Source: Actinopolyspora erythraea (lineage in GTDB: Bacteria > Actinomycetota > Actinomycetes > Mycobacteriales > Pseudonocardiaceae). From it: DNA of 64,000 nt. Below, piece by piece: positions 1 through 64,000 of the stretch. Each line of letters begins with the position of its first letter. The first letter of the stretch is position 1. The notes beneath the pieces were generated by a model, which had not been told where the DNA came from, did not search any database, and saw only the letters and a program-made list of their open reading frames with translations. The DNA lies in the NCBI RefSeq assembly GCF_002263515.1, contig NZ_CP022752.1, positions 3,038,001 to 3,102,000 of the forward strand, read 5' to 3'. Both the position numbers and the translations under genes were made by a program.

Positions 1-122
1 CCACTGGGCCCGCGGTGTCCAGCGAGGACATCCGACGGGTGTGCGACATCATCCGGCTCGCCGCCACCAACGGCGAGCTGATCAACGCGCGATGGGACCA
101 GAGAACGCGCAGCGGTTCATGA
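1..122 (+). CDS. eryCIV: C-terminal end of EryCIV-type sugar aminotransferase (partial)
   Basis: An open frame enters from the left edge (codons in phase with base 3) and stops at TGA 120-122. Its roughly 39 residues read like the last helix of a DegT/DnrJ/EryC1 PLP-dependent aminotransferase (pattern EDIRRVCDIIRLA ... G.LINARW). In the known erythromycin cluster eryCIV, the aminotransferase making dTDP-4-amino-4,6-dideoxyglucose for desosamine, lies immediately before eryCV, as here. The identity rests mostly on gene order because only the tail is visible; no catalytic residue is in the window. Confidence 0.7.
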   Translation, partial: TGPAVSSEDIRRVCDIIRLAATNGELINARWDQRTRSGS

Positions 123-159
123 CGACCCGCGCCACAAGTGCCAGGAGGTTCGCTCCCCG

Positions 160-1629
160 ATGAACACCACTCGTACCGAAACCACCCAGGAAGTGGGGAT
201 CGCCGACGCGGCACGTCCGAACATCGCCCGGCAGGAGATCGTACGGGCGCTGAGCTCGGAGGTCTCCCGTCTCACCGGCGCCGGTGAGGACGACGCCGAT
301 GTGCACGCCGTCCGGCTCGCCGACCTCGCCGCGCACTACGGCGCACACCCCTTCACGCCACTGGAGCAGACGCGTACGCGATTGGGACTGGACCGCGCGG
401 AGTTCGGCCACCTGCTCGACCTGTTCGACCGTATTCCTGAGCTGAGCACCGCGGTGGAGCACGGCCCAGCGGGCAAGTACTGGTCCAACACGATCAAGCC
501 GCTGGACGCCACCGGTGCGCTGGACGCGGCGGTCTACCGCAAACCGGCGTTCCCCTACAGCGTGGGCCTGTACCCCGGCCCGACGTGCATGTTTCGCTGC
601 CACTTCTGTGTGCGGGTGACCGGCGCCCGCTACGAGGCCGCCTCGGTGCCGACGGGCAACGAGACGCTGGCCGCGATCATCGACGAGGTGCCGACGGAAA
701 ACCCGAAGGCAATATACATGTCCGGCGGCCTGGAGCCGTTGACCAACCCCGGCCTCGGCGAGCTGGTGTCGCACGCCGCCGGACGCGGTTTCGAACTCAC
801 CGTCTACACCAACGCGTTCTCCCTCACCGAGCAGACGCTGAATCGCCAGCCCGGGCTGTGGGAGCTGGGCGCGATCCGCACTTCCCTCTACGGGCTGAAC
901 AACGACGAGTACGAGACGACCACCGGCAAGCGCGGCGCGTTCGAACGCGTCAGGAAGAACCTGCAGAACTTCCTGCGAATGCGCGCGGAGCGCCAGGCTC
1001 CGATCCAGCTCGGCCTCAACCACATCATCCTGCCGGGCCGCGCCGACCAGCTTACCGACCTCGTGGACTTCATCGCCGAGCTCAACGAGTCCAGCCCGGA
1101 ACGGCCGTTGGACTTCGTAACGGTGCGAGAGGACTACAGCGGCCGCGACGACGGACGACTGTCGGAGTCCGAGCGTACCGAGCTGCGAGAAGGCTTGGTG
1201 CGGTTCGTCGACTACGCCGCCGAACGGACCCCGGGCATGCATATCGACCTGGGATACGCCCTGGAAAGCCTGCGGCGAGGCGTGGACGCGGAGCTGCTGC
1301 GCATCCGGCCGGAGACGATGCGGCCCACCGCTCATCCCCAAGTCGCGGTGCAGATCGACCTGCTCGGCGATGTCTACCTCTACCGCGAGGCGGGTTTCCC
1401 GGAGCTGGAAGGGGCCACCCGTTATATCGCGGGCCGGGTCACCCCGTCGACCAGCCTGCGGGAGGTGGTGGAGAACTTCGTACTCGAGAACGAGGGCGTA
1501 CGACCCCGGCCGGGCGACGAGTACTTCCTCGACGGCTTCGACCAGTCGGTGACCGCGCGGCTCAACCAGCTCGAACAAGACATCGCCGACGGGTGGGAAA
1601 ACCACCGCGGCTTCCTGCGCGGAAGGTGA
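160..1629 (+). CDS. eryCV: EryCV/DesII radical SAM dTDP-4-amino-4,6-dideoxyglucose deaminase
   Basis: A 489-residue radical S-adenosylmethionine enzyme, close to the length of DesII. The [4Fe-4S] motif is Cys143-x3-Cys147-x2-Cys150 (CMFRCHFC), followed by the glycine-rich SAM-binding stretch YMSGGLEPL. DesII/EryCV deaminates dTDP-4-amino-4,6-dideoxy-D-glucose to the 3-keto sugar, the C-4 deoxygenation step of desosamine synthesis, in the cytoplasm. ATG 160 is preceded by AGGAGG at about 142-147. It follows the eryCIV tail by 37 bases and leads eryBVII by 7 bases, so the three are probably co-transcribed. The order eryCIV-eryCV-eryBVII-eryK matches the erythromycin cluster. Long open frames on the opposite strand are GC-codon shadows. 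Confidence 0.93.
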   Translation: MNTTRTETTQEVGIADAARPNIARQEIVRALSSEVSRLTGAGEDDADVHAVRLADLAAHYGAHPFTPLEQTRTRLGLDRAEFGHLLDLFDRIPELSTAVEHGPAGKYWSNTIKPLDATGALDAAVYRKPAFPYSVGLYPGPTCMFRCHFCVRVTGARYEAASVPTGNETLAAIIDEVPTENPKAIYMSGGLEPLTNPGLGELVSHAAGRGFELTVYTNAFSLTEQTLNRQPGLWELGAIRTSLYGLNNDEYETTTGKRGAFERVRKNLQNFLRMRAERQAPIQLGLNHIILPGRADQLTDLVDFIAELNESSPERPLDFVTVREDYSGRDDGRLSESERTELREGLVRFVDYAAERTPGMHIDLGYALESLRRGVDAELLRIRPETMRPTAHPQVAVQIDLLGDVYLYREAGFPELEGATRYIAGRVTPSTSLREVVENFVLENEGVRPRPGDEYFLDGFDQSVTARLNQLEQDIADGWENHRGFLRGR

Positions 1630-1636
1630 ACCGGAG

Positions 1637-2239
1637 TTGCGAATACGTGAGCTGGCGGTGTCGGGCGGTTTCGAGTTCACTCCCGCCCCGAAGCGAGACC
1701 GGCGGGGGACGTTCGTCTCACCGCTGCAGGACGAGGCGTTCGTGGGCGCGGTGGGCCACAGGTTTCCCGTCGCACAGATGAACCACATCATCTCCGACGT
1801 GGGCGTACTGCGCGGGCTGCACTTCACGACCACCCCGCCGGGACAGTGCAAGTACGTCTACTGCGCGCGCGGCCGGGCGCTCGACGTCATCGTCGACATC
1901 CGGGTCGGCTCACCGACCTTCGGGAAGTGGGACTCGGTGGAGATGGACACCGAGCACTACCGGGCGGTCTACTTCCCCAAGGGCACAGCGCACGCCTTCC
2001 TCGCGCTGGAGGCCGACACCGTAATGTCGTACCTGGTCAGCACGCCGTACGTGGCTGAGCACGAGCAGGCGATCGACCCGTTCGATCCCGCACTGGGGCT
2101 GCCCTGGCCGAAGACCACGGAACTCGTGCTCTCCGAACGCGACACCGCGGCAGTGGACCTGGAGAGCGCCCGGCAGCGCGGGATGCTGCCCGACTACGCC
2201 GACTGCGTCGACGAGGAGGGCGCCAGCACCGGCAGGTGA
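1637..2239 (+). CDS. eryBVII: EryBVII dTDP-4-keto-6-deoxyhexose 3(5)-epimerase
   Basis: A 200-residue cupin-fold epimerase of the RmlC family: the N-terminal ELAVSGGFEFTP, the RRGTF loop, the LRGLHF motif with the catalytic histidine, and the YFPKGTAHAFLAL strand are all present. In the erythromycin pathway EryBVII epimerises the 4-keto sugar en route to L-mycarose. The start is TTG 1637, the only start that keeps the family N terminus; GGAAGG at 1620-1625 lies about ten bases upstream. The 3' end overlaps the convergent eryK by 46 bp, so the last residues are encoded antisense to the hydroxylase C terminus. Confidence 0.9.
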   Translation: MRIRELAVSGGFEFTPAPKRDRRGTFVSPLQDEAFVGAVGHRFPVAQMNHIISDVGVLRGLHFTTTPPGQCKYVYCARGRALDVIVDIRVGSPTFGKWDSVEMDTEHYRAVYFPKGTAHAFLALEADTVMSYLVSTPYVAEHEQAIDPFDPALGLPWPKTTELVLSERDTAAVDLESARQRGMLPDYADCVDEEGASTGR

Positions 2240-3387
2240 CGGGTCCCGAGCACGATCTGGTCGAAGTGGCGCAGGCGCTCGTCCGCGCGGTCGACGGTGA
2301 GTCTGCCGAATCGGGAGATGATCTCCTCCAACGCCACGCGGTTCTCCAGCCGCGCCAGGGGCGCTCCGAGGCAAAAGTGCACGCCGTGGCCGAAGGAGAG
2401 CTGCGCGGCGCCGCCGGACCCGCGCGACGGGTCGAACCGGTCGGGGTCCGCGTGGACGTCGGAGTCGCGATTGGCCGAGAGCACCCAGACGTTGACCATG
2501 ACGTCGGCCGGTATGGGCACCCCCGCGACCTCGGTCGCCCTGGTCGTCGTGCGCTGCATCTGCGGGAAGGGCGGGCGGTAGCGCAGGACCTCCTCGAGGA
2601 TCGCCGGGATCCTGCCGGGATCCTCGGCGGCTACCCTCCAGTACTCCGGGTACTCGTCGAGGGTGCGCACGACGTTGCCGAGCAGGACGGTCGTGGTGAT
2701 GTGGCCGGCCAGCAACAACGCGGTGGAGAAGTTGGCCGCTTCCTCGTCGTCGAGTACACGCCCATCGACCTCGGCCATCACCAGGCGGGAGATCAGGTCG
2801 TCACCGGGTTCGGAACGCCGCTCGGCGCAGCGGTCCTTCAGGTACTTGGTGAGCGGGTTGAGCACCTCCGCGATCCGCTCGGCCAGCGCCGGGTCGGTCG
2901 GGTCATCCATCTGGATATCGACGAGGGCGCCCGACCAGTCGCCGAACTGCTCATGATCCATCGCCGGCAGTCCCAGCAACTCCGCGATGATCGTGACCGG
3001 TAACGGGAACGCGAGCACATCGACGAGGTCGAAACTCTCGTCGGCATCTTCGAGCAACGAGCGGGTGACCTCGCGGATGCGGGGTTCGAGGTCGGAGATG
3101 CTACGCGGGGTGAAGGCACTGCTGACGACCTTGCGCAAGGCGCGGTGCTCCGGCGGATCCATCTCGTGGATCATGCCCGGCGTCGGGTTCGCACCCTCGA
3201 TGACGCGGTTGGGATCAGAGGAGAACGTGGCGGTGTCGCGCAGCACCGACTGGACATCGGCGTGGCGAAAGACGTGCCAGACGCCGTACTGGTCCTGCCA
3301 CACCGGCTGCTTCTCGCGCATCGTGCCCAGCCAGTCGAGGAGTGCTGTTTCGTCGGCCATACCGGGGACTTCGTCGATAGTGGTCAA
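2194..3387 (-). CDS. eryK: EryK-type cytochrome P450, erythromycin C-12 hydroxylase
   Basis: Class I bacterial P450 with I-helix AGHITTT (about residues 227-233), K-helix ExxR (EEVLRYRPP), and heme-binding FGHGVHFCLGAP with the thiolate Cys339. Its recalled likeness to S. erythraea EryK (CYP113A1) is very strong through the whole protein, including TTIDEVPGMADETALLDWLG at the N terminus. EryK hydroxylates C-12 of erythromycin D (giving C). The start is TTG at 3387: reading the minus strand, GAGGAG sits four bases before it and gives 397 residues, the known EryK length; an upstream ATG at 3423 would add 12 residues lacking this signal. It converges on eryBVII with a 46-bp overlap and has its own promoter side facing the IS-rich flank. 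Confidence 0.93.
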   Translation of the reverse strand: MTTIDEVPGMADETALLDWLGTMREKQPVWQDQYGVWHVFRHADVQSVLRDTATFSSDPNRVIEGANPTPGMIHEMDPPEHRALRKVVSSAFTPRSISDLEPRIREVTRSLLEDADESFDLVDVLAFPLPVTIIAELLGLPAMDHEQFGDWSGALVDIQMDDPTDPALAERIAEVLNPLTKYLKDRCAERRSEPGDDLISRLVMAEVDGRVLDDEEAANFSTALLLAGHITTTVLLGNVVRTLDEYPEYWRVAAEDPGRIPAILEEVLRYRPPFPQMQRTTTRATEVAGVPIPADVMVNVWVLSANRDSDVHADPDRFDPSRGSGGAAQLSFGHGVHFCLGAPLARLENRVALEEIISRFGRLTVDRADERLRHFDQIVLGTRHLPVLAPSSSTQSA

Positions 3388-3626
3388 GATTCTCCTCGCA
3401 CAGCAGGGTTTCTCCGTCGCCAAGCACGAACCGTGATCTTGAGCTTAGTCACGCGCCGGACGGGGTGTCGAGACTTCCGCGGCAACGGCGGAAACGGTCA
3501 ATATGGCGTCGAGCCCGACGCGGTGCGGCGTCGCTCCCACCGGGACCGCCACCTCCATCGCGTCCTCGACGAGGCCGAGATCGGGCGCTCGCTCCGGTGC
3601 CGGGTCGAACGGCATGGCCTGGCTAG

Positions 3627-4633
3627 GGGCTGTTTAAGAACGGGCCCTGGTGTGTGGAAGTAGGGCGGTCTCCGGTAGAGGGATCAACGACCAAGAAGAT
3701 CAACATCTATCCGGAGACCTCGGTGGGAAACGTATCGGTCGGCGCGCGTAAGGACTTGACGGACCGACAGTGGCAGGCGTTGCAGCGCGTGTTGCCGCCT
3801 CGTTCCGAGGTGGGACGTCGCCCGACATGGACACGGCGCCAGTTGCTGGACGGGATCCGGTGGCGGGTGCGGGATGGAGCTCCCTGGCGGGACGTGCCGG
3901 AACGTTACGGGCACTGGCTCGATCTACCAGCTGTTTCGTCGCTGGCAACAGGAGGGCGTGTGGCCCTGGATCCTCACGATGCTGTGGTCCTGGGCCGACC
4001 GGGCAGGGCTGGTCGACTGGCAGGTATCGGTCGATTCCACGATCAACCGAGCCCACCAGCACGCCGCCGGCGCCCGTCGCTACCCCGAGGGCAGGTCGAA
4101 CCGCCCGGCGCCGAACCGGCCGGCCACGCGCTGGGCCGGTCTCGAGGCGGGTTCACCACGAAGATCCACCTGTCCTGCGAACAAGGACGCAAACCGTTGT
4201 CACTGGTGATCACCGCCGGTCAACGTGGTGACAGTCCCCAGATGCCGGCTGTGCTGGACGCGATCCGGCTGCCCCGGCTCGACCCCGGACGAGCACGCAC
4301 ACGCCCACAGCGGGTCCTGGCCGACAAGGCCTACTCCTCCCGAGCCAACCAGGACTACCTGCGTACGCGGGGCAGCGCGGCCACGATCCCGACCCCCGGA
4401 GATCAAGCCGCCCACCGCCGGCCCGCGGCTCCACCGGCGGCCGCCACCTGCCTTCAAACTCCACCATTACCGGCAACGCCACGCCGTCGAATGCGGCATC
4501 AACCAGCTCACACACCACCGGGCCATCGCCAGCCGCTACGACAAACTCGCCGTCCGCTGCGAAGCCACCCCGCAGGTCGCCACCATCGACATCTGGCTAC
4601 GTAACCTCACCAACATCAATTCCTAAACAGCTC
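3627..4633 (+). mobile_element. IS5-type insertion sequence with CTAG target duplication
   Basis: The element is bounded by imperfect 14-bp terminal inverted repeats: GGGCTGTTTAAGAA at 3627-3640 and the complement of GAGCTGTTTAGGAA at 4620-4633 (12 of 14 match). Both sides are followed directly by CTAG (3623-3626 and 4634-4637), a four-base target duplication typical of part of the IS5 family. Length is 1,007 bp with one transposase region. The intact duplication suggests fairly recent insertion, yet the transposase reading frame is broken. It lies in the outer flank of eryK. Confidence 0.85.
3720..4626 (+). pseudogene. IS5-family transposase, frameshifted
   Basis: The N-terminal DUF4096-like part (DLTDRQWQALQRVLPP ... 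DGAPWRDVPERYGHW) is in the frame of base 3720. The central DDE segment (DWQVSVDSTINRAHQHAAGA) is in a second frame from about 3915. The LGRSRGGFTTKIHL ... VLADKAYSSRANQDYLR block returns to the first frame, and the C-terminal HAVECGINQLTHHRAIASRYDKLA block is again in the second frame to TAA 4624-4626. One shift could be the programmed frameshift some IS5-group elements use, but three shifts point to an inactive copy. Any transposition now would need a transposase supplied in trans. Confidence 0.8.
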
Positions 4634-4637
4634 CTAG

Positions 4638-4709
4638 CGGCCCGCCCACCAGCGTCATCGCCGGGTCGAGCTTGCGGCGCACGCCGCCGGAGCAGCTCGA
4701 CACCGACGA
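4638..4709 (-). pseudogene. possible remnant of a drug-ABC-transporter ATPase signature
   Basis: Minus-strand translation just outside the right end of the IS gives CSGGVRRKLDPAMTLVGGP, resembling the signature motif and following helix of DrrA-type antibiotic-export ATPases (SGGMRRRLDLAMTLVG). No matching sequence continues across the IS or further upstream, so at most a short fragment remains. The match is about 20 residues and could be chance. Confidence 0.3.
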
Positions 4710-4868
4710 GTCGGGTTCGGAAGGAAGAACACGGGGAGGAATCGAACGCTTACGGGTGCCGCTGCTGGTCGCGGCATCGGACACGAGCGCGTGACCGGTG
4801 TGAATCCGGTTGAGCCCGCCGCCCGACCAGAGGGGCGTTCAATCCTCTCGGCTCTTCCGCGAAAACCG

Positions 4869-5150
4869 TTACTGGCGGGACTGGCCGCCTTGGGATTGGC
4901 CGCCTTGGGACTGGTCACCACTCTGATCGGGTCCCTGCTGTCCGGGGTTTTGCCGACCTTCTTGACCGCCCTGGGACTGCGATCCCTGCTTGTCGACGAA
5001 ATTCCGGACCTGCTCGGTCCCCTTGGTGATCTTGTCGTGGTACTTGCCGCCGGTCTTCTCGTCGGCGAACGTCGACGCCTTGTCGATCCCCTGCTTGACC
5101 TTGTCGGGGCTCTTGCCTGCGAGCCCCTTCAGCTTGTCCATCATGCTCAT
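4869..5150 (-). CDS. small MT0933-type antitoxin-like protein
   Basis: A 93-residue hydrophilic protein starting MSMMDKLKGLAGKSPDKVKQ, which resembles the MT0933/Rv0909 antitoxin-like family: lysine-rich helix, then a glutamine/glycine-rich tail with repeated SQGGQ units. ATG 5150 is preceded on the minus strand by GGAGAG six bases away; longer in-frame starts to 5210 lack such a site. No partner toxin is visible on either side, so it may be an orphan; members are common as single genes in actinobacteria. Role unproven. Confidence 0.7.
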   Translation of the reverse strand: MSMMDKLKGLAGKSPDKVKQGIDKASTFADEKTGGKYHDKITKGTEQVRNFVDKQGSQSQGGQEGRQNPGQQGPDQSGDQSQGGQSQGGQSRQ

Positions 5151-5829
5151 GTCGATCTCTCCTTCGCCGAGTCGGTGAACGGCCCACTCGAGGGCCTCGG
5201 ACGTTGCCACCGCTCTACCCTGATCACGGGCCGGTTAAACTCGCCGCCCCTTCCACACTCATGAGCGGCCGTGATTACGCCTCGTTATGCCAACGATCCG
5301 CGGAGGCACGGTGTTCCCGAGGGCCTTGGGAGCACGAAGTGGGTACGGAGTGGGTGTTGCGGAAGGGATGGGAACGGAGCGTGCCGAAACCAGGGTATGC
5401 GACGCGACGATCACCTGGCTGCGGCGATCGGCCGATGACGTGCCCGAGAGCTGAGCGTGTCCACGAGCGTCGGTGTGCGAGTCGTGTCCTTGAGTCGACA
5501 CGTCGCGTTCCACCGTCTGATCCCTCCGACGTGAAACCACTGGCCCTTGGCCGATCCGCTGCGAGGACGGCGATTTCACGCGGACGAATTCCCGGAGCGG
5601 GCACGGTAGCCGGGCACGTGGCCTACACGGCGGAGGTACTCGCCCGCGGCCACATCGGCGTGTCCGGAGTCCCAGCACATCGCCCCGTCGGCGGCGTCGG
5701 CGGCGTCGCCGGGCTGCCCCGGAATGGCCGGCCGCCCCGACGCGCAGCTGACACCGGCCGGGGGCTCCGCCTCGCGATCCGGTGATTCCCCCGGAGGTCT
5801 ACCCGACGTTCACTCTCCGACCGAGCTCG
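5151..5829. other. gene-poor stretch between two small genes
   Basis: About 680 bases of high GC without a frame I recognise. On the minus strand a frame ending near 5590 reads plausibly (GDAADAADGAMCWDSGHADV) but has no start with a ribosome site and no known family. It may hold promoters for the antitoxin-like gene and decayed sequence left by the neighbouring insertion elements. Confidence 0.4.
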
Positions 5830-6207
5830 TCAGGATTCGCGACGCGAGTCCCAGGGCAGAGTCGGCTGGAGCACGGCCTCGGCAAGGCCGCGGGCGCGCA
5901 AACCGGTGATCTCCTGGTAATCGGGATCCGCGACCATACGGCTGAACGCCTCCGGGCCGGGGTATCGGACGAGCAGCACCGCGTCCCAATCCTGCCCTTC
6001 CTCGGCAACCAAGGGTGTCGTCCCATCGCCGACGTAGAGGACCTCACCCCCGTAACGCTGCAGCAAGGGCCTCGCCCGCCGCGAGTACTCCTCGTACGAG
6101 GTGCGGCCGTCCGGGGCGAACCGCAGCAGGTTGAGCATCACGAAGGGCCCGTCCGGAACTTCCTCCAGCACGCGTGCGAGATCGTCCCCCGTAGGATCGA
6201 CTGCCAT
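5830..6207 (-). CDS. DUF1330-like small protein
   Basis: A 125-residue protein of the ferredoxin-like dimeric alpha/beta barrel type: PFVMLNLLRF near the N terminus, YEEYSRRARPLLQRYGG in the middle, and WDAVLLVRYPGPEAFSRMVADPDYQEI further on, the usual DUF1330 pattern. Biochemical role in this family is not established. ATG 6207 is chosen because GGGAG stands six bases upstream on the minus strand; the frame extends to 6261 without a better site. It appears monocistronic, with a strong hairpin about 180 bp upstream. Confidence 0.8.
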   Translation of the reverse strand: MAVDPTGDDLARVLEEVPDGPFVMLNLLRFAPDGRTSYEEYSRRARPLLQRYGGEVLYVGDGTTPLVAEEGQDWDAVLLVRYPGPEAFSRMVADPDYQEITGLRARGLAEAVLQPTLPWDSRRES

Positions 6208-6385
6208 CGACAACTCCCTTTCGTAGTCGGACTCTCGTAGCGACAGCACTCGCTGCAGCACGAAGGTCGCCCGAGTTTAGTCGCCGAACACCAATATGCA
6301 TACCGTCCAGTCGGTATGCCCTTCTGGTACCTCGACGCGCGGCTGGTGTCGTCGGGTTCCGGCTGGGGCGGGGCTCCGAACGTGC

Positions 6386-6420
6386 GAGCGTGCTGCGAGA
6401 TGATGACTCGCAGCACGCTC
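6386..6420. repeat. perfect 14-bp stem, 7-base loop inverted repeat
   Basis: GAGCGTGCTGCGAG (6386-6399) pairs exactly with CTCGCAGCACGCTC (6407-6420) across the loop ATGATGA. There is no T-run on either side, so it is not a classic intrinsic terminator, though actinomycete terminators often lack one. It lies between the DUF1330 gene and the IS607 stub and could equally be an end structure of a lost insertion element. Confidence 0.6.
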
Positions 6421-6527
6421 GCTGTTCCGGCGTGGTGCCCGTGTTGTACGGGGGCTGACTCCGTCAGGGGTTGGTAACTGTTCGGGATCATGTGTAAAAG
6501 CATGTCGTTCTGTGCTGAACTGTCCCC

Positions 6528-6746
6528 ATAAAGCTGAAGGAGTGGACGCGCGAGTGGGGCGTTTCGTACCGAACCGCACTGAACTGGTTCCACGCGGGCA
6601 CCCTGCCCGCGCCCGCTCGTCAGCTCCCCACCGGCACGATCCCGGTGGAACCGCCCAGCGTCGATACCGGACGGGTGGTGGCGTACTGCCGGGTGTCCAG
6701 CGCGGACCACTTCCGGGACGACGTCCCGGTCCGGACCGCTCCGTGA
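6528..6746 (+). pseudogene. N-terminal stub of IS607-type serine recombinase
   Basis: Translation from base 6531 gives KLKEWTREWGVSYRTALNW, then FHAGTLPAPARQLPTGTI and GRVVAYCRVSSADH: the MerR-like DNA-binding helix followed by the serine-recombinase start (catalytic Ser in CRVSS) of IS607 TnpA. The frame stops at TGA 6744-6746, losing most of the catalytic domain. The expected ATG is ATA (6528-6530), so initiation also seems lost. No TnpB partner remains. Confidence 0.75.
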
Positions 6747-7244
6747 GAGCGCTCGGCACTCCTCCACCGAGGCCACCCGAGCGCGAGCCGGATCGCCGAT
6801 GCCTTCCACACAGGGCACTCCAACCGTTGCTCGGTCAACAGCGCACTGCGCAACTCCTGGTGGCCGTAGCCCTCGTCGGCGCGCGGCCTGCCGGGTTCAC
6901 CTCGCCGTGCTCCGTGCTGCAAGCGCACCCCTCGGAATCGCTCCGTCCCGCCTCCACACCGCCCGGGCACCCACCGACCGCATCACACCGGCCCACTGAT
7001 CGTCCAGGTGCGACAGAGTCCGAAAGCACGAGGCTCGACGATTTCGACACGACGCAGGTGCACACGTATCCCATGAACGCCTCTCGTTACCAAACGCATC
7101 AAAACCTCGCAAGAGTTTTCATTTTCACATAGCTAGATCAAGAATTTTCAAGATCAATAGCGCCCAGAGCTGCTAGCGTCCCGGGCACAAGATCACGAAC
7201 GACGTTTCCGACAGCGATCACGTCGTGAATTCGAAGGGCTCGGG
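6747..7244. other. intergenic region upstream of the Pfa-like operon
   Basis: No supported gene. The last 100 bases are clearly more AT-rich than the surroundings (around TAGATCAAGAATTTTCAAG at 7134) with a directly repeated GATCAA flanking AAGAATTTTCAA, which makes this the probable promoter and regulator-binding zone of the EF-hand/Pfa operon. The left part is probably decayed insertion-element sequence. Confidence 0.4.
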
Positions 7245-7976
7245 GTGGCTGAAGCACCGAAGGACGACGAAACGACAGAGGTGACGCGCGGGTCGGTACT
7301 GCGCGGTACCGCGGAGGTGGCGGCCGGGTCCGTGTCCGGAATGGTCATGGCGGGCGAGGCAGCCACCGAGTCCAAACCGGACGCGGCGACCAGCATCGCC
7401 GCGGCGGAGCGACTGGCGGCGAACCAGGACTCGTACCTGCGGCGCAAGCAGCTGTGGATGTTCGACGTGCTGGACGACGACGGCGACGGCGCGGTGACGC
7501 CCGCCGACACGATGCAGTTCGCGCACCGCCTCGCACGGCTGACCGGCCACACCGAGGACTCGCCGCGGGCGCAGCAGCTGGAAGCCACGGTGAACCGGAT
7601 CTGGCACGCGCTGGTGGTCAAACCCGCGTGGGTACCGGACCCGGAACGACTGGACAGGGAGCAGTTCGTCACGGTGATGGCGAACAGCGTGGCGGAGACG
7701 CCGGACAAGACGCTGCAGTACATCGGCGTGGTCACGAACCTGGCTTTCGCGATGGCCGACGAGGACAACGACGGACGGGTCACCCGGGACGACGGACTCC
7801 GGCTCGTCACGGAGGTGCTGCGCGTGGAGCGGGAGCACGCCGAGCACGCGTGGTCGGTGATGGACTCCGACGAGAACGGCTACCTCGGCTACCCCGAGAT
7901 CCTGATGGCGGTCACCGACTTCATCATCAGCATCGACCCGCAGGCACCGGGCAACCTGGCGCTCGGACGCATCTGA
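7245..7976 (+). CDS. EF-hand calcium-binding protein (calerythrin-like)
   Basis: A 243-residue soluble protein with three readable EF-hand loops: DDDGDGAVTPAD near residue 75, DEDNDGRVTRDD near 170 and DSDENGYLGYPE near 210; a fourth, degenerate site lies in between. The layout resembles prokaryotic calerythrin/sarcoplasmic calcium-binding proteins. GTG 7245 starts the frame. The stop is four bases before the PfaD-like gene, so it is the first gene of the Pfa-like operon. A calcium-dependent regulatory or buffering role in lipid synthesis is inference from position. Confidence 0.85.
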   Translation: MAEAPKDDETTEVTRGSVLRGTAEVAAGSVSGMVMAGEAATESKPDAATSIAAAERLAANQDSYLRRKQLWMFDVLDDDGDGAVTPADTMQFAHRLARLTGHTEDSPRAQQLEATVNRIWHALVVKPAWVPDPERLDREQFVTVMANSVAETPDKTLQYIGVVTNLAFAMADEDNDGRVTRDDGLRLVTEVLRVEREHAEHAWSVMDSDENGYLGYPEILMAVTDFIISIDPQAPGNLALGRI

Positions 7977-7980
7977 CGCC

Positions 7981-9504
7981 GTGACAGGAGTGTTCGACGG
8001 CGCCGGCCTCGTCGAACTCGCCCAGCGGGTGACGAAGCCGGCGCACTTGGTGGCACACGAGCGGGACGGCGCACTGGGACTCTCGGAGCGGCCGGTTCCG
8101 GGAGCCGTCGGCACGGTGCCGACCTTGTACCCGGAGTGGCTGGGCGACCAGAGCTTCACCGAGGCACACGACGTACGGTTCCCCTACGTCGCGGGCGAGA
8201 TGGCACACGGCATCACCGGCGTCGAACTGGTCGAGGCCATGGCACGGGCGGAGATGCTGGCCTTCTTCGGGACGGCAGGGCTCGGCCTCGAACGGCTCGA
8301 CCGGGAACTGGAACGACTGCGGCCCCGTCTCGCCGGGCGACGGAACTGGGGCGTCAACCTCATCCACCACCCCGACGACGCGGCCATGGAGGACGCGGTC
8401 GCGGCGCGCCTGTTACGCGCCGGAGTACCGAAGATCTCCCTGTCGGCGTTCCTGGACATCACCCCCGCGGTGGTACGCTGCGCGGCCTCCGGACTGCGCA
8501 CCGACGCGACGGGCCGGATCATTCGGAAGACCGCGCTGTTCGCCAAGGTCTCACGCCCGGAGACGGCCGAGCTGTTCATGTCGCCGCCCCCACCCGGCCT
8601 GGTTCGTCGGCTCGTGGACACCGGCGAGATCACCGAGGAGGAGGGCCGTCTGGTCAGCCGGATACCGGTGGCGGACGACATCACCGTCGAGGCGGACAGC
8701 GGTGGGCACACCGACGGCAGACCGCTGGTGTCGATCCTGCCCACGGTCCTGTCCCTGGCGCGGCGGAAGAGCCCGGGAGTGCGGGTGGGCGCGGCGGGCG
8801 GACTCGGCGACCCGGCCGCGGTGTCCGCGGCGTTCGCCCTCGGCGCGGCCTACGTGCTCACCGGCTCGGTGAACCAGATGTCGCGCGAGGCCGCGGTCAG
8901 CGACGAGGCGAAGACCATGCTCGCGCAGGCCGGGGTGGCGGACGTGGCGATGGCGCCGGCGGGGGACATGTTCGAACTCGGCGCAAAGGTCCAGGTGCTG
9001 CGCCGCGGCACCATGTTCGCCGGCCGGGCGGCTCGGCTGTACCAGCTTTACCTCGAGCACCCGTCGCTGGAATCGCTCCCCGCCGAGACCAGGGACTCGT
9101 TGGAGCGCGAGGTCCTCGGGGTCGGCCTGGACGAAGTGTGGCAACGCACCGAGGAGTACTGGGCGCAGCGCTGCCCGAGCGAGATCACCCGGGCGCAGGC
9201 GGACCCCAGGCACAGGATGGCGCTGGTCTTCCGCTGGTACCTGGGCAATTCGGTCACCTGGGCGGTCGACGGCACACCCGGCCGCCGCAGCGACTACCAG
9301 CTGTGGTGCGGCCCCGCCGCGGGAGCGTTCAACGCCTGGACCACGGGCAGCTTCCTGGCCGAACCCGACGGACGCACGATCACGCAGATCGCCCGCAACC
9401 TGCTCCAGGGAGCCGCCGTGCTCACCCGCGTGCACCAGCTGCGCGCGCTCGGGGTCCGCCTCCCCTCCGATGCCTTCGACTTCCGCCCCCGCCCCCTGGT
9501 TTGA
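7981..9504 (+). CDS. PfaD-type trans-acting enoyl reductase (FMN)
   Basis: A 507-residue protein of the PfaD/2-nitropropane dioxygenase-like flavoprotein family. The TIM-barrel phosphate-binding region VRVGAAGGLGDPAAVSAAF and the following GAAYVLTGSVNQMSREA are clear, as is the C-terminal EEYWAQR ... QADPRHRMALVFRWYLG of PfaD. In PUFA synthases PfaD reduces the enoyl-ACP in trans during chain building. GTG 7981 follows the EF-hand stop by four bases, implying translational coupling; the next gene begins 17 bases after its stop. Confidence 0.9.
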   Translation: MTGVFDGAGLVELAQRVTKPAHLVAHERDGALGLSERPVPGAVGTVPTLYPEWLGDQSFTEAHDVRFPYVAGEMAHGITGVELVEAMARAEMLAFFGTAGLGLERLDRELERLRPRLAGRRNWGVNLIHHPDDAAMEDAVAARLLRAGVPKISLSAFLDITPAVVRCAASGLRTDATGRIIRKTALFAKVSRPETAELFMSPPPPGLVRRLVDTGEITEEEGRLVSRIPVADDITVEADSGGHTDGRPLVSILPTVLSLARRKSPGVRVGAAGGLGDPAAVSAAFALGAAYVLTGSVNQMSREAAVSDEAKTMLAQAGVADVAMAPAGDMFELGAKVQVLRRGTMFAGRAARLYQLYLEHPSLESLPAETRDSLEREVLGVGLDEVWQRTEEYWAQRCPSEITRAQADPRHRMALVFRWYLGNSVTWAVDGTPGRRSDYQLWCGPAAGAFNAWTTGSFLAEPDGRTITQIARNLLQGAAVLTRVHQLRALGVRLPSDAFDFRPRPLV

Positions 9505-9521
9505 GAAACGGCAGAACGAAC

Positions 9522-12500
9522 ATGGACCACCGGATCGCGATCGTCGGCGTCAGCGCGATCATGCCGGGCGCGCCGGACGTGGACTCCTTCTGGCGCAACG
9601 TCGTCGAAGGACGCGACCTCATGACCGACGTGCCGGCCGACCGCTGGCTGATCGAGGACTTCTACGACCCCGACCCGGAGGCGCAGGACAAGACCTACGC
9701 CCGCCGCGGGGCCTTCCTGCCCGAGGTCGAGTTCGACCCGATGGCCCTGGGGGTGCCGCCCCGCAACCTGCCCGCCACCGACACCGCCCAACTGCTGGCC
9801 CTGGTCGCCGCGGAACGCCTGCTGGCCGGGCTCTCCGACGCCGGGCTCGGCCAGATCGACGGCGAACGGGTCAGCGTGTTCCTCGGTTGCGCCTCCCTGC
9901 AGCTGCTCGGCGAGATGGCGATGCGGTCCGGACGCCCGCAGTGGCGCCGGACACTGCTGGACAGTGGACTGTCCGAAGCGGACGCCGACACCGTCTGCGA
10001 CCGGATCCTCGAGTACTCGCCACCGTGGCAGGAGGCGACGTTTCCCGGCATGCTGAGCAACGTGGTCGCCGGGCGGATCGCGAACCGCTTCGACCTGCAC
10101 GGCACCAACTTCACCGTCGACTCCGCCTGCGCGAGCTCGCTGGCCGCCCTGTCGGTCTCGGTCGACGACCTGCTGCTCGGCCGCTCCGACATGGTGATCA
10201 CCGGCGGGGTCGACACGCTCAACGACGCGATGACCTTCCAGTGCTTCAGCAAGACCCCGGCCCTGTCGCCCACCGGCGAGTGCCGCCCGTTCGACGAGCA
10301 CGCGGACGGCACCATGCTGGGCGAGGGCCTCGGCCTGTTCGCCCTGAAACGACTCGCCGACGCCGAACGCGACGGCGACCGGGTGCACGCCGTCATCCGC
10401 GGCATCGGCTCCTCCTCGGACGGCAGCGGCACCTCGGTGTACGCACCGCTGGACACCGGGCAGGCGCGGGCGCTGCGCCGGGCCTACGAGACCGCCGGCT
10501 ACGGACCGGACACGGTCGGTCTGGTCGAGGCGCACGGCACCGGCACCGCCCCCGGTGACGCCACCGAAACAGCCGCCCTGCACTCGGTGTTCGAGGCGAG
10601 CGGGCGGACGGACCGCCAGTGGTGCGCGCTCGGGTCCGTCAAATCCCAGATCGGACACACCAAGGCCGCCGCCGGCGCCGCGGGCCTGCTCAAGACCGCC
10701 CTGGCACTGCGGCACAAGGTGCTACCGCCGACGATCAAGGTCGACCGCCCGAACCCCGCGCTGAACCTGGAGAACAGCCCCCTCTACCTCAACACGCGGG
10801 CACGGCCGTGGATCAACACGACCGAGCACCCCAGGCGGGCCTCGGTGTCCAGCTTCGGCTTCGGCGGCTCGAACTTCCACGTCACACTGGAGGAGTACAC
10901 CGACGAAACGGCGGGAGCCCGCCCCGCGGTGCGCTGCGAAGCACGGCCGGGAGAACTGGTGGTGCTGTCCGCCGCGACGCCGCGGGAGCTGTTCTCGCTC
11001 GACCTGTCGGGAAGCCTCACGGCGGTCGCGCGGCGCTCCCAGAACGCCTTCCAGCACACGCAGGAGCACCGGCTGGCGGTGGTCGCCTCGTCCACGGAGG
11101 ACCTCGAGCGGAAGCTGGAGCAGGCCGGGACTGGTCGGCACGAAGCCGGTCTCGACGCCCTCCGGCCTGCACTACGGTGTCGGGCGCACTCCGGGGCGGA
11201 TAGCGTTCCTCTTCCCCGGCCAGGGAGCCCAGTACGTCGGCATGGGGGCCGACCTGGCGATGCACTTCCCCCAGGCCCACGCGGTGTGGGACCGGCACGA
11301 GGTATCCCCGCTGGTCTTCCCGCCACCGGTGTTCACCGACGCCGAGCGGCAGGCGCAGCAGCACGCGCTCACCGACACCGGCATCGCGCAACCCGCCATC
11401 GCCGCGCACAGCCTCGCGCTGCTGAACGTGCTGGAGACCGTGGGGGTGCGGCCGGACTGCGTGGCCGGGCACAGCTTCGGCGAGCTGGTGGGGCTGCACG
11501 CGGCACGCGCGTTCGACGAGGACACGTTGATGCGGCTCGCCGCCCGGCGGGGCGAGCTGATGCGGGAGGGCTCCGGCGTCATGATCGCCCTGGACGCGGG
11601 AATGGACGAGGTGACCAACCTCCTCGAGCAGCAGAACCTCGGTCAAGCCTGGATCGCCAACCACAACGGCCCGCGCCAGGTCGTGGTGGCCGCGACCGCC
11701 GAGGCGGGCGCGCTGGTGCGCAAGCACGCCACCGCGGCCGGAATGACCGCGCGGACGCTCGACACCTCGGCCGCCTTCCACAGCCCCCTCGTCGCCCCCG
11801 CGACCGAACCGCTGCGGGAATTCCTGTCCGCGGAGACGGTGCGCGCACCGCTGCTGAACGTGTACGGCAACGCCGCGGCAGCCGTGCACCCCGTGCAGCC
11901 GGCCGAGATCCGGCAGGCGATCGCCGAGCACGTCGCCTCACCGGTCCGGTTCGCGGACATGGCGCACGCGATGCACGCCGACGGGGTGCGGATCTTCCTG
12001 GAAGTGGGCCCGGGAGGCACGCTGACCAGCCTGGTCAAGGAGAACCTCTCCGACTGCCACGCGATCGCCCTGGACCGCGCGAGCTCCAACGGGGTGACCG
12101 GGCTGCTCGACGCGCTCGGACAGCTCACCGCGCTCGGCGTCCCACTCGACTTCGCCGGGCTGTGGCACGGCCCGGAGGAGCCCGAGCCCGCACGACCGGC
12201 GATGCCCATCATGATCAACGGAGGCAATCACGGCAGGTCCTACCCGCCGACCCCGGAGTCCGCGCCGACCACGCCGGCCCCCGCGCTGTCCGGAACCGGA
12301 TCCGGCAGCCAGGACGACGAGACGCTGCGCGCGGTCGCCGAAGCCCAGCAGGAGGTCGCCCGCGCCCACGCGGCGTACCTGAGCATGGCCGAGAAGTCGA
12401 TCGACGCGCTGACCTCGCTGGACCCGGCCTCGGGCCACGGCCTCGGGCAGACTGCCGCTCCCTCGCCGACCTTCCGGACCACCACCCCACCACCCGCACC

Positions 12501-14208
12501 GGCCGAGCCACCCGCGTCCCCCGAACCGCCTGCGACCTCAGAACCGCCCGCCGCCTCCGTCGCCCCGGTGACCGCCACGCCCCCGGAACCCGTGCCGTCA
12601 CGCGGCATCGAGGAACTGGAACCCCAGGTGCTGGCCGCCGTGGCCGAGAAGACCGGCTACCCGGTGGAGATCCTGGAACCGCACATGGAGCTGGAGGCCG
12701 ACCTCGGCCTGGACTCGATCACCCGCGCCCAGGTTCTCTCGGCCCTGCGCCCGATGTTCCCGCAACTGGAGGGAATGGACCGGGAACGGCTCACCCCGCT
12801 GCTGACGCTGCGCACCCTCGGCGAGATCGCCGACCGCTTACGTGAGCTGCTGAACGCACCCGCCCAGCCCGTCACCACCGCCCCCGACCGGACGATCCAC
12901 CGGCACGTGCCGACGCTGCGGCGCGCGCCCGCACCGGGCAGCGCCATGCAAGGGCTCGGAACCGTCCTGGTCACCGACGACGGAACCGGAGTAGCCGAGG
13001 AGACCGCACGACTGCTCACCGAGCGCGGCGTCCACGCGCGGGTCGGCACCGCGGCCGACATCACCACGCTGGAGGCCGACGGCCTGGTGCTGCTCGGCGG
13101 ACTGGCCGAGACCGCGTCCGCGGACGAGGCCCTGGCCATTCAACGGGACGCCTTCCGAGCCGCACAGGCGATCGCGCCCCGGCTGCGCGCCGCGGGCGGT
13201 GTCTTCGTCACCGTGCAGGACACCGGAGGCGGATTCGGCCACCGCGACGCGCGACGGCCCTGGATCGGCGGCCTGGCCGCACTCGCCCGCACCGTCCGCT
13301 GGGAATGGCCGCTCGCCGCGGTCAAGGCCATCGACTGCCAGCGTACGAACCGCTCGGCGACCGAGACCGCCACCGCCCTCGTCGACGAACTGCTCACCGG
13401 AGGCCCGGACCTCGACGTCGCGCTCGCCGCGGACGGCACCCGGTGGACGCTCGACACCACCGAGGCCCCGGAACCGGCCGCGGCCGATGACCGGGCCGGT
13501 GACTGGGGAGCCGACCCGGTGATCGTCGTGTCCGGCGGGACCGGGGCCGTCACGGCGGCGGCGCTGCGAGAGCTCGGATCCCGGCACCGCGCACGCTTCG
13601 TCCTGCTCGGCCGCGGGTCCGACCGCGAGGTGGACGGGCTGGACCAGGTCCGCTACATGCGCGTCGACGTCCGGGACGGAAACGCCGTACGGACGGCGCT
13701 CGCCGACGTCCGGCAGCAGTGGGGCCCCATCACCGGCATCGTCCACGCGGCCGGGGTGCTGAACGACCAGCGGGTGGAAGACAAGACCGAGGGCCAGTTC
13801 GAGGCCGTGTTCAGCACCAAGGTCGACGGGCTGCGAGCACTGCTGGACGCCACCAGCGAGGACCCGCTGCGACTGCTGTGCGTGTTCTCCTCGGTCGTCG
13901 CCGCGACCGGCAACGCCGGGCAGTGCGACTACGCGATGGCCAACGAAACCCTCAACCACGTGCTCGCCACCGAACAGAACGCTCGGCCGGACGCGGTGGT
14001 CCGCTCACTGCTGTGGGGACCGTGGGAAGGCGGCATGGTCACCCCCGAACTGGCCGAGGTGTTCCGCCTCGGCGGCGTCGACCTGATCCCCCTGCGGGAC
14101 GGAGCGCGCGTCTTCGCCCAGGAACTGAACGCCCCTGCCGACGACCCGCGCGTGCTGCTCACCGCCGGCCGCGCGCTGACGCGACTCGGGGAGGCCACCA
14201 ATGGATGA
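9522..14208 (+). CDS. PUFA-synthase-like polyketide synthase, KS-AT-ACP-KR (apparent frameshift)
   Basis: Domains in order: ketosynthase with active Cys203 ([12 protein letters not shown]) and histidines in EAHGTGT and [12 protein letters not shown]; acyltransferase ([14 protein letters not shown]; Ser codon 11473-11475 in GHSFGE); an Ala/Pro-rich linker; a single acyl carrier domain ([10 protein letters not shown], Ser codon 12715-12717); and a ketoreductase with nucleotide motif SGGTGAV and Ser/Tyr in FSSVVAATG and CDYAMANE. The KS is in the frame of base 9522, whereas AT to KR are in the frame of base 11242; the shift falls between about 11130 and 11160. Read through, it would be about 1,560 residues. 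Classic PUFA synthases carry several tandem ACPs, so one ACP suggests a different product. The end overlaps the next gene by 8 bp. Confidence 0.85.
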
Positions 14209-17200
14209 CCAGGACTTCGAGGTCATGCCTCGCGCTCCGCGGTCCCACCAGCCGACACCGGCCCCGAGGAGTGCCGCGGCGCTGATCTCCGAACAGTTGC
14301 GGCAGGCCACCGAGCTCCACGAGCGCTTCCTGGCCACGCAGGCGAGCTTTCACCCGTCCACCACCGGAACGGCCGTCGAGCCCGCCACCGAACCGCCCCG
14401 CACGGCCCGGGCCACCGTCGAGCTCGACGGCTGGTACCTCGACCGGGCCGGCCGCATGACGGGCGGAGCCGTGCTGGACGAACTGCTGGCGCTGTGGCCG
14501 CAGCGCGACGGCGTGCTCGACGGCGAACTCACCTTCCACCACGTCCTGCCCGCACCGGGGGATCAGCTGCTCAGCTCGCTGACCGTCACCGGAGCGGCAC
14601 TACGAGGCGAGGTCGACGGCCACCTGTCGTTGCACGGCAGCCTCTCGGACGACTTGGACGTGCCGCTGCCCACGGAGCACCCCGGTGCCGCGTTCGACAC
14701 CGACGCGGTCACGGCGTTCGCCGAGGGCCGCCCGGCCGACTGCTTCACCGGTCCCGAGTGGGAGCTCACACGCGCCCACGTCCGAAGCCCCGGAATCGGC
14801 TCACGACGCACCCTCCTGCTGCGCGAGGTCACCGCGTTCGATCCCGACCGCGGGCTCACCGCGACCGGCCGCACCCCGCCGACCACGTGGCACTCGCCCG
14901 CCGCGCTGCTCGAAGGCGGCCTTCAAGTGATGGCGTTCCACCTCGCCGCGACCGGTCGCACGATCCACCACGACGGCTGGCGCTTCGAACCACTGCCGGA
15001 AGCGCCCACCCGCCTGCGGGTCCTACTCAACGCTCCGAGCGGCACGCCCCGGTACCACCTCACCGTGCGGTCGGTCACCGGCACGACCGCGCACGCGGAC
15101 GTGGTCGGCACGATCGACGAGCGGGTGGTGCTCTGCGCCGAGGGGCTCGCCGTGCGCCTGGTCGCCGACACGCCCCTGCCGCACTGGAAGCTTCTCGGGC
15201 CCCCCGCGGTCCAGCGCACCGGTGATCCGGTCCCGCTCAGCGCACTGGCAGGCCTGCGCGGCCACGATGATCCGGCCGCAGCGAGCACGGGCCGAATCCG
15301 CTACGACCACGCCACGATGCTCACCGCCGCATGGGGACCGCGCGCCGAGATCCTCCCCGACGCCAGCGACGACGCGTTGCGGCTGCCCGGACCGCCGTAC
15401 CTGTTCCTCACCCGGGTCATCGAGCTGTCCGTCACCCACGGGGACTTCCGCCCCGGCAGCAGCCTGGTCGCCGAATACGACGTGCCCCGGCACGTGTGGT
15501 TCCGCGAGCAGAGCGGGACGGTGCCGGTCGCCGTGCTGCTGGAGATCGCGCTACAGCCCTGCGGCTTCCTGACCGCCCTGATGAACGGCGGCACGGCCGA
15601 CGAGCGGCTGCGGATCCGCAACCTCGACGGTCGACTCTCGACGGTCCGCGAGGTACCCTCCGACGTCGGCTCGTTGCGCACCACGGTCGAGCTCACCGAC
15701 ATCGAGCACTGGGACGGCACGACGATCGAGACGTTCCGGATCCACTGCGAGGCCGACGGCGTCACCGCTCTGGAGGGCACCACGGTCTTCGCCCTGACCT
15801 CGGCGGAGCAGTTGACGACCCAGACCGGTCTGCCGGCGACCGACCACGACCGCTCCCGTATCGCCCTGCCCTGCGAACACCCCGTTGTCGACCTGCGATC
15901 CCGCCCCGCCCGCTTCTTCGGGCACTCAGCCCGCCTGCCCGGTCAGATGCTGCTGATGCTCGACCGGCTCACCGGCTACTGGCCCGACGGCGGCCCGGCC
16001 GGACTCGGACGGCTACGCGCCGAGTGCGACGTGCGGGCCGAGGCCTGGTACTTCAAGGCGCACTTCTTCAACGACCCGGTCCAACCCGGTTCCCTCGGCG
16101 TCGAGGCGATGTGCCAGCTCCTGTCCTGCTACCTGATCCAGCGCGGCGTCGACGACGGGTTCCGCTTCGAGCCCGTCGTGCCCGACTCGTGGACGTATCG
16201 CGGCCAGGTCCTGCCCTCCGATGCGCTCGTCACCGTCGAACTGGACGTGCTGGACGTCGAGCTGGGACCCGGTGGCGGGCACGCGGAGGCCGAGGCCTGG
16301 CTGTGGGTGGACGGTCGCAAGATCTACCACGTGCCCCGCCTGCGGGTGCGCGTGGTGCCCGGCGCACCGGACTCGCCCTCCACGGTCGACACCGTACTCG
16401 ACCCCAGGGCGGACACGTGGCTGGCGGACCACTGCCCCACCTGGACGGTCCCCGCCGTGCCGCTGATGTCGACCGCCGAGCTCCTCGCCCGGTCCGCCGG
16501 GGACCGTGCCGGACGCCCGGTGCGGGTGCTGCGCGACCTGAGCATGCAGCGCTGGCTGCCCGTCGCTGAGCCGGTCCGGCTTCGTGCCACCTGCACCGGC
16601 GAGCAGACGCGGCTCGCGGTGTGGCACGAGGCCGGCTCGCTCTCCAGATTCGTGCCGGTGGCCACCGCGACGGTCGGTTTCGAGCCGCCACCCCGCCCAG
16701 CTCGCTTCGCCCCGTTGGCGGACCTCGCGGACGTGCCGGACCCGTACGAGAACGCGAACCTCTTCCACGGGCCGAGCTTCCAGTACCTGACAGCACTGAG
16801 GATGGGCTCCACCGGGGCCAGCGGCGTCCTCGAGGCCGAACGCGGGTCGGTGCCCCGCGGCACGCTGCACCAAGGATTGCTGGACGCCGCGCTACACACC
16901 ATCCCGCACGACGCGCTGCACCGGTGGGACCCGGCGATCGGATCCGACCGGCTGGCGTTCCCGCACCGGCTCAGCCACCTCGCCGTGCACGAGCCCCTGC
17001 CCGACCACGGCGAGATCGAGGTCGAGGCCCGCTTCGCCGGCACGCTGCCGGACGACCTCGTCGCGATCGACATCCAGATGTGCCGGGGAGAACACGTGCT
17101 GGTCGCGTTCCGGACCGTCGTCGTGCACATCCCGGTCGGAGCCCTGACCGCGGTTTCCGGCCCGGAACGACGCGCCTACCTGCGCGACGCCGCGCCCGAC

Positions 17201-17452
17201 TCCCGCCTCCTGTTGACCGGCTCGGACGGAGTGCTGCGACGGCACGACGTGGAGCGGGTCGACACGTTGCCGGGCACGGCCAACGCCGTCTACGGCCTGC
17301 CCGCAGGCGCCCGCGCCGCGGAGTGGCTGCCCCACATCGCCCTCAAGGAACACGTCGCCCGAACCACCGGCGTCCACCCGAGCACGGTCGAGGTGACCAG
17401 TCTCGACGACGTCAGCTGGGACGAGGACTCCGCCACCGTGAGGACCCCATGA
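14201..17452 (+). CDS. PfaC-like multi-hotdog dehydratase protein
   Basis: A 1,083-residue protein of tandem dehydratase/hotdog domains. Around residues 60-330 is a divergent hotdog region; around 390-560 is a FabA-like domain with VPRHVWFREQSG and EIALQPCGFL; around 580-730 is a second FabA-like domain with AHFFNDPVQPGSLGVEAM carrying the catalytic His; around 740-1030 is a polyketide-synthase-type DH fold (NLFHGPSFQYL). In Pfa systems these dehydrate and isomerise 3-hydroxyacyl-ACP, placing double bonds. It has no KS/CLF domain, unlike PfaC of marine bacteria. ATG 14201 overlaps the preceding KR end, and the reductase gene begins in its last codons. Confidence 0.88.
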   Translation: MDDQDFEVMPRAPRSHQPTPAPRSAAALISEQLRQATELHERFLATQASFHPSTTGTAVEPATEPPRTARATVELDGWYLDRAGRMTGGAVLDELLALWPQRDGVLDGELTFHHVLPAPGDQLLSSLTVTGAALRGEVDGHLSLHGSLSDDLDVPLPTEHPGAAFDTDAVTAFAEGRPADCFTGPEWELTRAHVRSPGIGSRRTLLLREVTAFDPDRGLTATGRTPPTTWHSPAALLEGGLQVMAFHLAATGRTIHHDGWRFEPLPEAPTRLRVLLNAPSGTPRYHLTVRSVTGTTAHADVVGTIDERVVLCAEGLAVRLVADTPLPHWKLLGPPAVQRTGDPVPLSALAGLRGHDDPAAASTGRIRYDHATMLTAAWGPRAEILPDASDDALRLPGPPYLFLTRVIELSVTHGDFRPGSSLVAEYDVPRHVWFREQSGTVPVAVLLEIALQPCGFLTALMNGGTADERLRIRNLDGRLSTVREVPSDVGSLRTTVELTDIEHWDGTTIETFRIHCEADGVTALEGTTVFALTSAEQLTTQTGLPATDHDRSRIALPCEHPVVDLRSRPARFFGHSARLPGQMLLMLDRLTGYWPDGGPAGLGRLRAECDVRAEAWYFKAHFFNDPVQPGSLGVEAMCQLLSCYLIQRGVDDGFRFEPVVPDSWTYRGQVLPSDALVTVELDVLDVELGPGGGHAEAEAWLWVDGRKIYHVPRLRVRVVPGAPDSPSTVDTVLDPRADTWLADHCPTWTVPAVPLMSTAELLARSAGDRAGRPVRVLRDLSMQRWLPVAEPVRLRATCTGEQTRLAVWHEAGSLSRFVPVATATVGFEPPPRPARFAPLADLADVPDPYENANLFHGPSFQYLTALRMGSTGASGVLEAERGSVPRGTLHQGLLDAALHTIPHDALHRWDPAIGSDRLAFPHRLSHLAVHEPLPDHGEIEVEARFAGTLPDDLVAIDIQMCRGEHVLVAFRTVVVHIPVGALTAVSGPERRAYLRDAAPDSRLLLTGSDGVLRRHDVERVDTLPGTANAVYGLPAGARAAEWLPHIALKEHVARTTGVHPSTVEVTSLDDVSWDEDSATVRTP

Positions 17453-18453
17453 TCCTGATCACCGGAGCCTCCGGTGCCGTCGGCTCCGCCCTGCTGCGCG
17501 AGCTGGACAGCACCGACGAGGTCATCGCGCTCACCCATCACAAACCGGTCGGCACCGCTTCCGTGCGCGGCGACGTGACCCGGCCCTGGCTCGGCCTCCA
17601 CCCGGCCGAGTACCGCGAGCTCGCGGCCAAGGTCGACGTGGTCGTGCACTGCGCGGCGGCCGTGAACTTCTCGGCCTCGCGCGAGCACCTGCACCGGATC
17701 AACGTCGTCGGCACCGGCCACGTCCTGCGGTTCGTCGCGGACGCCGAAGCCCGGCTCGTGCACGGCTCCACGGCGTTCATCGCCCGCGCGGGTGACGGCA
17801 CCCCCTTCGACGCGTACGCCGCCACCAAATCCGCGGGCGAGACCCTGGTCCGCGAATCCGGCCTGCCCGCCTGCATCGCCCGCATCTCCACCGTGGTCGG
17901 CGACGTCCCGCGACTCCAGGCGTTCCACTACCTGCTCGGTTTCGCGCTGTCCGGCCAGCTCCCCTTCCTGCCCTGCACGCCCGGCACCCGCGTCGACCTC
18001 GTCCCTCGGGACGCCGTCGCCGCCGCGCTGGCCGCCCTCGCCCACGACCACGACGCGCACGGTGACCACTGGCTCACCGCCGGCCCGGCCGCCCTGCCGA
18101 TGGAACGCGTCATCGAGATCGCCACCGACGCCGCTGCCGCCCGCGCCCAGGACGACGAAGAACTGCGCGACATCGACCAGACGATCTTCCACACCCGGCT
18201 GATCGATCCCGCGGTGGCCTCCACGGTGCTCACCGCCGTCCTCTCCCGCTCCTCCAGCTCCGCGGCACCCAGTGTCATCGAGCGCGCCGCCAACCTCATG
18301 ACCGCCTACGACAACGCCGAGCCGTTCCCCACCTCGCTGGGCCGGATTCCCTCCGGCCCAGCCGCTCCCAGCATCGAATCGAGTGAAACCGCCCTGCGCC
18401 ACCTGGTCGACTACCTCACCGGACTGCCCCGGCAGACCTGGGAACTGTCCTAG
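17449..18453 (+). CDS. extended SDR, thioester-reductase/acyl-reductase-like
   Basis: A 334-residue NAD(P)-dependent extended short-chain dehydrogenase: GASGAVGSALL at residues 5-15 is the dinucleotide loop, VHCAAAVNFSA the conserved Ala-rich turn, and YAATKSAGE carries the Tyr-x3-Lys pair. The whole resembles the NAD_binding_4 group that reductively releases acyl thioesters, more than sugar epimerases. It overlaps the dehydratase gene by four bases and has no thioesterase neighbour, so reductive release of the acyl chain to aldehyde or alcohol is a reasonable inference. It closes the operon. Confidence 0.75.
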   Translation: MILITGASGAVGSALLRELDSTDEVIALTHHKPVGTASVRGDVTRPWLGLHPAEYRELAAKVDVVVHCAAAVNFSASREHLHRINVVGTGHVLRFVADAEARLVHGSTAFIARAGDGTPFDAYAATKSAGETLVRESGLPACIARISTVVGDVPRLQAFHYLLGFALSGQLPFLPCTPGTRVDLVPRDAVAAALAALAHDHDAHGDHWLTAGPAALPMERVIEIATDAAAARAQDDEELRDIDQTIFHTRLIDPAVASTVLTAVLSRSSSSAAPSVIERAANLMTAYDNAEPFPTSLGRIPSGPAAPSIESSETALRHLVDYLTGLPRQTWELS

Positions 18454-18749
18454 ATGGACGCTATACCGCAGACACGTCGGGAAGTCGCCACTTTCGTTCG
18501 AAGGCCACCGCGCAGGCGCTGAGAACGAATTCCACGCGGCCCGAGAACGGAGGTGAACCCCTCCCAGCGTTTGCCCCGAAACAGCACCATCGCCGCGCAC
18601 TCCGGACGTCGACCGATCCCCACCGGCCCGGCACGTCCCTTCCGCCATTGCCGGTGATCCCGACAGCCGCACCTCCGGGAATGCACCGAAACCTCACCGG
18701 CCGCGTCCGACACCGCGGTCTCGGACACCAGCCCCACCAGCCCGTTCGC

Positions 18750-19561
18750 TCCCCCCCCTTGAGCGCCGGCCCACCCGCGCACCAGCCCGCCCCGGCACCC
18801 GTCGCAGTCGGCCCCGCCCCCAGCCGGGCACACCTGCCCGGCACCGGGCACGTGCTGCGCGCCGACCCCCTGGATCGTCATGGTGGTGGTGTTGAGCAGT
18901 GCGAAACCCTGTCCCTGAAGTTCTGACGGGACCACCTCCAGGAAGCGTCGTTGCAGGCCGAGCAGGTAGGCGGATCCCATGCCGGTGATCACGTACACCG
19001 CTAGGACCGCCGGATACGGCGGGTCCAGGATGAGCGCGATCGAAGGCGCGCCCATGACCAGCAGCAGTGGTAGGACGAGTCGTTCTCGAGTGGCAGGCGT
19101 GAACGCTGGTCCGATCACGAGGTCACCGATGAGCATGCCGACCGAGATGGCCGCCAGCAGAGGGCCGGTCTCCACCGGGCTGAACGCACGCTGCGCGGCG
19201 TACGGGATGAGCAGGCTTCCTGTTTGTGGCCAAGTACCCAGCGGGCAGACACTGGACCATGATCAGCTTGATGACGCCGGGGGCGGTGACGAGCGCGGCG
19301 TTACCTCGCGAGGTCTTACGCACGATAGACCCGCCCACGCGGACCACCTCGGTACGCGGCAGGAACAAGCTGCTGATCACCACCGCGAGGAGGTGCCCCC
19401 TGCGGTGAGCAGCATCGTCCGCTCCGGGCCCGGCCACATGATCAGCACCCCACCAGCGGCCATGCCCACCATCTGCGCCCCGACCGCGACCAGGTGACGC
19501 GGAACGGGGCGACCGCGAAGACCTGAGCATAAGTGGCCTTCGTCGTGAAATTATCGGTCAT
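18750..19561 (-). pseudogene. decayed MFS transporter
   Basis: Minus-strand fragments of one major-facilitator protein lie in several frames: start MTDNFTTKATYAQVFAVAPFR at 19561, then LIMWPGPERTMLLTAGG, then VVISSLFLPRTEVVRVGGSI and GVIKLIMVQCLPAGYLATN, then ETGPLLAAISVGMLIGDLVIG through VVPSELQGQGFALLNTTTM to about 18870. At least three frameshifts break it and the last helices are degenerate. It may once have served the thioesterase/NRPS region to its right. The 300 bases from 18454 to 18750 hold no gene I can support. Confidence 0.75.
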
Positions 19562-19600
19562 AACCGGAATTCTCTTGAGACTTTCCTAGTCGAACCGCGT

Positions 19601-19785
19601 CTACCGGTTGATCGCGGTGATGTGGGTTGGCAGGACCCGCCACACCTCAGGTGTGTAGAAGTGGCCACCAGGCAGGGAATCGTGCCGGTACGACCCCAAC
19701 GCCAACTCTCGCCACTGGGCAGGGGTGGTCTCTTCGATCACCTGGTCATCGGCGCCGGAGAGGACTTGCAGTGGCATGGTAGTTT
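19601..19785 (-). pseudogene. C-terminal fragment of a type II thioesterase
   Basis: Minus-strand residues PLQVLSGADDQVIEETTPAQ then WRELALGSYRHDSLPGGHFY match the end of type II thioesterases, including the catalytic His in GGHFY, and stop at TAG 19603-19601. The rest of that gene is replaced by insertion-element sequence immediately upstream. It is distinct from the intact thioesterase at 20190, whose own C terminus is complete. Confidence 0.65.
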
Positions 19786-19811
19786 CCGATATCGTCATCG
19801 TAGTAAAATGT

Positions 19812-20075
19812 GTCCCGGACGGCGATGCCGCGACGCCGCAGGTGAGCCCGGATCGCACGAGACGAGTAAGCCTTGTCGGCGATAACCCGCACAGATCTAC
19901 TGCGCGGATCTCCACGGCCGGAGACTCGGATGGCCGCCAACAACGGCAGACACTGCAGAGCATCACCAGCTTGCCCCGAAGTCACCAACAGGCTCAGCGG
20001 ACGACCATGCCCCTCGCCGAGCAGGTGAATCCTACTGCTCAATCCTCCTCGAGACCGCCCGAGCGCCTGCGGCCA
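19812..20075 (-). pseudogene. internal fragment of an IS5-type transposase
   Basis: Minus-strand translation gives ALGRSRGGLSSRIHLLGEG, GRPLSLLVTSGQAGDALQ and VIADKAYSSRAIRAHLRRRG, the DDE core of the same IS5 group as the element beside eryK but clearly a different lineage. Both ends are missing. It sits inside or next to the broken thioesterase and marks the 3' border of the intact operon that follows. Confidence 0.75.
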
Positions 20076-20189
20076 CCTTCTTAGCGGCGTGACCTGCGGC
20101 AATAACGATTGCAACAGGTCCCGTTCCTGCTCCGGCAACTCCCCGTATGACACACCCAACCAACAAGTGCAAAATCCATCGGTAACTGC

Positions 20190-20885
20190 CTAGCCGAGAT
20201 CAGCCCGAACTGCACGGAACCATGATGCATAGGCGGGTGATCGAAGAAAGTCGGAGTGCCCCCCGGAGAAGACGTGTCGGGAAAACTCTCCGTGGGTAGC
20301 GTGTTCCCAATCACCGACTCCGGTATCCGAGGTCAACGGGTCCGAGTCCCCATGGACCGCCAAAATGGAGCAGTTTACCGGCCTGCACCGCAAGGTAGTG
20401 AACTGCCTGAGCAGACGCAGATCATGCATGGCGGTATCGATAATGACCTCTCGCCACTCATCTGACGGCAGGTCGGCTAACATAGCGGGATCGACACTGT
20501 CGAGATACGCAGCCGTGCCGGATGGTGTACTCGAAACTGCTTCCGACACCTCGAGCCGCATGGGTGCTGTGGCACCGACAACCACCAACGCGGAGATCTC
20601 TATGCCAAGCTCTTCCAGCTTCGCTGCGGTCGCATACGCAACGTAAGCACCAAAACTGTGTCCGAACAGCACTGAACGCGCCGATGCTCGACAGCTCGCC
20701 TGTGTGGTACATGATTGCACGATCTCCTCGAAGGACTCAGCGGCCGTACCGAAGTCCTTGCCGAAACGGCCAGGGTACTTGACGAGCCATGCCATTGGTT
20801 CAAGTTCTCGAATTATTGGTCGAAGCTCACCACCGAACGAACCTGCACCCGGAAAGAAAATCGTATCGCCAGAAATATCATCCAC
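20190..20885 (-). CDS. type II thioesterase
   Basis: A 231-residue alpha/beta hydrolase of the GrsT/RifR type: oxyanion region FFPGAGSFGGEL at the N terminus, nucleophile elbow LFGHSFGAYVAY, and a C-terminal Asp/His pair (HGDSDPL ... SGGHSDFL). Such enzymes clear or release acyl groups from carrier proteins. GTG 20885 is preferred because GGAGG lies five bases before it; the frame also opens at 20912 inside the permease end without a ribosome site. Last gene of an eleven-gene minus-strand operon. Confidence 0.85.
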   Translation of the reverse strand: MDDISGDTIFFPGAGSFGGELRPIIRELEPMAWLVKYPGRFGKDFGTAAESFEEIVQSCTTQASCRASARSVLFGHSFGAYVAYATAAKLEELGIEISALVVVGATAPMRLEVSEAVSSTPSGTAAYLDSVDPAMLADLPSDEWREVIIDTAMHDLRLLRQFTTLRCRPVNCSILAVHGDSDPLTSDTGVGDWEHATHGEFSRHVFSGGHSDFLRSPAYASWFRAVRADLG

Positions 20886-20908
20886 TGTTTCCTCCAAAAA
20901 GGTAAAAC

Positions 20909-22186
20909 TCACACACGCACGTCTTTCTTCTCAACCTTCGACGTCCAGCGATTAAGGACGCTAATTCCTATCCAGACCAGAAAGAACAATACCCAGGGAA
21001 ACCACATAGACGGCCCCGCAAGGATAGTCACCAGCAGAACCGTCACAGCACACATCAAGCTGACGACTCGCGCCATGCTCCCACGTGCGAGCTTGGCGAA
21101 CGATGCAGCACCAACACCGTACAGCACGAAGTAGATTCCGCCAGACAGGACGAACAACAGCTCGAACCGAAAGAGGCCACTGGATCCGAGAAGCGCGATT
21201 ATCGCCAATATCGAGCCGACCACCACTACCGACGTCACTGGGTTAAGATCCCGATCACGCACCTTGCTCAGCAAAGCTGGAAGGTAGCCACTACGCGAAA
21301 GACCAAACACCAAACGAGACAATGCCAGCACCGAAGCGAACACATTCGCCGAAATACAAGCGATCACCAACAACAGAGTTGCGGGACGTGCCAAATCACC
21401 TAGCGATCTTTCTGCGATGATCAAAAGTGGTGCCGAGTTCAGCGTGCTGTCCGTGGAGTCCGCGGCGGCGAACAGCCCCAACAGTAGAAGCGAGTACAGG
21501 ACAACCACGATCACATAAGAGGATACGAAAATACGCGGAATAAGATCGGAACGTTTGTGCTCCTCGAATGTGAAAGACACCGTCTCCCAACCGGTGAATG
21601 CTACATAGACAGCAGTAAGTACGCTTCCAAAACTGCTCAACGAGAGAAGCTCCATGCTCGAAGTCGGTGGCTCAATCCCGTGAACACTCAGTACGATCAC
21701 TGCCGTACAAGCGACCATCACGAACAAACCGAGGATCAAACCTACCTGCAGCTTTCCCGATACATTCGCACCAGCAGACGCGGCCACAGTAGCACCGACC
21801 AGGACCACAATTGGGAACACCCACGCCAAAGCGCTTATACCAGAAAACTCCGCTACGTAACGGCCTCCCGTTATAGCTGTCGCCGGAATTCCGGTGGTCA
21901 GCGCAAAAGTCGCGAGCAATCCTGAGGTGCGCCCAGTAGTCCCCCCGAGAGCTACTTCGGAATAATAAGCAACACCCGATGCCGATGGATAGCGCCGACC
22001 GAGCCAAGCATAGCAATAAAGCAACGGAACAACAGAAACCGCAGCAGCAGCCCAGGGTATCCACGCTGATTTACCAAGCTGGTGATAACTCGTTCCAGGA
22101 AGGATCATCATCCCACTGCCCAGAATTGTAGACAACGCTACGAATGTGCCTACGGTGCCACCCATAGTTTTTTGTAGCTTGTCCAC
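20909..22186 (-). CDS. APC-superfamily amino acid permease
   Basis: A 425-residue polytopic membrane protein with about 12 hydrophobic segments. Its first segment has the APC signature (ALSTILGSGMMILPGTSY), and TGWETVSFTFEEHKRSD resembles helix 6 of amino acid-polyamine-organocation carriers. In a biosynthetic operon it could import a precursor amino acid or export the product. GTG 22186 is chosen because GAGGAG lies six bases upstream, just at the end of the preceding thioesterase gene, whose stop is one base away. The frame could open at 22210 but with less support. Confidence 0.85.
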   Translation of the reverse strand: MDKLQKTMGGTVGTFVALSTILGSGMMILPGTSYHQLGKSAWIPWAAAAVSVVPLLYCYAWLGRRYPSASGVAYYSEVALGGTTGRTSGLLATFALTTGIPATAITGGRYVAEFSGISALAWVFPIVVLVGATVAASAGANVSGKLQVGLILGLFVMVACTAVIVLSVHGIEPPTSSMELLSLSSFGSVLTAVYVAFTGWETVSFTFEEHKRSDLIPRIFVSSYVIVVVLYSLLLLGLFAAADSTDSTLNSAPLLIIAERSLGDLARPATLLLVIACISANVFASVLALSRLVFGLSRSGYLPALLSKVRDRDLNPVTSVVVVGSILAIIALLGSSGLFRFELLFVLSGGIYFVLYGVGAASFAKLARGSMARVVSLMCAVTVLLVTILAGPSMWFPWVLFFLVWIGISVLNRWTSKVEKKDVRV

Positions 22187-22187
22187 A

Positions 22188-22907
22188 CTACGCTCCTCGT
22201 ACAGACGCAATTACCGAACCGACAGTTCTTTCCAGAGTAGCAAACGGCGTCCCATTGAGCATATGACCTCCATGTTCCACTATCAGGTGAAATTCATGCG
22301 AGGCCCAGTCTCGCCACATGGCGCACCGAGTCGTCCCGATAAACCGATCATCGCGTGTCGCCAGGACGTGCAGATTTCCAATGCTGTTGATTGCGCTCAC
22401 AGACATAGCAAGAAAATCAGCAACAATGGCGTCCGACCGGAGACTAGAAGATACCTCAGAAAGCATTTCTTTGTCACTGATCAAATCTTCTGGAAAACCA
22501 TCATTGGCGAGAATTTCACCGATTTCGGAATCTGAACATTCAGACATCGTCGGTATTCGTCCTTCAGCGTCGGGACACGGTGTGTTTATTAACAGCGTCC
22601 CGATTGGTCTAGCAAGCCGCGAACCGAGGTCACCGGATAGACAGAGCGCCGACAGTCCCCCCATACTGTGCCCCACCAGGACTACATGCTCTGGGCACGT
22701 TCGATCCACGACTTGCTGAATTTCGTCAAGAGTCCCTTCATACCAGTCTCGTGATACGAGAGCGTCAACTGAATCCGCATTCAGCATACCAACGTATACC
22801 GCACCGCGCCGAGCAGCACAGCTTTCCAGCCACTGGAACGTGGTGCTGCCAGCACCAGCGGCCGGGAAGGATACTATCAAGCTCTCGACTTCCCCAAATT
22901 CAGTCAC
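22188..22907 (-). CDS. second thioesterase/alpha-beta hydrolase
   Basis: A 239-residue type II thioesterase-like hydrolase: SFPAAGAGSTTF near the N terminus, nucleophile elbow LVGHSMGGLSAL, and a C-terminal HGGHML carrying the putative catalytic His. It shares little detail with the other thioesterase of the operon, so the two probably have different substrates. GTG 22907 overlaps the P450 stop (GTGA). Directly following a free A domain, a free PCP and a P450, it is a good candidate for releasing a beta-hydroxy amino acid from the carrier, as NikP2 is thought to do in nikkomycin biosynthesis; this assignment is inference. Confidence 0.78.
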   Translation of the reverse strand: MTEFGEVESLIVSFPAAGAGSTTFQWLESCAARRGAVYVGMLNADSVDALVSRDWYEGTLDEIQQVVDRTCPEHVVLVGHSMGGLSALCLSGDLGSRLARPIGTLLINTPCPDAEGRIPTMSECSDSEIGEILANDGFPEDLISDKEMLSEVSSSLRSDAIVADFLAMSVSAINSIGNLHVLATRDDRFIGTTRCAMWRDWASHEFHLIVEHGGHMLNGTPFATLERTVGSVIASVRGA

Positions 22908-24136
22908 GATTTCAGGTCCTCTGCTTTGGTCACCTCGACCTGCAGCTCTGTCAACCCGAGCATAAAGTTGGAATGGAGCCGCTGCGGTGGCTCGACCACC
23001 ACGAACGCCTTATCCCAAGAGGCCAATTCCTCAATGAACGTTTGAATCTCCAGTGTCGCTACAGGAGCACCGATACAACGGTGGATACCAGCACCGAACG
23101 CGATTTGTTTATTATTGGGTCGATCAATCAAGAATGATGAGGGCTGCTCGAATACCGAAGCATCCCGGTTCGCTGACATGTTCCACAGAGTCACGAAACT
23201 CCCGGCAGGAATGACATGATCGCCGACTGCAAAATCATCCACCGCCAGACGCTGTACATAGCTATTAGTTGAAGTCCACCTCAGGAACTCCTGTGTAGCA
23301 ACTTCACAAGAAACTTTACCATCGACAAGCTTTCGCCACTCTGCCCATTCATTGTTGATGGTGTCGACGGTCAGACTGGCCGTGTGGGGCGTGGTCTCGT
23401 TTCCACCGACCGCGACATTCAACCCGTTAAGCAGAGCGACATCGCGCGGCATCTCACCTGTCGCGACACACTGAGCGAGGAAACCAATCATGTCATCGGA
23501 CGATTCCATCCTGATACGTTGATCTATTAGCTCGCTCATAAAGTCGAGAACGTCAAGTTGCGAATCCACCAGCGAGTCAAGCGGAGAATTGCCAGCATAC
23601 ACCTCATCGCGGTAGCCGATCATCGTCCTCGTCGCTTCCAAAAGCCTCTGCGCATCGTCCGTACCAATCCCGAAAAGTGCCTCCAGCACCCCCCTCGGCA
23701 ACTCCGGGGCGACCACCTGACTGAAGTCAAGCTGATCACCGACCGAAAGGTCAGCCAGTACACTACGAATGTTCTTACGGACGATGTCACCGATCTTCAT
23801 GAGCATCGCCCGGTTAAACCCGGCCGACTTGATCGGCTTCTTAATAGCGCTGTGCGCAGGAGGATCCGCCACAATCAGCATACGTCCAGAAGCCGAGTCT
23901 TTCTCTGGCCGGTACGAACCATCAATCATGGTCCCGTACGAGGAACTCAATCTGGCATAATCGACGTAAGCCGAGTACACGTCTTCGTAACGCGTCAGCG
24001 CGTAGAACTCATAACCGTCAGATCGACGATGGATCGAGACAGGATGGTTCTCACGGAGATTCGCCAGGTACGTCCATGGATCGTCGTTTGCAAAAAATTC
24101 CGCCGAGTAAAGCGGACTATTCTCAACGATCAGCAT
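22904..24136 (-). CDS. cytochrome P450, probable aminoacyl-PCP hydroxylase
   Basis: A 410-residue P450 with I-helix VGGNETTPH (residues 243-251), ExxR at Glu283-Arg286, and heme loop FGAGIHRCIGAP with Cys354. The GGNETT version of the oxygen-binding motif is common in P450s of the CYP162/163 type that hydroxylate amino acids tethered to a carrier protein (NikQ, NovI). Its ATG overlaps the free PCP gene by 14 bases with a GGAGAAG ribosome site, and a free A domain precedes that, so PCP-bound beta-hydroxylation of an amino acid is the most economical reading. No ferredoxin is encoded nearby. Confidence 0.88.
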   Translation of the reverse strand: MLIVENSPLYSAEFFANDDPWTYLANLRENHPVSIHRRSDGYEFYALTRYEDVYSAYVDYARLSSSYGTMIDGSYRPEKDSASGRMLIVADPPAHSAIKKPIKSAGFNRAMLMKIGDIVRKNIRSVLADLSVGDQLDFSQVVAPELPRGVLEALFGIGTDDAQRLLEATRTMIGYRDEVYAGNSPLDSLVDSQLDVLDFMSELIDQRIRMESSDDMIGFLAQCVATGEMPRDVALLNGLNVAVGGNETTPHTASLTVDTINNEWAEWRKLVDGKVSCEVATQEFLRWTSTNSYVQRLAVDDFAVGDHVIPAGSFVTLWNMSANRDASVFEQPSSFLIDRPNNKQIAFGAGIHRCIGAPVATLEIQTFIEELASWDKAFVVVEPPQRLHSNFMLGLTELQVEVTKAEDLKS

Positions 24137-24356
24137 TTTCTTCTCCGATCAGATCGACTATACCTGCCGGGGTCCGCCCTCCAAAGAAGACATGACCAGG
24201 AACCTTTACACCTGTCCGCTCTTTGAGGCGTGCTCGACACCGCAAGATCGCCAAAGAGTCGACCCCCGCAGAGAAGATGTCAGTATCTTCTGCGATTTCT
24301 GCTTCCGAGAACTCCTGAACACACTCTATTATTTTTTCAGTTGTAATCTCAACCAC
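24123..24356 (-). CDS. free-standing peptidyl/acyl carrier protein
   Basis: A 77-residue carrier domain: TDIFSAGVDSLAIL includes the phosphopantetheine site Ser34, followed by helix II and III sequences (RCRARLKERTG, GRTPAGIVDLIGEEN). GTG 24356 shares one base with the stop of the adenylation gene (TAGTG), and the P450 begins inside its last codons, so all three are tightly coupled. It should be loaded by the adjacent adenylation enzyme. No phosphopantetheinyl transferase is found in the window, so one encoded elsewhere must activate it. Confidence 0.88.
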   Translation of the reverse strand: MVEITTEKIIECVQEFSEAEIAEDTDIFSAGVDSLAILRCRARLKERTGVKVPGHVFFGGRTPAGIVDLIGEENADR

Positions 24357-25774
24357 TATTCTTGCTCCTCATTTTTTGCGAAACGCGCACTCATCAGGGC
24401 GGTTGTGTCAATCTTTCCGCTAGGTTTGACCGGAAACCGATCCACTAGCTCTACCTTGACAGCATTAGAGAACTGTTTGACAACAGATTCGATCCGCATC
24501 CGGACAGAGAAATCAATCAGCTGCTCTTGGTCAACTCGCACGAAAGCGAAGGTGTGCTTCTCGTTCTGGACGACTCGACAGTCGGAAACCTCCGGGAGAA
24601 CCACCACATCGCGCTCCAAGGCAGCCGAGTTGACACGCATCCCATTCACCTTGATCTGACTGTCCAACCGGCCAGCGAACACGAGACTTCCGTCGTTGTC
24701 GACTTGTACAACATCGCCGGTTCGGAAAGATGCTTCTCCGTCGTCCGCGCTGAATCGGGTGCTGAGACTGCCGTGCTCGATGTATCCCAGACAGACCAAC
24801 GGCCCGTCGATGAGGAGTTCGTGACAGCCATCCGCACGATCTCCAGGGTCTGCCAGTCTCTGCTTGCACCCTTCCAACGGCTTGCCGATCGGAATCGGCC
24901 CGGTAGTAATGTCGTCGGACAACTCGTACTTGTGCGTGGCGAACGTGGCTTCGGCGGGGCCGTAGAGGTTAATGAACTGATTCGTCAGTCTGGCACGGCG
25001 AGCCTGCTGATAGGTTGACACTCGGAATCGCTCACCGCCACTGTACAACCAAGGAACATCCGAGATGCATCCAGGCAGAGACTCGACAACCGTGGCGAGC
25101 ACGGCAGCGGGTAGCAGCATACGATCGATACCATACTTTTTCGACAGTTCTGGCCAGTCGAAGACGTCCTCGTTCACGTTCGGCATGCAGACGACGGCAC
25201 CTTCCGCTGCCACCGCTTTCCACGTATCGAACCACCAGCCGTCGTAAGTGGGCGTCGCGAAGCTCCCGGAAACCAGTCTACCGCTCGTCGGTACTTCCAG
25301 ATCACGGCATCTAAAGAGCGCCTGCAGGTTACCCCTGGTTACTCCGACGGCTTTCCGGCTACCCGTGCTTCCGGAAGTGAAGTTCACGGCCACAATTTCG
25401 TCGGGTAATCGGCTTCTGGGGAAACGTTCCGCTGCATGCGTTTCGCATGCAACCCCGGTCGGTCGGTCACCGTCAACAGACACAATGAGGTCTGGACGAA
25501 CATGCTCGAGCTCGCTCTGTCCGAGACCGCCATCGTCTGCCACTGCAACACAACCGGCTCGCCAGGAGGCCAACTGTCCCGCAAAACACCCCAGTTTCGA
25601 GGGAGATCGGACCAGCACGACCCGGACCTCATCCTGACTGCCAATGACTTCCTCGATCGACTGGGCCAGTTCGTCGACCCGCTTCCAGCTGTACTCGGTA
25701 CCGTTCTCGATCCACAGTGTTTCCGGGGACTTCCAACGGTCACCGTGAATCACGTCGCTCCAGTTATAATTCAT
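24356..25774 (-). CDS. free-standing NRPS adenylation domain
   Basis: A 472-residue adenylate-forming enzyme without a carrier domain. Core motifs: A3 NFTSGSTGSRKAVGV, A4 region TYDGWWFDTW with the Asp that binds alpha-amino groups, A5 NLYGPAEATF, A7 FRTGD, A8 GRLDSQIKVNGMRVN, and A10 PVKPSGKID with the catalytic Lys. It probably activates an alpha-amino acid and loads the adjacent PCP; the substrate cannot be read with confidence. ATG 25774 overlaps the asparagine-synthetase stop as ATGA, which makes it the likely start rather than the upstream in-frame ATG at 25837. Confidence 0.88.
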   Translation of the reverse strand: MNYNWSDVIHGDRWKSPETLWIENGTEYSWKRVDELAQSIEEVIGSQDEVRVVLVRSPSKLGCFAGQLASWRAGCVAVADDGGLGQSELEHVRPDLIVSVDGDRPTGVACETHAAERFPRSRLPDEIVAVNFTSGSTGSRKAVGVTRGNLQALFRCRDLEVPTSGRLVSGSFATPTYDGWWFDTWKAVAAEGAVVCMPNVNEDVFDWPELSKKYGIDRMLLPAAVLATVVESLPGCISDVPWLYSGGERFRVSTYQQARRARLTNQFINLYGPAEATFATHKYELSDDITTGPIPIGKPLEGCKQRLADPGDRADGCHELLIDGPLVCLGYIEHGSLSTRFSADDGEASFRTGDVVQVDNDGSLVFAGRLDSQIKVNGMRVNSAALERDVVVLPEVSDCRVVQNEKHTFAFVRVDQEQLIDFSVRMRIESVVKQFSNAVKVELVDRFPVKPSGKIDTTALMSARFAKNEEQE

Positions 25775-27546
25775 ACCTTCAGTCCCAGTTCGTCCATCAC
25801 CATACTGATACTGATCAGACTCAGTCGAGGGTCCCATTTGTCCGGCGTACGGTTTGTATTCAGATCATCTAGACAATCCAGCGAAAAGATGCCGCTGGTC
25901 GCGACGAGCTCTCGCCAACTTGTCCAGGTAGATTCGTCGACGACCGTGGACAACTCGTATGCTGTGAATCCTTGCTTGGCACGTTGCAGAACCGATTGAG
26001 GAACAATATCTGCGTAAGCTGCCTTCAGACAGGCCTTGCCTTCAAAGTCGGACACCTTCTCACTGTCTCTGACCTGCAGCGCCAGGGAAACCACAGAGTT
26101 CGCTAGGAATGGATAGCGCCCTTCAACTGAGTTGGCCATGAGCATTGCGTCGCCATGGTCACCGAGAAGATGACCAGACAGCTGGACATACACGTCAGCG
26201 ATCGAACGGAGCTGCATATGCGACAGCGACCTGGTTTCGTGCTCAGCGAAAGGAATTAATCGATTCCGCCAAAACTCGTTACCTGAAATAGCTTCCCTGG
26301 CGGTGCGAGTAAGGCAGCGGTCTCGTCGTAGCGCGACCTTGTTCCAGTCTACCTCCCAGCTGAAATCTGCCCTCCCCCATGCCTGCTCATTCTCAGCGCA
26401 AGCCTCCCGCGATCTCTTGCGCGCACTATCGAACGCGTAGGAATCATAGCCAAAGAAGAGCTCATCAGCACCCTCCCCGGAAACGACACCCTTGATTCCG
26501 GTCTGCTGAACCTCACGCGACAACATCATCGCGGCGACATTGTACGTCTCGCGCTGCGGGTAACAGCAGTAGCGCACCATCTTCTCGAAATCCGAGGCGA
26601 TATCAGCCGGGTTGCACTGGATCCGCCGGTGTTCACTTCCGACAGCTTCCGACACCTCACGCTGAAAAGGTCCCTCATCCAACGCAGCATTGTCGAACGC
26701 CGCCGAGAATGTCTTGACTGGTTTCTCCAGGACACGAGCCGCTTCCATGGCAAGAGCGGTGGAGTCGAATCCACCACTCAAGTAAGAACCGATCTCCACA
26801 TCCGCACGCAGGCGGTCACGGACAGACTGCTGTAATCGGTCGCGTACGTCCTCTCCCGCGACAGAATCCTCCACCGCAGCGAATTCCCCGTATCGCCAAT
26901 ATCGAGTGGTTTCCTGACTGTTCTCACTGAATCTGACAACACATCCTGGTGGGACAGCTTGCACTTCCTCGACCAGTGTCCGCGGCGCGACTATATTCCC
27001 CAACGCCAGATATTGGTCGACTGCGCCGATATCCAATCGCCACATGTGAGGAACACACTGCACCAACGACTTGAGCTCTGAGCAGAAGTGAACACGGTGA
27101 TCAAGCACCGTGTAGTACATCGGACAGATTCCGAAGCGATCCCTGGCAAGATACAGCGAGTTCTCCGCACGGTCGTGGATCACAGTTGCGAACTGTCCGT
27201 CTATCAACTCGAGACCTTCGAGTCCGTGGTGCGCGACGAGTTCCGGGATGACCGCTACGTCGACACCGTTGGCCCATCGGACGTCCCCGAACCTCCTGCG
27301 AAGATCCTCGAAATTGAACACCTCACCGTTGGTCATGGCTACGAACCGACCACTACGGTCCTCAACGGGTTGCCAGCCGTCCACCAACCCGGTCATACTG
27401 AGACGTCCAAGTTTCATCGACAGCGTCGGTGTATCCAGAGAATAAGTCTCGTCAGGTCCACGGTGGAGCAGTCGGGAATTCATAGCCGCCGCGACCGTGC
27501 GGTCCAAGCGACCGTCCGGAGCGAAGGTCCCGCAAATGCCGCACAT
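25771..27546 (-). CDS. asparagine synthetase B-type amidotransferase homologue
   Basis: A 591-residue two-domain protein. It begins MCGICGTF, so Cys2 is the class II glutaminase nucleophile after Met removal; HRGPDE and the MTNGEVFNF region follow. The synthetase half has the PP-loop SGGFDSTAL and GEGADELFFGYDSY. Length and motifs fit a working AsnB, but biosynthetic homologues also make amides or beta-lactams by the same adenylation chemistry. ATG 27546 places Cys2 correctly; GGAG lies 12 bases upstream, within the end of the A-PCP gene. Its position between two adenylation genes and the lack of a condensation domain suggest a product-specific amide-forming role. Confidence 0.88.
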   Translation of the reverse strand: MCGICGTFAPDGRLDRTVAAAMNSRLLHRGPDETYSLDTPTLSMKLGRLSMTGLVDGWQPVEDRSGRFVAMTNGEVFNFEDLRRRFGDVRWANGVDVAVIPELVAHHGLEGLELIDGQFATVIHDRAENSLYLARDRFGICPMYYTVLDHRVHFCSELKSLVQCVPHMWRLDIGAVDQYLALGNIVAPRTLVEEVQAVPPGCVVRFSENSQETTRYWRYGEFAAVEDSVAGEDVRDRLQQSVRDRLRADVEIGSYLSGGFDSTALAMEAARVLEKPVKTFSAAFDNAALDEGPFQREVSEAVGSEHRRIQCNPADIASDFEKMVRYCCYPQRETYNVAAMMLSREVQQTGIKGVVSGEGADELFFGYDSYAFDSARKRSREACAENEQAWGRADFSWEVDWNKVALRRDRCLTRTAREAISGNEFWRNRLIPFAEHETRSLSHMQLRSIADVYVQLSGHLLGDHGDAMLMANSVEGRYPFLANSVVSLALQVRDSEKVSDFEGKACLKAAYADIVPQSVLQRAKQGFTAYELSTVVDESTWTSWRELVATSGIFSLDCLDDLNTNRTPDKWDPRLSLISISMVMDELGLKV

Positions 27547-27550
27547 TAAG

Positions 27551-29266
27551 CTACACGCTCCGTTCTTGTAGTCGGTCGGCAAGGACCTTCAGGTTTTCAG
27601 CTCGAAGCACGTCTCGCACCCCAGCATCCACCCAACCTAGTTCTTTTATCTTGTTAATCAAGATTACTGCTGATGCTGAGTCCCCACCAAGGTCGAAGAA
27701 ATTGTCGTGTAGCATGGCGTCGTCCACCCCGGTAAGTTGACGCGCAAGATGCAAAACCTGCTGAGCAGATGACATTTTTTCATCAAAACAGTCGACCTCA
27801 AGGCGAATCGTTTGAAGAGCATCGCGGTCAACTTTCCCGTTTGACGTATAGGGAAAGGCGTCAATCCGCTTGATGACTGAGGGGATCTTGTACGAAGCAA
27901 GGACATCCTCGAGATGGTTCCGCACCGCGCGAGGCTCCACGTTACCTTGATAGTAACACACCAAAGCATCTGGCTCGAAAGTTTTATCACCCTCGTGAGA
28001 CTCGACAGTCACCACCGTATCCATAACAGAGCTGATCTCGCACACCGCGATCTCTATCTCACCCGGGTCGAGCCGATAGCCTCGCACTTTCACTTGCCGA
28101 TCCAATCGCTCAACGAAGTAGAGCTGACCTTCTCGACGTTCGACGATGTCGCCGGTATGGTAAATTTTACGTCCTTCTATATCGGTAAACCGTTGCACGC
28201 CTTGCGCGGTTAAATAGCCGACTGCGACGCTCTCTCCTGTAATGACGAGTTCACCTCGACTCGCAACTTCCTCCGAGGAACGTTGCTCGTCCGCTGGTGC
28301 CAATCCCTGGATATAGTAGTCGCAGTCGCCCACGATGTCCCCGAGTGGTACAGATCGAGTACACTCGCCAGGCGTCAGCTCACCGCTTAGGAAGTTGCAT
28401 ACTGTAGTCTCAGTTGTCCCGTAAGCGTTGTGGAAATTCGCCACCTCGGACCATTTCTGCACCACGTTGGGTCGGCATGCTCCACCACCGTTGACCACAT
28501 GGCTGAGGCTCATCGCACTGCTGGGCTCTGTCGCGGTCAGCGCGAAGGGCGTTGTCTTGAGGTGAGTGATCCGAAACTTTTCCAGCGTGTTCTGGAGTAC
28601 GGTGCCCGGGATCAACTGAGCCTCGTCCAGCACGACGAGACACGCTCCTGCAGTCAATGTCCAGAGAATTTCGGTGATACATCCGTCGAAGGTTAGGCGG
28701 GCAAACTGCAGCGTCCTGGATTGCGACCCCACGGACAGGCGATCCACGTGGTATTGGATCACCGAAGTGAGTGGGTCCGTGCGGACCAGAACACACTTGG
28801 GATCACCGGTGGAACCTGACGTATGGATCGCGTAGCCGATCTCGTCCTCGACAGACGGGAGTCCGACCGTCGGGTGGCCCGCAGGTAAGTACCATCCCGC
28901 CGGAATTTCGGTTAGATACGCCCTGTTTTCACTAGCATGATATCGGACAATCACTTTAATACCCAGAGATGCAACTTTCTCTGCGTTCGAGGATTCACTA
29001 TCGCGGGCATCGATAAAGACAAACGGACGCCTGGCCTTCAACGCGCCGACCATCGCAACAATCGCGCCGAATTTTCGATCAGCCTCGATTCCGACGAATT
29101 CTCCGGGCGAGGTACACTTCTCGAGTTGGTGCACGAACTCCCGGAGTTGTTTACCGAAATCTCGATAAGTAATGCCCCCTCCGGGTGTATCAATCGCATC
29201 GTTGTCCGGATAATTACTCACGGCATCGTCAATAAGTTCTATGATCGACATCTGTCGAATTCTCAC
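27551..29266 (-). CDS. NRPS A-PCP didomain protein
   Basis: A 571-residue protein: adenylation domain with A3 HTSGSTGDPKCVLV, A4 LTFDGCITEILW (substrate-binding Asp present), A5 NAYGTTETTV, A7 YHTGD, A8 RLDRQVKVRGYRLDPGEIE and A10 PYTSNGKVDR, then a carrier domain with DNFFDLGGDSASA (Ser near 530). There is no condensation, epimerisation or thioesterase domain. It should load an alpha-amino acid on its own PCP. GTG 29266 has GGAAG about eight bases upstream; an internal ATG at 29251 lacks a site. Spaced 75 bases after the SDR gene, the largest gap in the operon. Confidence 0.88.
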   Translation of the reverse strand: MRIRQMSIIELIDDAVSNYPDNDAIDTPGGGITYRDFGKQLREFVHQLEKCTSPGEFVGIEADRKFGAIVAMVGALKARRPFVFIDARDSESSNAEKVASLGIKVIVRYHASENRAYLTEIPAGWYLPAGHPTVGLPSVEDEIGYAIHTSGSTGDPKCVLVRTDPLTSVIQYHVDRLSVGSQSRTLQFARLTFDGCITEILWTLTAGACLVVLDEAQLIPGTVLQNTLEKFRITHLKTTPFALTATEPSSAMSLSHVVNGGGACRPNVVQKWSEVANFHNAYGTTETTVCNFLSGELTPGECTRSVPLGDIVGDCDYYIQGLAPADEQRSSEEVASRGELVITGESVAVGYLTAQGVQRFTDIEGRKIYHTGDIVERREGQLYFVERLDRQVKVRGYRLDPGEIEIAVCEISSVMDTVVTVESHEGDKTFEPDALVCYYQGNVEPRAVRNHLEDVLASYKIPSVIKRIDAFPYTSNGKVDRDALQTIRLEVDCFDEKMSSAQQVLHLARQLTGVDDAMLHDNFFDLGGDSASAVILINKIKELGWVDAGVRDVLRAENLKVLADRLQERSV

Positions 29267-29341
29267 TTTCCCGTCTTCCTATGAAGAAAAAGCGCCGCAT
29301 GAATAGAACTGCGGTTATACATACCGCTATCAACCTCTTGG

Positions 29342-30106
29342 TCAAATGGACTTCATGTATCCTCCATCGCATCGAATGCCGGCGCCGGTGATGTAATCCG
29401 CTTTCTCGCTCGCGAGAAAAGAAACCAACTCTCCTATGTCTTCCGGAGTCCCGTAACGCCTCAAAGGTATCTCTTCTAGAGTTCTATTCTTTATCGATTC
29501 AACACTTTTACCGGATTCCTCGGCTGCAGCGACATCGATCGAACGTAGGCGATCAGTATCGACCTTTCCTGGAATCACATGATTAACTGTCACACCAAAC
29601 TGACTCACACTGTTGGCCAGTAGTTTCAGATACGATTGCACCGCTGATCTTGCGATCGTGGATCCAGCAAGACCGTTGACAGGAGTGGACAAAGAACTAG
29701 ATGTGATACCGATGAAGCGACCCCAGCGGTTTTTTTTCATCGCCGGCAAAGTTGCTTCGACAGTACGCTGAATCGAGAACAGCATGAGTTCCATCGCTTG
29801 CTGGATCTGCAAGCTGGAAAGTTCGTCGATCGTGCCAGGATCGAACCCCGGCGAGTTGAGCAGGACTATATCATATGGTCCCGTATCAGCGACTTTATCG
29901 CCAACGCTGGCAGAGTTTCGGAAATCGCAAGCAAAAGACCTATTATCGGAGCCAGGAAGACTCTGTGCGACTTCCTTGGCACGAGCTCGGTCATTGCCAG
30001 AAATGGTCACGACGCAGCCGTACCCCGCCAACGATCGCGCGACACCTAAACCAATTCCTCTGGTACCGCACAACACGAGCGCTTGTTTTTTATCGAGACA
30101 GTACAT
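29342..30106 (-). CDS. atypical short-chain dehydrogenase lacking the usual Tyr-Lys pair
   Basis: A 254-residue protein with the Rossmann fold of classical SDRs: nucleotide loop CGTRGIGLG at about 13-21, LLNSPG in the NNAG position, ITSSS strand, and a C-terminal GAGIRCDGGYMKSI. Where the catalytic YxxxK should stand (before the AV of the long helix) the sequence reads STIARSAV, so Tyr is Ser and Lys is Arg. A small group of SDRs shares this S-x3-R form, so the reaction may be non-standard. ATG 30106 has GAAGG five bases upstream. It lies between the FAH-family enzyme and the A-PCP gene. Confidence 0.85.
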   Translation of the reverse strand: MYCLDKKQALVLCGTRGIGLGVARSLAGYGCVVTISGNDRARAKEVAQSLPGSDNRSFACDFRNSASVGDKVADTGPYDIVLLNSPGFDPGTIDELSSLQIQQAMELMLFSIQRTVEATLPAMKKNRWGRFIGITSSSLSTPVNGLAGSTIARSAVQSYLKLLANSVSQFGVTVNHVIPGKVDTDRLRSIDVAAAEESGKSVESIKNRTLEEIPLRRYGTPEDIGELVSFLASEKADYITGAGIRCDGGYMKSI

Positions 30107-30145
30107 TGATACCTTCAGTTTCTTGCTCGTGTTTATTCAATCTTG

Positions 30146-30991
30146 TTATCGCACTACATGCGTGAGGGTTCCGACCTGTTCGACAACTGAATTAATCGAG
30201 TCTCCGGGATTGATTACCGCAGCTCCTGGTGTTCCGGTACAAATCACCGTTCCCGGCTCAAGCGTCCTACCTGCAGTGAAATACTCAACGAGATAACTAA
30301 GATCATATTTCATCTCAGAAGGATTCGCTGAAGCGATGGTCTCTCCGTTCTGAACGGTGGCTATGCAGAGAGAGTCGAGACTTTTCTCGTCGAACTCATC
30401 CAGAGTCACCAAGACGGGGCCTATACTACAGAATGTGTCAAAACCTTTCGCCCAAGGTATGTAGCGCGGATTCTCGCGTATGACGTCCTCCGCAGTCATG
30501 TCCAGGACCGCCGTGACACCCGCGATCACTGATCGCCAGCTTTCGCGTCTTACGTTCTTGCATACAGCGCCGATGACCAGCCCCAGCTCTGCTTCCGCAG
30601 TTACTCGACCGGACTGGCTCGGCAACTCGATGTACTGGCCGTTGTCGATGAGACAGCTGGCAGGCCTCAAGTAAGAGCCCGGCCCCGAATCAGGCTGCTC
30701 GGATTCCAGATCATCGGAGTGACGTTGGTAGTTGAGTCCGGCTCCCCAAATATTAGCGTCGCGGTCGGCGATCGTGGCGACCTGTTCCAGGCTGAGGTCT
30801 ATCGTATCGAGCTCACTTCCGTGAGACTCGACGAGCTTCGTCAGTTCACGCAGCTTCTGATCGGCTACGACATCGCTGAGGCGAGTGACGTTCTCATAGC
30901 CTGTGAAGTCGCCGAGCGGAAACCATCTGTTATGATGTCCTATTACTAGCTGATTACCGCTGATATCTGATTTGATCCTTGCCAGCTTCAC
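30146..30991 (-). CDS. FAH-superfamily hydratase/decarboxylase
   Basis: A 281-residue protein of the fumarylacetoacetate hydrolase fold: AEAELGLVIG supplies metal-binding carboxylates, GVTAVLDMTAEDV the next acidic loop, AKGFDTFCSIGPVLVT the conserved substrate strand, and CTGTPGAAVINPGD the C-terminal turn. Relatives include 2-oxopent-4-enoate hydratases, 2-oxohept-3-enedioate isomerase/decarboxylases and acylpyruvases, all acting on 2-oxo acids with a divalent metal. Its start overlaps the aldolase stop by four bases. The pairing with a 4-hydroxy-2-oxovalerate-type aldolase points to shared 2-oxo-acid chemistry. Confidence 0.85.
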   Translation of the reverse strand: MKLARIKSDISGNQLVIGHHNRWFPLGDFTGYENVTRLSDVVADQKLRELTKLVESHGSELDTIDLSLEQVATIADRDANIWGAGLNYQRHSDDLESEQPDSGPGSYLRPASCLIDNGQYIELPSQSGRVTAEAELGLVIGAVCKNVRRESWRSVIAGVTAVLDMTAEDVIRENPRYIPWAKGFDTFCSIGPVLVTLDEFDEKSLDSLCIATVQNGETIASANPSEMKYDLSYLVEYFTAGRTLEPGTVICTGTPGAAVINPGDSINSVVEQVGTLTHVVR

Positions 30992-32058
30992 CGCGTTCCT
31001 CCTAGTGTCGGCTGGCCAGAGTGAGAGTTAGATTGCATCTCAGAACAGTCGGCGATCTGCCGTGCTGCGGCCCGCATATCGGCCTTGCTTGGGCTTTGCG
31101 CTGCTAGAGCGACCGCGACTTCCATGAGACGGGCAGGGTCGGTGTCGTACTCAGCAGAAAGCTCTTCGACCAGTGAAAAGTAGCCCGAGTGGATCCCGAT
31201 CACGCTACCGAGCACCTGCATTTCTCGATCCTCTGGGATAGCAGCCATGTTGACCCGGCAGAGCTCAGCAAGCTTGGCTAGCTTCTTGTAGTCGAATCTG
31301 TCAGTGTCCAGGACAGTCAGGAGACCAGCCAGTGACTCGATCTCCGCGTTTCCAGCGCCTCGGCCAATACCGTTAAGCGTGCCGTCGACAATTGTCGCGC
31401 CAGCTTCAATAGCTGCAATGCTGTTTACGTTGGCCATACCAAGATTGTTGTGACCGTGGAACCCGATCTTCGAGAAGTGCTTCCTGACTGCATTGACGTA
31501 CTCGTGGACGTCTCTTGGAAGCATCGCACCATAAGAGTCTACAATGTACAATCCAGCGATGCTCGGACTGACACCGTCGAGCAAACTAAGTAGCTCGTTC
31601 ACTGGAGTAGCGCTTGACTTCATCAAGTTTAGGTAGACTTGTTCACAAACGTCAGTTGCCCGCTGGATATACTCGAGGTTTTCAGGAACTCTATCTGGCT
31701 CCATGCCGACTCGAACAAATGACATTCCACGATCGCACAGTTTCGCCACAGTATCCAGTTGCGTGAATTCTGGTTGTGCGAACATCCCCCAGGATTTGTT
31801 AGCCAGAACCGAAGAGGCTATTTCACACCACTTATAGTGGTCGATATTGCATGGCTTTATTCCCGATTTTTCTGCCTCGACGCCGAAGCCGTGACCGATT
31901 TCAACCTTGCAGATAGGTGTTTCATTAATTCGCCCGAGGAGGTCTACGACAAATTTTTCTTCGAATTGGAAGTCGACAGAATACGAGCCATCTCGGAGCG
32001 TACAGTCGAGTAACTCGATTTTCTCTGTTTTTATCAACTGGTCGGATATCGTGTACAT
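30988..32058 (-). CDS. DRE-TIM (HMGL-like) 4-hydroxy-2-oxoacid aldolase
   Basis: A 356-residue TIM-barrel metal-dependent enzyme. LLDCTLRDGSY near residue 18 is the DRE-TIM signature, and GFHGHNNLGMANVNSIAAIE then DGTLNGIGRGAGNAEIE match the metal-binding HxH and glycine loop of 4-hydroxy-2-oxovalerate aldolases (MhpE/DmpG) more than isopropylmalate synthases. It should join or split a 2-oxo acid and an aldehyde. A comparable aldolase, NikB, serves nikkomycin assembly. ATG 32058 has GGGG and GGAG upstream. It is the first gene of the operon; no acetaldehyde dehydrogenase partner is present. Confidence 0.85.
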   Translation of the reverse strand: MYTISDQLIKTEKIELLDCTLRDGSYSVDFQFEEKFVVDLLGRINETPICKVEIGHGFGVEAEKSGIKPCNIDHYKWCEIASSVLANKSWGMFAQPEFTQLDTVAKLCDRGMSFVRVGMEPDRVPENLEYIQRATDVCEQVYLNLMKSSATPVNELLSLLDGVSPSIAGLYIVDSYGAMLPRDVHEYVNAVRKHFSKIGFHGHNNLGMANVNSIAAIEAGATIVDGTLNGIGRGAGNAEIESLAGLLTVLDTDRFDYKKLAKLAELCRVNMAAIPEDREMQVLGSVIGIHSGYFSLVEELSAEYDTDPARLMEVAVALAAQSPSKADMRAAARQIADCSEMQSNSHSGQPTLGGTR

Positions 32059-33817
32059 GCTCCAGCACCCCTAGGTCTAAACCGAAAACCCTCACACAGG
32101 AAACATCGTTGCTTTTTGCGTCGACCCCCAGGATTCAATCCGCCTGTACAGCTTTACGGTGCCAAAATTATTTCGCCCTCAGTTCGATAAAGCAAAACCG
32201 CTCCAATTTTGTGAATCTAATACATATTTCTATCGAACCGGAGAAGCGTGGTCAACTCAAGCGGAACAATGTTCACTCAGTTAGACTAGTACTGCAGCCA
32301 TAGTTCTCGGTGATCATGGTTCGTTTGTAGATTTTCGCTGGTAGTGAGCCCTGCGGCTGCGATATTGGTGACATCGTCGCCAGGTGGACCACGCCAGAAT
32401 ATGGGCGATCTGCTCGGGCGAGATGCCCAGTAGAGCCTAGAACAGGCGGCTGATTTCGGGCGGGGGCGAGTGGGTTAAGAGGGTGTCTTGACGGGTGGTG
32501 TGGGAGCGGTGGCACAGCGATCATCCACGGGTAATCACCATGCCAGCGCCTCCACATCACCCATCAAGACACCCTCTAAACGGAGGTATTGACAGTAGAC
32601 GTCCCCAGGCTACCGACATTCGTGTTCACCCAAGGGGTTTCTCTCGCGATCTGACTCAGTCGACATTCGTCCCACGTGTCCGGAGTGACGTCGGAAACGT
32701 GTCATCGCGACACACGCGGACCAGCCTGCTCCGCTCAGCGGAGTTTGTGCACGATTTCGGCGAGCTACCCAATGTTCGACGATGTCAGCTTTAGGCTGCG
32801 AACACGGGGTTCCGTCTTGTGATCGGGTACGGGACGGCAGGGGCCGGCCACCGCACGAGTTTCGCCGCGGAAGTGGCGTGGTTGAAGGAGGTCTCGCTGG
32901 CCTGTGAAAGGGTCCGTCGCTGATCACAGGTGAAAGGTGCCGACCGGTCATCGGTGATCCACCGGACACGCCGAACCACGCCGGGCAGACCGGCGTCGAC
33001 AACAACACGACGTCGACGACGCCGGTTCGGATCGGCCCCGTCCTACGACCCCGCCGTCAGTCCGGTAGATACCTGCTATTCATGACGGCGGCCCTTGTTG
33101 CTCAACCGCAGGCCTTCCTTGAGCACCACGGCTCCCAGCTGACTGGCGAGTTCACCCGCCAGATGTGGAAGAAGTCGTCACGATCGGCGGTGGGCAGATC
33201 GCCCCCCTCTCCAGCCCGATATCACCGTCATCACACCCATGGAACTCAGGAAAACCCACCAACCCCTGGAGTTCTGTTCAGTGGACTTCCCGATCGATCT
33301 CGTACATCGGGTGCTGGCCCGTCGTCCCGAACGCCCTACGATGATTGGCAAGCCTCGCCATAGCCAACGCCAGCAGCACGTCCGTACCTCCGCGGCGCTC
33401 TCACCGATGCCCGCTCCATCGGAAAGTCCGCGGCCAGCTGCTCCTGCCAACTGCGGATACTCGCCAAGTACGACCTCGTCGAGGAAGCCGAGGGTGGGCA
33501 GAGACGCGAGAAGCCCTGGCAGGCCACAGCACGGTTCACTGAGCTCCCTGGGACCAGCGATAACCCGGCACGGGTCCGAAGCTGCCACCGAAGTCACCGC
33601 CGCCGTCGCAGGATGCACAAGAGGACACTCCCGTCGGGGTTCTGCTGCTCCGCCGCGTCGGTGGCCTCACCGGAACACCGGACGGCACACCTGGTGCGGC
33701 CTCAGCTTGGCGGGAGTTGGTCTATTCGAGTGACTTCTTGCCAAGGCTCTCCTTGACAAATCGGGGTGGTGCAACACTCGTGTGTGTAGCCGTCGATGAT
33801 GAAGCGCAGGAGTCGTA
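32059..33817. other. gene-poor region upstream of the NRPS-like operon
   Basis: About 1.76 kb without a convincing gene. The first 220 bases are AT-rich and should contain the promoter of the minus-strand operon. A 106-bp palindrome lies at 32475-32580 (listed separately). On the minus strand between about 33620 and 33100, pieces in different frames (LASLPTLGFLDEVVLGEYPQ; LALAMARLANHRRAFG; DDFFHIWRVNSPVSWEPW) read like a decayed protein of unknown family. I could not identify an RNA gene here. Confidence 0.4.
32475..32580. repeat. 106-bp imperfect palindrome, possible MITE or fused IS ends
   Basis: The left half beginning TTAAGAGGGTGTCTTGACGG and the complement of the right end beginning TTTAGAGGGTGTCTTGATGG match at roughly five of six positions over about 45 bases on each side, so the whole could fold as one long hairpin centred near 32527. 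The outermost 14 bases (AGAGGGTGTCTTGA) are identical in both arms, like terminal inverted repeats. There is no coding capacity. Confidence 0.7.
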
Positions 33818-34366
33818 GTGAGTTCTGGGGCAGCTTCTTCTGCCGGAAACACCAACGCACCAGCTGAGATCAGAGTGCGAGACGTAGTCCGGGAGGTAAT
33901 GGCCGAGGTCGCCCCGGAAGAGCTGCCCTTGGTAGACGGGCTGACCCAGTCTGACGACGCCACCGCGGTGCGGCGGTTGCGCAGTCGCCGTGGCAGGCGA
34001 GAACCGTTGGGCTTCGGATGGACCGACGTCCTGGTGGCGGTGACGCCGGTGGTGTGGCTAACGCTGGACCAGATGGCGCAAAAGATCGCCGCATCCACAG
34101 TGGATGGATCAGTCAAGGGAGCCAAGGCGGCGTTGCGCAAGGTGTTTCGTCGGAAGACCGCGCCTGTGATCATCCCCCCGCTGACCCCCGGACAGCTCGA
34201 CGAGGTAAGGAAGCGGGTGCTGGAGACAGCCATCCAGCGGGGTTTGTCGCCCGAGCGGTCTGAAACGGTTGCCGACGCGGTCGTGGCCAGGCTGGTGCTG
34301 GCCACTACGAGAGAAGACGCTCCGGGAAGCGGCGGCTCCCTGACCACCGATCAGGGCGACGAATGA
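33818..34366 (+). CDS. conserved protein of unknown function paired with M48 protease
   Basis: A 182-residue protein, not recognised. A charged N-terminal half (VRDVVREVMAEVAPEELPL) is followed by a weakly hydrophobic segment, WTDVLVAVTPVVWLTLDQM, then a basic helix (KGAKAALRKVFRRKT) and a helical C terminus. GTG 33818 has GGAG six bases upstream. Its stop overlaps the start of the protease gene as ATGA, so they are translationally coupled and likely function together, perhaps with this protein as a cytoplasmic adaptor. That role is inference. Confidence 0.75.
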   Translation: MSSGAASSAGNTNAPAEIRVRDVVREVMAEVAPEELPLVDGLTQSDDATAVRRLRSRRGRREPLGFGWTDVLVAVTPVVWLTLDQMAQKIAASTVDGSVKGAKAALRKVFRRKTAPVIIPPLTPGQLDEVRKRVLETAIQRGLSPERSETVADAVVARLVLATTREDAPGSGGSLTTDQGDE

Positions 34367-37176
34367 CGGCAGTGTCTCCCCCAATACGGCTTGATGAACG
34401 GGCCGTTCCTGCGGGCACAACGACACGGTTCGCGTCGCTGGTGATCCTCATCATGGTCAGCAGCAGCTCGATGACCCTGACGACGCTTGTCGCCGCCGGG
34501 TTCAGCGATGGAAAGGGGTGTCTGCTCGCTTCCGGCAACACCCCCTTCCAACAACCCCCCGCTGATCTCGCGCAGAGCACCGCGTACCAGGCCTGCGTCG
34601 CCCGCTACGCACTGATGTCGCTGTCGGGATGGATCCCCTTGGCGGTGCCAGGCGTGTTGTTTGTTACGGCTGGCGTCCTGTTCTTCTGTCTGCCCGTCTG
34701 GAAGACACGAGGCGGCCGGGGCGTCCCCTTGCAGACCTTGGACCACGATGGTCAGATCCTGCGGGAACTGGAACATCTGGCACAGGTGGCAGGTCTGTCA
34801 CGGGTGCCACGGTTCGTCGTCGACCCCGGGGCGGTCTCATCAGGGGCGGTGGTGTTCGGCCGCAACCGACGTCCGTCGGTATGTCTGCATGGCGCTCTAC
34901 TCGCCCGCAGGAGCACCTCCCCAGAACGTTTCCGGACTGTGTTGCTGCACGAGTTTGCCCACATCCACAACCGCGATGTCACCCTCACCTACGCCACAGT
35001 CGCCCTGTGGCGAGCATTCATCGCCGTCGTGCTGGTTCCCTACGCGGTGGGATACGCGGGACTGGTCGTCAGCACGTTCCTCCATGAGCCGGCACGCACT
35101 GAACTCGTGGTACCCGCGACGACGCGCAACCTACTGCTCCCGCTGTTCATGGTTGTGCTCGTGTATCTCGCACGGTCCGACGTGCTGCGCACCCGCGAAC
35201 TCCACGCTGACGTCACGGCATTTCGGTGGGGCGCGGATCCGCACAACTGGAGCTCCGGCGCACCCCACCCCACGACCGGCCGATTACGACGAGCACTGGG
35301 GCTATTCACCGAGCTGTGGCACACACACCCGCGGTGGGAACTACGCCGGGATGCCCTGACCAACTCCGGAGTGTTATTCGGCGTGTCCGCACTGCCGATG
35401 GGGCTCAGCGGGGCTGCGGCCATCCTGATCAACGGGCACCTGGGGGCTCTTGGTCCCGAATACGGTGTGGTCGGTCAGCCACTGTGGAATCTTGTGGTGG
35501 CACTCCCGCCCGCCGTACTGATCACAGGGATCGCCGGGAGCGCAGTGGCACGCGCCGTGGTTCACGGTCTACTGACCGGGCGGGCAGTGCACTCCAGCTT
35601 GCGAGCGGGGCTGTGGCTGGGAGCCGGGATGGTTCTCGGTGAATCGTTCTTGAACAGGATCACCATCAGTCAATGGCTCGCTGGTGATCCGGTCGTCGTG
35701 GTGCTGCTCGTGTTTGTGGGCATCGTGTTCGTCGGGTGGGTCACGCAGTGCGCCCGCCTATGGGCCAGCGTTTGGCAGGGGCGGACGATCCGTCCGCCGA
35801 TGCTGCTGGTGCTCGCCGTGGCGTGCCTGGCTTTGTCCGCATGGTTCTGGTGGTGGCAGAGCTCCGGGATCGTACTCGCTCACATTGCTGGGCTGTGGGC
35901 CGATCCGTTCGGTGGTGCTGCTCCCGGGATTCCGGGTGATCCGGCCGGACACCACTCGTCCACCGTGTTCGCTGTCACGGTCGTGTCGGCGAACATGGGC
36001 CATGTCCTCGCTGTTCCCTTGATGCTGCCTGCGGTCACCGCCCTGTGGGTCGTGCCGCTACTGGCGTGGACGACTCGACTGCGCGTCGCCCGCTGGATAC
36101 CCAGCGTCCTGCTGGAAGCTGACGGGGTTTCCGTACCCGGAGCATCGTTACCTCGGCTACGACGCGTGGCGCTGTCCGGGTTACTCGGCGGTGGACTGAG
36201 CTGGATCGCGATCGCGGCCGTGAAGGCGTACATGCACACGTGGCAGCCCTCGCCCCCACGCCAAGGGCTGAGTGCTGCCCTCGTGTTCCAAGGATGGACG
36301 TCGGCCGCCGTGGTGGCCGGTGCCGCTGTGGCGGCGCTCGTCGCGAGCATGTCGGCCGAGCACTACCGGCTCATTGTCGCCCTCATCGCCGCGCAGTTCG
36401 CGGTCCTGGCAGGTTACAGCGGTCTGTTCCTGTTGTCCGCAACGGACGGCTGCATTCCGACCTTGACCACATTCAGCTCCACCTGCGGCTGGCGCCCCCT
36501 TGCGATATGGCGAGCCTTTCAACTTCCCCTATCGGGCATCCTCGTTCTCGCTACCGCCGTCGCCACCATTGCTGCCGCACTCGTAGCCGCAGCGTGGCGT
36601 CCCCGCGCACGACACGTGATCTCCGCGCCACATCGCAAGCTGGTCCTCAACCGCTGGGTCGTGGGCGTGCTGTGCACGGGCGCGGTGGGAATCACCACGG
36701 CCCTGTTGATCGTCCCAGCGCCAGCCGCAGCGCACCCGAACATCGAGGTCAAGAACCCGACTCTGAGCGCCAAGATACAGGCGACGCAGGTAGTCGCCTG
36801 GTACAGCCACGGTGGACAGGATCTGTTACTCCGCCACCGGAACGTGGTCAACCGTCTCGGTGTGCTCGCGTCCGAGGCAAAGCGCTCCGCGGACGGCGAT
36901 GCCGTGCTCCTGTCAGGTCTCCGCCCCGTGTGCGTCGAGTTCGGCCGGATCGCCCAGGACGCCGGCGACTACTTTCCGGCTCCCGCACCTCAGATCAGGC
37001 CAGCCTGGCAGAAATTCATCGCACTGGAGAGCCAAGTCAGCCACGACTGTCTGCGCGGCCTGGATCGGAACGAGATCTACAAGATCGTTGCCGCGTTGAA
37101 AAAGGTCCGCCAGGCAACGATCGCTGCCAACTCGGTCGGCGCCGTTGTAGACGCGATTTCTCGTGACCGTCCCTAG
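34363..37176 (+). CDS. large multi-pass M48-family metalloprotease
   Basis: A 937-residue integral membrane protein. The zinc motif His196-Glu-x2-His200 lies in LLHEFAHIHNRDV, with a downstream ELHAD supplying the third ligand, as in HtpX/Ste24 peptidases. Two N-terminal helices precede it, and at least ten hydrophobic segments follow, ending in a soluble domain from about residue 790. This is roughly three times the size of HtpX, so the C-terminal two thirds are an added membrane module. The last 264 bases overlap antisense with the extended recombinase gene on the other strand. Confidence 0.88.
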   Translation: MTAVSPPIRLDERAVPAGTTTRFASLVILIMVSSSSMTLTTLVAAGFSDGKGCLLASGNTPFQQPPADLAQSTAYQACVARYALMSLSGWIPLAVPGVLFVTAGVLFFCLPVWKTRGGRGVPLQTLDHDGQILRELEHLAQVAGLSRVPRFVVDPGAVSSGAVVFGRNRRPSVCLHGALLARRSTSPERFRTVLLHEFAHIHNRDVTLTYATVALWRAFIAVVLVPYAVGYAGLVVSTFLHEPARTELVVPATTRNLLLPLFMVVLVYLARSDVLRTRELHADVTAFRWGADPHNWSSGAPHPTTGRLRRALGLFTELWHTHPRWELRRDALTNSGVLFGVSALPMGLSGAAAILINGHLGALGPEYGVVGQPLWNLVVALPPAVLITGIAGSAVARAVVHGLLTGRAVHSSLRAGLWLGAGMVLGESFLNRITISQWLAGDPVVVVLLVFVGIVFVGWVTQCARLWASVWQGRTIRPPMLLVLAVACLALSAWFWWWQSSGIVLAHIAGLWADPFGGAAPGIPGDPAGHHSSTVFAVTVVSANMGHVLAVPLMLPAVTALWVVPLLAWTTRLRVARWIPSVLLEADGVSVPGASLPRLRRVALSGLLGGGLSWIAIAAVKAYMHTWQPSPPRQGLSAALVFQGWTSAAVVAGAAVAALVASMSAEHYRLIVALIAAQFAVLAGYSGLFLLSATDGCIPTLTTFSSTCGWRPLAIWRAFQLPLSGILVLATAVATIAAALVAAAWRPRARHVISAPHRKLVLNRWVVGVLCTGAVGITTALLIVPAPAAAHPNIEVKNPTLSAKIQATQVVAWYSHGGQDLLLRHRNVVNRLGVLASEAKRSADGDAVLLSGLRPVCVEFGRIAQDAGDYFPAPAPQIRPAWQKFIALESQVSHDCLRGLDRNEIYKIVAALKKVRQATIAANSVGAVVDAISRDRP

Positions 37177-38187
37177 TAAGGCCGTGGCAATTTCGGGGAG
37201 TCCGGCGCGGACGTAGGTGGCAGTGACTCCGCTCTCGCCCGCGTGGTCGGTGTGGCCGGCGTAGGCCCGGGCCACCGCGTAGCCGAAATGGCGCTCCACC
37301 CACGTCAACGTGGTATGCCGCAACCAATGCGTGCTGACCTGCTGGGTGGCCACCCACGACACGTGCCGCCCGAGCCGGTGCCACAGATGGTCATACCGGC
37401 GATACGTCAACGCTGCCCCGCTTCGGTAGCGCAGCACCCTCCCATCACCGGAGGCGTGCGCACCCCGCTGGTCGGCGTGTTCGCGCAGGTGCCGCATGAG
37501 TGTCGGGGAGACCGGCTGCCACCGCACCGTGTCGTTCTTCTCCCGCAACAACACCAGACACTGCTCCGCATCCAGATCAGCCACCCTCAACGCCAGGGCA
37601 CCCCCGCGGCGGCAGGCCGTCTCGGTGTGCAACCGCACCAGCAACGTGTCCAACGCGGGATCATTACCCGTGGACGCGGCCACCCGGTTCACCTCCGCCA
37701 CCGGCCGCTCCCCCAACCCCCGACGGGTACTCGGCAACCGACGCGGCATCGCCACCCGCCGGGCCGGATCCTGCGACTCCGACAAGAGCCCGTCGGCCAC
37801 CGCGTGCCGATACACACACCGCAACGCCGCGATACAGTGCTCCACCGCACTGCGCCCACCCCGGGCGTTGCGCCGCAGCACCCGCTGAGACCGCACCCAC
37901 TCAGCCAGGTGCTTGACCTCCGACGCGGTGGGCTCATCCAACCGCCGCTGGCCCCAGAATTCGAGCACCCGTTTCCAGTACGAGCCATACACCCGCCTAG
38001 TGCCCACCGACACCGCCTGCTCCACCACCGGCACATACTCGGCAAACGTCGGCACCACAGAAGAGCCCACCGAGGCCCCGACCAGATCCTCCGGCGCCAC
38101 CCCCATCCGCGCCAACACCAACCGAGCCGCCTCCATCTCCGACGGACCGGGACCGGTGCTGCCTGACTGCTCCCTGGAATCATTCAT
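36913..38187 (-). CDS. tyrosine recombinase, copy 1, with run-on C terminus
   Basis: A 424-residue phage-type integrase: N-terminal SAM-like core-binding domain, then catalytic Arg193/194 region TACRRGGALAL, box THWLRHTTLTW (His287, Arg290), GHTD (His312) and nucleophile Tyr325 in TATYVRAG. It is homologous along its length to the recombinase at 52233, which ends at residue 350. Here sequence like that homologue stops at about residue 340 (near base 37170), and the remaining 84 residues are only the antisense of the M48 protease 3' end. So the natural C terminus was lost at a junction; the catalytic core is intact. ATG 38187 overlaps the AbrB-like gene by eight bases. Confidence 0.85.
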   Translation of the reverse strand: MNDSREQSGSTGPGPSEMEAARLVLARMGVAPEDLVGASVGSSVVPTFAEYVPVVEQAVSVGTRRVYGSYWKRVLEFWGQRRLDEPTASEVKHLAEWVRSQRVLRRNARGGRSAVEHCIAALRCVYRHAVADGLLSESQDPARRVAMPRRLPSTRRGLGERPVAEVNRVAASTGNDPALDTLLVRLHTETACRRGGALALRVADLDAEQCLVLLREKNDTVRWQPVSPTLMRHLREHADQRGAHASGDGRVLRYRSGAALTYRRYDHLWHRLGRHVSWVATQQVSTHWLRHTTLTWVERHFGYAVARAYAGHTDHAGESGVTATYVRAGLPEIATALLGTVTRNRVYNGADRVGSDRCLADLFQRGNDLVDLVPIQAAQTVVADLALQCDEFLPGWPDLRCGSRKVVAGVLGDPAELDAHGAET

Positions 38188-38656
38188 CGGGGCTCACCCC
38201 CAGCACCGCCGCGTGCCGCTCGGCCAGCGCCGCTTCCACCACCACCGGCGGGTGCACCAGCAGCACCCCCTGCCGCGGCGATCCCGCCAACAGCACACGA
38301 TCACCCGGGTTGATCCCGCAGCGCGAACGCGCCCGCGCCGGAACCACCACATACCCGGGCTCGGAGAGCCCGTAGAGCCCGTCCGGGTGGGCCCGCAGCA
38401 GCACCGAACCCGCGAGCACACCGAGCTCGCATCGCTGAGCACGACCCCAGCCCAACGCGGCCACCACCGCACGGTCACCGACCCGGCCCGAGGCATCCAC
38501 CCGGCCCATGCCGAACACCCACGACGACACCCCGGCGGACTCCGGCACCTCGGCCAGCGGAAACGCACGCGGCGACACCCCACCAGCCACCGGGCTCCGG
38601 GCGGACTCACCACGCCCGGCACCGGGAACCACCGCGGACACGATCGACTCAGCCAT
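38180..38656 (-). CDS. AbrB/SpoVT-like swapped-hairpin DNA-binding protein, copy 1
   Basis: A 158-residue protein with two AbrB-like halves: VDASGRVGDRAVVAALGW in the middle and YVVVPARARSRCGINPGDRV near the C terminus, the second being the typical MazE/AbrB swapped-hairpin strand pattern. ATG 38656 is chosen; longer frames to 38734 would start inside the terminator hairpin region. It overlaps the downstream recombinase gene, and the same pair recurs at 52233-53752. It is likely an operon autoregulator or an architectural partner of the recombinase; that is inference. Confidence 0.75.
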   Translation of the reverse strand: MAESIVSAVVPGAGRGESARSPVAGGVSPRAFPLAEVPESAGVSSWVFGMGRVDASGRVGDRAVVAALGWGRAQRCELGVLAGSVLLRAHPDGLYGLSEPGYVVVPARARSRCGINPGDRVLLAGSPRQGVLLVHPPVVVEAALAERHAAVLGVSPDE

Positions 38657-38715
38657 GCCGACCACCACCCCGGCGGCCACAGCACGGCCCACGCACAGCC
38701 AGCGCGTCAAGACAT

Positions 38716-38742
38716 GAGAAAAGGCGGCACCCACGGTGCCGC
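38716..38742 (-). terminator. intrinsic terminator, minus strand
   Basis: Reading the minus strand, GCGGCACC pairs exactly with GGTGCCGC across a three-base loop (38724-38742) and is followed by CTTTTCTC. This would stop minus-strand transcription entering from the island before it reaches the AbrB/recombinase module. Confidence 0.65.
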
Positions 38743-38770
38743 GACAACAGACCTTCGAACCTCACGTATC

Positions 38771-38784
38771 GGGGAAATTTCCCC
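38771..38784. repeat. palindrome GGGGAAATTTCCCC, left copy
   Basis: A perfect 14-bp palindrome. Thirteen of its bases (GGGAAATTTCCCC) recur at 52048-52060, just beyond the serine integrase. The two copies bracket the integrative element and may be part of attachment sites or recombinase/AbrB binding sites. Confidence 0.55.
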
Positions 38785-39097
38785 TGACAGTGTGTCGGAG
38801 GGGCGAGCTGCGCACTAACCACCCGGGCGCAGCTGCTGATGTCGGACTAATCGACGACTTTCTGTCTGGAACCTCCAATCAACACGTACTTCGCCGGGCG
38901 TCTTCCGATACAGAGTCTTATTCACGGAGGACAGACTGTTTCGCAGCGGTACAATCGAGTAGCTGCGCGGCGCGACGGCAGCGCTGTGACCAGGTCGTTC
39001 AGGAGGTTTCCGGCGCATCGTCGCGCGGCACAAGTCCGTCGCACGTCGACATTGTGACTTCGCTGAATAAGCCTCACAGTTGTCTCCAGTAGAGTAG
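38785..39097. other. intergenic stretch left of the small membrane gene
   Basis: About 310 bases without a supportable gene. It contains GTGTCGGAGGGG at 38792-38803, a 12-mer also found at the tRNA-like site at 52016-52027, which may be chance or an attachment-site trace. Confidence 0.35.
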
Positions 39098-39134
39098 AGC
39101 CTGGAAGGCCCGAACGCTCCGGACCTTCCAGGCT
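39098..39134 (-). terminator. hairpin terminator after the small membrane gene
   Basis: AGCCTGGAAGG (39098-39108) pairs exactly with CCTTCCAGGCT (39124-39134), 11 bp with a 15-base loop. It lies 13 bases beyond the stop of the minus-strand small gene. No T-run follows, as is common in high-GC actinomycetes. Confidence 0.6.
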
Positions 39135-39146
39135 AGACGTGACGGA

Positions 39147-39305
39147 CTATGCGGTGATGGCTTTGGAAAACATCTCGTATACCCATTCTGGCGAAGCCAT
39201 CTCACTCCTACGCAGAACCAAGATCATCCCCACTAGAAGGATGACGTACCGCGTCAACCGGAGCATGAACGGCAGGGCCAGTACGAGCACAGGGGTAAGT
39301 TCCAT
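39147..39305 (-). CDS. 52-residue single-pass membrane protein
   Basis: A short frame with strong signals: ATG 39305 preceded six bases upstream by GAGAGGAG on the minus strand, and a terminator hairpin right after TAG 39147. The product begins MELTPVLVLALPFMLRL and continues VILLVGMILVLRR, i.e. one long hydrophobic segment with positive charges after it, then an amphipathic tail (EWVYEMFSKAITA). No family recognised. It is transcribed away from the ATPase gene at 39459, sharing a 150-bp control region with it. Confidence 0.65.
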   Translation of the reverse strand: MELTPVLVLALPFMLRLTRYVILLVGMILVLRRSEMASPEWVYEMFSKAITA

Positions 39306-39458
39306 GCGGAGCTCCTCTCATCTGGACACTCATCACTGTGGCTGGCAAAGCATCAGTCCCGCCGCCTACTCGGACGCCGTAGGACAGTCCTATACTGAAA
39401 CTCCTGTTCAGAGTGGAAATCCAAGTCGTCCGGAACAGACAGGGAGGACAGAGTCGTC

Positions 39459-41558
39459 ATGGGCGAGTTACTTGAACAGCTGCGTTCGTTGGAACAGCGG
39501 GCACAAGCATCTAGAAAGTCCGTAGGCAAGGCTTGGTCACGTACTGCCGCAGTTGCGCAAGCAGGACTAGCTAAGCAAACTGTGAGCGGATGGTTTTCAG
39601 AGAAGACACCACGTGTGCCCAAAGATCATGATGAACTCTGGAAACTCGTCGAGGTCTACAGCAAGTGGGTAGGCGAGAGTCCAAGCCGTAGCTACTGGAG
39701 CAGCTTGCTCGACGCGTCCCGCTCAGCGCAACGACCTTCGAATACAGGCTTAGGTAGATTGATCGAGGAGTGGGATCCGCTCAGTCTTGAGGTACACGAA
39801 GCAATCGATGCTGGTGCTATCGACGCTGGGCTTCCATCCATGCCTCAGTACATCATGCGCCCCCATGATGAATCATTACGCTCCGTCGTATCTCGGGCAT
39901 CACAGGGCACGAACTCAATGGCAGTTCTGGTGGGAGGATCCTCGACAGGTAAGACCCGTGCTTGTTGGGAAGCAGTACAGCTATTACCAAGGCCATGGAA
40001 ACTATGGCACCCGATCGATCCTGGTCGACCAGATGCTGTAGTGCAAGCACTGAACGACGAAATCGATTCGCACACTGTAATTTGGCTCAATGAGATACAA
40101 TTTTACCTACTCTCCTCCGCTGGGGAACGCATCGCAGCCGGATTAAGGGAACTTATCCGAAATCCCACCTCTGGCCCAATTCTCATATTAGGGACAATCT
40201 GGCCCGAGCATTGGTGTAGACTAACCGATCAGCCTGCTTCTAGCCAGTCTGACCAGCATGCACAATCTCGCGAGCTGCTGTCCGGAACAGATATCACGGT
40301 ACCTGATACTTTCGACGAAAACGCCTTGATAAAACTGGAATCCGCTGCTCACTCAGATCCGAGACTAACCGCCGCAAGAGAACATCAGTACGCAGATGGA
40401 AAAATAACCCAATTTTTAGCAGGTGCCCCTGATTTAGTGAAGCGTTACCACAATTCACCAAGCACCGTCAAAGCGATTTTGAACGCAGCCACTGACCTAA
40501 GGAGATTCAACTACGGTCCAACAATACCAGAATCACTACTAAAAGAGCTCGCATCAGATTACCTGGACATGAATACCATTGGAAATCTAAAAGAAGACTG
40601 GTTCGAAGAGAATGTTTATAATCTTTGCTTGCCATCCAAAGGCACGCCTGGACCATTGAACCGAATTCGTCCGAAATTTAGTGAAACTTCGCCACAAAAC
40701 GAGAAAGAGATTCGACTATCAGACTTCCTTGAACAACACTCCCGCGAAGAAAGAAAAGAAATATTCCCAACCAATGAATTCTTTTGCATAGCCTACTATT
40801 TAACTGACAATCCAGAATCTCTGTACGCAGTAGCAAGACAACTAGATAACACTGGAAGAGCACTTCTTGCTGCGCAATTTTACTATAAATCTTTGCTGCT
40901 CGGCGACACACGTTCAGCGGAAGATTTGGCAGGATTGCTATCCCTAGCAGGAGACAAGCCTGGCGCCATTTCAATTTTGGAGGGAAATGTAACCGATTAT
41001 GACAATAGCATGTCTGACGAATTTATTAGACTCCTAGCTAAACAGGAGGAAGAAGACAGGCTGGTGAAAATATGTAGAACAGAATTAGTCCGCGGCAATG
41101 CTAGGCCGCTCGTTGCCGCATTTGACGCCTATAAAGAAACTAGCAAACGCAAAGTAATAGAAGGAAAAGTGCTCCACGCCAAAGAGGAACCAGAGGAACA
41201 AAGAATAAGAAACATGAAAACCGCAACAAAAGAAATGCAGAAACAATTAAGCGAAATAAAAATGTCTATCGATAAATTAAACAAATTAATGAAAAGCGAC
41301 CAACCAAGGAAAAAGGAATTTGCTAACGCCAACCATGAAATTGATTTTTATATAAACAACGGAAAATGGAACATCGCAAAGAAAAAAATGATCGGTTTTC
41401 TCAACTCTGAATTTTTTGATCAGGAACATTTTGCTGATGTTTATAAACGCTGGGGAGAAACCGAAAAACACAATATGATTATGCGTTTCGGAGTAAATGC
41501 AGATGGCGAGCCAGCCAACCCCTGGAGTCTGGTAGACGTCATTAGGGTTAGTTCATAA
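39459..41558 (+). CDS. HTH-P-loop ATPase, STAND-like accessory protein
   Basis: A 699-residue protein. Residues 20-75 look like a helix-turn-helix (AVAQAGLAKQTVSGWFSEK); Walker A is GGSSTGKT at 159-166 and Walker B-like TVIWLNEIQF near 207-216; the C-terminal 300 residues are helical and Lys/Glu-rich, possibly TPR-like. The second half of the gene is strikingly AT-rich for this genome with many AAA/ATA codons, a sign of foreign origin. Such ATP-binding sensor proteins are frequent in actinobacterial islands and some are anti-phage, but no effector domain is recognised here, so function is open. Confidence 0.7.
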   Translation: MGELLEQLRSLEQRAQASRKSVGKAWSRTAAVAQAGLAKQTVSGWFSEKTPRVPKDHDELWKLVEVYSKWVGESPSRSYWSSLLDASRSAQRPSNTGLGRLIEEWDPLSLEVHEAIDAGAIDAGLPSMPQYIMRPHDESLRSVVSRASQGTNSMAVLVGGSSTGKTRACWEAVQLLPRPWKLWHPIDPGRPDAVVQALNDEIDSHTVIWLNEIQFYLLSSAGERIAAGLRELIRNPTSGPILILGTIWPEHWCRLTDQPASSQSDQHAQSRELLSGTDITVPDTFDENALIKLESAAHSDPRLTAAREHQYADGKITQFLAGAPDLVKRYHNSPSTVKAILNAATDLRRFNYGPTIPESLLKELASDYLDMNTIGNLKEDWFEENVYNLCLPSKGTPGPLNRIRPKFSETSPQNEKEIRLSDFLEQHSREERKEIFPTNEFFCIAYYLTDNPESLYAVARQLDNTGRALLAAQFYYKSLLLGDTRSAEDLAGLLSLAGDKPGAISILEGNVTDYDNSMSDEFIRLLAKQEEEDRLVKICRTELVRGNARPLVAAFDAYKETSKRKVIEGKVLHAKEEPEEQRIRNMKTATKEMQKQLSEIKMSIDKLNKLMKSDQPRKKEFANANHEIDFYINNGKWNIAKKKMIGFLNSEFFDQEHFADVYKRWGETEKHNMIMRFGVNADGEPANPWSLVDVIRVSS

Positions 41559-41786
41559 CGTATATCAACGTGTCCCACATGTCCTCATGGAGCCTGCGCT
41601 GGACAGGCTCACTGGGACAGGAATTATATCCTGGTGATCTGCGAAAACATTCCAATGCCACCATTGGACAGGAGCCTGACGGGTGTCCCAGCCGTCCCGA
41701 ACCCCGGTGCAGAGCTCGAGGACGGCCCTTGAAGCTGGGACGGGACAGCGGGACACCTCTCCGCGCGCTACGGCCGGAGCCAACCG

Positions 41787-41909
41787 TTACAGGCGACGCA
41801 GGCCGTCGAGGACGCGCTTCATCAGGGTAAGAGAGGGTGCGTAGATGTCACCGCGGAACGCGGTCACGTAGCCGACAGGCTCGTTTCTGAAGTGATGCTT
41901 GCCGCTCGT
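41787..41909 (-). CDS. possible 40-residue small gene with ACG start
   Basis: After the stop of the 184-residue gene, the minus strand has GAGGAG, four bases, then ACG AGC GGC and an open frame of 40 codons ending TAA at 41787: product SGKHHFRNEPVGYVTAFRGD then IYAPSLTLMKRVLDGLRRL. The composition and ribosome site look genuine, but the start codon would be ACG (one base from ATG), so it may be a recently inactivated gene. Confidence 0.4.
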   Translation of the reverse strand, partial: TSGKHHFRNEPVGYVTAFRGDIYAPSLTLMKRVLDGLRRL

Positions 41910-41929
41910 ATTTCTCCTCGTTTGCGGAA

Positions 41930-42484
41930 TCAAAGGTGCGCGTCTCCGATGGTTTCGCGCATGAGTCGAGTCAGCTCTTCGAGAGTTTCCATCAACTCGA
42001 TCGCCTGCGCGGTGCTGTAGCGGCCACCGCTGATATCGTGCGCAGCGTCGTCGAGCAACCATTGTGCCTTGAGCATCGATATGGCGAGCACGGTTTTCGG
42101 CGGACATTCCTCCGCTGCCTCCCCGGTGGCGGTTGCCATCCCCACCGTTCCGGAAGATTCCGCAGCAGAACCATCGGGCACATCGCCCCACGAGGATGTA
42201 GGCGCATCATGTGCTTCGCCGAGTTCTGTTCCGCTGGCAGCTCCATCGGCAGTGGCGCCCATGACCAACATCAGGCACGGAACACACGGCGCGCCCGGAA
42301 TCGCTTGTTCCGCCTCCGGTGCGGCACCGGGCTCGGCGACTTCTTCCACCTCCGTGGGGCTGAACTCATGGCGACACCACGACCACATCCCTTCCTCAGC
42401 GGACTGATCCTCACAGTGCGCGACACGATGCCGCTGCCCCGCTACGCCGTTCCGGTACTGGAACCACCGCATCTTCGCGTCCAC
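41930..42484 (-). CDS. hypothetical island protein with Cys-pair motif
   Basis: A 184-residue protein, not recognised. The N terminus (MRWFQYRNGVAGQRHRVAHC) with His/Cys pairs, and PGAPCVPCLMLVMG in the middle, suggests a metal-binding knot; the C-terminal half is an acidic helix bundle (AQAIELMETLEELTRLMRE). GTG 42484 is chosen since GGAGGT lies five bases upstream. Similar short N termini are seen in other actinomycete integrative elements, but I cannot name a function. Confidence 0.65.
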   Translation of the reverse strand: MDAKMRWFQYRNGVAGQRHRVAHCEDQSAEEGMWSWCRHEFSPTEVEEVAEPGAAPEAEQAIPGAPCVPCLMLVMGATADGAASGTELGEAHDAPTSSWGDVPDGSAAESSGTVGMATATGEAAEECPPKTVLAISMLKAQWLLDDAAHDISGGRYSTAQAIELMETLEELTRLMRETIGDAHL

Positions 42485-42742
42485 AATTGACCTCCACTCG
42501 CAACGGAACGCGGGCGGAACCGAGAACCGAAGGGTGCTCACCGGCTCCGCCCGCGACCGGATGTCCGGCAGCGACGCGACAGAGGCGGAGAGCGCCGCTG
42601 CCGGACGATTCATGCGGACCGCTCTTGGCGCGATCCGTGGCAGACTGACGACAGCCTGTCAGCTGCGACGAAGCACCAGAACGACTCGCGCACGACATCG
42701 CGACGACACGAGACCGACCGGGCAGCACGAAGGAGAACGACA

Positions 42743-44377
42743 GTGCGGACTTTTCGAACCGTGCTCGAACAAAGAATCCGGGAACGCCGACAAACCCTCG
42801 AAGAGTTCACCGAATACGCCGAGACGTTCGCCCGTGAGCACGGGGAGCCCGGAACGCTCGGTCTGCGTCACCTGCAACGTCTCGCATCCGGCCGCGGGAC
42901 CGGCGGAAAGCCACTCGGCCCGGTTCGCCCGGCCACGGCTCGACTGCTCGAACGTATCTTCGACGAGAGCATCGACGACCTTCTCGCCGAACCATCGAAC
43001 CCCGTGCCCTCCAGCGAGGTCACGAGCGGCCGTTCTCAGCTCAACGCAGGGCAACTCCCCAGCACCACAGGGACCGCCTTGCAGGAGCACTCCACGAACG
43101 CCGGACTGGAGACGGCCTGCGACTGGCTCGATCAGCGCGCGCGGTGGTCATCTCGGACAGCAGAGCAACAAGTACGGTCACAGCTCGCCCAGTCGCCCCT
43201 GACGGACCTGCACGATTGGCACGCGCAGCGGGCAAAGGCGGGCCGTAGCCAACTGGTCGACGCACTGTCCGACTACTACGGACCCGCAGAGACACGGCGG
43301 AACACGTACCACGTGCGATGTGACGATCGCGAGATCGCGACCAGCATCGTCACGCGTCCGGACTGGCTCGACCTGGCGTGCCCACTGACTCCGGACAACG
43401 ACCGATTGACGTTCACAACCACCACCAGCGACCACGCCGCTCCCGGCGAGTTCGATGCGACTCGCGCGGTGGACCGGCTCACCGAAGCCGCCGCCCTGGA
43501 CGTGCAGGTCTCCAACGAACCGCTGTACCGGTTGCTGGACATCGACATCAAGCCAGGATCGATCGACGGCACGGTTTCCTTGGTCCCGTTCGTCGAGTAC
43601 GCGCTGACGACGGACCTCCTCGAAAGCGAGCTGATCAAGACGATCAGTTCCGACAGCGGCGCTCAACGGCACAACTTGCCGCTGCGCGACAGGTACCTCC
43701 CGGATCTCGCTTCGGTTCTCGACCTGCCCGGACGGCTCTGCGCGGGTGGAACGCTCGCCCTGTGCGCCATCGCCCGCCCAGCCAGCCCCTACCGCGGCGA
43801 AGCCGACTACGCCTTGCTCGTCCAACAGCGTTCCAACCAGGTGATCAACGCTGCCGAGAGTCTGGCCGTGATCCCCAAGGGTTTCCACCAACCGTTGAAG
43901 GAGTTCCGCGCCGACGCTTCGGTCGGGGTAACCCTCCGGAGGGAGTTGGAGGAGGAGCTGTTCGGTCGCAGCGAGGTCGACAGCACCGCTGGTCCGCAGC
44001 GCATCGCGGCCCCGATGCATCCGAGCCGGCTGTCCGAACCGATGCGCTGGATCACCGAGCACCCCGAGTGCGTACGAACGGAGTGCACGGGGTTCGGCTT
44101 CAACCTGGTCAGCGGGAACTTCGAGTTCCCCGCCCTGATCGTCGTCGAGGACGAGGAGTTCTGGAAGCAGTACGGTGGACAGCTCGAAGCCAACTGGGAG
44201 ACGGCCGGACTGCGCCTCTACTCCAGCGCGGACCGGGACTTGATGAACGAGCTGTTGTCCGACGAGTCCTGGAGCAACGAGGGGTTGTTCGCGATGCTCC
44301 AGGGAATCCGTCGGCTCAGTGCACTCGGGGACGAGCGGGTCGATCTTCCTGCCGTCGATCCGGCGATGCAGGCGTGA
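42743..44377 (+). CDS. HTH-NUDIX-like regulator, copy 1 (possible Pif-like)
   Basis: A 544-residue protein. The N terminus (VLEQRIRERRQTLEEFTEYA ... LRHLQRLASGR) looks like an XRE-type DNA-binding domain. The C-terminal half carries ASVGVTLRRELEEELFG (about 392-408), fitting most of the NUDIX box REUxEExGU, and ends EGLFAMLQGIRRLS. The immunity factor Pif of the element pSAM2 also has a NUDIX motif, so a role in blocking redundant transfer is possible. GTG 42743 has AAGGAGA upstream. A paralogue faces it at 44728-46320, and the cupin gene ends base-to-base against its stop. Confidence 0.65.
   Translation: MRTFRTVLEQRIRERRQTLEEFTEYAETFAREHGEPGTLGLRHLQRLASGRGTGGKPLGPVRPATARLLERIFDESIDDLLAEPSNPVPSSEVTSGRSQLNAGQLPSTTGTALQEHSTNAGLETACDWLDQRARWSSRTAEQQVRSQLAQSPLTDLHDWHAQRAKAGRSQLVDALSDYYGPAETRRNTYHVRCDDREIATSIVTRPDWLDLACPLTPDNDRLTFTTTTSDHAAPGEFDATRAVDRLTEAAALDVQVSNEPLYRLLDIDIKPGSIDGTVSLVPFVEYALTTDLLESELIKTISSDSGAQRHNLPLRDRYLPDLASVLDLPGRLCAGGTLALCAIARPASPYRGEADYALLVQQRSNQVINAAESLAVIPKGFHQPLKEFRADASVGVTLRRELEEELFGRSEVDSTAGPQRIAAPMHPSRLSEPMRWITEHPECVRTECTGFGFNLVSGNFEFPALIVVEDEEFWKQYGGQLEANWETAGLRLYSSADRDLMNELLSDESWSNEGLFAMLQGIRRLSALGDERVDLPAVDPAMQA
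44039..44164 (+). repeat. 126-bp exact inverted repeat, copy in first NUDIX gene
   Basis: Identical in reverse complement to 44938-45063 in the second paralogue. It begins CCGATGCGCTGGATCACCGA and ends GAGGACGAGGAGTTCTGG; flanking codons differ, so a short block has been kept identical by duplication or gene conversion. Confidence 0.9.
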
Positions 44378-44728
44378 TCAGGTCGAGGAGGGCCATCGGA
44401 CGGTGATCACGACCGAATCGGTGAGGGCCTCCCAGAAGTGGTCGATCCCCGCTCCCCACACGACGTAGTCACCTTGCCGTTCCAGTGTGAAGCTGCCTTC
44501 GGTGAGCTCCAGGCGGAACCGCCCCTGAACCAGCAGCAGCAGAGTCGTTCGCTGGTCGTCGGCTGTCCACCCGGAACGCTTCTCCCCCGAGGCGTGGTGG
44601 CCCCATTTCACTTCGAGAGCCTCCGTGGCGCGCACGTCCTCGGGAGGGTCGATGAAGTGTCCGAGCAACCATCCCCTGGTGTCCTGCCCGTCGTCGGAAG
44701 CGTTCCCGCTGTGCCAGTTGGTGCCCAC
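44378..44728 (-). CDS. small cupin-like protein
   Basis: A 116-residue single-domain cupin-like protein: EVKWGHHASGEKRSGW, TTLLLLVQGRFRLEL, and GDYVVWGAGIDHFWEAL give the double-stranded barrel pattern; the family is sometimes annotated as signal-peptidase-like cupin. GTG 44728 overlaps the stop of the second NUDIX gene as TAGTG with GGGAG seven bases upstream; an ATG at 44743 is possible. It is co-transcribed with that gene and sits in the spacer of the long inverted repeat. Ligand unknown. Confidence 0.7.
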   Translation of the reverse strand: MGTNWHSGNASDDGQDTRGWLLGHFIDPPEDVRATEALEVKWGHHASGEKRSGWTADDQRTTLLLLVQGRFRLELTEGSFTLERQGDYVVWGAGIDHFWEALTDSVVITVRWPSST

Positions 44729-46320
44729 TACCGCATCTCCCATTCGACGTCCGGCAACGCAACTCTCTCACCACCGAGTTCCGACAACCGCCGGAGCCCC
44801 TGCAGGAACGCGAACAGCCCCTCGTTGCTCCAGGCCACGTCGTGGACCAGTTCAGTCAGCAACTCCCTGTCCAGGCTGGAGTACTGGCGCAGGTTCGACG
44901 ACTCCCAGTTGGCCTCGATCTGCCCGCCATAACGCTCCCAGAACTCCTCGTCCTCGACGACGATCAGGGCGGGGAACTCGAAGTTCCCGCTGACCAGGTT
45001 GAAGCCGAACCCCGTGCACTCCGTTCGTACGCACTCGGGGTGCTCGGTGATCCAGCGCATCGGCCCGGACAACCTGCTCGGGTGCATCGGATCGGCCTTG
45101 CGCTGATCGCCGACCGTGTTGTCGATCTCCTCTCGCCCGAACAGCTCCTCTTCCAGCTCGCGGCGGAGCGTGGCGCCGACCTGCGCGTCGGACCGGGGAT
45201 CGGTCAACGGCTGGTGGAAGCCCTTGGGGGTGACCGCCAGGCTGCGCGCGGCGTTGACGACGTGTCCTGAACGCTCCTGCACCAGGAGAAGGTAGTCGGC
45301 TTCGCCGCGGTAGGGGCTGGCTGGGCGGGCGATGGCGCACAGGGCGAGCGTTCCACCTGCGCAGAGCCGTCCGGGCAGGTCGAGAACGGCATCGAGGTTC
45401 GGGAGGTATTTGTCGCGGAGGGGCAGCGCGCCGGGTTGGGTCGCGTTACCGGACGCGAGCGCGTCGACCAGTTCCCCTTCGAGGAGATCCGCGGTCAACG
45501 CGTACTCGACGAAGTGGGCGATACCGACCGAACCGGAAATCAATCCCTTGCTGATCTTCGTTCCGAGGAGCCGGTACAGGGGCATGTCGACGAGTCGGGT
45601 TCCCAGCGTCAGGGTCTCGGTCAATCGTTCAACGGCGTGTTCCGCGGCTTCCGCGTCCAACGATCTGCTGGAATCCATCGCGGCTCGGGTGACGGTGAGC
45701 CGATCATTGGCCGCGACCAGTGAAGCGTCGAGATCCAACCATTCGGGGCAGGTGAGGACACTGCTGGTGATCCCAGCATCGCGACCGCAGGTAGCGCCGT
45801 AAAGGCCGTAACTTCCGGTTCTGTCGCCGTAGTACTCGCTCAGGGCTCGCGCGATGTCGCGTTGGTTCACGCGTCCGCGTCGCTTTCCGCGATCCTGCAA
45901 CGAGTGGGCGTTCTGACCAACCAGCCTCGCGGCGGTCTTCCGACGAGCCGTTCCCGGTTGCCAACCGCTCTGGCGGTCGAGCCAGTCCAATGCGGCGACG
46001 ATGTTCTGATCAGAGCTGAGTCGCTGCTCGGCCTCGGTTACCGCTTCGTCGCGCTCCCCGTCGCTTCGAGCGCGCTCGTCGTCCGATGAGCCGGACGTGA
46101 GGGCTGCGAACCGTTCCCTGACCGACGGGGAGGCTTGTTCCAACGCCGTGTCGAGAAGTTGTTGCATCTCGGACTTCGGTCGCAGATTCGGCTTCTGATG
46201 CCACGTGGCGACCGTCCTGACGGCGATTCCCAGGCGTTCCGCGAACGACTCGTTACTCAGCCGCGAAGCGGCCTGTAACGCGCAGGCACTACGTCCTGTC
46301 CAATCGCTCGTCTGCTCCAT
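44728..46320 (-). CDS. HTH-NUDIX-like regulator, copy 2
   Basis: A 530-residue paralogue of the protein at 42743. Its N terminus is a clearer helix-turn-helix (SNESFAERLGIAVRTVATWHQ), different from that of copy 1, while the C-terminal 350 residues are closely similar, including the NUDIX-like AQVGATLRRELEEELFG. ATG 46320 has GGAGG upstream. Different DNA-binding heads on a shared body suggest distinct operators with a common signal. An AT-poor gene typical of the genome, so the pair is probably resident in this element family. Confidence 0.65.
   Translation of the reverse strand: MEQTSDWTGRSACALQAASRLSNESFAERLGIAVRTVATWHQKPNLRPKSEMQQLLDTALEQASPSVRERFAALTSGSSDDERARSDGERDEAVTEAEQRLSSDQNIVAALDWLDRQSGWQPGTARRKTAARLVGQNAHSLQDRGKRRGRVNQRDIARALSEYYGDRTGSYGLYGATCGRDAGITSSVLTCPEWLDLDASLVAANDRLTVTRAAMDSSRSLDAEAAEHAVERLTETLTLGTRLVDMPLYRLLGTKISKGLISGSVGIAHFVEYALTADLLEGELVDALASGNATQPGALPLRDKYLPNLDAVLDLPGRLCAGGTLALCAIARPASPYRGEADYLLLVQERSGHVVNAARSLAVTPKGFHQPLTDPRSDAQVGATLRRELEEELFGREEIDNTVGDQRKADPMHPSRLSGPMRWITEHPECVRTECTGFGFNLVSGNFEFPALIVVEDEEFWERYGGQIEANWESSNLRQYSSLDRELLTELVHDVAWSNEGLFAFLQGLRRLSELGGERVALPDVEWEMR
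44938..45063 (-). repeat. 126-bp exact inverted repeat, copy in second NUDIX gene
   Basis: Reverse complement of 44039-44164 without a mismatch. A further block of about 97 bases near 43715-43811 and its counterpart near 45287-45383 differs at a single base. The arms are separated by less than 800 bp and enclose the cupin gene. Confidence 0.9.
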
Positions 46321-46468
46321 GCCTCACGCCTCCACAAATGCGTCGTGCATCGAATCTGCACCGCTCGTGCACCGGAATTGCGTCGTCGATTCATGGGGAT
46401 CAACGCGAATGTCGGATGAAATCAATGGCATGGAAAAAGCCAATTCCGACACAGAAGCGAGACCGGCG

Positions 46469-46849
46469 CTATCGAGTCGTTCGGACATGCTCGACCACCG
46501 TGTTCAGGTCGGCTCTCAGACCGTCCACGCGCTCGGTGAGTTCGGACAGCCGTTGTTCGATCCCGTCCAAACGAGCCCGGAGGGCGTCATCATCGCCCTC
46601 GGCTTTGTCCGGTTCGGGTGGCCTGCGTCCGTGCAACACGGCTTCGAGGTGCTTGGGATGCCAACCAAGCGTGACGGACAGCGACTCCAACGTCCGCTGA
46701 CTCCGACGCCGTTCGACCGTGTGGTGCTGGATCTCCCGGACTATCGCTTGCGAGACCAGGGAGCGATCCGCGAGTTCCCGTTGACGCCACCCCAACGCTT
46801 TTACGCGCTCGTCGATGGCCGCGGCGACTGCCGCCCAGTCTTCTGACAC
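46469..46849 (-). CDS. XRE-family transcriptional regulator
   Basis: A 126-residue protein with an N-terminal XRE helix-turn-helix (LGWRQRELADRSLVSQAIVREIQ) followed by a C-terminal heptad-like helix (LRARLDGIEQRLSELTERVD ... LNTVVEHV) suited to coiled-coil dimerisation. GTG 46849 has GGAGGAATAA directly upstream. It is divergent from the transfer operon beginning at 47008, so it is a natural candidate for the element's repressor acting on the 158-bp region between them. Confidence 0.82.
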   Translation of the reverse strand: MSEDWAAVAAAIDERVKALGWRQRELADRSLVSQAIVREIQHHTVERRRSQRTLESLSVTLGWHPKHLEAVLHGRRPPEPDKAEGDDDALRARLDGIEQRLSELTERVDGLRADLNTVVEHVRTTR

Positions 46850-46956
46850 TTATTCCTCCGCGCTCCGCCTCAGCGCCGAGGCTAACGGTTCTCTTCCAGC
46901 TCCACGTAACGACATTTCATTCATCGCCCCGTGGATCACACGTCATTCCACAAACG

Positions 46957-46970
46957 CGCTGAAATCAGCG
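46957..46970. promoter_or_regulatory. palindrome in divergent control region, putative operator
   Basis: CGCTGA-AA-TCAGCG lies in the 158-bp space between the XRE regulator and the transfer operon, and the core TGAAATCA recurs 16 bases to the right within CGATGAAATCATC. This is the expected position of an operator for the adjacent regulator. No biochemical support. Confidence 0.5.
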
Positions 46971-47007
46971 CAAAATCGATGAAATCATCAACCAACTAAG
47001 GATTCTC

Positions 47008-47250
47008 ATGCGTTTCGCCATGTCCGAAGTCAGGCGTTCGGACTGCTACACGATCCGAGAAGTCGCCCTGATCCTCGATGTCGATCCTTCACGGGTATCG
47101 CACGCGATCCGAGCCGGGAGCCTCCGCGCCGTGCTGCGGAGCGGTCGGCTGCTGATCCCGGCCAAGGCACTCATGCAGGCACTCGACGGTCCGACCGACC
47201 GCGGGGAAACCAGCACCGGAAGCAACCGACGGTCCGGAGGTGGTCTGTGA
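47008..47250 (+). CDS. small helix-turn-helix protein, excisionase/AlpA-like
   Basis: An 80-residue protein: CYTIREVALILDVDPSRVSHAIRAGSLRAVLRSGRLLIPAKALMQ in short follows the winged-helix excisionase (MerR/AlpA-like) layout. ATG 47008 has AAGG six bases upstream. It is the first gene of the transfer operon and overlaps the WhiB-like gene by four bases. It may be the directionality factor for the element's integrase or a transfer-operon regulator. Confidence 0.75.
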   Translation: MRFAMSEVRRSDCYTIREVALILDVDPSRVSHAIRAGSLRAVLRSGRLLIPAKALMQALDGPTDRGETSTGSNRRSGGGL

Positions 47251-47615
47251 TGACGAATTCGTACGACGACCTCCGACTGATCGGCATCGCGTGGCGGTTG
47301 GACCGGCTGCGCTGGGTGCCACGTGCCGCACTCACCGAGCTCGTCCAGCGCGACGGTTTCTGCATGTGGCCCTCGCCCGCGGATGAGCGGCCACCGGGCC
47401 ACGAGCACCCCCTCACGGACGCGGAACTCGCCGCACTGCTCTGCGCGGGCTGTCCGGTGCAGGACGAGTGCCTGGAGCTGGAGTTGCGCGCTGAGGGCGA
47501 ACACACGCTCGGGGTTTGGGGAGCTCTGTCCCAGGACGACCGCCGAGAACTCCATCCGCACTGGCTCCGTCGCGGAGAGCGCGCCGAGGACACCGAAGGA
47601 GGTGATGCGTGGTGA
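47247..47615 (+). CDS. WhiB-like iron-sulfur regulator
   Basis: A 122-residue protein with the four WhiB cysteines Cys39, Cys66, Cys69 and Cys75 (GFCMWPSP ... LLCAGCPVQDEC) and the turn GVWGAL, which together bind a [4Fe-4S] cluster and contact sigma factor. WhiB-like proteins are confined to actinobacteria and their phages and elements. GTG 47247 or ATG 47250 can start it. Located second in the transfer operon, it may tie transfer to redox or development; that is inference. Confidence 0.88.
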   Translation: MMTNSYDDLRLIGIAWRLDRLRWVPRAALTELVQRDGFCMWPSPADERPPGHEHPLTDAELAALLCAGCPVQDECLELELRAEGEHTLGVWGALSQDDRRELHPHWLRRGERAEDTEGGDAW

Positions 47616-47953
47616 CCGTGCACCTGACCCCCACTCAGGTACTCGCCGCTCTCGGTGTCCTGCTGACCCTGGTGTTGGTGCTGGTCCTCTACTGGCGCTT
47701 CAGCGTGCGAGCCGCCCGACGAGCCGCGGACACCGCCCGGACCGGTACGCGCCTCATGTCGCTGACCGGACGAACGGCACTCACCGCCGCGGGAATCGTG
47801 GGCGTGCAGTGGATCGTGATCACTCACCCCGGGAACACGACGTTGTTGCTGGTCGTGCTGGGACTACCGGCCGTACTCGCGTCGTACACGCTCACCCGGG
47901 CTCTGACGGTGCTGACGGAGGAGTCCCCTCGTTCGAGGCGTGATCGACGATGA
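47609..47953 (+). CDS. small two-helix membrane protein of transfer operon
   Basis: A 114-residue protein with a strongly hydrophobic first segment (QVLAALGVLLTLVLVLVLYW) and a second pair of short hydrophobic stretches (GIVGVQWIVI and LLLVVLGLPAVLASYTL). GTG 47609 overlaps the WhiB-like stop; its own stop overlaps the DNA-pump gene as ATGA. Comparable small membrane genes sit before the FtsK-like transfer gene in many actinomycete elements, where they are thought to help DNA spread in mycelium. Confidence 0.75.
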   Translation: MVTVHLTPTQVLAALGVLLTLVLVLVLYWRFSVRAARRAADTARTGTRLMSLTGRTALTAAGIVGVQWIVITHPGNTTLLLVVLGLPAVLASYTLTRALTVLTEESPRSRRDRR

Positions 47954-50124
47954 GCGAGCAAGACAGGAGTCTTCGCACCACGACCACCTCCGCGGAGATC
48001 GAGCCGCACGTGTTCGAAGGCGAGCTGGTCGAGGACGCTTCGGGGGTTTCGGCGTCGAGGCTGTGGCGGCGATTCGTGAACCGGTGGCAGCGTTCATCAC
48101 GCGTACCGGCAGCTCTGAAGTCACGACAGGCCGCGAAACAAGCGGTTCAGGATGCCACGGCGTTCGCGCTGCGAGCGCCGTGGCGGTTCACCACCACGGC
48201 AGGTCGGGGATTGTTGGCGGCCGTACGCGGGTGGCGTCGGTGGGTTCGGGTGCACGACTACCGGGAGGCCGCCGAGCACTCGGAAAAGCTCGCCGACAAG
48301 TTCACCGAGATCCGCGCCCTGACGCTGTTCCGCTGGAAGGTCACTGTGGCCGTGACGATCACGGCCGCCGTGCTGGTCGCCGTGGCCGATCTCGTCTACG
48401 GCTCTGCAGCGCTGTGGATCACGGGGAGCTGTTGCGCGGTCGCGCTGACGTTCCTCGGTCGTCGCAAGGACGGATCACCGGGGCGGAAACCGTCCCTGTC
48501 CGGACCGAGGACCTTGGCTTGGACGATGGATCCGCAACTCCTCGTCGATGCCTTCCGCGACGCGAAGTTGATCGGCAAGGACGAATCGTTGCGGCTGGTC
48601 GAGCGAGCCGCGCACGACGGAGCGGGGTGGGCGGTCACCGTCGACCTCCCGGCCACCCGCAAAGCCGCCGATGCGATCAAGAACCGGGAGGCGCTGGCAT
48701 CGGCGCTGGCCGTGGACGAGATGCAGCTCATCGTGGAGCGGGTGCGCGGCCGCGGCGGGCACGCGGGGCGGGTCTTTCTCTGGATCGCCGACGAGGACCC
48801 GTACTCGGGACCGCCTGTCCGCTTCCCGCTGCTCGACGCGAAGCGGTGGGACGCGTGGCGCCCGATCCCGTTCGGGCAGGACGCGCGGAACCGGCGAATC
48901 GACCTGCAGCTGGTGTGGACGTCGTTGGTGGTGGGCGCGATCCCACGACAGGGGAAGACCTTCGCCGCACGGCTTCCGGCCGCCGGACTGATCCTGGATC
49001 CGTACACACGGCTCTACGTCTTCGACGGCAAGGGCGGCAAGGACTGGGAGGCGGCCGGGGCCGTCGCGCACCGCTTCGTCCGCGGTGACGAACTCGAACA
49101 CGTCGAAACCGTCCGTGACCGTCTCGTCGAACTGGTCGCCGAGGTCCAGTCCAGGTTCACCAAGATGTCCGCGTTGGACGACGAGGTCTGCCCCGAATCG
49201 AAGATCACACCGGGCATCTCCCGAGATCCCGAGCTCGGAATGCCGATCACCGCCGTGATCATCGATGAGGTTCAGGTCTACTTGGAGAACACGACACGGC
49301 AGGACGTGGGCGGAAAGAAGACCACGCTCGGCGCTTACGTCACGGATCTGCTGGCCTACCTCGCCCGAAAGGGACCGGCGGTCGGAATCGTGGTCGTCCT
49401 CGCCACCCAGCGACCGGATTCGAACACGATCCCTCCGCGACTGCGCGCCGTGCTCGGTTCCCGGTTCGCGCTGCGCGTCATGGACTGGCGGGACTCCAAC
49501 ATCGTGCTCGGGGAACAGATGAACACCCGCGGCTACGACGCCTCTGGGCTGCTTCCCAGACACAAGGGAGTCGGCATCCTCCGCCCGGACTCCGAGTCCG
49601 ACACCGGCTCCGAGGTACTCGCCGTGACCGTGCAGACCTACTACATGGACAACGCCGAGTGGCGGAGCATCTGCACCCGCGGCCGAGCGCTCCGCGAAAC
49701 CGCCGGAACCCTGAGCGGACACGCCGCCGGTGACGACAGCCTCCAAACCGTCGACCAGAGCAGCGTCGTCCAAGCTCTCGGCAGCGACACCGGCGAAACC
49801 GGCGGCTGGAGCGGACACGAGTCCCTGGAACTGACGGAACCACTGGCCTCCGTCGTGAGCTACCTCGGTGGTGATCTCGATCCCGGGATACGTGAGTTCG
49901 TCCCCACCGCCGAGCTGACCGAGGCGCTCGACGCGGAACCGAGCACGTTCGCCCAGCGGATGGGTGAGCTCGGCTGTCGCCCCGTCCGGCATCGCGTCCA
50001 GAACGAGGACGGCGACACACGCCGGGTGCGTGGTTACCTCACGGCCGAGATCCGCGCGGCCGTCGAGCGTGCGGCGAACGATGAAATCAGCTCACCTGAC
50101 GACAGGGACAGCGATCCGTCATGA
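47950..50124 (+). CDS. FtsK/SpoIIIE-type conjugative DNA translocase (TraB/TraSA-like)
   Basis: A 724-residue protein. Two membrane helices near residues 130-175 (WKVTVAVTITAAVLVAV; ALWITGSCCAVALTFL) precede the FtsK motor with Walker A VVGAIPRQGKTFAAR (Lys336) and a Walker B region AVIIDEVQVYL near 435; the C terminus after 600 could be the DNA-recognition part. In Streptomyces-type elements one such protein moves double-stranded DNA between hyphae without a relaxase, which fits the absence of a relaxase gene here. It ends ATGA over the next small gene. Confidence 0.9.
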   Translation: MSEQDRSLRTTTTSAEIEPHVFEGELVEDASGVSASRLWRRFVNRWQRSSRVPAALKSRQAAKQAVQDATAFALRAPWRFTTTAGRGLLAAVRGWRRWVRVHDYREAAEHSEKLADKFTEIRALTLFRWKVTVAVTITAAVLVAVADLVYGSAALWITGSCCAVALTFLGRRKDGSPGRKPSLSGPRTLAWTMDPQLLVDAFRDAKLIGKDESLRLVERAAHDGAGWAVTVDLPATRKAADAIKNREALASALAVDEMQLIVERVRGRGGHAGRVFLWIADEDPYSGPPVRFPLLDAKRWDAWRPIPFGQDARNRRIDLQLVWTSLVVGAIPRQGKTFAARLPAAGLILDPYTRLYVFDGKGGKDWEAAGAVAHRFVRGDELEHVETVRDRLVELVAEVQSRFTKMSALDDEVCPESKITPGISRDPELGMPITAVIIDEVQVYLENTTRQDVGGKKTTLGAYVTDLLAYLARKGPAVGIVVVLATQRPDSNTIPPRLRAVLGSRFALRVMDWRDSNIVLGEQMNTRGYDASGLLPRHKGVGILRPDSESDTGSEVLAVTVQTYYMDNAEWRSICTRGRALRETAGTLSGHAAGDDSLQTVDQSSVVQALGSDTGETGGWSGHESLELTEPLASVVSYLGGDLDPGIREFVPTAELTEALDAEPSTFAQRMGELGCRPVRHRVQNEDGDTRRVRGYLTAEIRAAVERAANDEISSPDDRDSDPS

Positions 50125-50285
50125 GCAGTGCTGATCGAAAGGAGGAAGCCCCGACTGTTCACTTACCGGAGGAACTTCCTGTACTCACACCGGCGAGAAG
50201 CCGCATACTGCTTGCCGTGCTGATCGAGCTGACCGAGACGCAGCTACCGCACGAAAGCACGGAGGAAGGATCACATGAACGCTGA
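50121..50285 (+). CDS. 54-residue protein between DNA pump and integrase
   Basis: ATG 50121 overlaps the translocase stop (ATGA) and the frame ends at TGA 50283-50285, overlapping the first codons of the integrase by 11 bases. The product, acidic at both ends with a central VLTPARSRILLAVLIELTE helix, is not recognised, but small proteins in this position are common in actinomycete elements. Overlaps on both sides suggest it is translated and couples pump and integrase expression. Confidence 0.65.
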   Translation: MSSADRKEEAPTVHLPEELPVLTPARSRILLAVLIELTETQLPHESTEEGSHER

Positions 50286-52035
50286 TATCAGCCAAGACCC
50301 GTGGGCGACACTCGATGGCCTGCTCGGCGTCGAGGTCGCCGAAGCCGCGGACACCGGTCTCGGAGCGGTGGCCTTCTACGGCCGTTGTTCCACCGAGGAC
50401 AACCAGGACCCGGAAACCTCGTACAACTGGCAGCTGAGCAACGCCCGCAAGTTCGTCGAGCCGCTCGGCGCAAGCGTGGTCGCCGAGTTCTTCGACATAG
50501 GACAGTCCCGTTCCGTGCCGTGGGAGCGACGCGAAGAGGCCGGACGACTGCTGAGCGCTCTGAAGGCCCCGGACCGGGGATGGGACGCGGTGGTCGTCGG
50601 GGAAGGAACACGGTGTTGGTTCGGCAATCAGTTCTCGCTGATCGCCCCCAAGTTCGCCGCGCACGGGGTGGACCTGTGGGTCCCGGAGCTGGGTGGCAAG
50701 TTCGACTCCCACAATCCCTCGCACAAGATGCTGATGAGCGTGCTGGGCGGGATGAGCGAGTCGGAACGCCAACACATCCAGACCCGGGTCCGGGCCGCGA
50801 TGGATGCCCAGGTGCTCAACGAGGGGCGCCACCAGGGAGGCCGGGCTCCCTACGGGTACGTCGTCGTCGACGGTGGATCCCACCCCAACCCGCGCAAGGA
50901 GTCCGAGGGCTACCGGCTGCGCATGCTGGCCGTCGACGAGTCCGCGGCCGAGGTGGTGCGCCGGATCTTCGCCGAGTACCTGTCCGGTCAGGGCGATCGG
51001 GCCATCGCCAACGGCCTCAACCGCGAGGGCGTCCCCTGTCCCTCGGCACAGCGGCCGAGGCAGAACCGGCACCGGCTGGCCGACGGCTGGCAGGCCAGCA
51101 CCGTTCGCGCCATCCTGGACAACCCGCGCTACACCGGCTACGCCTTCTTCGGACGCTGGACCAGGCACGAGACCCTGCTCGACCCCGACGACGTCGCCGC
51201 CGGGCACGTGACCCGCTTCCGCCGCTCCCAACCGGACCGGGTGGTCCGCTCCCGGCAACCGGCCCATCCGGCCCTGATCACCGTGCAGGACTTCACCCAG
51301 GCACAGCTGCTCCGCCGGTCGAAATCGACCGGCGGACTGCGGACGGCGCGGAAAGCCGAGCGCGGCGGGCGGCCCACGAAGCGGACCTATCTGTTCCGCG
51401 GCCGGATCCGGTGCGCGCTGTGCGGCCGCAAGATGGAGGCCAGTCCTCGCAAGCACGCGATGTACTACCGGTGCCCGGCCCGCACGCTCGCCCCCGGTTC
51501 CCCCGCTCTGGAGTCCCATCCCCCGGCGATCTATCTCCGCGAGGACATGATCCGGGATGAGATCAACGGATGGCTCGCCGACCTGTTCCACCGCGACAAC
51601 GTCACCCGAACCGTGAAAGCGCTGGCAGCCTCTCAGGACCAGTCCGGCGCGTCCAGTAGCCGCGAGGCCGCGAAGAAACGCGTCACCGACGCCGAGACGC
51701 GACTCCGCCGGTTCCAGGAGGCCATCGAAGCGGGCGTGGACCCCGCGGCATTGGCCGAGACGATCAACGAAGCCCAAGCCGAACGGGCAGCGGCCAAGGC
51801 CGAACTCGACGCCACCCCCACGAGCAGCGCTCTGAGCGAGGCCGAGATTCACGCACGGATCGACTCACTCGGAGAGATAGGCCCGGCACTGGCCAACACC
51901 AGCCCGGAGAAACTCGCGAACCTGTACACAGCCGTTTCCCTGCAGGTTCTCTACCAACCCGACGACCACGCGGCCGATGTCACCATCGAGCCTGTGGGTC
52001 GGGTGAATAGTAAGGGTGTCGGAGGGGGGACTTGA
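50275..52035 (+). CDS. large serine integrase
   Basis: A 586-residue serine recombinase: catalytic Ser39 in FYGRCSTED, conserved Arg in GEGTRCWFG, the GGMSESERQHIQTRVRAAMD helix, recombinase domain (GRAPYGYVV ... ILDNPRYTGYAFFG), a zinc ribbon CALCGRKM ... YYRCPAR, and a coiled coil near 455-510 (AKKRVTDAETRLRRFQEAIE). These enzymes integrate without host factors. ATG 50275 has AGGAAGG upstream. Its last codons run into a tRNA-like 3' end, so the CDS end probably marks one attachment site. Confidence 0.92.
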   Translation: MNADISQDPWATLDGLLGVEVAEAADTGLGAVAFYGRCSTEDNQDPETSYNWQLSNARKFVEPLGASVVAEFFDIGQSRSVPWERREEAGRLLSALKAPDRGWDAVVVGEGTRCWFGNQFSLIAPKFAAHGVDLWVPELGGKFDSHNPSHKMLMSVLGGMSESERQHIQTRVRAAMDAQVLNEGRHQGGRAPYGYVVVDGGSHPNPRKESEGYRLRMLAVDESAAEVVRRIFAEYLSGQGDRAIANGLNREGVPCPSAQRPRQNRHRLADGWQASTVRAILDNPRYTGYAFFGRWTRHETLLDPDDVAAGHVTRFRRSQPDRVVRSRQPAHPALITVQDFTQAQLLRRSKSTGGLRTARKAERGGRPTKRTYLFRGRIRCALCGRKMEASPRKHAMYYRCPARTLAPGSPALESHPPAIYLREDMIRDEINGWLADLFHRDNVTRTVKALAASQDQSGASSSREAAKKRVTDAETRLRRFQEAIEAGVDPAALAETINEAQAERAAAKAELDATPTSSALSEAEIHARIDSLGEIGPALANTSPEKLANLYTAVSLQVLYQPDDHAADVTIEPVGRVNSKGVGGGT

Positions 52036-52045
52036 ACCCTCCAGC
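52014..52045 (-). other. partial tRNA 3' end, probable attachment-site scar
   Basis: On the minus strand the sequence GGAGGGTTCAAGTCCCCCCT then CCGACACC looks like a tRNA T-arm (TTCAAGT loop) plus 3' acceptor strand. Upstream of it no anticodon or D arm can be found, so only the 3' end is present, as in the att scars left when an element integrates into a tRNA gene. The integrase stop codon lies inside it. One T-stem pair would mismatch. Confidence 0.55.
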
Positions 52046-52047
52046 CA

Positions 52048-52073
52048 GGGAAATTTCCCCACTTTGGGGAAAT
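52048..52073. repeat. GGGAAATTTCCCC plus inverted copy, right side
   Basis: GGGAAATTTCCCC (52048-52060) repeats the palindrome at 38772-38784. It overlaps a second inverted repeat, ATTTCCCCA-CTT-TGGGGAAAT (52053-52073), giving three GGGGAAAT-like half-sites in 26 bases. The cluster lies between the serine integrase and the second tyrosine recombinase. Confidence 0.6.
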
Positions 52074-52232
52074 CATACCGATACCCTAACAGACCATCGC
52101 CCTGGCACACACGGGGAGCACTACTTTCGACGTCGCGAACGATTGCTCGTACGTCGACACCATCAGCTCAGCAGCAGAGATATCGGCAGTGGAGTCTCCG
52201 CTGCCATGACGGAATCTTGCGAAGGTCTCGGA

Positions 52233-53285
52233 TCATTTCCGGGATTCGGCCAGAGGATGCTGCTCGCCGGTGAGTGCCACCAAAGCGGTGGCGATATCGG
52301 CGAGATCAGCACGAATATACGTGGTGGTCGCACTGGCGTGACTGGAGTCGGTGTGCCCGGCCCAGGCACGAGCGGTGGCGTAGCCGAAGTGGCGCTCGGC
52401 CCACGTGAGGGTGGTGTGCCGCAACCAGTGGGTGCTGACCTGCTGCGTGGCCACCCACGGCAGATGCTGGCCCAGCCGGTGCCAGAGATGGTCGTAGCGC
52501 CGCCGAGTCAACGGTTTTCCCGAGCGGTACCGCAGCAGGGCGTCCTCGGAAGTCTCGGCACCGCGTTGCTCGGCGTGGTCACGAAGATGGCGCGCGAGCG
52601 TCGGGGAGACAGGCTGCCAGCGTACGGTATCGTTTTTCTCCCGCAGCAGAACCACACACTGCGTCTCATCCAGATCGGCAAGGGTTAAGGCCAGCGCCCC
52701 TCCCCTACGGCAGGCGGTCTCGGTGTGCAACCGCAGCAACAGCGTGTCCAGCATCGGGTCGTTGCCGGTCTGACCGGCCACCCGGTTGATCGCGGACATG
52801 CTCTCGTCCGATAGTCCACGCCGCGTACTCGGCAACCGCCGGGGCTTTCGCACCCGCAGGGCGGGGTTGTCCGCCTCGTCGAGCAGCCCGTCGGCCACCG
52901 CGTGACTGTATATGCACCGCAATGCCGAGATCAGGTGCTCCACCGCGCAGCGACCGCCACGTGTGTTGCGCCGGTGCACGACTTGGCCGCGGATGTGCTC
53001 GGCGAGCTGGCGAATCTCTGAGGGGGTTGGCTCATCCAGCCGGCGCTCTCCCCACTCACGTACGACCCGATTCCAGTACGACCGATACGCCCGAGAAGTC
53101 CCCACCGAGACCGCCTCGGCCACCCGGGGAACGTACTCGGCGAACACAGGCACCGTCTTCCGCTGATCTCGTGCGTTGACGAGTTCCTCGGGAGAAACGC
53201 CCATCCGGGTCAACACCAGCCGCGCTGCCTCCACCTCAGTCGGATGATGACCGGTGTCCGGACTGAGTGCGTCGTAGGAACTCAC
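52233..53285 (-). CDS. tyrosine recombinase, copy 2
   Basis: A 350-residue integrase with all catalytic boxes: TACRRGGALAL (Arg193/194), THWLRHTTLTW (His286, Arg289), GHTD (His311) and Tyr323 in TTTYIRADL. Closely homologous to copy 1 at 36913, but with a natural C terminus (LTGEQHPLAESRK). GTG 53285 overlaps the AbrB-like gene stop as GTGA. About 160 bases past its stop lie the GGGGAAAT half-site cluster and the tRNA-like end, a usual int-att spacing, so it may own that attachment site. Confidence 0.88.
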   Translation of the reverse strand: MSSYDALSPDTGHHPTEVEAARLVLTRMGVSPEELVNARDQRKTVPVFAEYVPRVAEAVSVGTSRAYRSYWNRVVREWGERRLDEPTPSEIRQLAEHIRGQVVHRRNTRGGRCAVEHLISALRCIYSHAVADGLLDEADNPALRVRKPRRLPSTRRGLSDESMSAINRVAGQTGNDPMLDTLLLRLHTETACRRGGALALTLADLDETQCVVLLREKNDTVRWQPVSPTLARHLRDHAEQRGAETSEDALLRYRSGKPLTRRRYDHLWHRLGQHLPWVATQQVSTHWLRHTTLTWAERHFGYATARAWAGHTDSSHASATTTYIRADLADIATALVALTGEQHPLAESRK

Positions 53286-53752
53286 AACGCCTCCCCCGAC
53301 TCTCGGCCGTCATGAGCTGCGTGATGCTGTGCGAGCATCGCCTCCACCGTCGACATCGTGTGCACGATGAGCACCCCGTACTCAGCGGAGCCCGCCAACA
53401 ACACACGATCTCCGGGACGAATCGCGCACCGCTTACGCAGCAAACTCGGAATCGGCACTCTCCCCCGTTCGGCAACCGCGAGCTCACCGTCCACACAGCT
53501 CCACACGATCACCGCGTTCCCAGAGCACCACGCCCGAACACGGTCACCGGTTCGCCAGCCCAAAGCCCGCAGCACACCACGCTCACTCACCCGGCCACTC
53601 GCATCAACAGCCGCGATCCCATAGGTCATCGAGTTCGTACCGGTCGACGACGACAACGCCGCCACCGGAAGCCGCGGAACCCGACCACCAGTCGGTCTTC
53701 TCACCGGAACAAGGCTCTCGACAACACGCTCCGCTCGAGACTTCGACAACAC
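53282..53752 (-). CDS. AbrB/SpoVT-like swapped-hairpin protein, copy 2
   Basis: A 156-residue homologue of the protein at 38180: AAVDASGRVSERGVLRALGW in the middle and VPIPSLLRKRCAIRPGDRV near the C terminus are the two swapped-hairpin elements. Start GTG 53752 (or TTG 53749) follows GGAGGG closely; the frame runs on to 53842 without another site. It is coupled to recombinase copy 2. The 350 bases upstream to 54105 contain no gene I can support. Confidence 0.72.
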   Translation of the reverse strand: MLSKSRAERVVESLVPVRRPTGGRVPRLPVAALSSSTGTNSMTYGIAAVDASGRVSERGVLRALGWRTGDRVRAWCSGNAVIVWSCVDGELAVAERGRVPIPSLLRKRCAIRPGDRVLLAGSAEYGVLIVHTMSTVEAMLAQHHAAHDGRESGEAL

Positions 53753-54105
53753 GCCCCCTCCGAAGCGAACTCCCCATCGCGCATCCGGGAAATCAACACG
53801 TCCGCGGCAGGACCAACCACGCGCCGAGCGAGCGTGCCACACTCCCTACGGCCACGTCCGGCTTTGAAAGACCACACCACCATTAGTTCTTTTCACTGAG
53901 CACACTCGTCCACAGAAATCAGCCCAGGTCACAGGGCACGCCGGGTTCCCGGTTCCTATCCTGGCTGCTCGGTTCGGACTCCCCACCTCGTCGATGTCGG
54001 GACAGGCGATATCGAGGAGGCCACGACTTGACACTCAGGTTCTCTAGCCTCCGGTGAAAGACACGCTCTGTTCGAGGGCGACACACCAAACCCCGCAGGA
54101 GCTGC

Positions 54106-54440
54106 CTAGCGGAACGCCGAGGCCGCCTGTAGGAGCCCGTTGACCACGTCCGGCCTGTTTTCTCCGCACCTCGACAGCGATTGGCCCCGGGCCGCGCTGG
54201 CGGCCACCCCACATTCCCCACTCTCGTAGCCACCGATGTAGCACTTATCGACCTCGACCCCATCTGCCAGCGGCGTGTGCTCGGGATTCACCATCGCTCG
54301 ACACAGCTTGTGCCACACCATCCAAGCCGTCTCGTAGGCGCCTGTCCCAGCTGACGCTGCAGCCGCACCGCCGAGCCCCCTACCTGGGCGTAGCGCACGC
54401 ACTGCCGCAGGTAGAACGAGCTCCGTCAGTTAGGCTGATC
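54106..54440 (-). pseudogene. IS1595/ISXO2-type transposase fragment
   Basis: Minus-strand reading gives AVRLQRQLG then, in another frame, TGAYETAWMVWHKLCRAMVN and DGVEVDKCYIGGYESG, the helix and first catalytic strand of ISXO2-like transposases (normally VEVDET.IGG). A frameshift and the missing C terminus show it is dead. It abuts the start of the restriction-modification operon. Confidence 0.7.
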
Positions 54441-54442
54441 AC

Positions 54443-55963
54443 GTGGTCACAGGTGAGCTGAAGAGCAAGATCGACCGGTTGTGGGACGCCTTCTGGTCTG
54501 GTGGGATCTCGAACCCGCTCGAGGTGATCGAGCAGATCACCTACCTCATGTTCATCCGGCGGCTCGACATGGCTCAGCAGCGCAAGGAGCGTCTCGCGAA
54601 CCGCAGCGGCAAGCCGATCGTGGAGCCGATCTACACCGACGAGACGCAACCGCTGCGCTGGTCGGTGTTCCAGCATGAGCACCCGGACGACATGTTCGAG
54701 CGCGTGCGCGACGGCGTCTTCCCCTGGCTGCAGCGGCTCGGTGGCGAGAACTCCACCTATGCGCACCACATGAAGGACGCACGGTTCACCATCGCGACGC
54801 CGAACCTGCTTTCCAAGGCCGTCTCGATGATCAACGACATCGACATGTCCGGCGACGAGAAGGGCGACCTGTACGAGTACATGCTCGGCAAGATCGCCAC
54901 GGCCGGACACAACGGCCAATTCCGCACACCGCGCCACATCATCCGACTGATCGTGGAGATGATGGAGCCGCAGCCGGGTGACGAGATCTGCGATCCCGCG
55001 TGCGGCACGGCCGGGTTCCTGGTGGCTGCCGCCGAGTATGTCGAGCGCACCCACCACGACGCCTTACTGGCCCCCGAACAGCGAAAACACTTCAACAACA
55101 GCATGTTCCACGGTTTCGACTTCGACAACACGATGCTGCGGATCGGGAGTATGAACATGCTGCTGCACTCGATCGAGAACCCCGACATCCGCTATCTGGA
55201 CTCGCTCGGCGAAGGGGCCGCCGACGAGGCCGACAAGTACTCGCTGATCCTCGCGAACCCGCCGTTCGCCGGCAGCCTCGACTACGAGTCGACCGCGAAC
55301 GACCTACAGAAGGTCGTCAAGACGAAAAAGACCGAGCTACTGTTCCTCACGCTGTTCTTGCGGCTGCTCAAGCCAGGCGGCCGGGCCGCGGTGATCGTGC
55401 CCGACGGCGTGCTGTTCGGATCCAGCAAGGCACACAAGGCGATCCGGAAACTCCTCGTCGAAGAACACCAACTCAACGCCGTCGTGAAGCTGCCCAGCGG
55501 TGTGTTCAAACCGTATGCCGGAGTGTCGACCGCGATCCTGTTCTTCACCAAGACCAACAGCGGCGGCACTGACCAAGTGTGGTTCTACGACGTCGCAGCC
55601 GACGGGTTCAGCCTCGACGACAAGCGCATACCACTGCTCGACGACGACAAACTCGGCGCCGTGCTCAACGAGGGAGTCACACTCACCGAGGACGAGCACG
55701 CCAAGAACAACCTCCCCGACGTGCTCACGAGATGGCACCAGCGCACCGGCACTGAGCAGGAACGCGCTCGCACTGAGCAGAGCTTCTGCGTCCCCAAAGC
55801 CGACATCGTTGACCAGGACTATGACCTAAGCGTCAACCGCTATAAAGAGATCGTTCACGAAGAGGTCGAGCATCGGAAACCTGACGAGATCCTTGGCGAA
55901 CTGGACCGCATCGAGAACGAAATTCAGCAAGGCATGAGCGAACTCAAGGGAAAACTGGGATGA
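54443..55963 (+). CDS. hsdM: type I restriction-modification methyltransferase HsdM
   Basis: A 506-residue N6-adenine methylase: helical N-terminal domain, SAM motif I DPACGTAGF at 184-192 and catalytic motif IV NPPF at 272-275, with the HsdM-specific YEYMLGKIATAGHNGQFRTP just before. It methylates adenine in the recognition site set by HsdS and is also needed for cleavage. GTG 54443 is the first start after the IS relic; the stop overlaps hsdS by four bases (ATGA). Confidence 0.95.
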   Translation: MVTGELKSKIDRLWDAFWSGGISNPLEVIEQITYLMFIRRLDMAQQRKERLANRSGKPIVEPIYTDETQPLRWSVFQHEHPDDMFERVRDGVFPWLQRLGGENSTYAHHMKDARFTIATPNLLSKAVSMINDIDMSGDEKGDLYEYMLGKIATAGHNGQFRTPRHIIRLIVEMMEPQPGDEICDPACGTAGFLVAAAEYVERTHHDALLAPEQRKHFNNSMFHGFDFDNTMLRIGSMNMLLHSIENPDIRYLDSLGEGAADEADKYSLILANPPFAGSLDYESTANDLQKVVKTKKTELLFLTLFLRLLKPGGRAAVIVPDGVLFGSSKAHKAIRKLLVEEHQLNAVVKLPSGVFKPYAGVSTAILFFTKTNSGGTDQVWFYDVAADGFSLDDKRIPLLDDDKLGAVLNEGVTLTEDEHAKNNLPDVLTRWHQRTGTEQERARTEQSFCVPKADIVDQDYDLSVNRYKEIVHEEVEHRKPDEILGELDRIENEIQQGMSELKGKLG

Positions 55964-57177
55964 GCGAGTATCCTACAGTACCACTCGGAGATTTCTGCGA
56001 GATAGTATCGGGCGCAACACCGAAGAGCAACGTCGGAGAATATTGGGACGGCGAAATCTGCTGGGCTACACCGAAGGACCTGAGCGAGCTCTCGGGTAGT
56101 TATATTAGCAATACTCCCCGGAAGATTTCGGAAACTGGCCTCCGAAGCTGCTCGGCAGCCGTTCTTCCTGAAGGGTCAGTATTGCTCAGCTCACGTGCGC
56201 CTATTGGGCACGTGGCTATCAATACTGTTCCGATGGCGACCAACCAGGGATTCAAAAGCCTTATTCCCTGCCCTGACCGTGCTGACGCAAAATTCTTGTA
56301 TCACTGGCTTCGGGCACATCGATCGAAATTGGAATCACTTGGAAAAGGAGCGACTTTCAAGGAGGTCTCGAAGTCTGTCGTAGCCAAGATCTCCATTCCG
56401 TTGCCGCCGCTGGATGCGCAACGTCGGATTGCAAAGGTCCTGGACCAGGCAGAGCTGTTGCGGGCCAAGCGACGTGAGGCGATTGCCCTGCTTGACGAGC
56501 TTGCCCATTCCATCTTCCTCGACATGTTCGGCGACACGGAAACAGACTCAACTCGTTGGCCTCTATCGACGCTCGGGCAAGTGGGTTACGTCCAAGGTGG
56601 CCTACAGCTCAGCGGAAAGCGCAAGAGTTTGCCCATCACGCTACCCTATTTGAGGGTTGCAAACGTATATCGAAATAAGCTAGACCTCAGCGAGCTGAAG
56701 AATATCCAGGCATCGGAGACCGAGACGAAACGGACACAACTGCACGCGGGTGATATTTTGATTGTCGAAGGACACGGGGATCCTTCAGAAATTGGACGGT
56801 CTGCTCTCTGGGACGGATCAGTCGAACCGTGCACGCATCAGAATCACTTGATCCGCGTTCGACTGCAGCAGGATCTCGCTCTGCCGGAATTCGTAAACTT
56901 CTATATCAACTCAGAGGCCGGAAGACGCCATCTCCTGCGAGCTGCCCGAACGACTTCTGGATTGAACACGATTAGCACAAAGACGGTTAAGGAAACGCCG
57001 GTCGCGATACCTCCGCTTGACGAACAACGCCAGTTCCGCGAACGCCTTGTGGCGATCGACGCGCTCAAAGCTCGCCACCAAGCCCATCTCGCCGAGCTCG
57101 ACGCCCTCTTCGCCTCCCTTCAAGATCGCGCGTTTCGCGGAACCCTGTGGGAAGAGGAGCCCGCTGCGATAGCCTGA
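55960..57177 (+). CDS. hsdS: type I specificity subunit HsdS
   Basis: A 405-residue protein with two target-recognition domains separated by the conserved helix (IPLPPLDAQRRIAKVLDQAEL ... IALLDELAHSIF in parts), repeated at the C terminus (IPPLDEQRQFRERLVAIDAL). The two halves set a bipartite DNA recognition sequence that cannot be predicted here. Base composition is visibly more AT-rich than hsdM and hsdR, as is common for exchanged specificity genes. Confidence 0.95.
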   Translation: MSEYPTVPLGDFCEIVSGATPKSNVGEYWDGEICWATPKDLSELSGSYISNTPRKISETGLRSCSAAVLPEGSVLLSSRAPIGHVAINTVPMATNQGFKSLIPCPDRADAKFLYHWLRAHRSKLESLGKGATFKEVSKSVVAKISIPLPPLDAQRRIAKVLDQAELLRAKRREAIALLDELAHSIFLDMFGDTETDSTRWPLSTLGQVGYVQGGLQLSGKRKSLPITLPYLRVANVYRNKLDLSELKNIQASETETKRTQLHAGDILIVEGHGDPSEIGRSALWDGSVEPCTHQNHLIRVRLQQDLALPEFVNFYINSEAGRRHLLRAARTTSGLNTISTKTVKETPVAIPPLDEQRQFRERLVAIDALKARHQAHLAELDALFASLQDRAFRGTLWEEEPAAIA

Positions 57178-57211
57178 GCACCCCGTCACGTTTGGGTGAG
57201 AGGTTGCGACA

Positions 57212-60200
57212 GTGAGTAATTTCGAGTTCCTGCAGGCAGAGTGGCCGGAGCTCTATCGGGAAGCTACGCATGCCGAACGGCTGGCGTTCGCTGACTCGCG
57301 GGCGTCAGCGTTCTACACGCGGCGTGTGCTGGAACTCGCGGTGGAGTGGATCTTCAAGGCGGACGCATCCCTGAAACGGCCGTACCAGCCCGATCTCGCG
57401 GCGCACCTCAACGAGCCAACACTACTCAAAGTGGCGGGGCCGGACATCCGGACGAAGATGGATGTGATCCGGCGAGAGGGCAACCGCGCCGTGCACCGGA
57501 AGGCGCCGGTCCAACCGAAGACCGCGGTGAGCACGCTTGGCGAGCTGTTCCAGGTGTTGTACTGGATGGCCCGTACCTACTGCCGGGATCCGCAGAACGT
57601 CCCCGCTCCCGGTCAGCAGTTCGACCAGACGGCAATCCCGCGTCCGGAGCCTGCCGAGGTGCGCAAGGCCAAGCAGCAGGAACTTCAGGCGCAGGCTGAG
57701 AAGTTCAAGCAGCAGGCCGAGGAACTCGCCGCCGAACGACGCAAGAACCAGGACCTCGATGCCGAGCTGAAGGAACTGCGCGAGCAGATCAAGGCGGTCA
57801 AGGCGGCGAACGAGTCCGTCACCGACACCCATGATTACAACGAGGATGAGACCCGCACGCACATCATCGATCTGTTGCTGCGGGAGGCGGGCTGGGCTCT
57901 GGACCAGCCGGAGGATCGTGAGTTCCCAGTGACCGGGCTGCCGGCGTCGGCATCGAAGTCCGGTGAGGGCAAGGTTGACTACGTCCTGTGGGACGATGAC
58001 GGGAAGCCGCTCGCGGTGGTCGAGGCGAAGCGGACACGCAAAGACGCCAGGCTCGGCCAGCAACAGGCCAAACTATACGCGGACGCGTTGGAGAAGCAGT
58101 TCGGTCAGCGCCCGCTGATCTTCTTCAGCAACGGCTACGAGACCTACTTCCACGACGACCTGAACTATCCGAAGCGCCAGGTCCAGGGGTTCTACACCAA
58201 GGACGAGCTGCGACGGGTGATCCACCGGCGCACGAACCGGCTCAGCCTGCGCAACGGCACGCCGATCAACTCCGACATCGTGGAACGGCATTACCAGACG
58301 CGCGCGATCCAACGGATCGCGGATGCTTTCGAGGAACAGTCGTTGCGGCACGCGTTGCTCGTGATGGCCACGGGAACCGGCAAGACCCGCACGGTCGTCG
58401 CGTTGAGTGACCTGATGATGCGGACTAAATGGGCGCATCGGATCCTGTTCCTCGCCGACCGGCAAGCGCTCGTGACGCAAGCGACGAACGCGTTCAAGAC
58501 GCACCTCCCGAATGTGACGACCGTGAACCTGCTGGACGAGAAGGACGATCCGCACGCGCACGTGTTCGTCTCGACGTATCCGACGATGATGAACCTGATC
58601 AACCAGATCGACGGTGACGGTCGTCGCGTGTTCGGTCCCGGGTTCTTCGACATGGTCGTCATTGACGAGGCGCACCGGTCGATCTTCCAGAAGTACAGCG
58701 CGATCTTCGACTATTTCGACGCGCTGTTGGTTGGATTGACCGCGACGCCGAAGGACGAGATCGCCCGCAACACGTACCGCGTGTTCGAGCTGGAGAACGG
58801 TGTCCCGACCGACGTTTACAGCCTCGAAGAGGCCGTCGAGGAGGGCTACCTCGTTCCGCCGCAGGCTATCGAGGTGCCGCTGAAGTTCCAGCGTGACGGG
58901 ATCAAGTACGACGAACTGTCCGAAGAGGAGCAGGAGGAGTGGGAAGACCTCGACTGGGGTGACGACGGCCCGCCTACCGAAATCAGCTCAGCCGAGCTGA
59001 ACGAGTACTTGTTCAACGCCGACACCGTCGACAAGGTCCTACAGACGCTCATGACGCACGGGATCAAGGTGGGCGGTGGCGACACGCTCGGCAAGACCAT
59101 CATCTTCGCCGCGAACAGCAGGCACGCCGAATTCATCGCCGAGAGGTTCGACGCCAACTACCCACACTACAAGGGGGCGTTCGCGCAGGTCATCACGTAT
59201 CAGAAAGACTACGCGCAGAGCCTCATCGACGATTTCTCCGATCCGGCGAAACAGCCCCAGGTCGCGATCTCGGTCGACATGCTCGACACCGGCATCGACG
59301 TGCCCGACGTCGTCAACCTCGTGTTCTTCAAGCTCGTGCGGTCGAAGACGAAGTTCTGGCAGATGATCGGGCGCGGGACTCGGCTCCGGCCTGACCTGTT
59401 CGGACCGAACCGCAGCAAGGAGCGATTCTACGTCTTTGACGTCTGCCAGAACCTCGAGTTCTTCAAGCAGAACATGCCGGTCGCCGAAGGCAACATTCAA
59501 CCATCGCTCGGGCAGAAACTCTTCGAAGGAAGGGCTGACCTCCTGCTCGCGCTCGACCAACGGACCGAAGCCGCCACACGCACGCAGCAGCCCGAGTCGA
59601 ACGGCACGGTCAGCGAATCGGGGCTTCGCTGGGATCTGGCGACACGGCTACACGACGAGGTCGCGGGCATGAAGCCGGACAACTTCCTCGTCCGGCCGCA
59701 TCGTAAGTACGTGGACCTGTTCGGTGAGTTCGCAGCATGGCTGGAGTTCACCCCCGACGCGCACGCGAAGGTCGTCGACCACCTCGCCGGGCTCCCCACG
59801 TCGTTCCGCGACCAACACGACGAAGGTGAAGAGGCGAAGCGCTTCGACCTGCTCACATTGAAGCTGCAGCTCGCGAGTCTCCACGGCAACTCCGAATACG
59901 ACCGGCTGCGCGACCAGGTGCGCGAGATCGCCTCTCTCCTGCTCTCCGGCGATCACCTATCGATCCCGGCGATCAAGACGCAACAGCACCTGCTCGACGA
60001 GGTCAACGGCGACGAGTGGTGGCAGGACGTCACGCTGCCGATGCTGGAGAACATGCGGCGCAAGCTGCGGGGACTCGTCCGGCTGATCGAGAAGAAGAAG
60101 CGCAATCCCGTCTACACGGACTTCGAGGACGATCTCGGCGAGCTCACGCACGCGACACTTGAGGGCGTCAGCGGGCCGGATTTCAGCCGCTTCGAGCACA

Positions 60201-60661
60201 AGATCCGGATCTATCTCAACACGCACGCGGATAACCTCGTCGTGCAGAAGATCCGCCGGAACCGGCAGATCACGACCGCCGACCTCGCCGAGCTTGAGCG
60301 GGTACTCATCGAGGCCGGACTCGCGACCCCCGCTCATCTGGACATCGTGTATGAATACGGCGGGCTGGGGGTATTCCTACGGTCGCTGACCGGACTCGAT
60401 CGCGAAGCCGCGGTGCGCGCGTTCGATCAATTCCAGCAAGGCAAGACGTTCAACGCGAACCAGTTGCACTTCATGCAGCAGGTCATCGATCACGTGTGCC
60501 GCAACGGGATCGTCGAGGTTGAAGCGCTCTACGACTCCCCGTTCACGTCACGGGCGCCGTCCGGGCCAGAGGACCTGTTCACCGAAGACGAGGTCGACGA
60601 GATCGTCTCCATCGTCAAGGAGATCAAGGCGACGGCGGTGGCGACAGACGACGTGGCGTAA
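57212..60661 (+). CDS. hsdR: type I restriction endonuclease subunit HsdR
   Basis: A 1,149-residue protein: N-terminal DUF4145-like helical domain, a long charged coiled coil near 155-205, the PD-(D/E)xK nuclease core (KVDYVLWDDDGKPLAVVEAKR), a superfamily 2 helicase with Walker A GTGKT at about 387-391 and DEAHRS box, helicase motif VI (QMIGRGTRLRPD), and an EcoEI-type C terminus. It translocates DNA and cuts unmodified DNA at a distance. GTG 57212 starts 34 bases after hsdS. The operon appears intact. Confidence 0.95.
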   Translation: MSNFEFLQAEWPELYREATHAERLAFADSRASAFYTRRVLELAVEWIFKADASLKRPYQPDLAAHLNEPTLLKVAGPDIRTKMDVIRREGNRAVHRKAPVQPKTAVSTLGELFQVLYWMARTYCRDPQNVPAPGQQFDQTAIPRPEPAEVRKAKQQELQAQAEKFKQQAEELAAERRKNQDLDAELKELREQIKAVKAANESVTDTHDYNEDETRTHIIDLLLREAGWALDQPEDREFPVTGLPASASKSGEGKVDYVLWDDDGKPLAVVEAKRTRKDARLGQQQAKLYADALEKQFGQRPLIFFSNGYETYFHDDLNYPKRQVQGFYTKDELRRVIHRRTNRLSLRNGTPINSDIVERHYQTRAIQRIADAFEEQSLRHALLVMATGTGKTRTVVALSDLMMRTKWAHRILFLADRQALVTQATNAFKTHLPNVTTVNLLDEKDDPHAHVFVSTYPTMMNLINQIDGDGRRVFGPGFFDMVVIDEAHRSIFQKYSAIFDYFDALLVGLTATPKDEIARNTYRVFELENGVPTDVYSLEEAVEEGYLVPPQAIEVPLKFQRDGIKYDELSEEEQEEWEDLDWGDDGPPTEISSAELNEYLFNADTVDKVLQTLMTHGIKVGGGDTLGKTIIFAANSRHAEFIAERFDANYPHYKGAFAQVITYQKDYAQSLIDDFSDPAKQPQVAISVDMLDTGIDVPDVVNLVFFKLVRSKTKFWQMIGRGTRLRPDLFGPNRSKERFYVFDVCQNLEFFKQNMPVAEGNIQPSLGQKLFEGRADLLLALDQRTEAATRTQQPESNGTVSESGLRWDLATRLHDEVAGMKPDNFLVRPHRKYVDLFGEFAAWLEFTPDAHAKVVDHLAGLPTSFRDQHDEGEEAKRFDLLTLKLQLASLHGNSEYDRLRDQVREIASLLLSGDHLSIPAIKTQQHLLDEVNGDEWWQDVTLPMLENMRRKLRGLVRLIEKKKRNPVYTDFEDDLGELTHATLEGVSGPDFSRFEHKIRIYLNTHADNLVVQKIRRNRQITTADLAELERVLIEAGLATPAHLDIVYEYGGLGVFLRSLTGLDREAAVRAFDQFQQGKTFNANQLHFMQQVIDHVCRNGIVEVEALYDSPFTSRAPSGPEDLFTEDEVDEIVSIVKEIKATAVATDDVA

Positions 60662-61233
60662 TGGGGGGACGGTAAGGAAAGTTTGACCACACTATGGGCT
60701 CACGGTCACGCCTGCTGCGGCCGACGTGCTGATCGTGGTCGATGCCGAGACAGCGTCCCGCATCGGGCTGCGGATCGCCGAACGCGCCGACGCCGAACCG
60801 ACCACGGTCATGAGCATGAACGCCGAGTGGTGCGCGGTCACGCACCACTCGGCGCCACCGCCCGACCCCTCACACCCGCAGCCGCACCAGCCGGACTCGA
60901 CCGAAGCCCATACCGAGGCGCAGCCGCAGCCCGCTTTGACGGACCGAGCGAACCAGCTCCGAGAAGCACATCAGGATCGCGACCAGCACCGCAGACTACT
61001 CACACACGCCAACGCCATCGAACGCCGCGGTCCGCTTGTCCGAACAACAAACCCCACGAACAGCAGCTCAGTGCCGAAGCTCTCCCATCTGCCGAGGTCA
61101 CCATCGGCCAGCAGGAACTCGGCGCCGGTGATCCCACCGTCGGCTTCGAACAGCAGGGCCAGCTCGAGCACGGGTTCGAGCATCTCGCTCCTGGGAACTG
61201 GAAGCATGGCGCAAGGCCGATCGCGCTGCGTCA
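60662..61233. other. region after hsdR without a supported gene
   Basis: About 570 bases. A plus-strand frame from 60726 begins MLIVVDAETASRIGLRIAER and stays open to 61583, but it is Pro/His-rich, unlike any family I know, and overlaps antisense with a recognisable gene, so only its first 100 codons could be real. No RNA or repeat was seen. Confidence 0.35.
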
Positions 61234-61725
61234 TCACGATGGTTCTTGGACTGGGTTACTCGAGGAAACGCTCATGCCGTGATGAAGGTGACCCGGCATT
61301 ACGAGGAAAATGCGGTTGCGAACCTTCCGAAGCCAGCCTGAGGAGACATAGGCCAGTCCGGCAGCGAAGTCGACCAACCGCTTGGCGTCCTCATCGGCCA
61401 AATGCTGTAGGTCCAGCAATACCGGATTGCCCGCTCGGACATGGTCGCCGATCTCACGAGCTTCGACATAGCTGGTGGGAACAAGGACTGTCAGCTCTTC
61501 GACCGAAGGCGAAAATGAGGAATTCGTGGACTCATCGGAGCTGTTCAGTGCGGTGGCCTCTGCTACCGAAGAATCGAAGGTAGCCGAGAATCCTCCGGCA
61601 GTCAGTCCAGACAGCTTCGACAGCATCCCAGCGACACGGGACCGGTAGGCAACCAGCAGGGTAGTCACCACCATCGGCCAAGCCATGACTTTGAGGTATT
61701 CCAGCACCAGCCGAGCGATTTCCAC
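61234..61725 (-). CDS. membrane-anchored SepF-domain protein
   Basis: A 163-residue protein with an N-terminal hydrophobic helix (LKVMAWPMVVTTLLVAYRSRV in part), a Ser/Thr-rich linker, and a C-terminal SepF domain: LVPTSYVEAREIGDHVRAG, PVLLDLQHL, EDAKRLVDFAAGLAYVSSG and VRNRIFLVMPG. SepF normally tethers FtsZ to the membrane through an amphipathic helix; a transmembrane anchor is unusual. GTG 61725 has no clear ribosome site. It lies among restriction genes and transposon relics rather than in a division cluster, so a role in element or defence biology is possible. Confidence 0.72.
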   Translation of the reverse strand: MEIARLVLEYLKVMAWPMVVTTLLVAYRSRVAGMLSKLSGLTAGGFSATFDSSVAEATALNSSDESTNSSFSPSVEELTVLVPTSYVEAREIGDHVRAGNPVLLDLQHLADEDAKRLVDFAAGLAYVSSGWLRKVRNRIFLVMPGHLHHGMSVSSSNPVQEPS

Positions 61726-61795
61726 GGCACGCTAGGCTAGCTGTTGCGGGTTGGGAGGTTGTTGATGCTGGGGCGAGGGAGGACGGGTCTTGCGA

Positions 61796-62835
61796 CGGCA
61801 GGATGAGAATCACCAAGTCACTCGTCCGTCGAACCGCAAAGGCCCGTCCCGTGACACGGTGACGCCCCGCTGTCTGTCGAGGGCCGTCGTCTCGTCACTC
61901 GGTACCAGGCGTCGTCCGATCGCCCATGTCGCCGCTGAGATGGTGATTTCGCGGCAGTTCGTCTGAAAAGTGGGTCAACCGCTACTGCTGGTTCAGTAAA
62001 CTCGGTTTGGCCGACCAGCCCTCGACACTGCACCGGCAACCGACGGCCACGCCCGGCCAGACCGTGGCCCGCATCGAATCACCGCGGCGGGCCCGCAGTG
62101 GGCAGCGAACCGAATCACGAGTGATCTGGCCGCCGAGGGTGTGCGTACCACTCGCCGCACGGTCACTCGCCAGCTGCACTGCTTGGGCCTGCACCGTCGC
62201 CGGTTTATCGACCCAACCGGTGCCTCCAACCAAACATCCCGGCGGATCACTGTCAGCCGGCCCGGGCACATGGTCCATCTCGACGTGAAGAAAGTCGGCC
62301 GCATCCCCAAGGTCGGCAACTGGCTGGTTCACCGCCGCAGCAGCCACCAAGCCAAGACGGTCGAACACCGCAAGGCCGCCGGTTCCAGGCCGGATACGTC
62401 TACCCACACTCGATGGCTACTAGCGACTGACCTACACCGAGGCGCTCCCGGTCGAGGAAGCCAGCACCGCGATCGCTTTCACCCACCGGGCACGTGCGTT
62501 TTTCGCCGCGCACGGCATCGCCCATATCCAGCGGAACGTGACCGACAACGGGGCCTGATACCACGCCGCGAGGTCGCCACCGTGCTGTGCGAGGCCCGGC
62601 AACAGCGCATCACCCCTACACACCCCGGAACAACGGCAAAGTCGAGCGCTACGACCGGATCATGATCGAGGAATTCCGCTACGCCCACACCTGGTCCAGC
62701 GAACACCAGCGTGCCCAGGCTCTACACGTGTGGAACATTCACGACAACTACCATCGACCCCACAGTGCCACCGGAAACCAGCCACCCGCCTCCCGAGTCC
62801 ACACCGGCATCACCAACCTCCAGGCCTCATACAGC
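61796..62835 (+). pseudogene. IS481-type transposase, multiply frameshifted
   Basis: Fragments in order but different frames: VAAEMVISRQF, FSKLGLADQPSTLHRQP, RTTRRTVTRQLHCLGLHRRR, PGHMVHLDVKKVGRIPKVG (first catalytic Asp), and the C-terminal IEEFRYAHTWSSEHQRAQAL ... NYHRPHSATGNQPPASR. An in-frame stop follows the N-terminal helix-turn-helix. The rve-type core identifies an IS481-family integrase fold; the copy is inactive. Ends could not be assigned. Confidence 0.75.
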
Positions 62836-62845
62836 GAAGCAAGCA

Positions 62846-63516
62846 AACACTGCTCGTACTGGCCTACCTGCGCAAGGGTAAAATCTGCGCGGACCTGGCA
62901 ATCGGGTTCGATATCGTTGTGACCACGATGTTCCGCTATATCCGCGAAGCGCTGGGCGTCTTGTCTGCGCGCGAGGAGCCCTGACGAAGCGATTACCGTC
63001 GCGATGCGGAAAACGTTCGTCGCCCTTGACGGGATGCTGTTGCGGAGTGATCGGGGCGGGATGGCCACCGGTCGGGATCACCTGTATTACTCAGGAAAAC
63101 ACACAAGACACGGCGTGAACGCGCAGTTCATCGCCGACCTGGCAGGTAGGTTGATCTGGGTCTTTCCCGCGTTGCCCGGCGCCCGGTATGACAGGGGCAC
63201 GGCCCGGGACCACAGTCTCATCGTCGTCCTCGACACAGCTGAGTTCCGAGTCGTTGCCGACAGCGCTTATCGCGGCGCGAGCGTAAACGTCGAACTCCAG
63301 TAACGTCGCCGAACATGCGAGAACGAACTCGATGACCGTCCTCGCATGGCTACGAACCAGAAGACCGTCAACCTCGCGCATGCTCGGCTACACGGACTCG
63401 GCGAACATGCGAACACCCACCTCAAGAGCTGGTAGATCCTCAGCCGCATCCGAGGATGCCCGCACCGCGCGACACTGCTCGTCGACGCGGTGCAGACCCT
63501 CATCCATGCAGGTTGA
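62846..63516 (+). pseudogene. IS5/IS112-group transposase, frameshifted
   Basis: Pieces: LLVLAYLRKGKICADLAIGF and TTMFRYIREALGVLSA (helix-turn-helix), then VALDGMLLRSD, YYSGKHTRHGVNAQFIADL and DRGTARDH (DDE core), then LHGLGEHANTHLKSW and CPHRATLLVDAVQTLIHAG to TGA 63514-63516. At least three frame changes and an internal stop separate them. It follows directly on the IS481 relic. Confidence 0.75.
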
Positions 63517-63628
63517 CCTCAGGCGGAAAGGACTCAGCGGCACCAGCTCATCAGATGTTCTGAGGTTTCCCACAGGCATCGTAGTTCTGGGAGGTGGTCG
63601 GATTATTGTCGGCATCTGATGTCAAGAT

Positions 63629-64000
63629 GTGCTCGTGGGTGGCGTTGAAGCAGTACGAGGCATCGGATACCAGCATGCTCATGCCGTTCTGACCGCACTC
63701 GACGTCCTTGGTGACGAAAACCTCGGCGCGATCCGTGTCGAAGGAGTCAAGGACGTGATGGACATCGAAGTCCACTCCACCAACGAGACTGTCGTCCTTG
63801 CCAAGCAGGTCAAGGTCCGCAGTGAGGGCTCCCTATGGAGCAAAAAGGCATTGCTGGACGTCATGCGCAAGTGGGCAGGTCTTGATATCGCTGCAGGGTC
63901 CTCATTCGAGTTCGTCACCGACGGCGATCTCGGACCTAGCGGGAAAGAAGTCCGTACGGCACTGGAGGCTGCCGCCAAGGGCGACCGCGGGCAGCTAGCG
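63629..64000 (+). CDS. N-terminal part of a Cap4-like nuclease protein (runs off right edge)
   Basis: An open frame of 124 codons continues past the window. It begins (GTG 63629) with GGVEAVRGIGYQHAHAVLTA, then RVEGVKDVMDIEVHSTNETV and VLAKQVKVRSEGSLW, a pattern like the Cap4/dsDNA-endonuclease domain with PD-(D/E)xK-type acidic residues and the QxK strand, and FEFVTDGDLG further on. Such domains head sensor ATPases of anti-phage defence. In-frame TGA at 63617-63619 limits the start. The effector identity rests on pattern memory only. Confidence 0.55.
   Translation, partial: MLVGGVEAVRGIGYQHAHAVLTALDVLGDENLGAIRVEGVKDVMDIEVHSTNETVVLAKQVKVRSEGSLWSKKALLDVMRKWAGLDIAAGSSFEFVTDGDLGPSGKEVRTALEAAAKGDRGQLA

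Follow-up and report, generated by a model that had tools for sequence, protein, structure and literature searches.

A family of actinobacterial operons with two carrier-protein arms and no condensation domain: the locus of Actinopolyspora erythraea

Gene content and integrity of the operon

What could be made by an operon that appears to activate two amino acids and yet has nothing canonical to join them? The question is raised by eleven genes in a 64,000-nucleotide stretch of the Actinopolyspora erythraea genome (the window; positions count from its first letter). A sequence-only reading had described them as an NRPS-like operon on the minus strand, and all eleven are present there between 20190 and 32058 in the list of open reading frames, with the named domains recovered by Pfam. 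From the first gene, their order is as follows.

30988..32058, minus strand: ald, DRE-TIM (HMGL-like) aldolase, first gene, arm 1 (PF00682, 4.1e-27)
30146..30991, minus strand: FAH, fumarylacetoacetate-hydrolase-family enzyme, arm 1 (PF01557, 1.3e-44)
29342..30106, minus strand: SDR, optional (PF13561)
27551..29266, minus strand: A-PCP didomain, code DGTKVGAVCK, arm 1 (PF00501, PF00550)
25771..27546, minus strand: AsnB, glutamine-dependent asparagine-synthetase-like amidotransferase, arm 1 (TIGR01536, 339.5 bits, cut-off 267.1)
24356..25774, minus strand: free-standing A domain, code DGFLYGLFAK, arm 2 (PF00501)
24123..24356, minus strand: free-standing PCP, arm 2 (PF00550, 7.5e-12)
22904..24136, minus strand: cytochrome P450, arm 2 (PF00067)
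22188..22907, minus strand: TE1, thioesterase, proposed triad Ser81-Asp187-His215, arm 2 (PF00975)
20909..22210, minus strand: amino-acid permease, arm 2, exporter candidate (PF13520)
20190..20912, minus strand: TE2, type II thioesterase, grouped with arm 1 (PF00975)

The starts of AsnB (near 27546, MCGICG...) and of the free A domain (25774) were corrected from relatives. The genes had been called overlapping. Most junctions are indeed tight, several of them with short overlaps of a few bases; however, gaps of about 39 bp (FAH-SDR) and 75 bp (SDR-A-PCP) flank the SDR gene. The reported lack of a condensation domain was borne out: neither condensation nor polyketide domains were found by Pfam in any of the eleven proteins, which leaves the window operon without the C domain of a condensation-dependent NRPS assembly line. 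On balance, and with moderate confidence, we regard the operon as a putative two-armed carrier-protein amino-acid factory, in which each arm would modify a residue on its own PCP, rather than as a truncated peptide assembly line.

The GC content of the operon is 0.542 (GC3, 0.585), compared to 0.662 across 33 kb of flanking DNA. The deficit relative to the flanks was 0.12 to 0.13 in all three Actinopolyspora loci, whereas the other eight loci were within about 0.03 of theirs. With the contrast confined to this genus, the operon DNA looks acquired in Actinopolyspora, as the sequence-only reading had proposed from its low GC. The low GC, the patchy presence (3 of the 10 genomes listed under Actinopolyspora, window genome included), and an SDR without the classical motif could also be taken as signs of a decaying or nonfunctional acquired island. 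That idea is hardly credible, however, as dN/dS was between 0.06 and 0.36 for all 11 genes (two comparisons; a simple count with no significance test), the window copies contain no internal stops, and catalytic motifs are conserved in the enzymes examined other than the SDR. YxxxK, the catalytic motif of classical SDR reductases, was found in none of 7 SDRs, and the glycine-motif pattern tried was likewise unmatched in 7 of 7.

Distribution and separation into two arms

The operon is not unique to the window genome; it is a family spread over several actinobacterial groups. Besides Actinopolyspora, its hosts belong to two further genera of the same family, to Streptomyces, and to the Paractinoplanes family, and one is an uncultured bacterium labeled Corynebacteriales. 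Ten genes, including the aldolase gene, were kept in the same order in all nine untruncated relatives. The SDR is the sole optional gene of the operon, missing between FAH and A-PCP in MAG41, G996, G952, and G800. Because the ten-gene order is shared and dN/dS is low, the gene set is not due to chance. The sequence-only reading knew of no characterized cluster with this gene set, and no description matching it was found in the literature searched. With ten fixed genes and near-constant specificity codes, the operon appears to represent a family of natural-product clusters.

The arms also occur apart from each other. In G192, the arm 1 genes (aldolase, FAH, A-PCP, AsnB, and TE2) stand alone, and 40 kb of this genome contain no match to the free A, PCP, P450, TE1, or permease. 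In G085, the genes for aldolase, FAH, SDR, A-PCP, and AsnB, but not TE2, are part of an NRPS cluster in which the large synthetase terminates in an A-less C-PCP. A diverged arm 1 in G928 adjoins a second A-PCP plus a P450, and the code of this second A domain (DTFLYGLVAK) is similar to the free-A code. The earlier statement that nothing canonical joins the two residues is correct in that no condensation domain is present. However, since arm 1 occurs both alone (G192) and inside another NRPS cluster (G085), two self-contained arms explain the missing joining enzyme better. Because at least one true NRPS cluster also contains arm 1, identifying the product of this arm would reveal a building block shared by several pathways.

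Arm 1

The aldolase belongs to the DRE-TIM fold family (PF00682; match to 4lrs, 7.5e-23), and a PDB search placed the putative aldolase 3dxi on top, followed by 4-hydroxy-2-oxovalerate aldolases. Unlike 4lrs, the window protein and 3dxi have Tyr rather than His after TLRDGx, and this Tyr was invariant across 22 aligned sequences, window protein included. We take the His at this position to be the catalytic base of 4-hydroxy-2-oxovalerate aldolase (BphI/DmpG). The top PDB match of FAH was 1gtt, an isomerase/decarboxylase of 4-hydroxyphenylacetate degradation.

The A-PCP code followed the pattern DGTK[VIL]GA[VI]CK in 10 of 10 loci and was DGTKIGAVCK in G085 and G928; the window code presumably resembles Asp/Asn-type codes. 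No domain beyond A and PCP was found in this protein by Pfam. Both A domains of the operon keep Asp235 and Lys517, which are presumably the positions typical of amino-acid-activating A domains (A10 Lys), and in all 11 loci the free PCP has a DSL motif that includes the Ser for phosphopantetheine attachment. At these positions (A-domain Asp and A10 Lys, PCP Ser), the operon appears equipped for NRPS-type amino-acid activation, supporting the view of the sequence-only reading that two amino acids appear to be activated.

AsnB is among the best conserved operon proteins (66 to 73% identity outside the genus). The family includes beta-lactam synthetase and lasso-peptide cyclase, and AsnB could on that basis be an amide ligase joining both residues. 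We consider this very unlikely, since the glutaminase Cys, which is lost in beta-lactam synthetase and lasso cyclase, is intact at MCG together with the ATP-site motifs (SGGxDS) in 11 of 11 sequences. Furthermore, the window protein passed TIGR01536 (339.5 versus 267.1 bits), and its best matches were AsnB 1ct9 and the "hydroxyamidotransferase" 7ylz; the match to beta-lactam synthetase was weak (4.2e-6). AsnB therefore has the sequence features predicted for a glutamine-hydrolyzing AsnB. The glutamine-type AsnB-family amidotransferases TsnB9 and FzmA of natural-product pathways are similar in having glutaminase and synthetase sites and in transferring nitrogen to a carboxylate, as described in the accessible text of PMC6133997. 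Unlike in the TsnB9 and FzmA pathways, no hydroxylamine or hydrazine genes were recognized in the operon.

The TE2 nucleophile was Ser in all 11 sequences. TE2 accompanies arm 1 in G192 and G928, and a close match was absent in G085.

Gene content, synteny, intact motifs, selection, separation into arms, and the TE1/C-PCP pairing (see below) are observed, whereas all substrates and reactions of the scheme given here are inferred. In arm 1, A-PCP would load an Asp/Asn-like amino acid, the aldolase and FAH would probably build or extend the carbon skeleton of the loaded residue, AsnB would move glutamine-derived ammonia onto a carboxylate to give a carboxamide, and TE2 would clear or release the product. 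The step from aldolase and FAH to the amino acid is incomplete because the operon has no aminotransferase. If arm 1 merely loaded and amidated Asp, the product would be ordinary Asn, for which no such pathway is needed.

Arm 2

The free A domain scored 162.6 bits with TIGR01733, under the cut-off of 317.4. The code DGFLFGLFAK was identical in 86 of 89 homologues of this domain, and the window code, DGFLYGLFAK, is one position off. The closest solved relative of the P450 was 4l0e ("P450 monooxygenase"), which we take to be P450sky, with an E value of 6.2e-58 versus 2.3e-51 for the next match. The next matches are CYP125-type enzymes, which presumably do not act on carrier proteins and so count against a PCP-bound role. 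None of the 7 NCBIfam matches of the P450 reached its cut-off. The motifs GGNETT and FGxGxHxCxG were present in 11 of 11 sequences, and the A-PCP-P450-TE gene order is conserved across relatives. The P450 would likely act on a PCP-bound amino acid, in the manner of P450sky and NikQ. The top NCBIfam match of the permease was an L-methionine/branched-chain amino acid transporter (111.6 bits, under the cut-off of 284). Arm 2 would begin with the free A domain charging the free PCP with a single, fixed amino acid that is probably hydrophobic. Oxidation of this carrier-bound residue by the P450, most likely a beta-hydroxylation, would be followed by release through TE1 and export by the permease.

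The predicted model of TE1 (pLDDT, 87.8) had type II thioesterases and the SulM TE among its best fold matches. Asp187 and His215 were invariant in 11 sequences, and the nucleophile was Ser in 8 of them and Cys in the other 3. By fold and triad, TE1 is predicted to be a type II thioesterase (RifR/RedJ-like), with the Asp and His roles assigned by inference. TE1 might instead be a strained-ring-forming thioesterase that acts after beta-hydroxylation, closing a beta-lactone in its Cys form, like ObiF, or hydrolyzing in its Ser form. The SulM TE gave the top TM-score to the TE1 model (0.73) among the 50 Foldseek matches listed, ObiF1 appeared in its VIA-align list, and GHCMGG was found in 3 of 11 loci. 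The available portions of PMC6668435 and PMC11298585 describe the ObiF and SulM TEs as alpha/beta-hydrolases, like TE1, that use Cys for strained-ring formation, with Cys-to-Ser changes giving mainly hydrolysis. Unlike these enzymes, TE1 is free-standing, and it is about 17% identical to the SulM TE and has Ser in the window. We consider the ring-forming role unlikely.

Condensation domains and the TE1 nucleophile

The CmaE-type aminoacyl shuttle presumably uses a Cys nucleophile. With its Ser, the window TE1 lacks the Cys expected of a CmaE-type shuttle or an ObiF/SulM-type ring former. Ser in TE1 is no proof of hydrolysis, however, because LgnA, a Ser type II thioesterase, can shuttle aminoacyl groups according to the accessible text of PMC8748450.

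The sequence-only reading would have been contradicted by a condensation domain gene belonging to the operon elsewhere. No C-PCP homologue was found in the 64-kb window, but at three of the 11 loci (MAG41, G1450, and G1408) the operon has a C-PCP gene and an MFS gene as neighbors, which contradicts that reading in part. The operon could accordingly be an ordinary dissociated NRPS, in which a condensation domain encoded elsewhere links both carrier-bound residues in trans into a dipeptide. In keeping with this, the window genome has PF00668 matches at 11 places outside the operon, and G996, which has a Ser TE1, encodes a condensation domain that shares 33% identity with the one in C-PCP and is located some 25 kb away from the operon on one contig. 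However, in G054 (inferred to be A. xinjiangensis), the operon is complete and its genes have a dN/dS well below 1, yet neither a PF00668 match nor a C-PCP protein match at an E value of ≤1e-10 was found. C-PCP homologues were also missing from the examined flanks of 7 of the 8 loci without a linked C-PCP gene (see below), and the closest C gene in G383 is in a separate cluster with its own A domain. We therefore consider in trans condensation rather unlikely.

TE1 has Cys (GHCMGG) in exactly the three C-PCP-linked loci, MAG41, G1450, and G1408. In the other 8 loci, it has Ser; for 7 of these, the flanks examined contain no C-PCP homologue, and the eighth, G800, is too truncated to judge. The pairing was counted over 11 loci, corresponding to few independent lineages (about 7), and bears on what controls release versus transfer in carrier-protein chemistry. 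Under the two-armed reading, loci with Ser TE1 would need no condensation domain, and in loci with Cys TE1, C-PCP, and MFS, TE1 would pass the modified residue on or cyclize it. It is possible, although we propose this tentatively, that one pathway has two natural states set by the TE1 nucleophile, with Ser giving a free modified amino acid and Cys plus C-PCP and exporter giving a dipeptide or beta-lactone, both products being undescribed. If so, evolution converted an amino-acid factory to a peptide synthesizer, or back, by one residue and one gene.

Comparison with known pathways

In nikkomycin biosynthesis, NikP1-NikQ-NikP2 use A/PCP, P450, and thioesterase functions to produce a free beta-hydroxy amino acid, and a DRE-TIM aldolase is also employed; both features resemble the operon. 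Unlike in NikP1-NikQ-NikP2, the free A and PCP of the operon are separate genes; the operon also encodes AsnB, FAH, and a second A-PCP, and it lacks nucleoside genes. To our knowledge, the coronamic acid pathway has no AsnB or aldolase/FAH arm. A P450 and an additional A-PCP arm further set the operon apart from it, as does the Ser of the window TE1. The likeness is in CmaA/CmaD/CmaE, where, as the accessible text of PMC8748450 describes, an A-activated amino acid is tailored on a separate stand-alone PCP and an AT-like enzyme moves amino acids between carriers.

For the cystobactamid linker unit (CysH/CysB), a stand-alone module acts on an Asn-type residue held by a PCP, and a shuttle then delivers this residue to a module with an inactive A domain (available portions of PMC7966384); the A-less C-PCP of G085, MAG41, G1450, and G1408 is similar to the latter. 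CysH has an inserted AMDH domain in the same source, whereas the operon A-PCP has none by Pfam and would use separate AsnB and aldolase/FAH enzymes. The legonindolizidine proteins LgnA/LgnB/LgnD, as covered in the accessible text of PMC8748450, resemble the operon in combining a stand-alone A-T protein with a type II TE and with a C-T partner that is loaded in trans. LgnA is a shuttling Ser enzyme, whereas the TE1 copies adjoining C-PCP in the operon family are Cys enzymes.

Conservation and distribution of the operon

The operon is real, conserved, and under selection. The domains named in the sequence-only reading for its eleven minus-strand genes (20190-32058) were borne out by Pfam and NCBIfam, and its claim that condensation and polyketide domains are lacking held for all eleven proteins in Pfam. 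The order of ten genes, all except that for the SDR, was kept in all nine untruncated relatives; in a tenth, G800, the operon is split over two short contigs, both consistent with this order. The SDR gene was not found between the FAH and A-PCP genes in four relatives (MAG41, G996, G952, and G800), and the classical Tyr and Lys catalytic motif was missing from all seven SDR copies, that of the window (29342-30106, minus strand) and six orthologues. The dN/dS ratios, calculated by simple counting between the window and two same-genus relatives, were between 0.06 and 0.36 for every operon gene.

The A-PCP protein carried the specificity code DGTK[VIL]GA[VI]CK in 10 of 10 loci. The free A domain carried DGFL[YF]GLFAK across 11 loci, with Y for one F in the window copy, and DGFLFGLFAK was the code in 86 of 89 homologues; the remaining three have one or two substitutions. 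With the code positions taken from a position scheme and a GrsA fragment, the A-PCP code (DxTKxG) resembles Asp/Asn codes and the free-A code looks hydrophobic. The glutaminase Cys and ATP-site motifs of AsnB were intact in 11 of 11 loci. The aldolase may catalyze a reaction different from that of 4-hydroxy-2-oxovalerate aldolase 4lrs, because Tyr replaces the His of that enzyme.

The free A domain had 178 homologues at an E value of ≤0.001; among the best 120 of these, 89 shared 44 to 91% identity, and past them identity was at most 35%, one partial fusion excepted. A like gap, from 65% to 45%, was seen for the P450 (best 120 of 348 homologues, short fragments set aside). Counted at an E value of ≤1e-60 in the sampled genomes, the free A domain occurred in 5 of 390 genomes of the window's family and 3 of 10 genomes listed as the same genus (own genome included in both), in 2 of 394 class-wide (already counted in the five of the family), in 3 of 392 of the genus of Streptomyces sp. 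col6, and in 2 of 300 of the family of Paractinoplanes durhamensis. It was also present in one uncultured bacterium, MAG41 (locus L001). Plasmid records gave no match, and no described cluster matching the operon was found in the literature searched.

Two arms

Genomes without the free A domain were reached by searching with the aldolase. G192 has a single run of aldolase, FAH, A-PCP, AsnB, and TE2 genes, with no free A, PCP, P450, TE1, or permease match in the 40 kb around it. In G928, a diverged version adjoins a second A-PCP gene and a P450 gene, and the code of this second A domain (DTFLYGLVAK) is related to the free-A code. In G085 (inferred to be Amycolatopsis alba), aldolase, FAH, SDR, A-PCP, and AsnB genes, with no close TE2, are enclosed by an NRPS cluster whose large synthetase has a C-PCP lacking an A domain at its end; a separate C-A-PCP-TE protein is also present. 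From its occurrence alone, in diverged form, or within an NRPS cluster in these genomes, arm 1 looks like a building-block cassette that can be reused. Arm 2 consists of the free A, PCP, P450, TE1, and permease genes. Nitrile hydratase alpha and beta genes adjoin the G192 cassette on the opposite strand (L128:6018-7294).

Condensation partner

The earlier proposal that nothing canonical joins the two residues was partly borne out: no C-PCP homologue was found in the 64 kb of the window, whereas in 3 of 11 loci C-PCP and MFS genes border the operon, on its upstream side in MAG41 and on its downstream side in G1450 and G1408. The motif HHxxxDG was present in all three C-PCP proteins. No C-PCP homologue was detected in the flanks of G050, G054, G383, G019, G996, and G952, or in G800, whose two contigs, 8.2 and 6.3 kb long, give too little sequence for a verdict. 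Two matches count against a clean picture of absence: a condensation domain in G996 (L133:9955-11331; 33% to the C-PCP protein), which shares the operon's contig and lies near the contig end at a distance of about 25 kb, and a 55% match in G383, although this one is far from the operon and belongs to another cluster that has an A domain itself. An unlinked cluster in G383 (L113:1153-16414) encodes carbamoyl-phosphate synthase subunits, an ornithine-cyclodeaminase-like protein, a C-A-PCP protein, and an MFS transporter.

The operon of G054 (inferred to be A. xinjiangensis) should work without a condensation domain, because neither the C-PCP protein nor the Pfam condensation family had a match in this 99% complete genome. 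The window genome has 11 condensation matches outside the operon, and such domains may help it in trans.

TE1 nucleophile

TE1 has Cys (TGC) as its nucleophile in the three C-PCP-linked loci; the remaining eight have Ser (AGT, AGC, or TCC), among them G800, whose contigs are too short to judge C-PCP. The TE2 nucleophile is Ser in 11 of 11 loci. In a joined tree of five core proteins, MAG41 grouped with three loci of the Streptomyces genus (0.983), apart from G1450 and G1408, which grouped together at 0.997; the grouping of MAG41 was weaker (0.766) in a tree of AsnB only. Because MAG41 and G1450/G1408 fall apart on the tree, the Cys-TE1/C-PCP trait would have arisen twice, or arisen and then been lost, and the pairing comprises few independent lineages.

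The TE1 model (pLDDT 87.8) has a thioesterase fold, and a fold search with it placed the SulM TE first by Z, tied with TesA and RedJ. The nucleophile of CmaE and SyrC is Cys. These two are described as thioesterase-type enzymes shuttling aminoacyl groups (PMC8748450, PMC7966384), and the ObiF and SulM TEs as closing beta-lactones/beta-lactams with Cys, their Cys-to-Ser variants mostly hydrolyzing (PMC6668435, PMC11298585). However, LgnA is described as a Ser enzyme that shuttles (PMC8748450), which speaks against an over-simple Ser/Cys reading. The Ser/Cys variation in TE1 is a natural difference worth testing.

Proposed mechanism

The operon is a new form of carrier-bound amino-acid tailoring, with arm 1 being unusual. 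Most likely, each arm would activate one amino acid and tailor it while bound to that arm's carrier. The products of both arms of the window would be released as free amino acids, at least one of which the permease would export. The best NCBIfam match of the permease was a methionine/branched-chain transporter, below the cutoff. The best solved relative of the P450 was 4l0e (P450sky, which hydroxylates amino acids held on a carrier). The aldolase and FAH would probably build or extend the carbon skeleton of the arm-1 amino acid, and the AsnB acceptor would be a carboxylate. The operon contains no aminotransferase.

Base composition and surroundings

The genome of the window is a single contig of 5,243,930 bases from the genus Actinopolyspora. 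The operon has a GC content of 0.542 (GC3, 0.585), compared to 0.662 in 33 kb of flank. The transfer origin suggested from this lower GC content agreed with the wider comparison: the operon looks acquired in Actinopolyspora, from a donor that would lie outside the relatives examined, since low GC is common to all three copies in the genus and operon and flank differ by at most about 0.03 in the eight other loci (for G800, against 826 bp of flank only). Neighbors on both sides of the operon are common to the window and G054; the 40 kb inspected in G050 contained none of them.

Other features of the window are as follows.

7245-17452 (+): genes like a PKS set of the polyunsaturated-fatty-acid or a related type, with about 2.7 kb between their end and the operon (EF-hand protein; FabD-helical/NMO protein, trans-ER type; AT/ACP/KR protein; FabA-like dehydratase protein)
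18450-19175 (-): ORF resembling a truncated MFS transporter by eye; Pfam gave no match, and similarity to the MFS proteins of C-PCP-bearing relatives was not convincing
36913-38187 (-): tyrosine-recombinase-type integrase (PF00589, 4.9e-11), about 5 kb from the operon
39459-41558 (+): 699-amino-acid ORF with no Pfam match, inside a second low-GC stretch (39-43 kb; GC about 0.47-0.57)

In the other genera examined, the PKS-like set showed no link to the operon. Its AT/KR and FabA proteins share 92 to 93% identity with their G054 counterparts.
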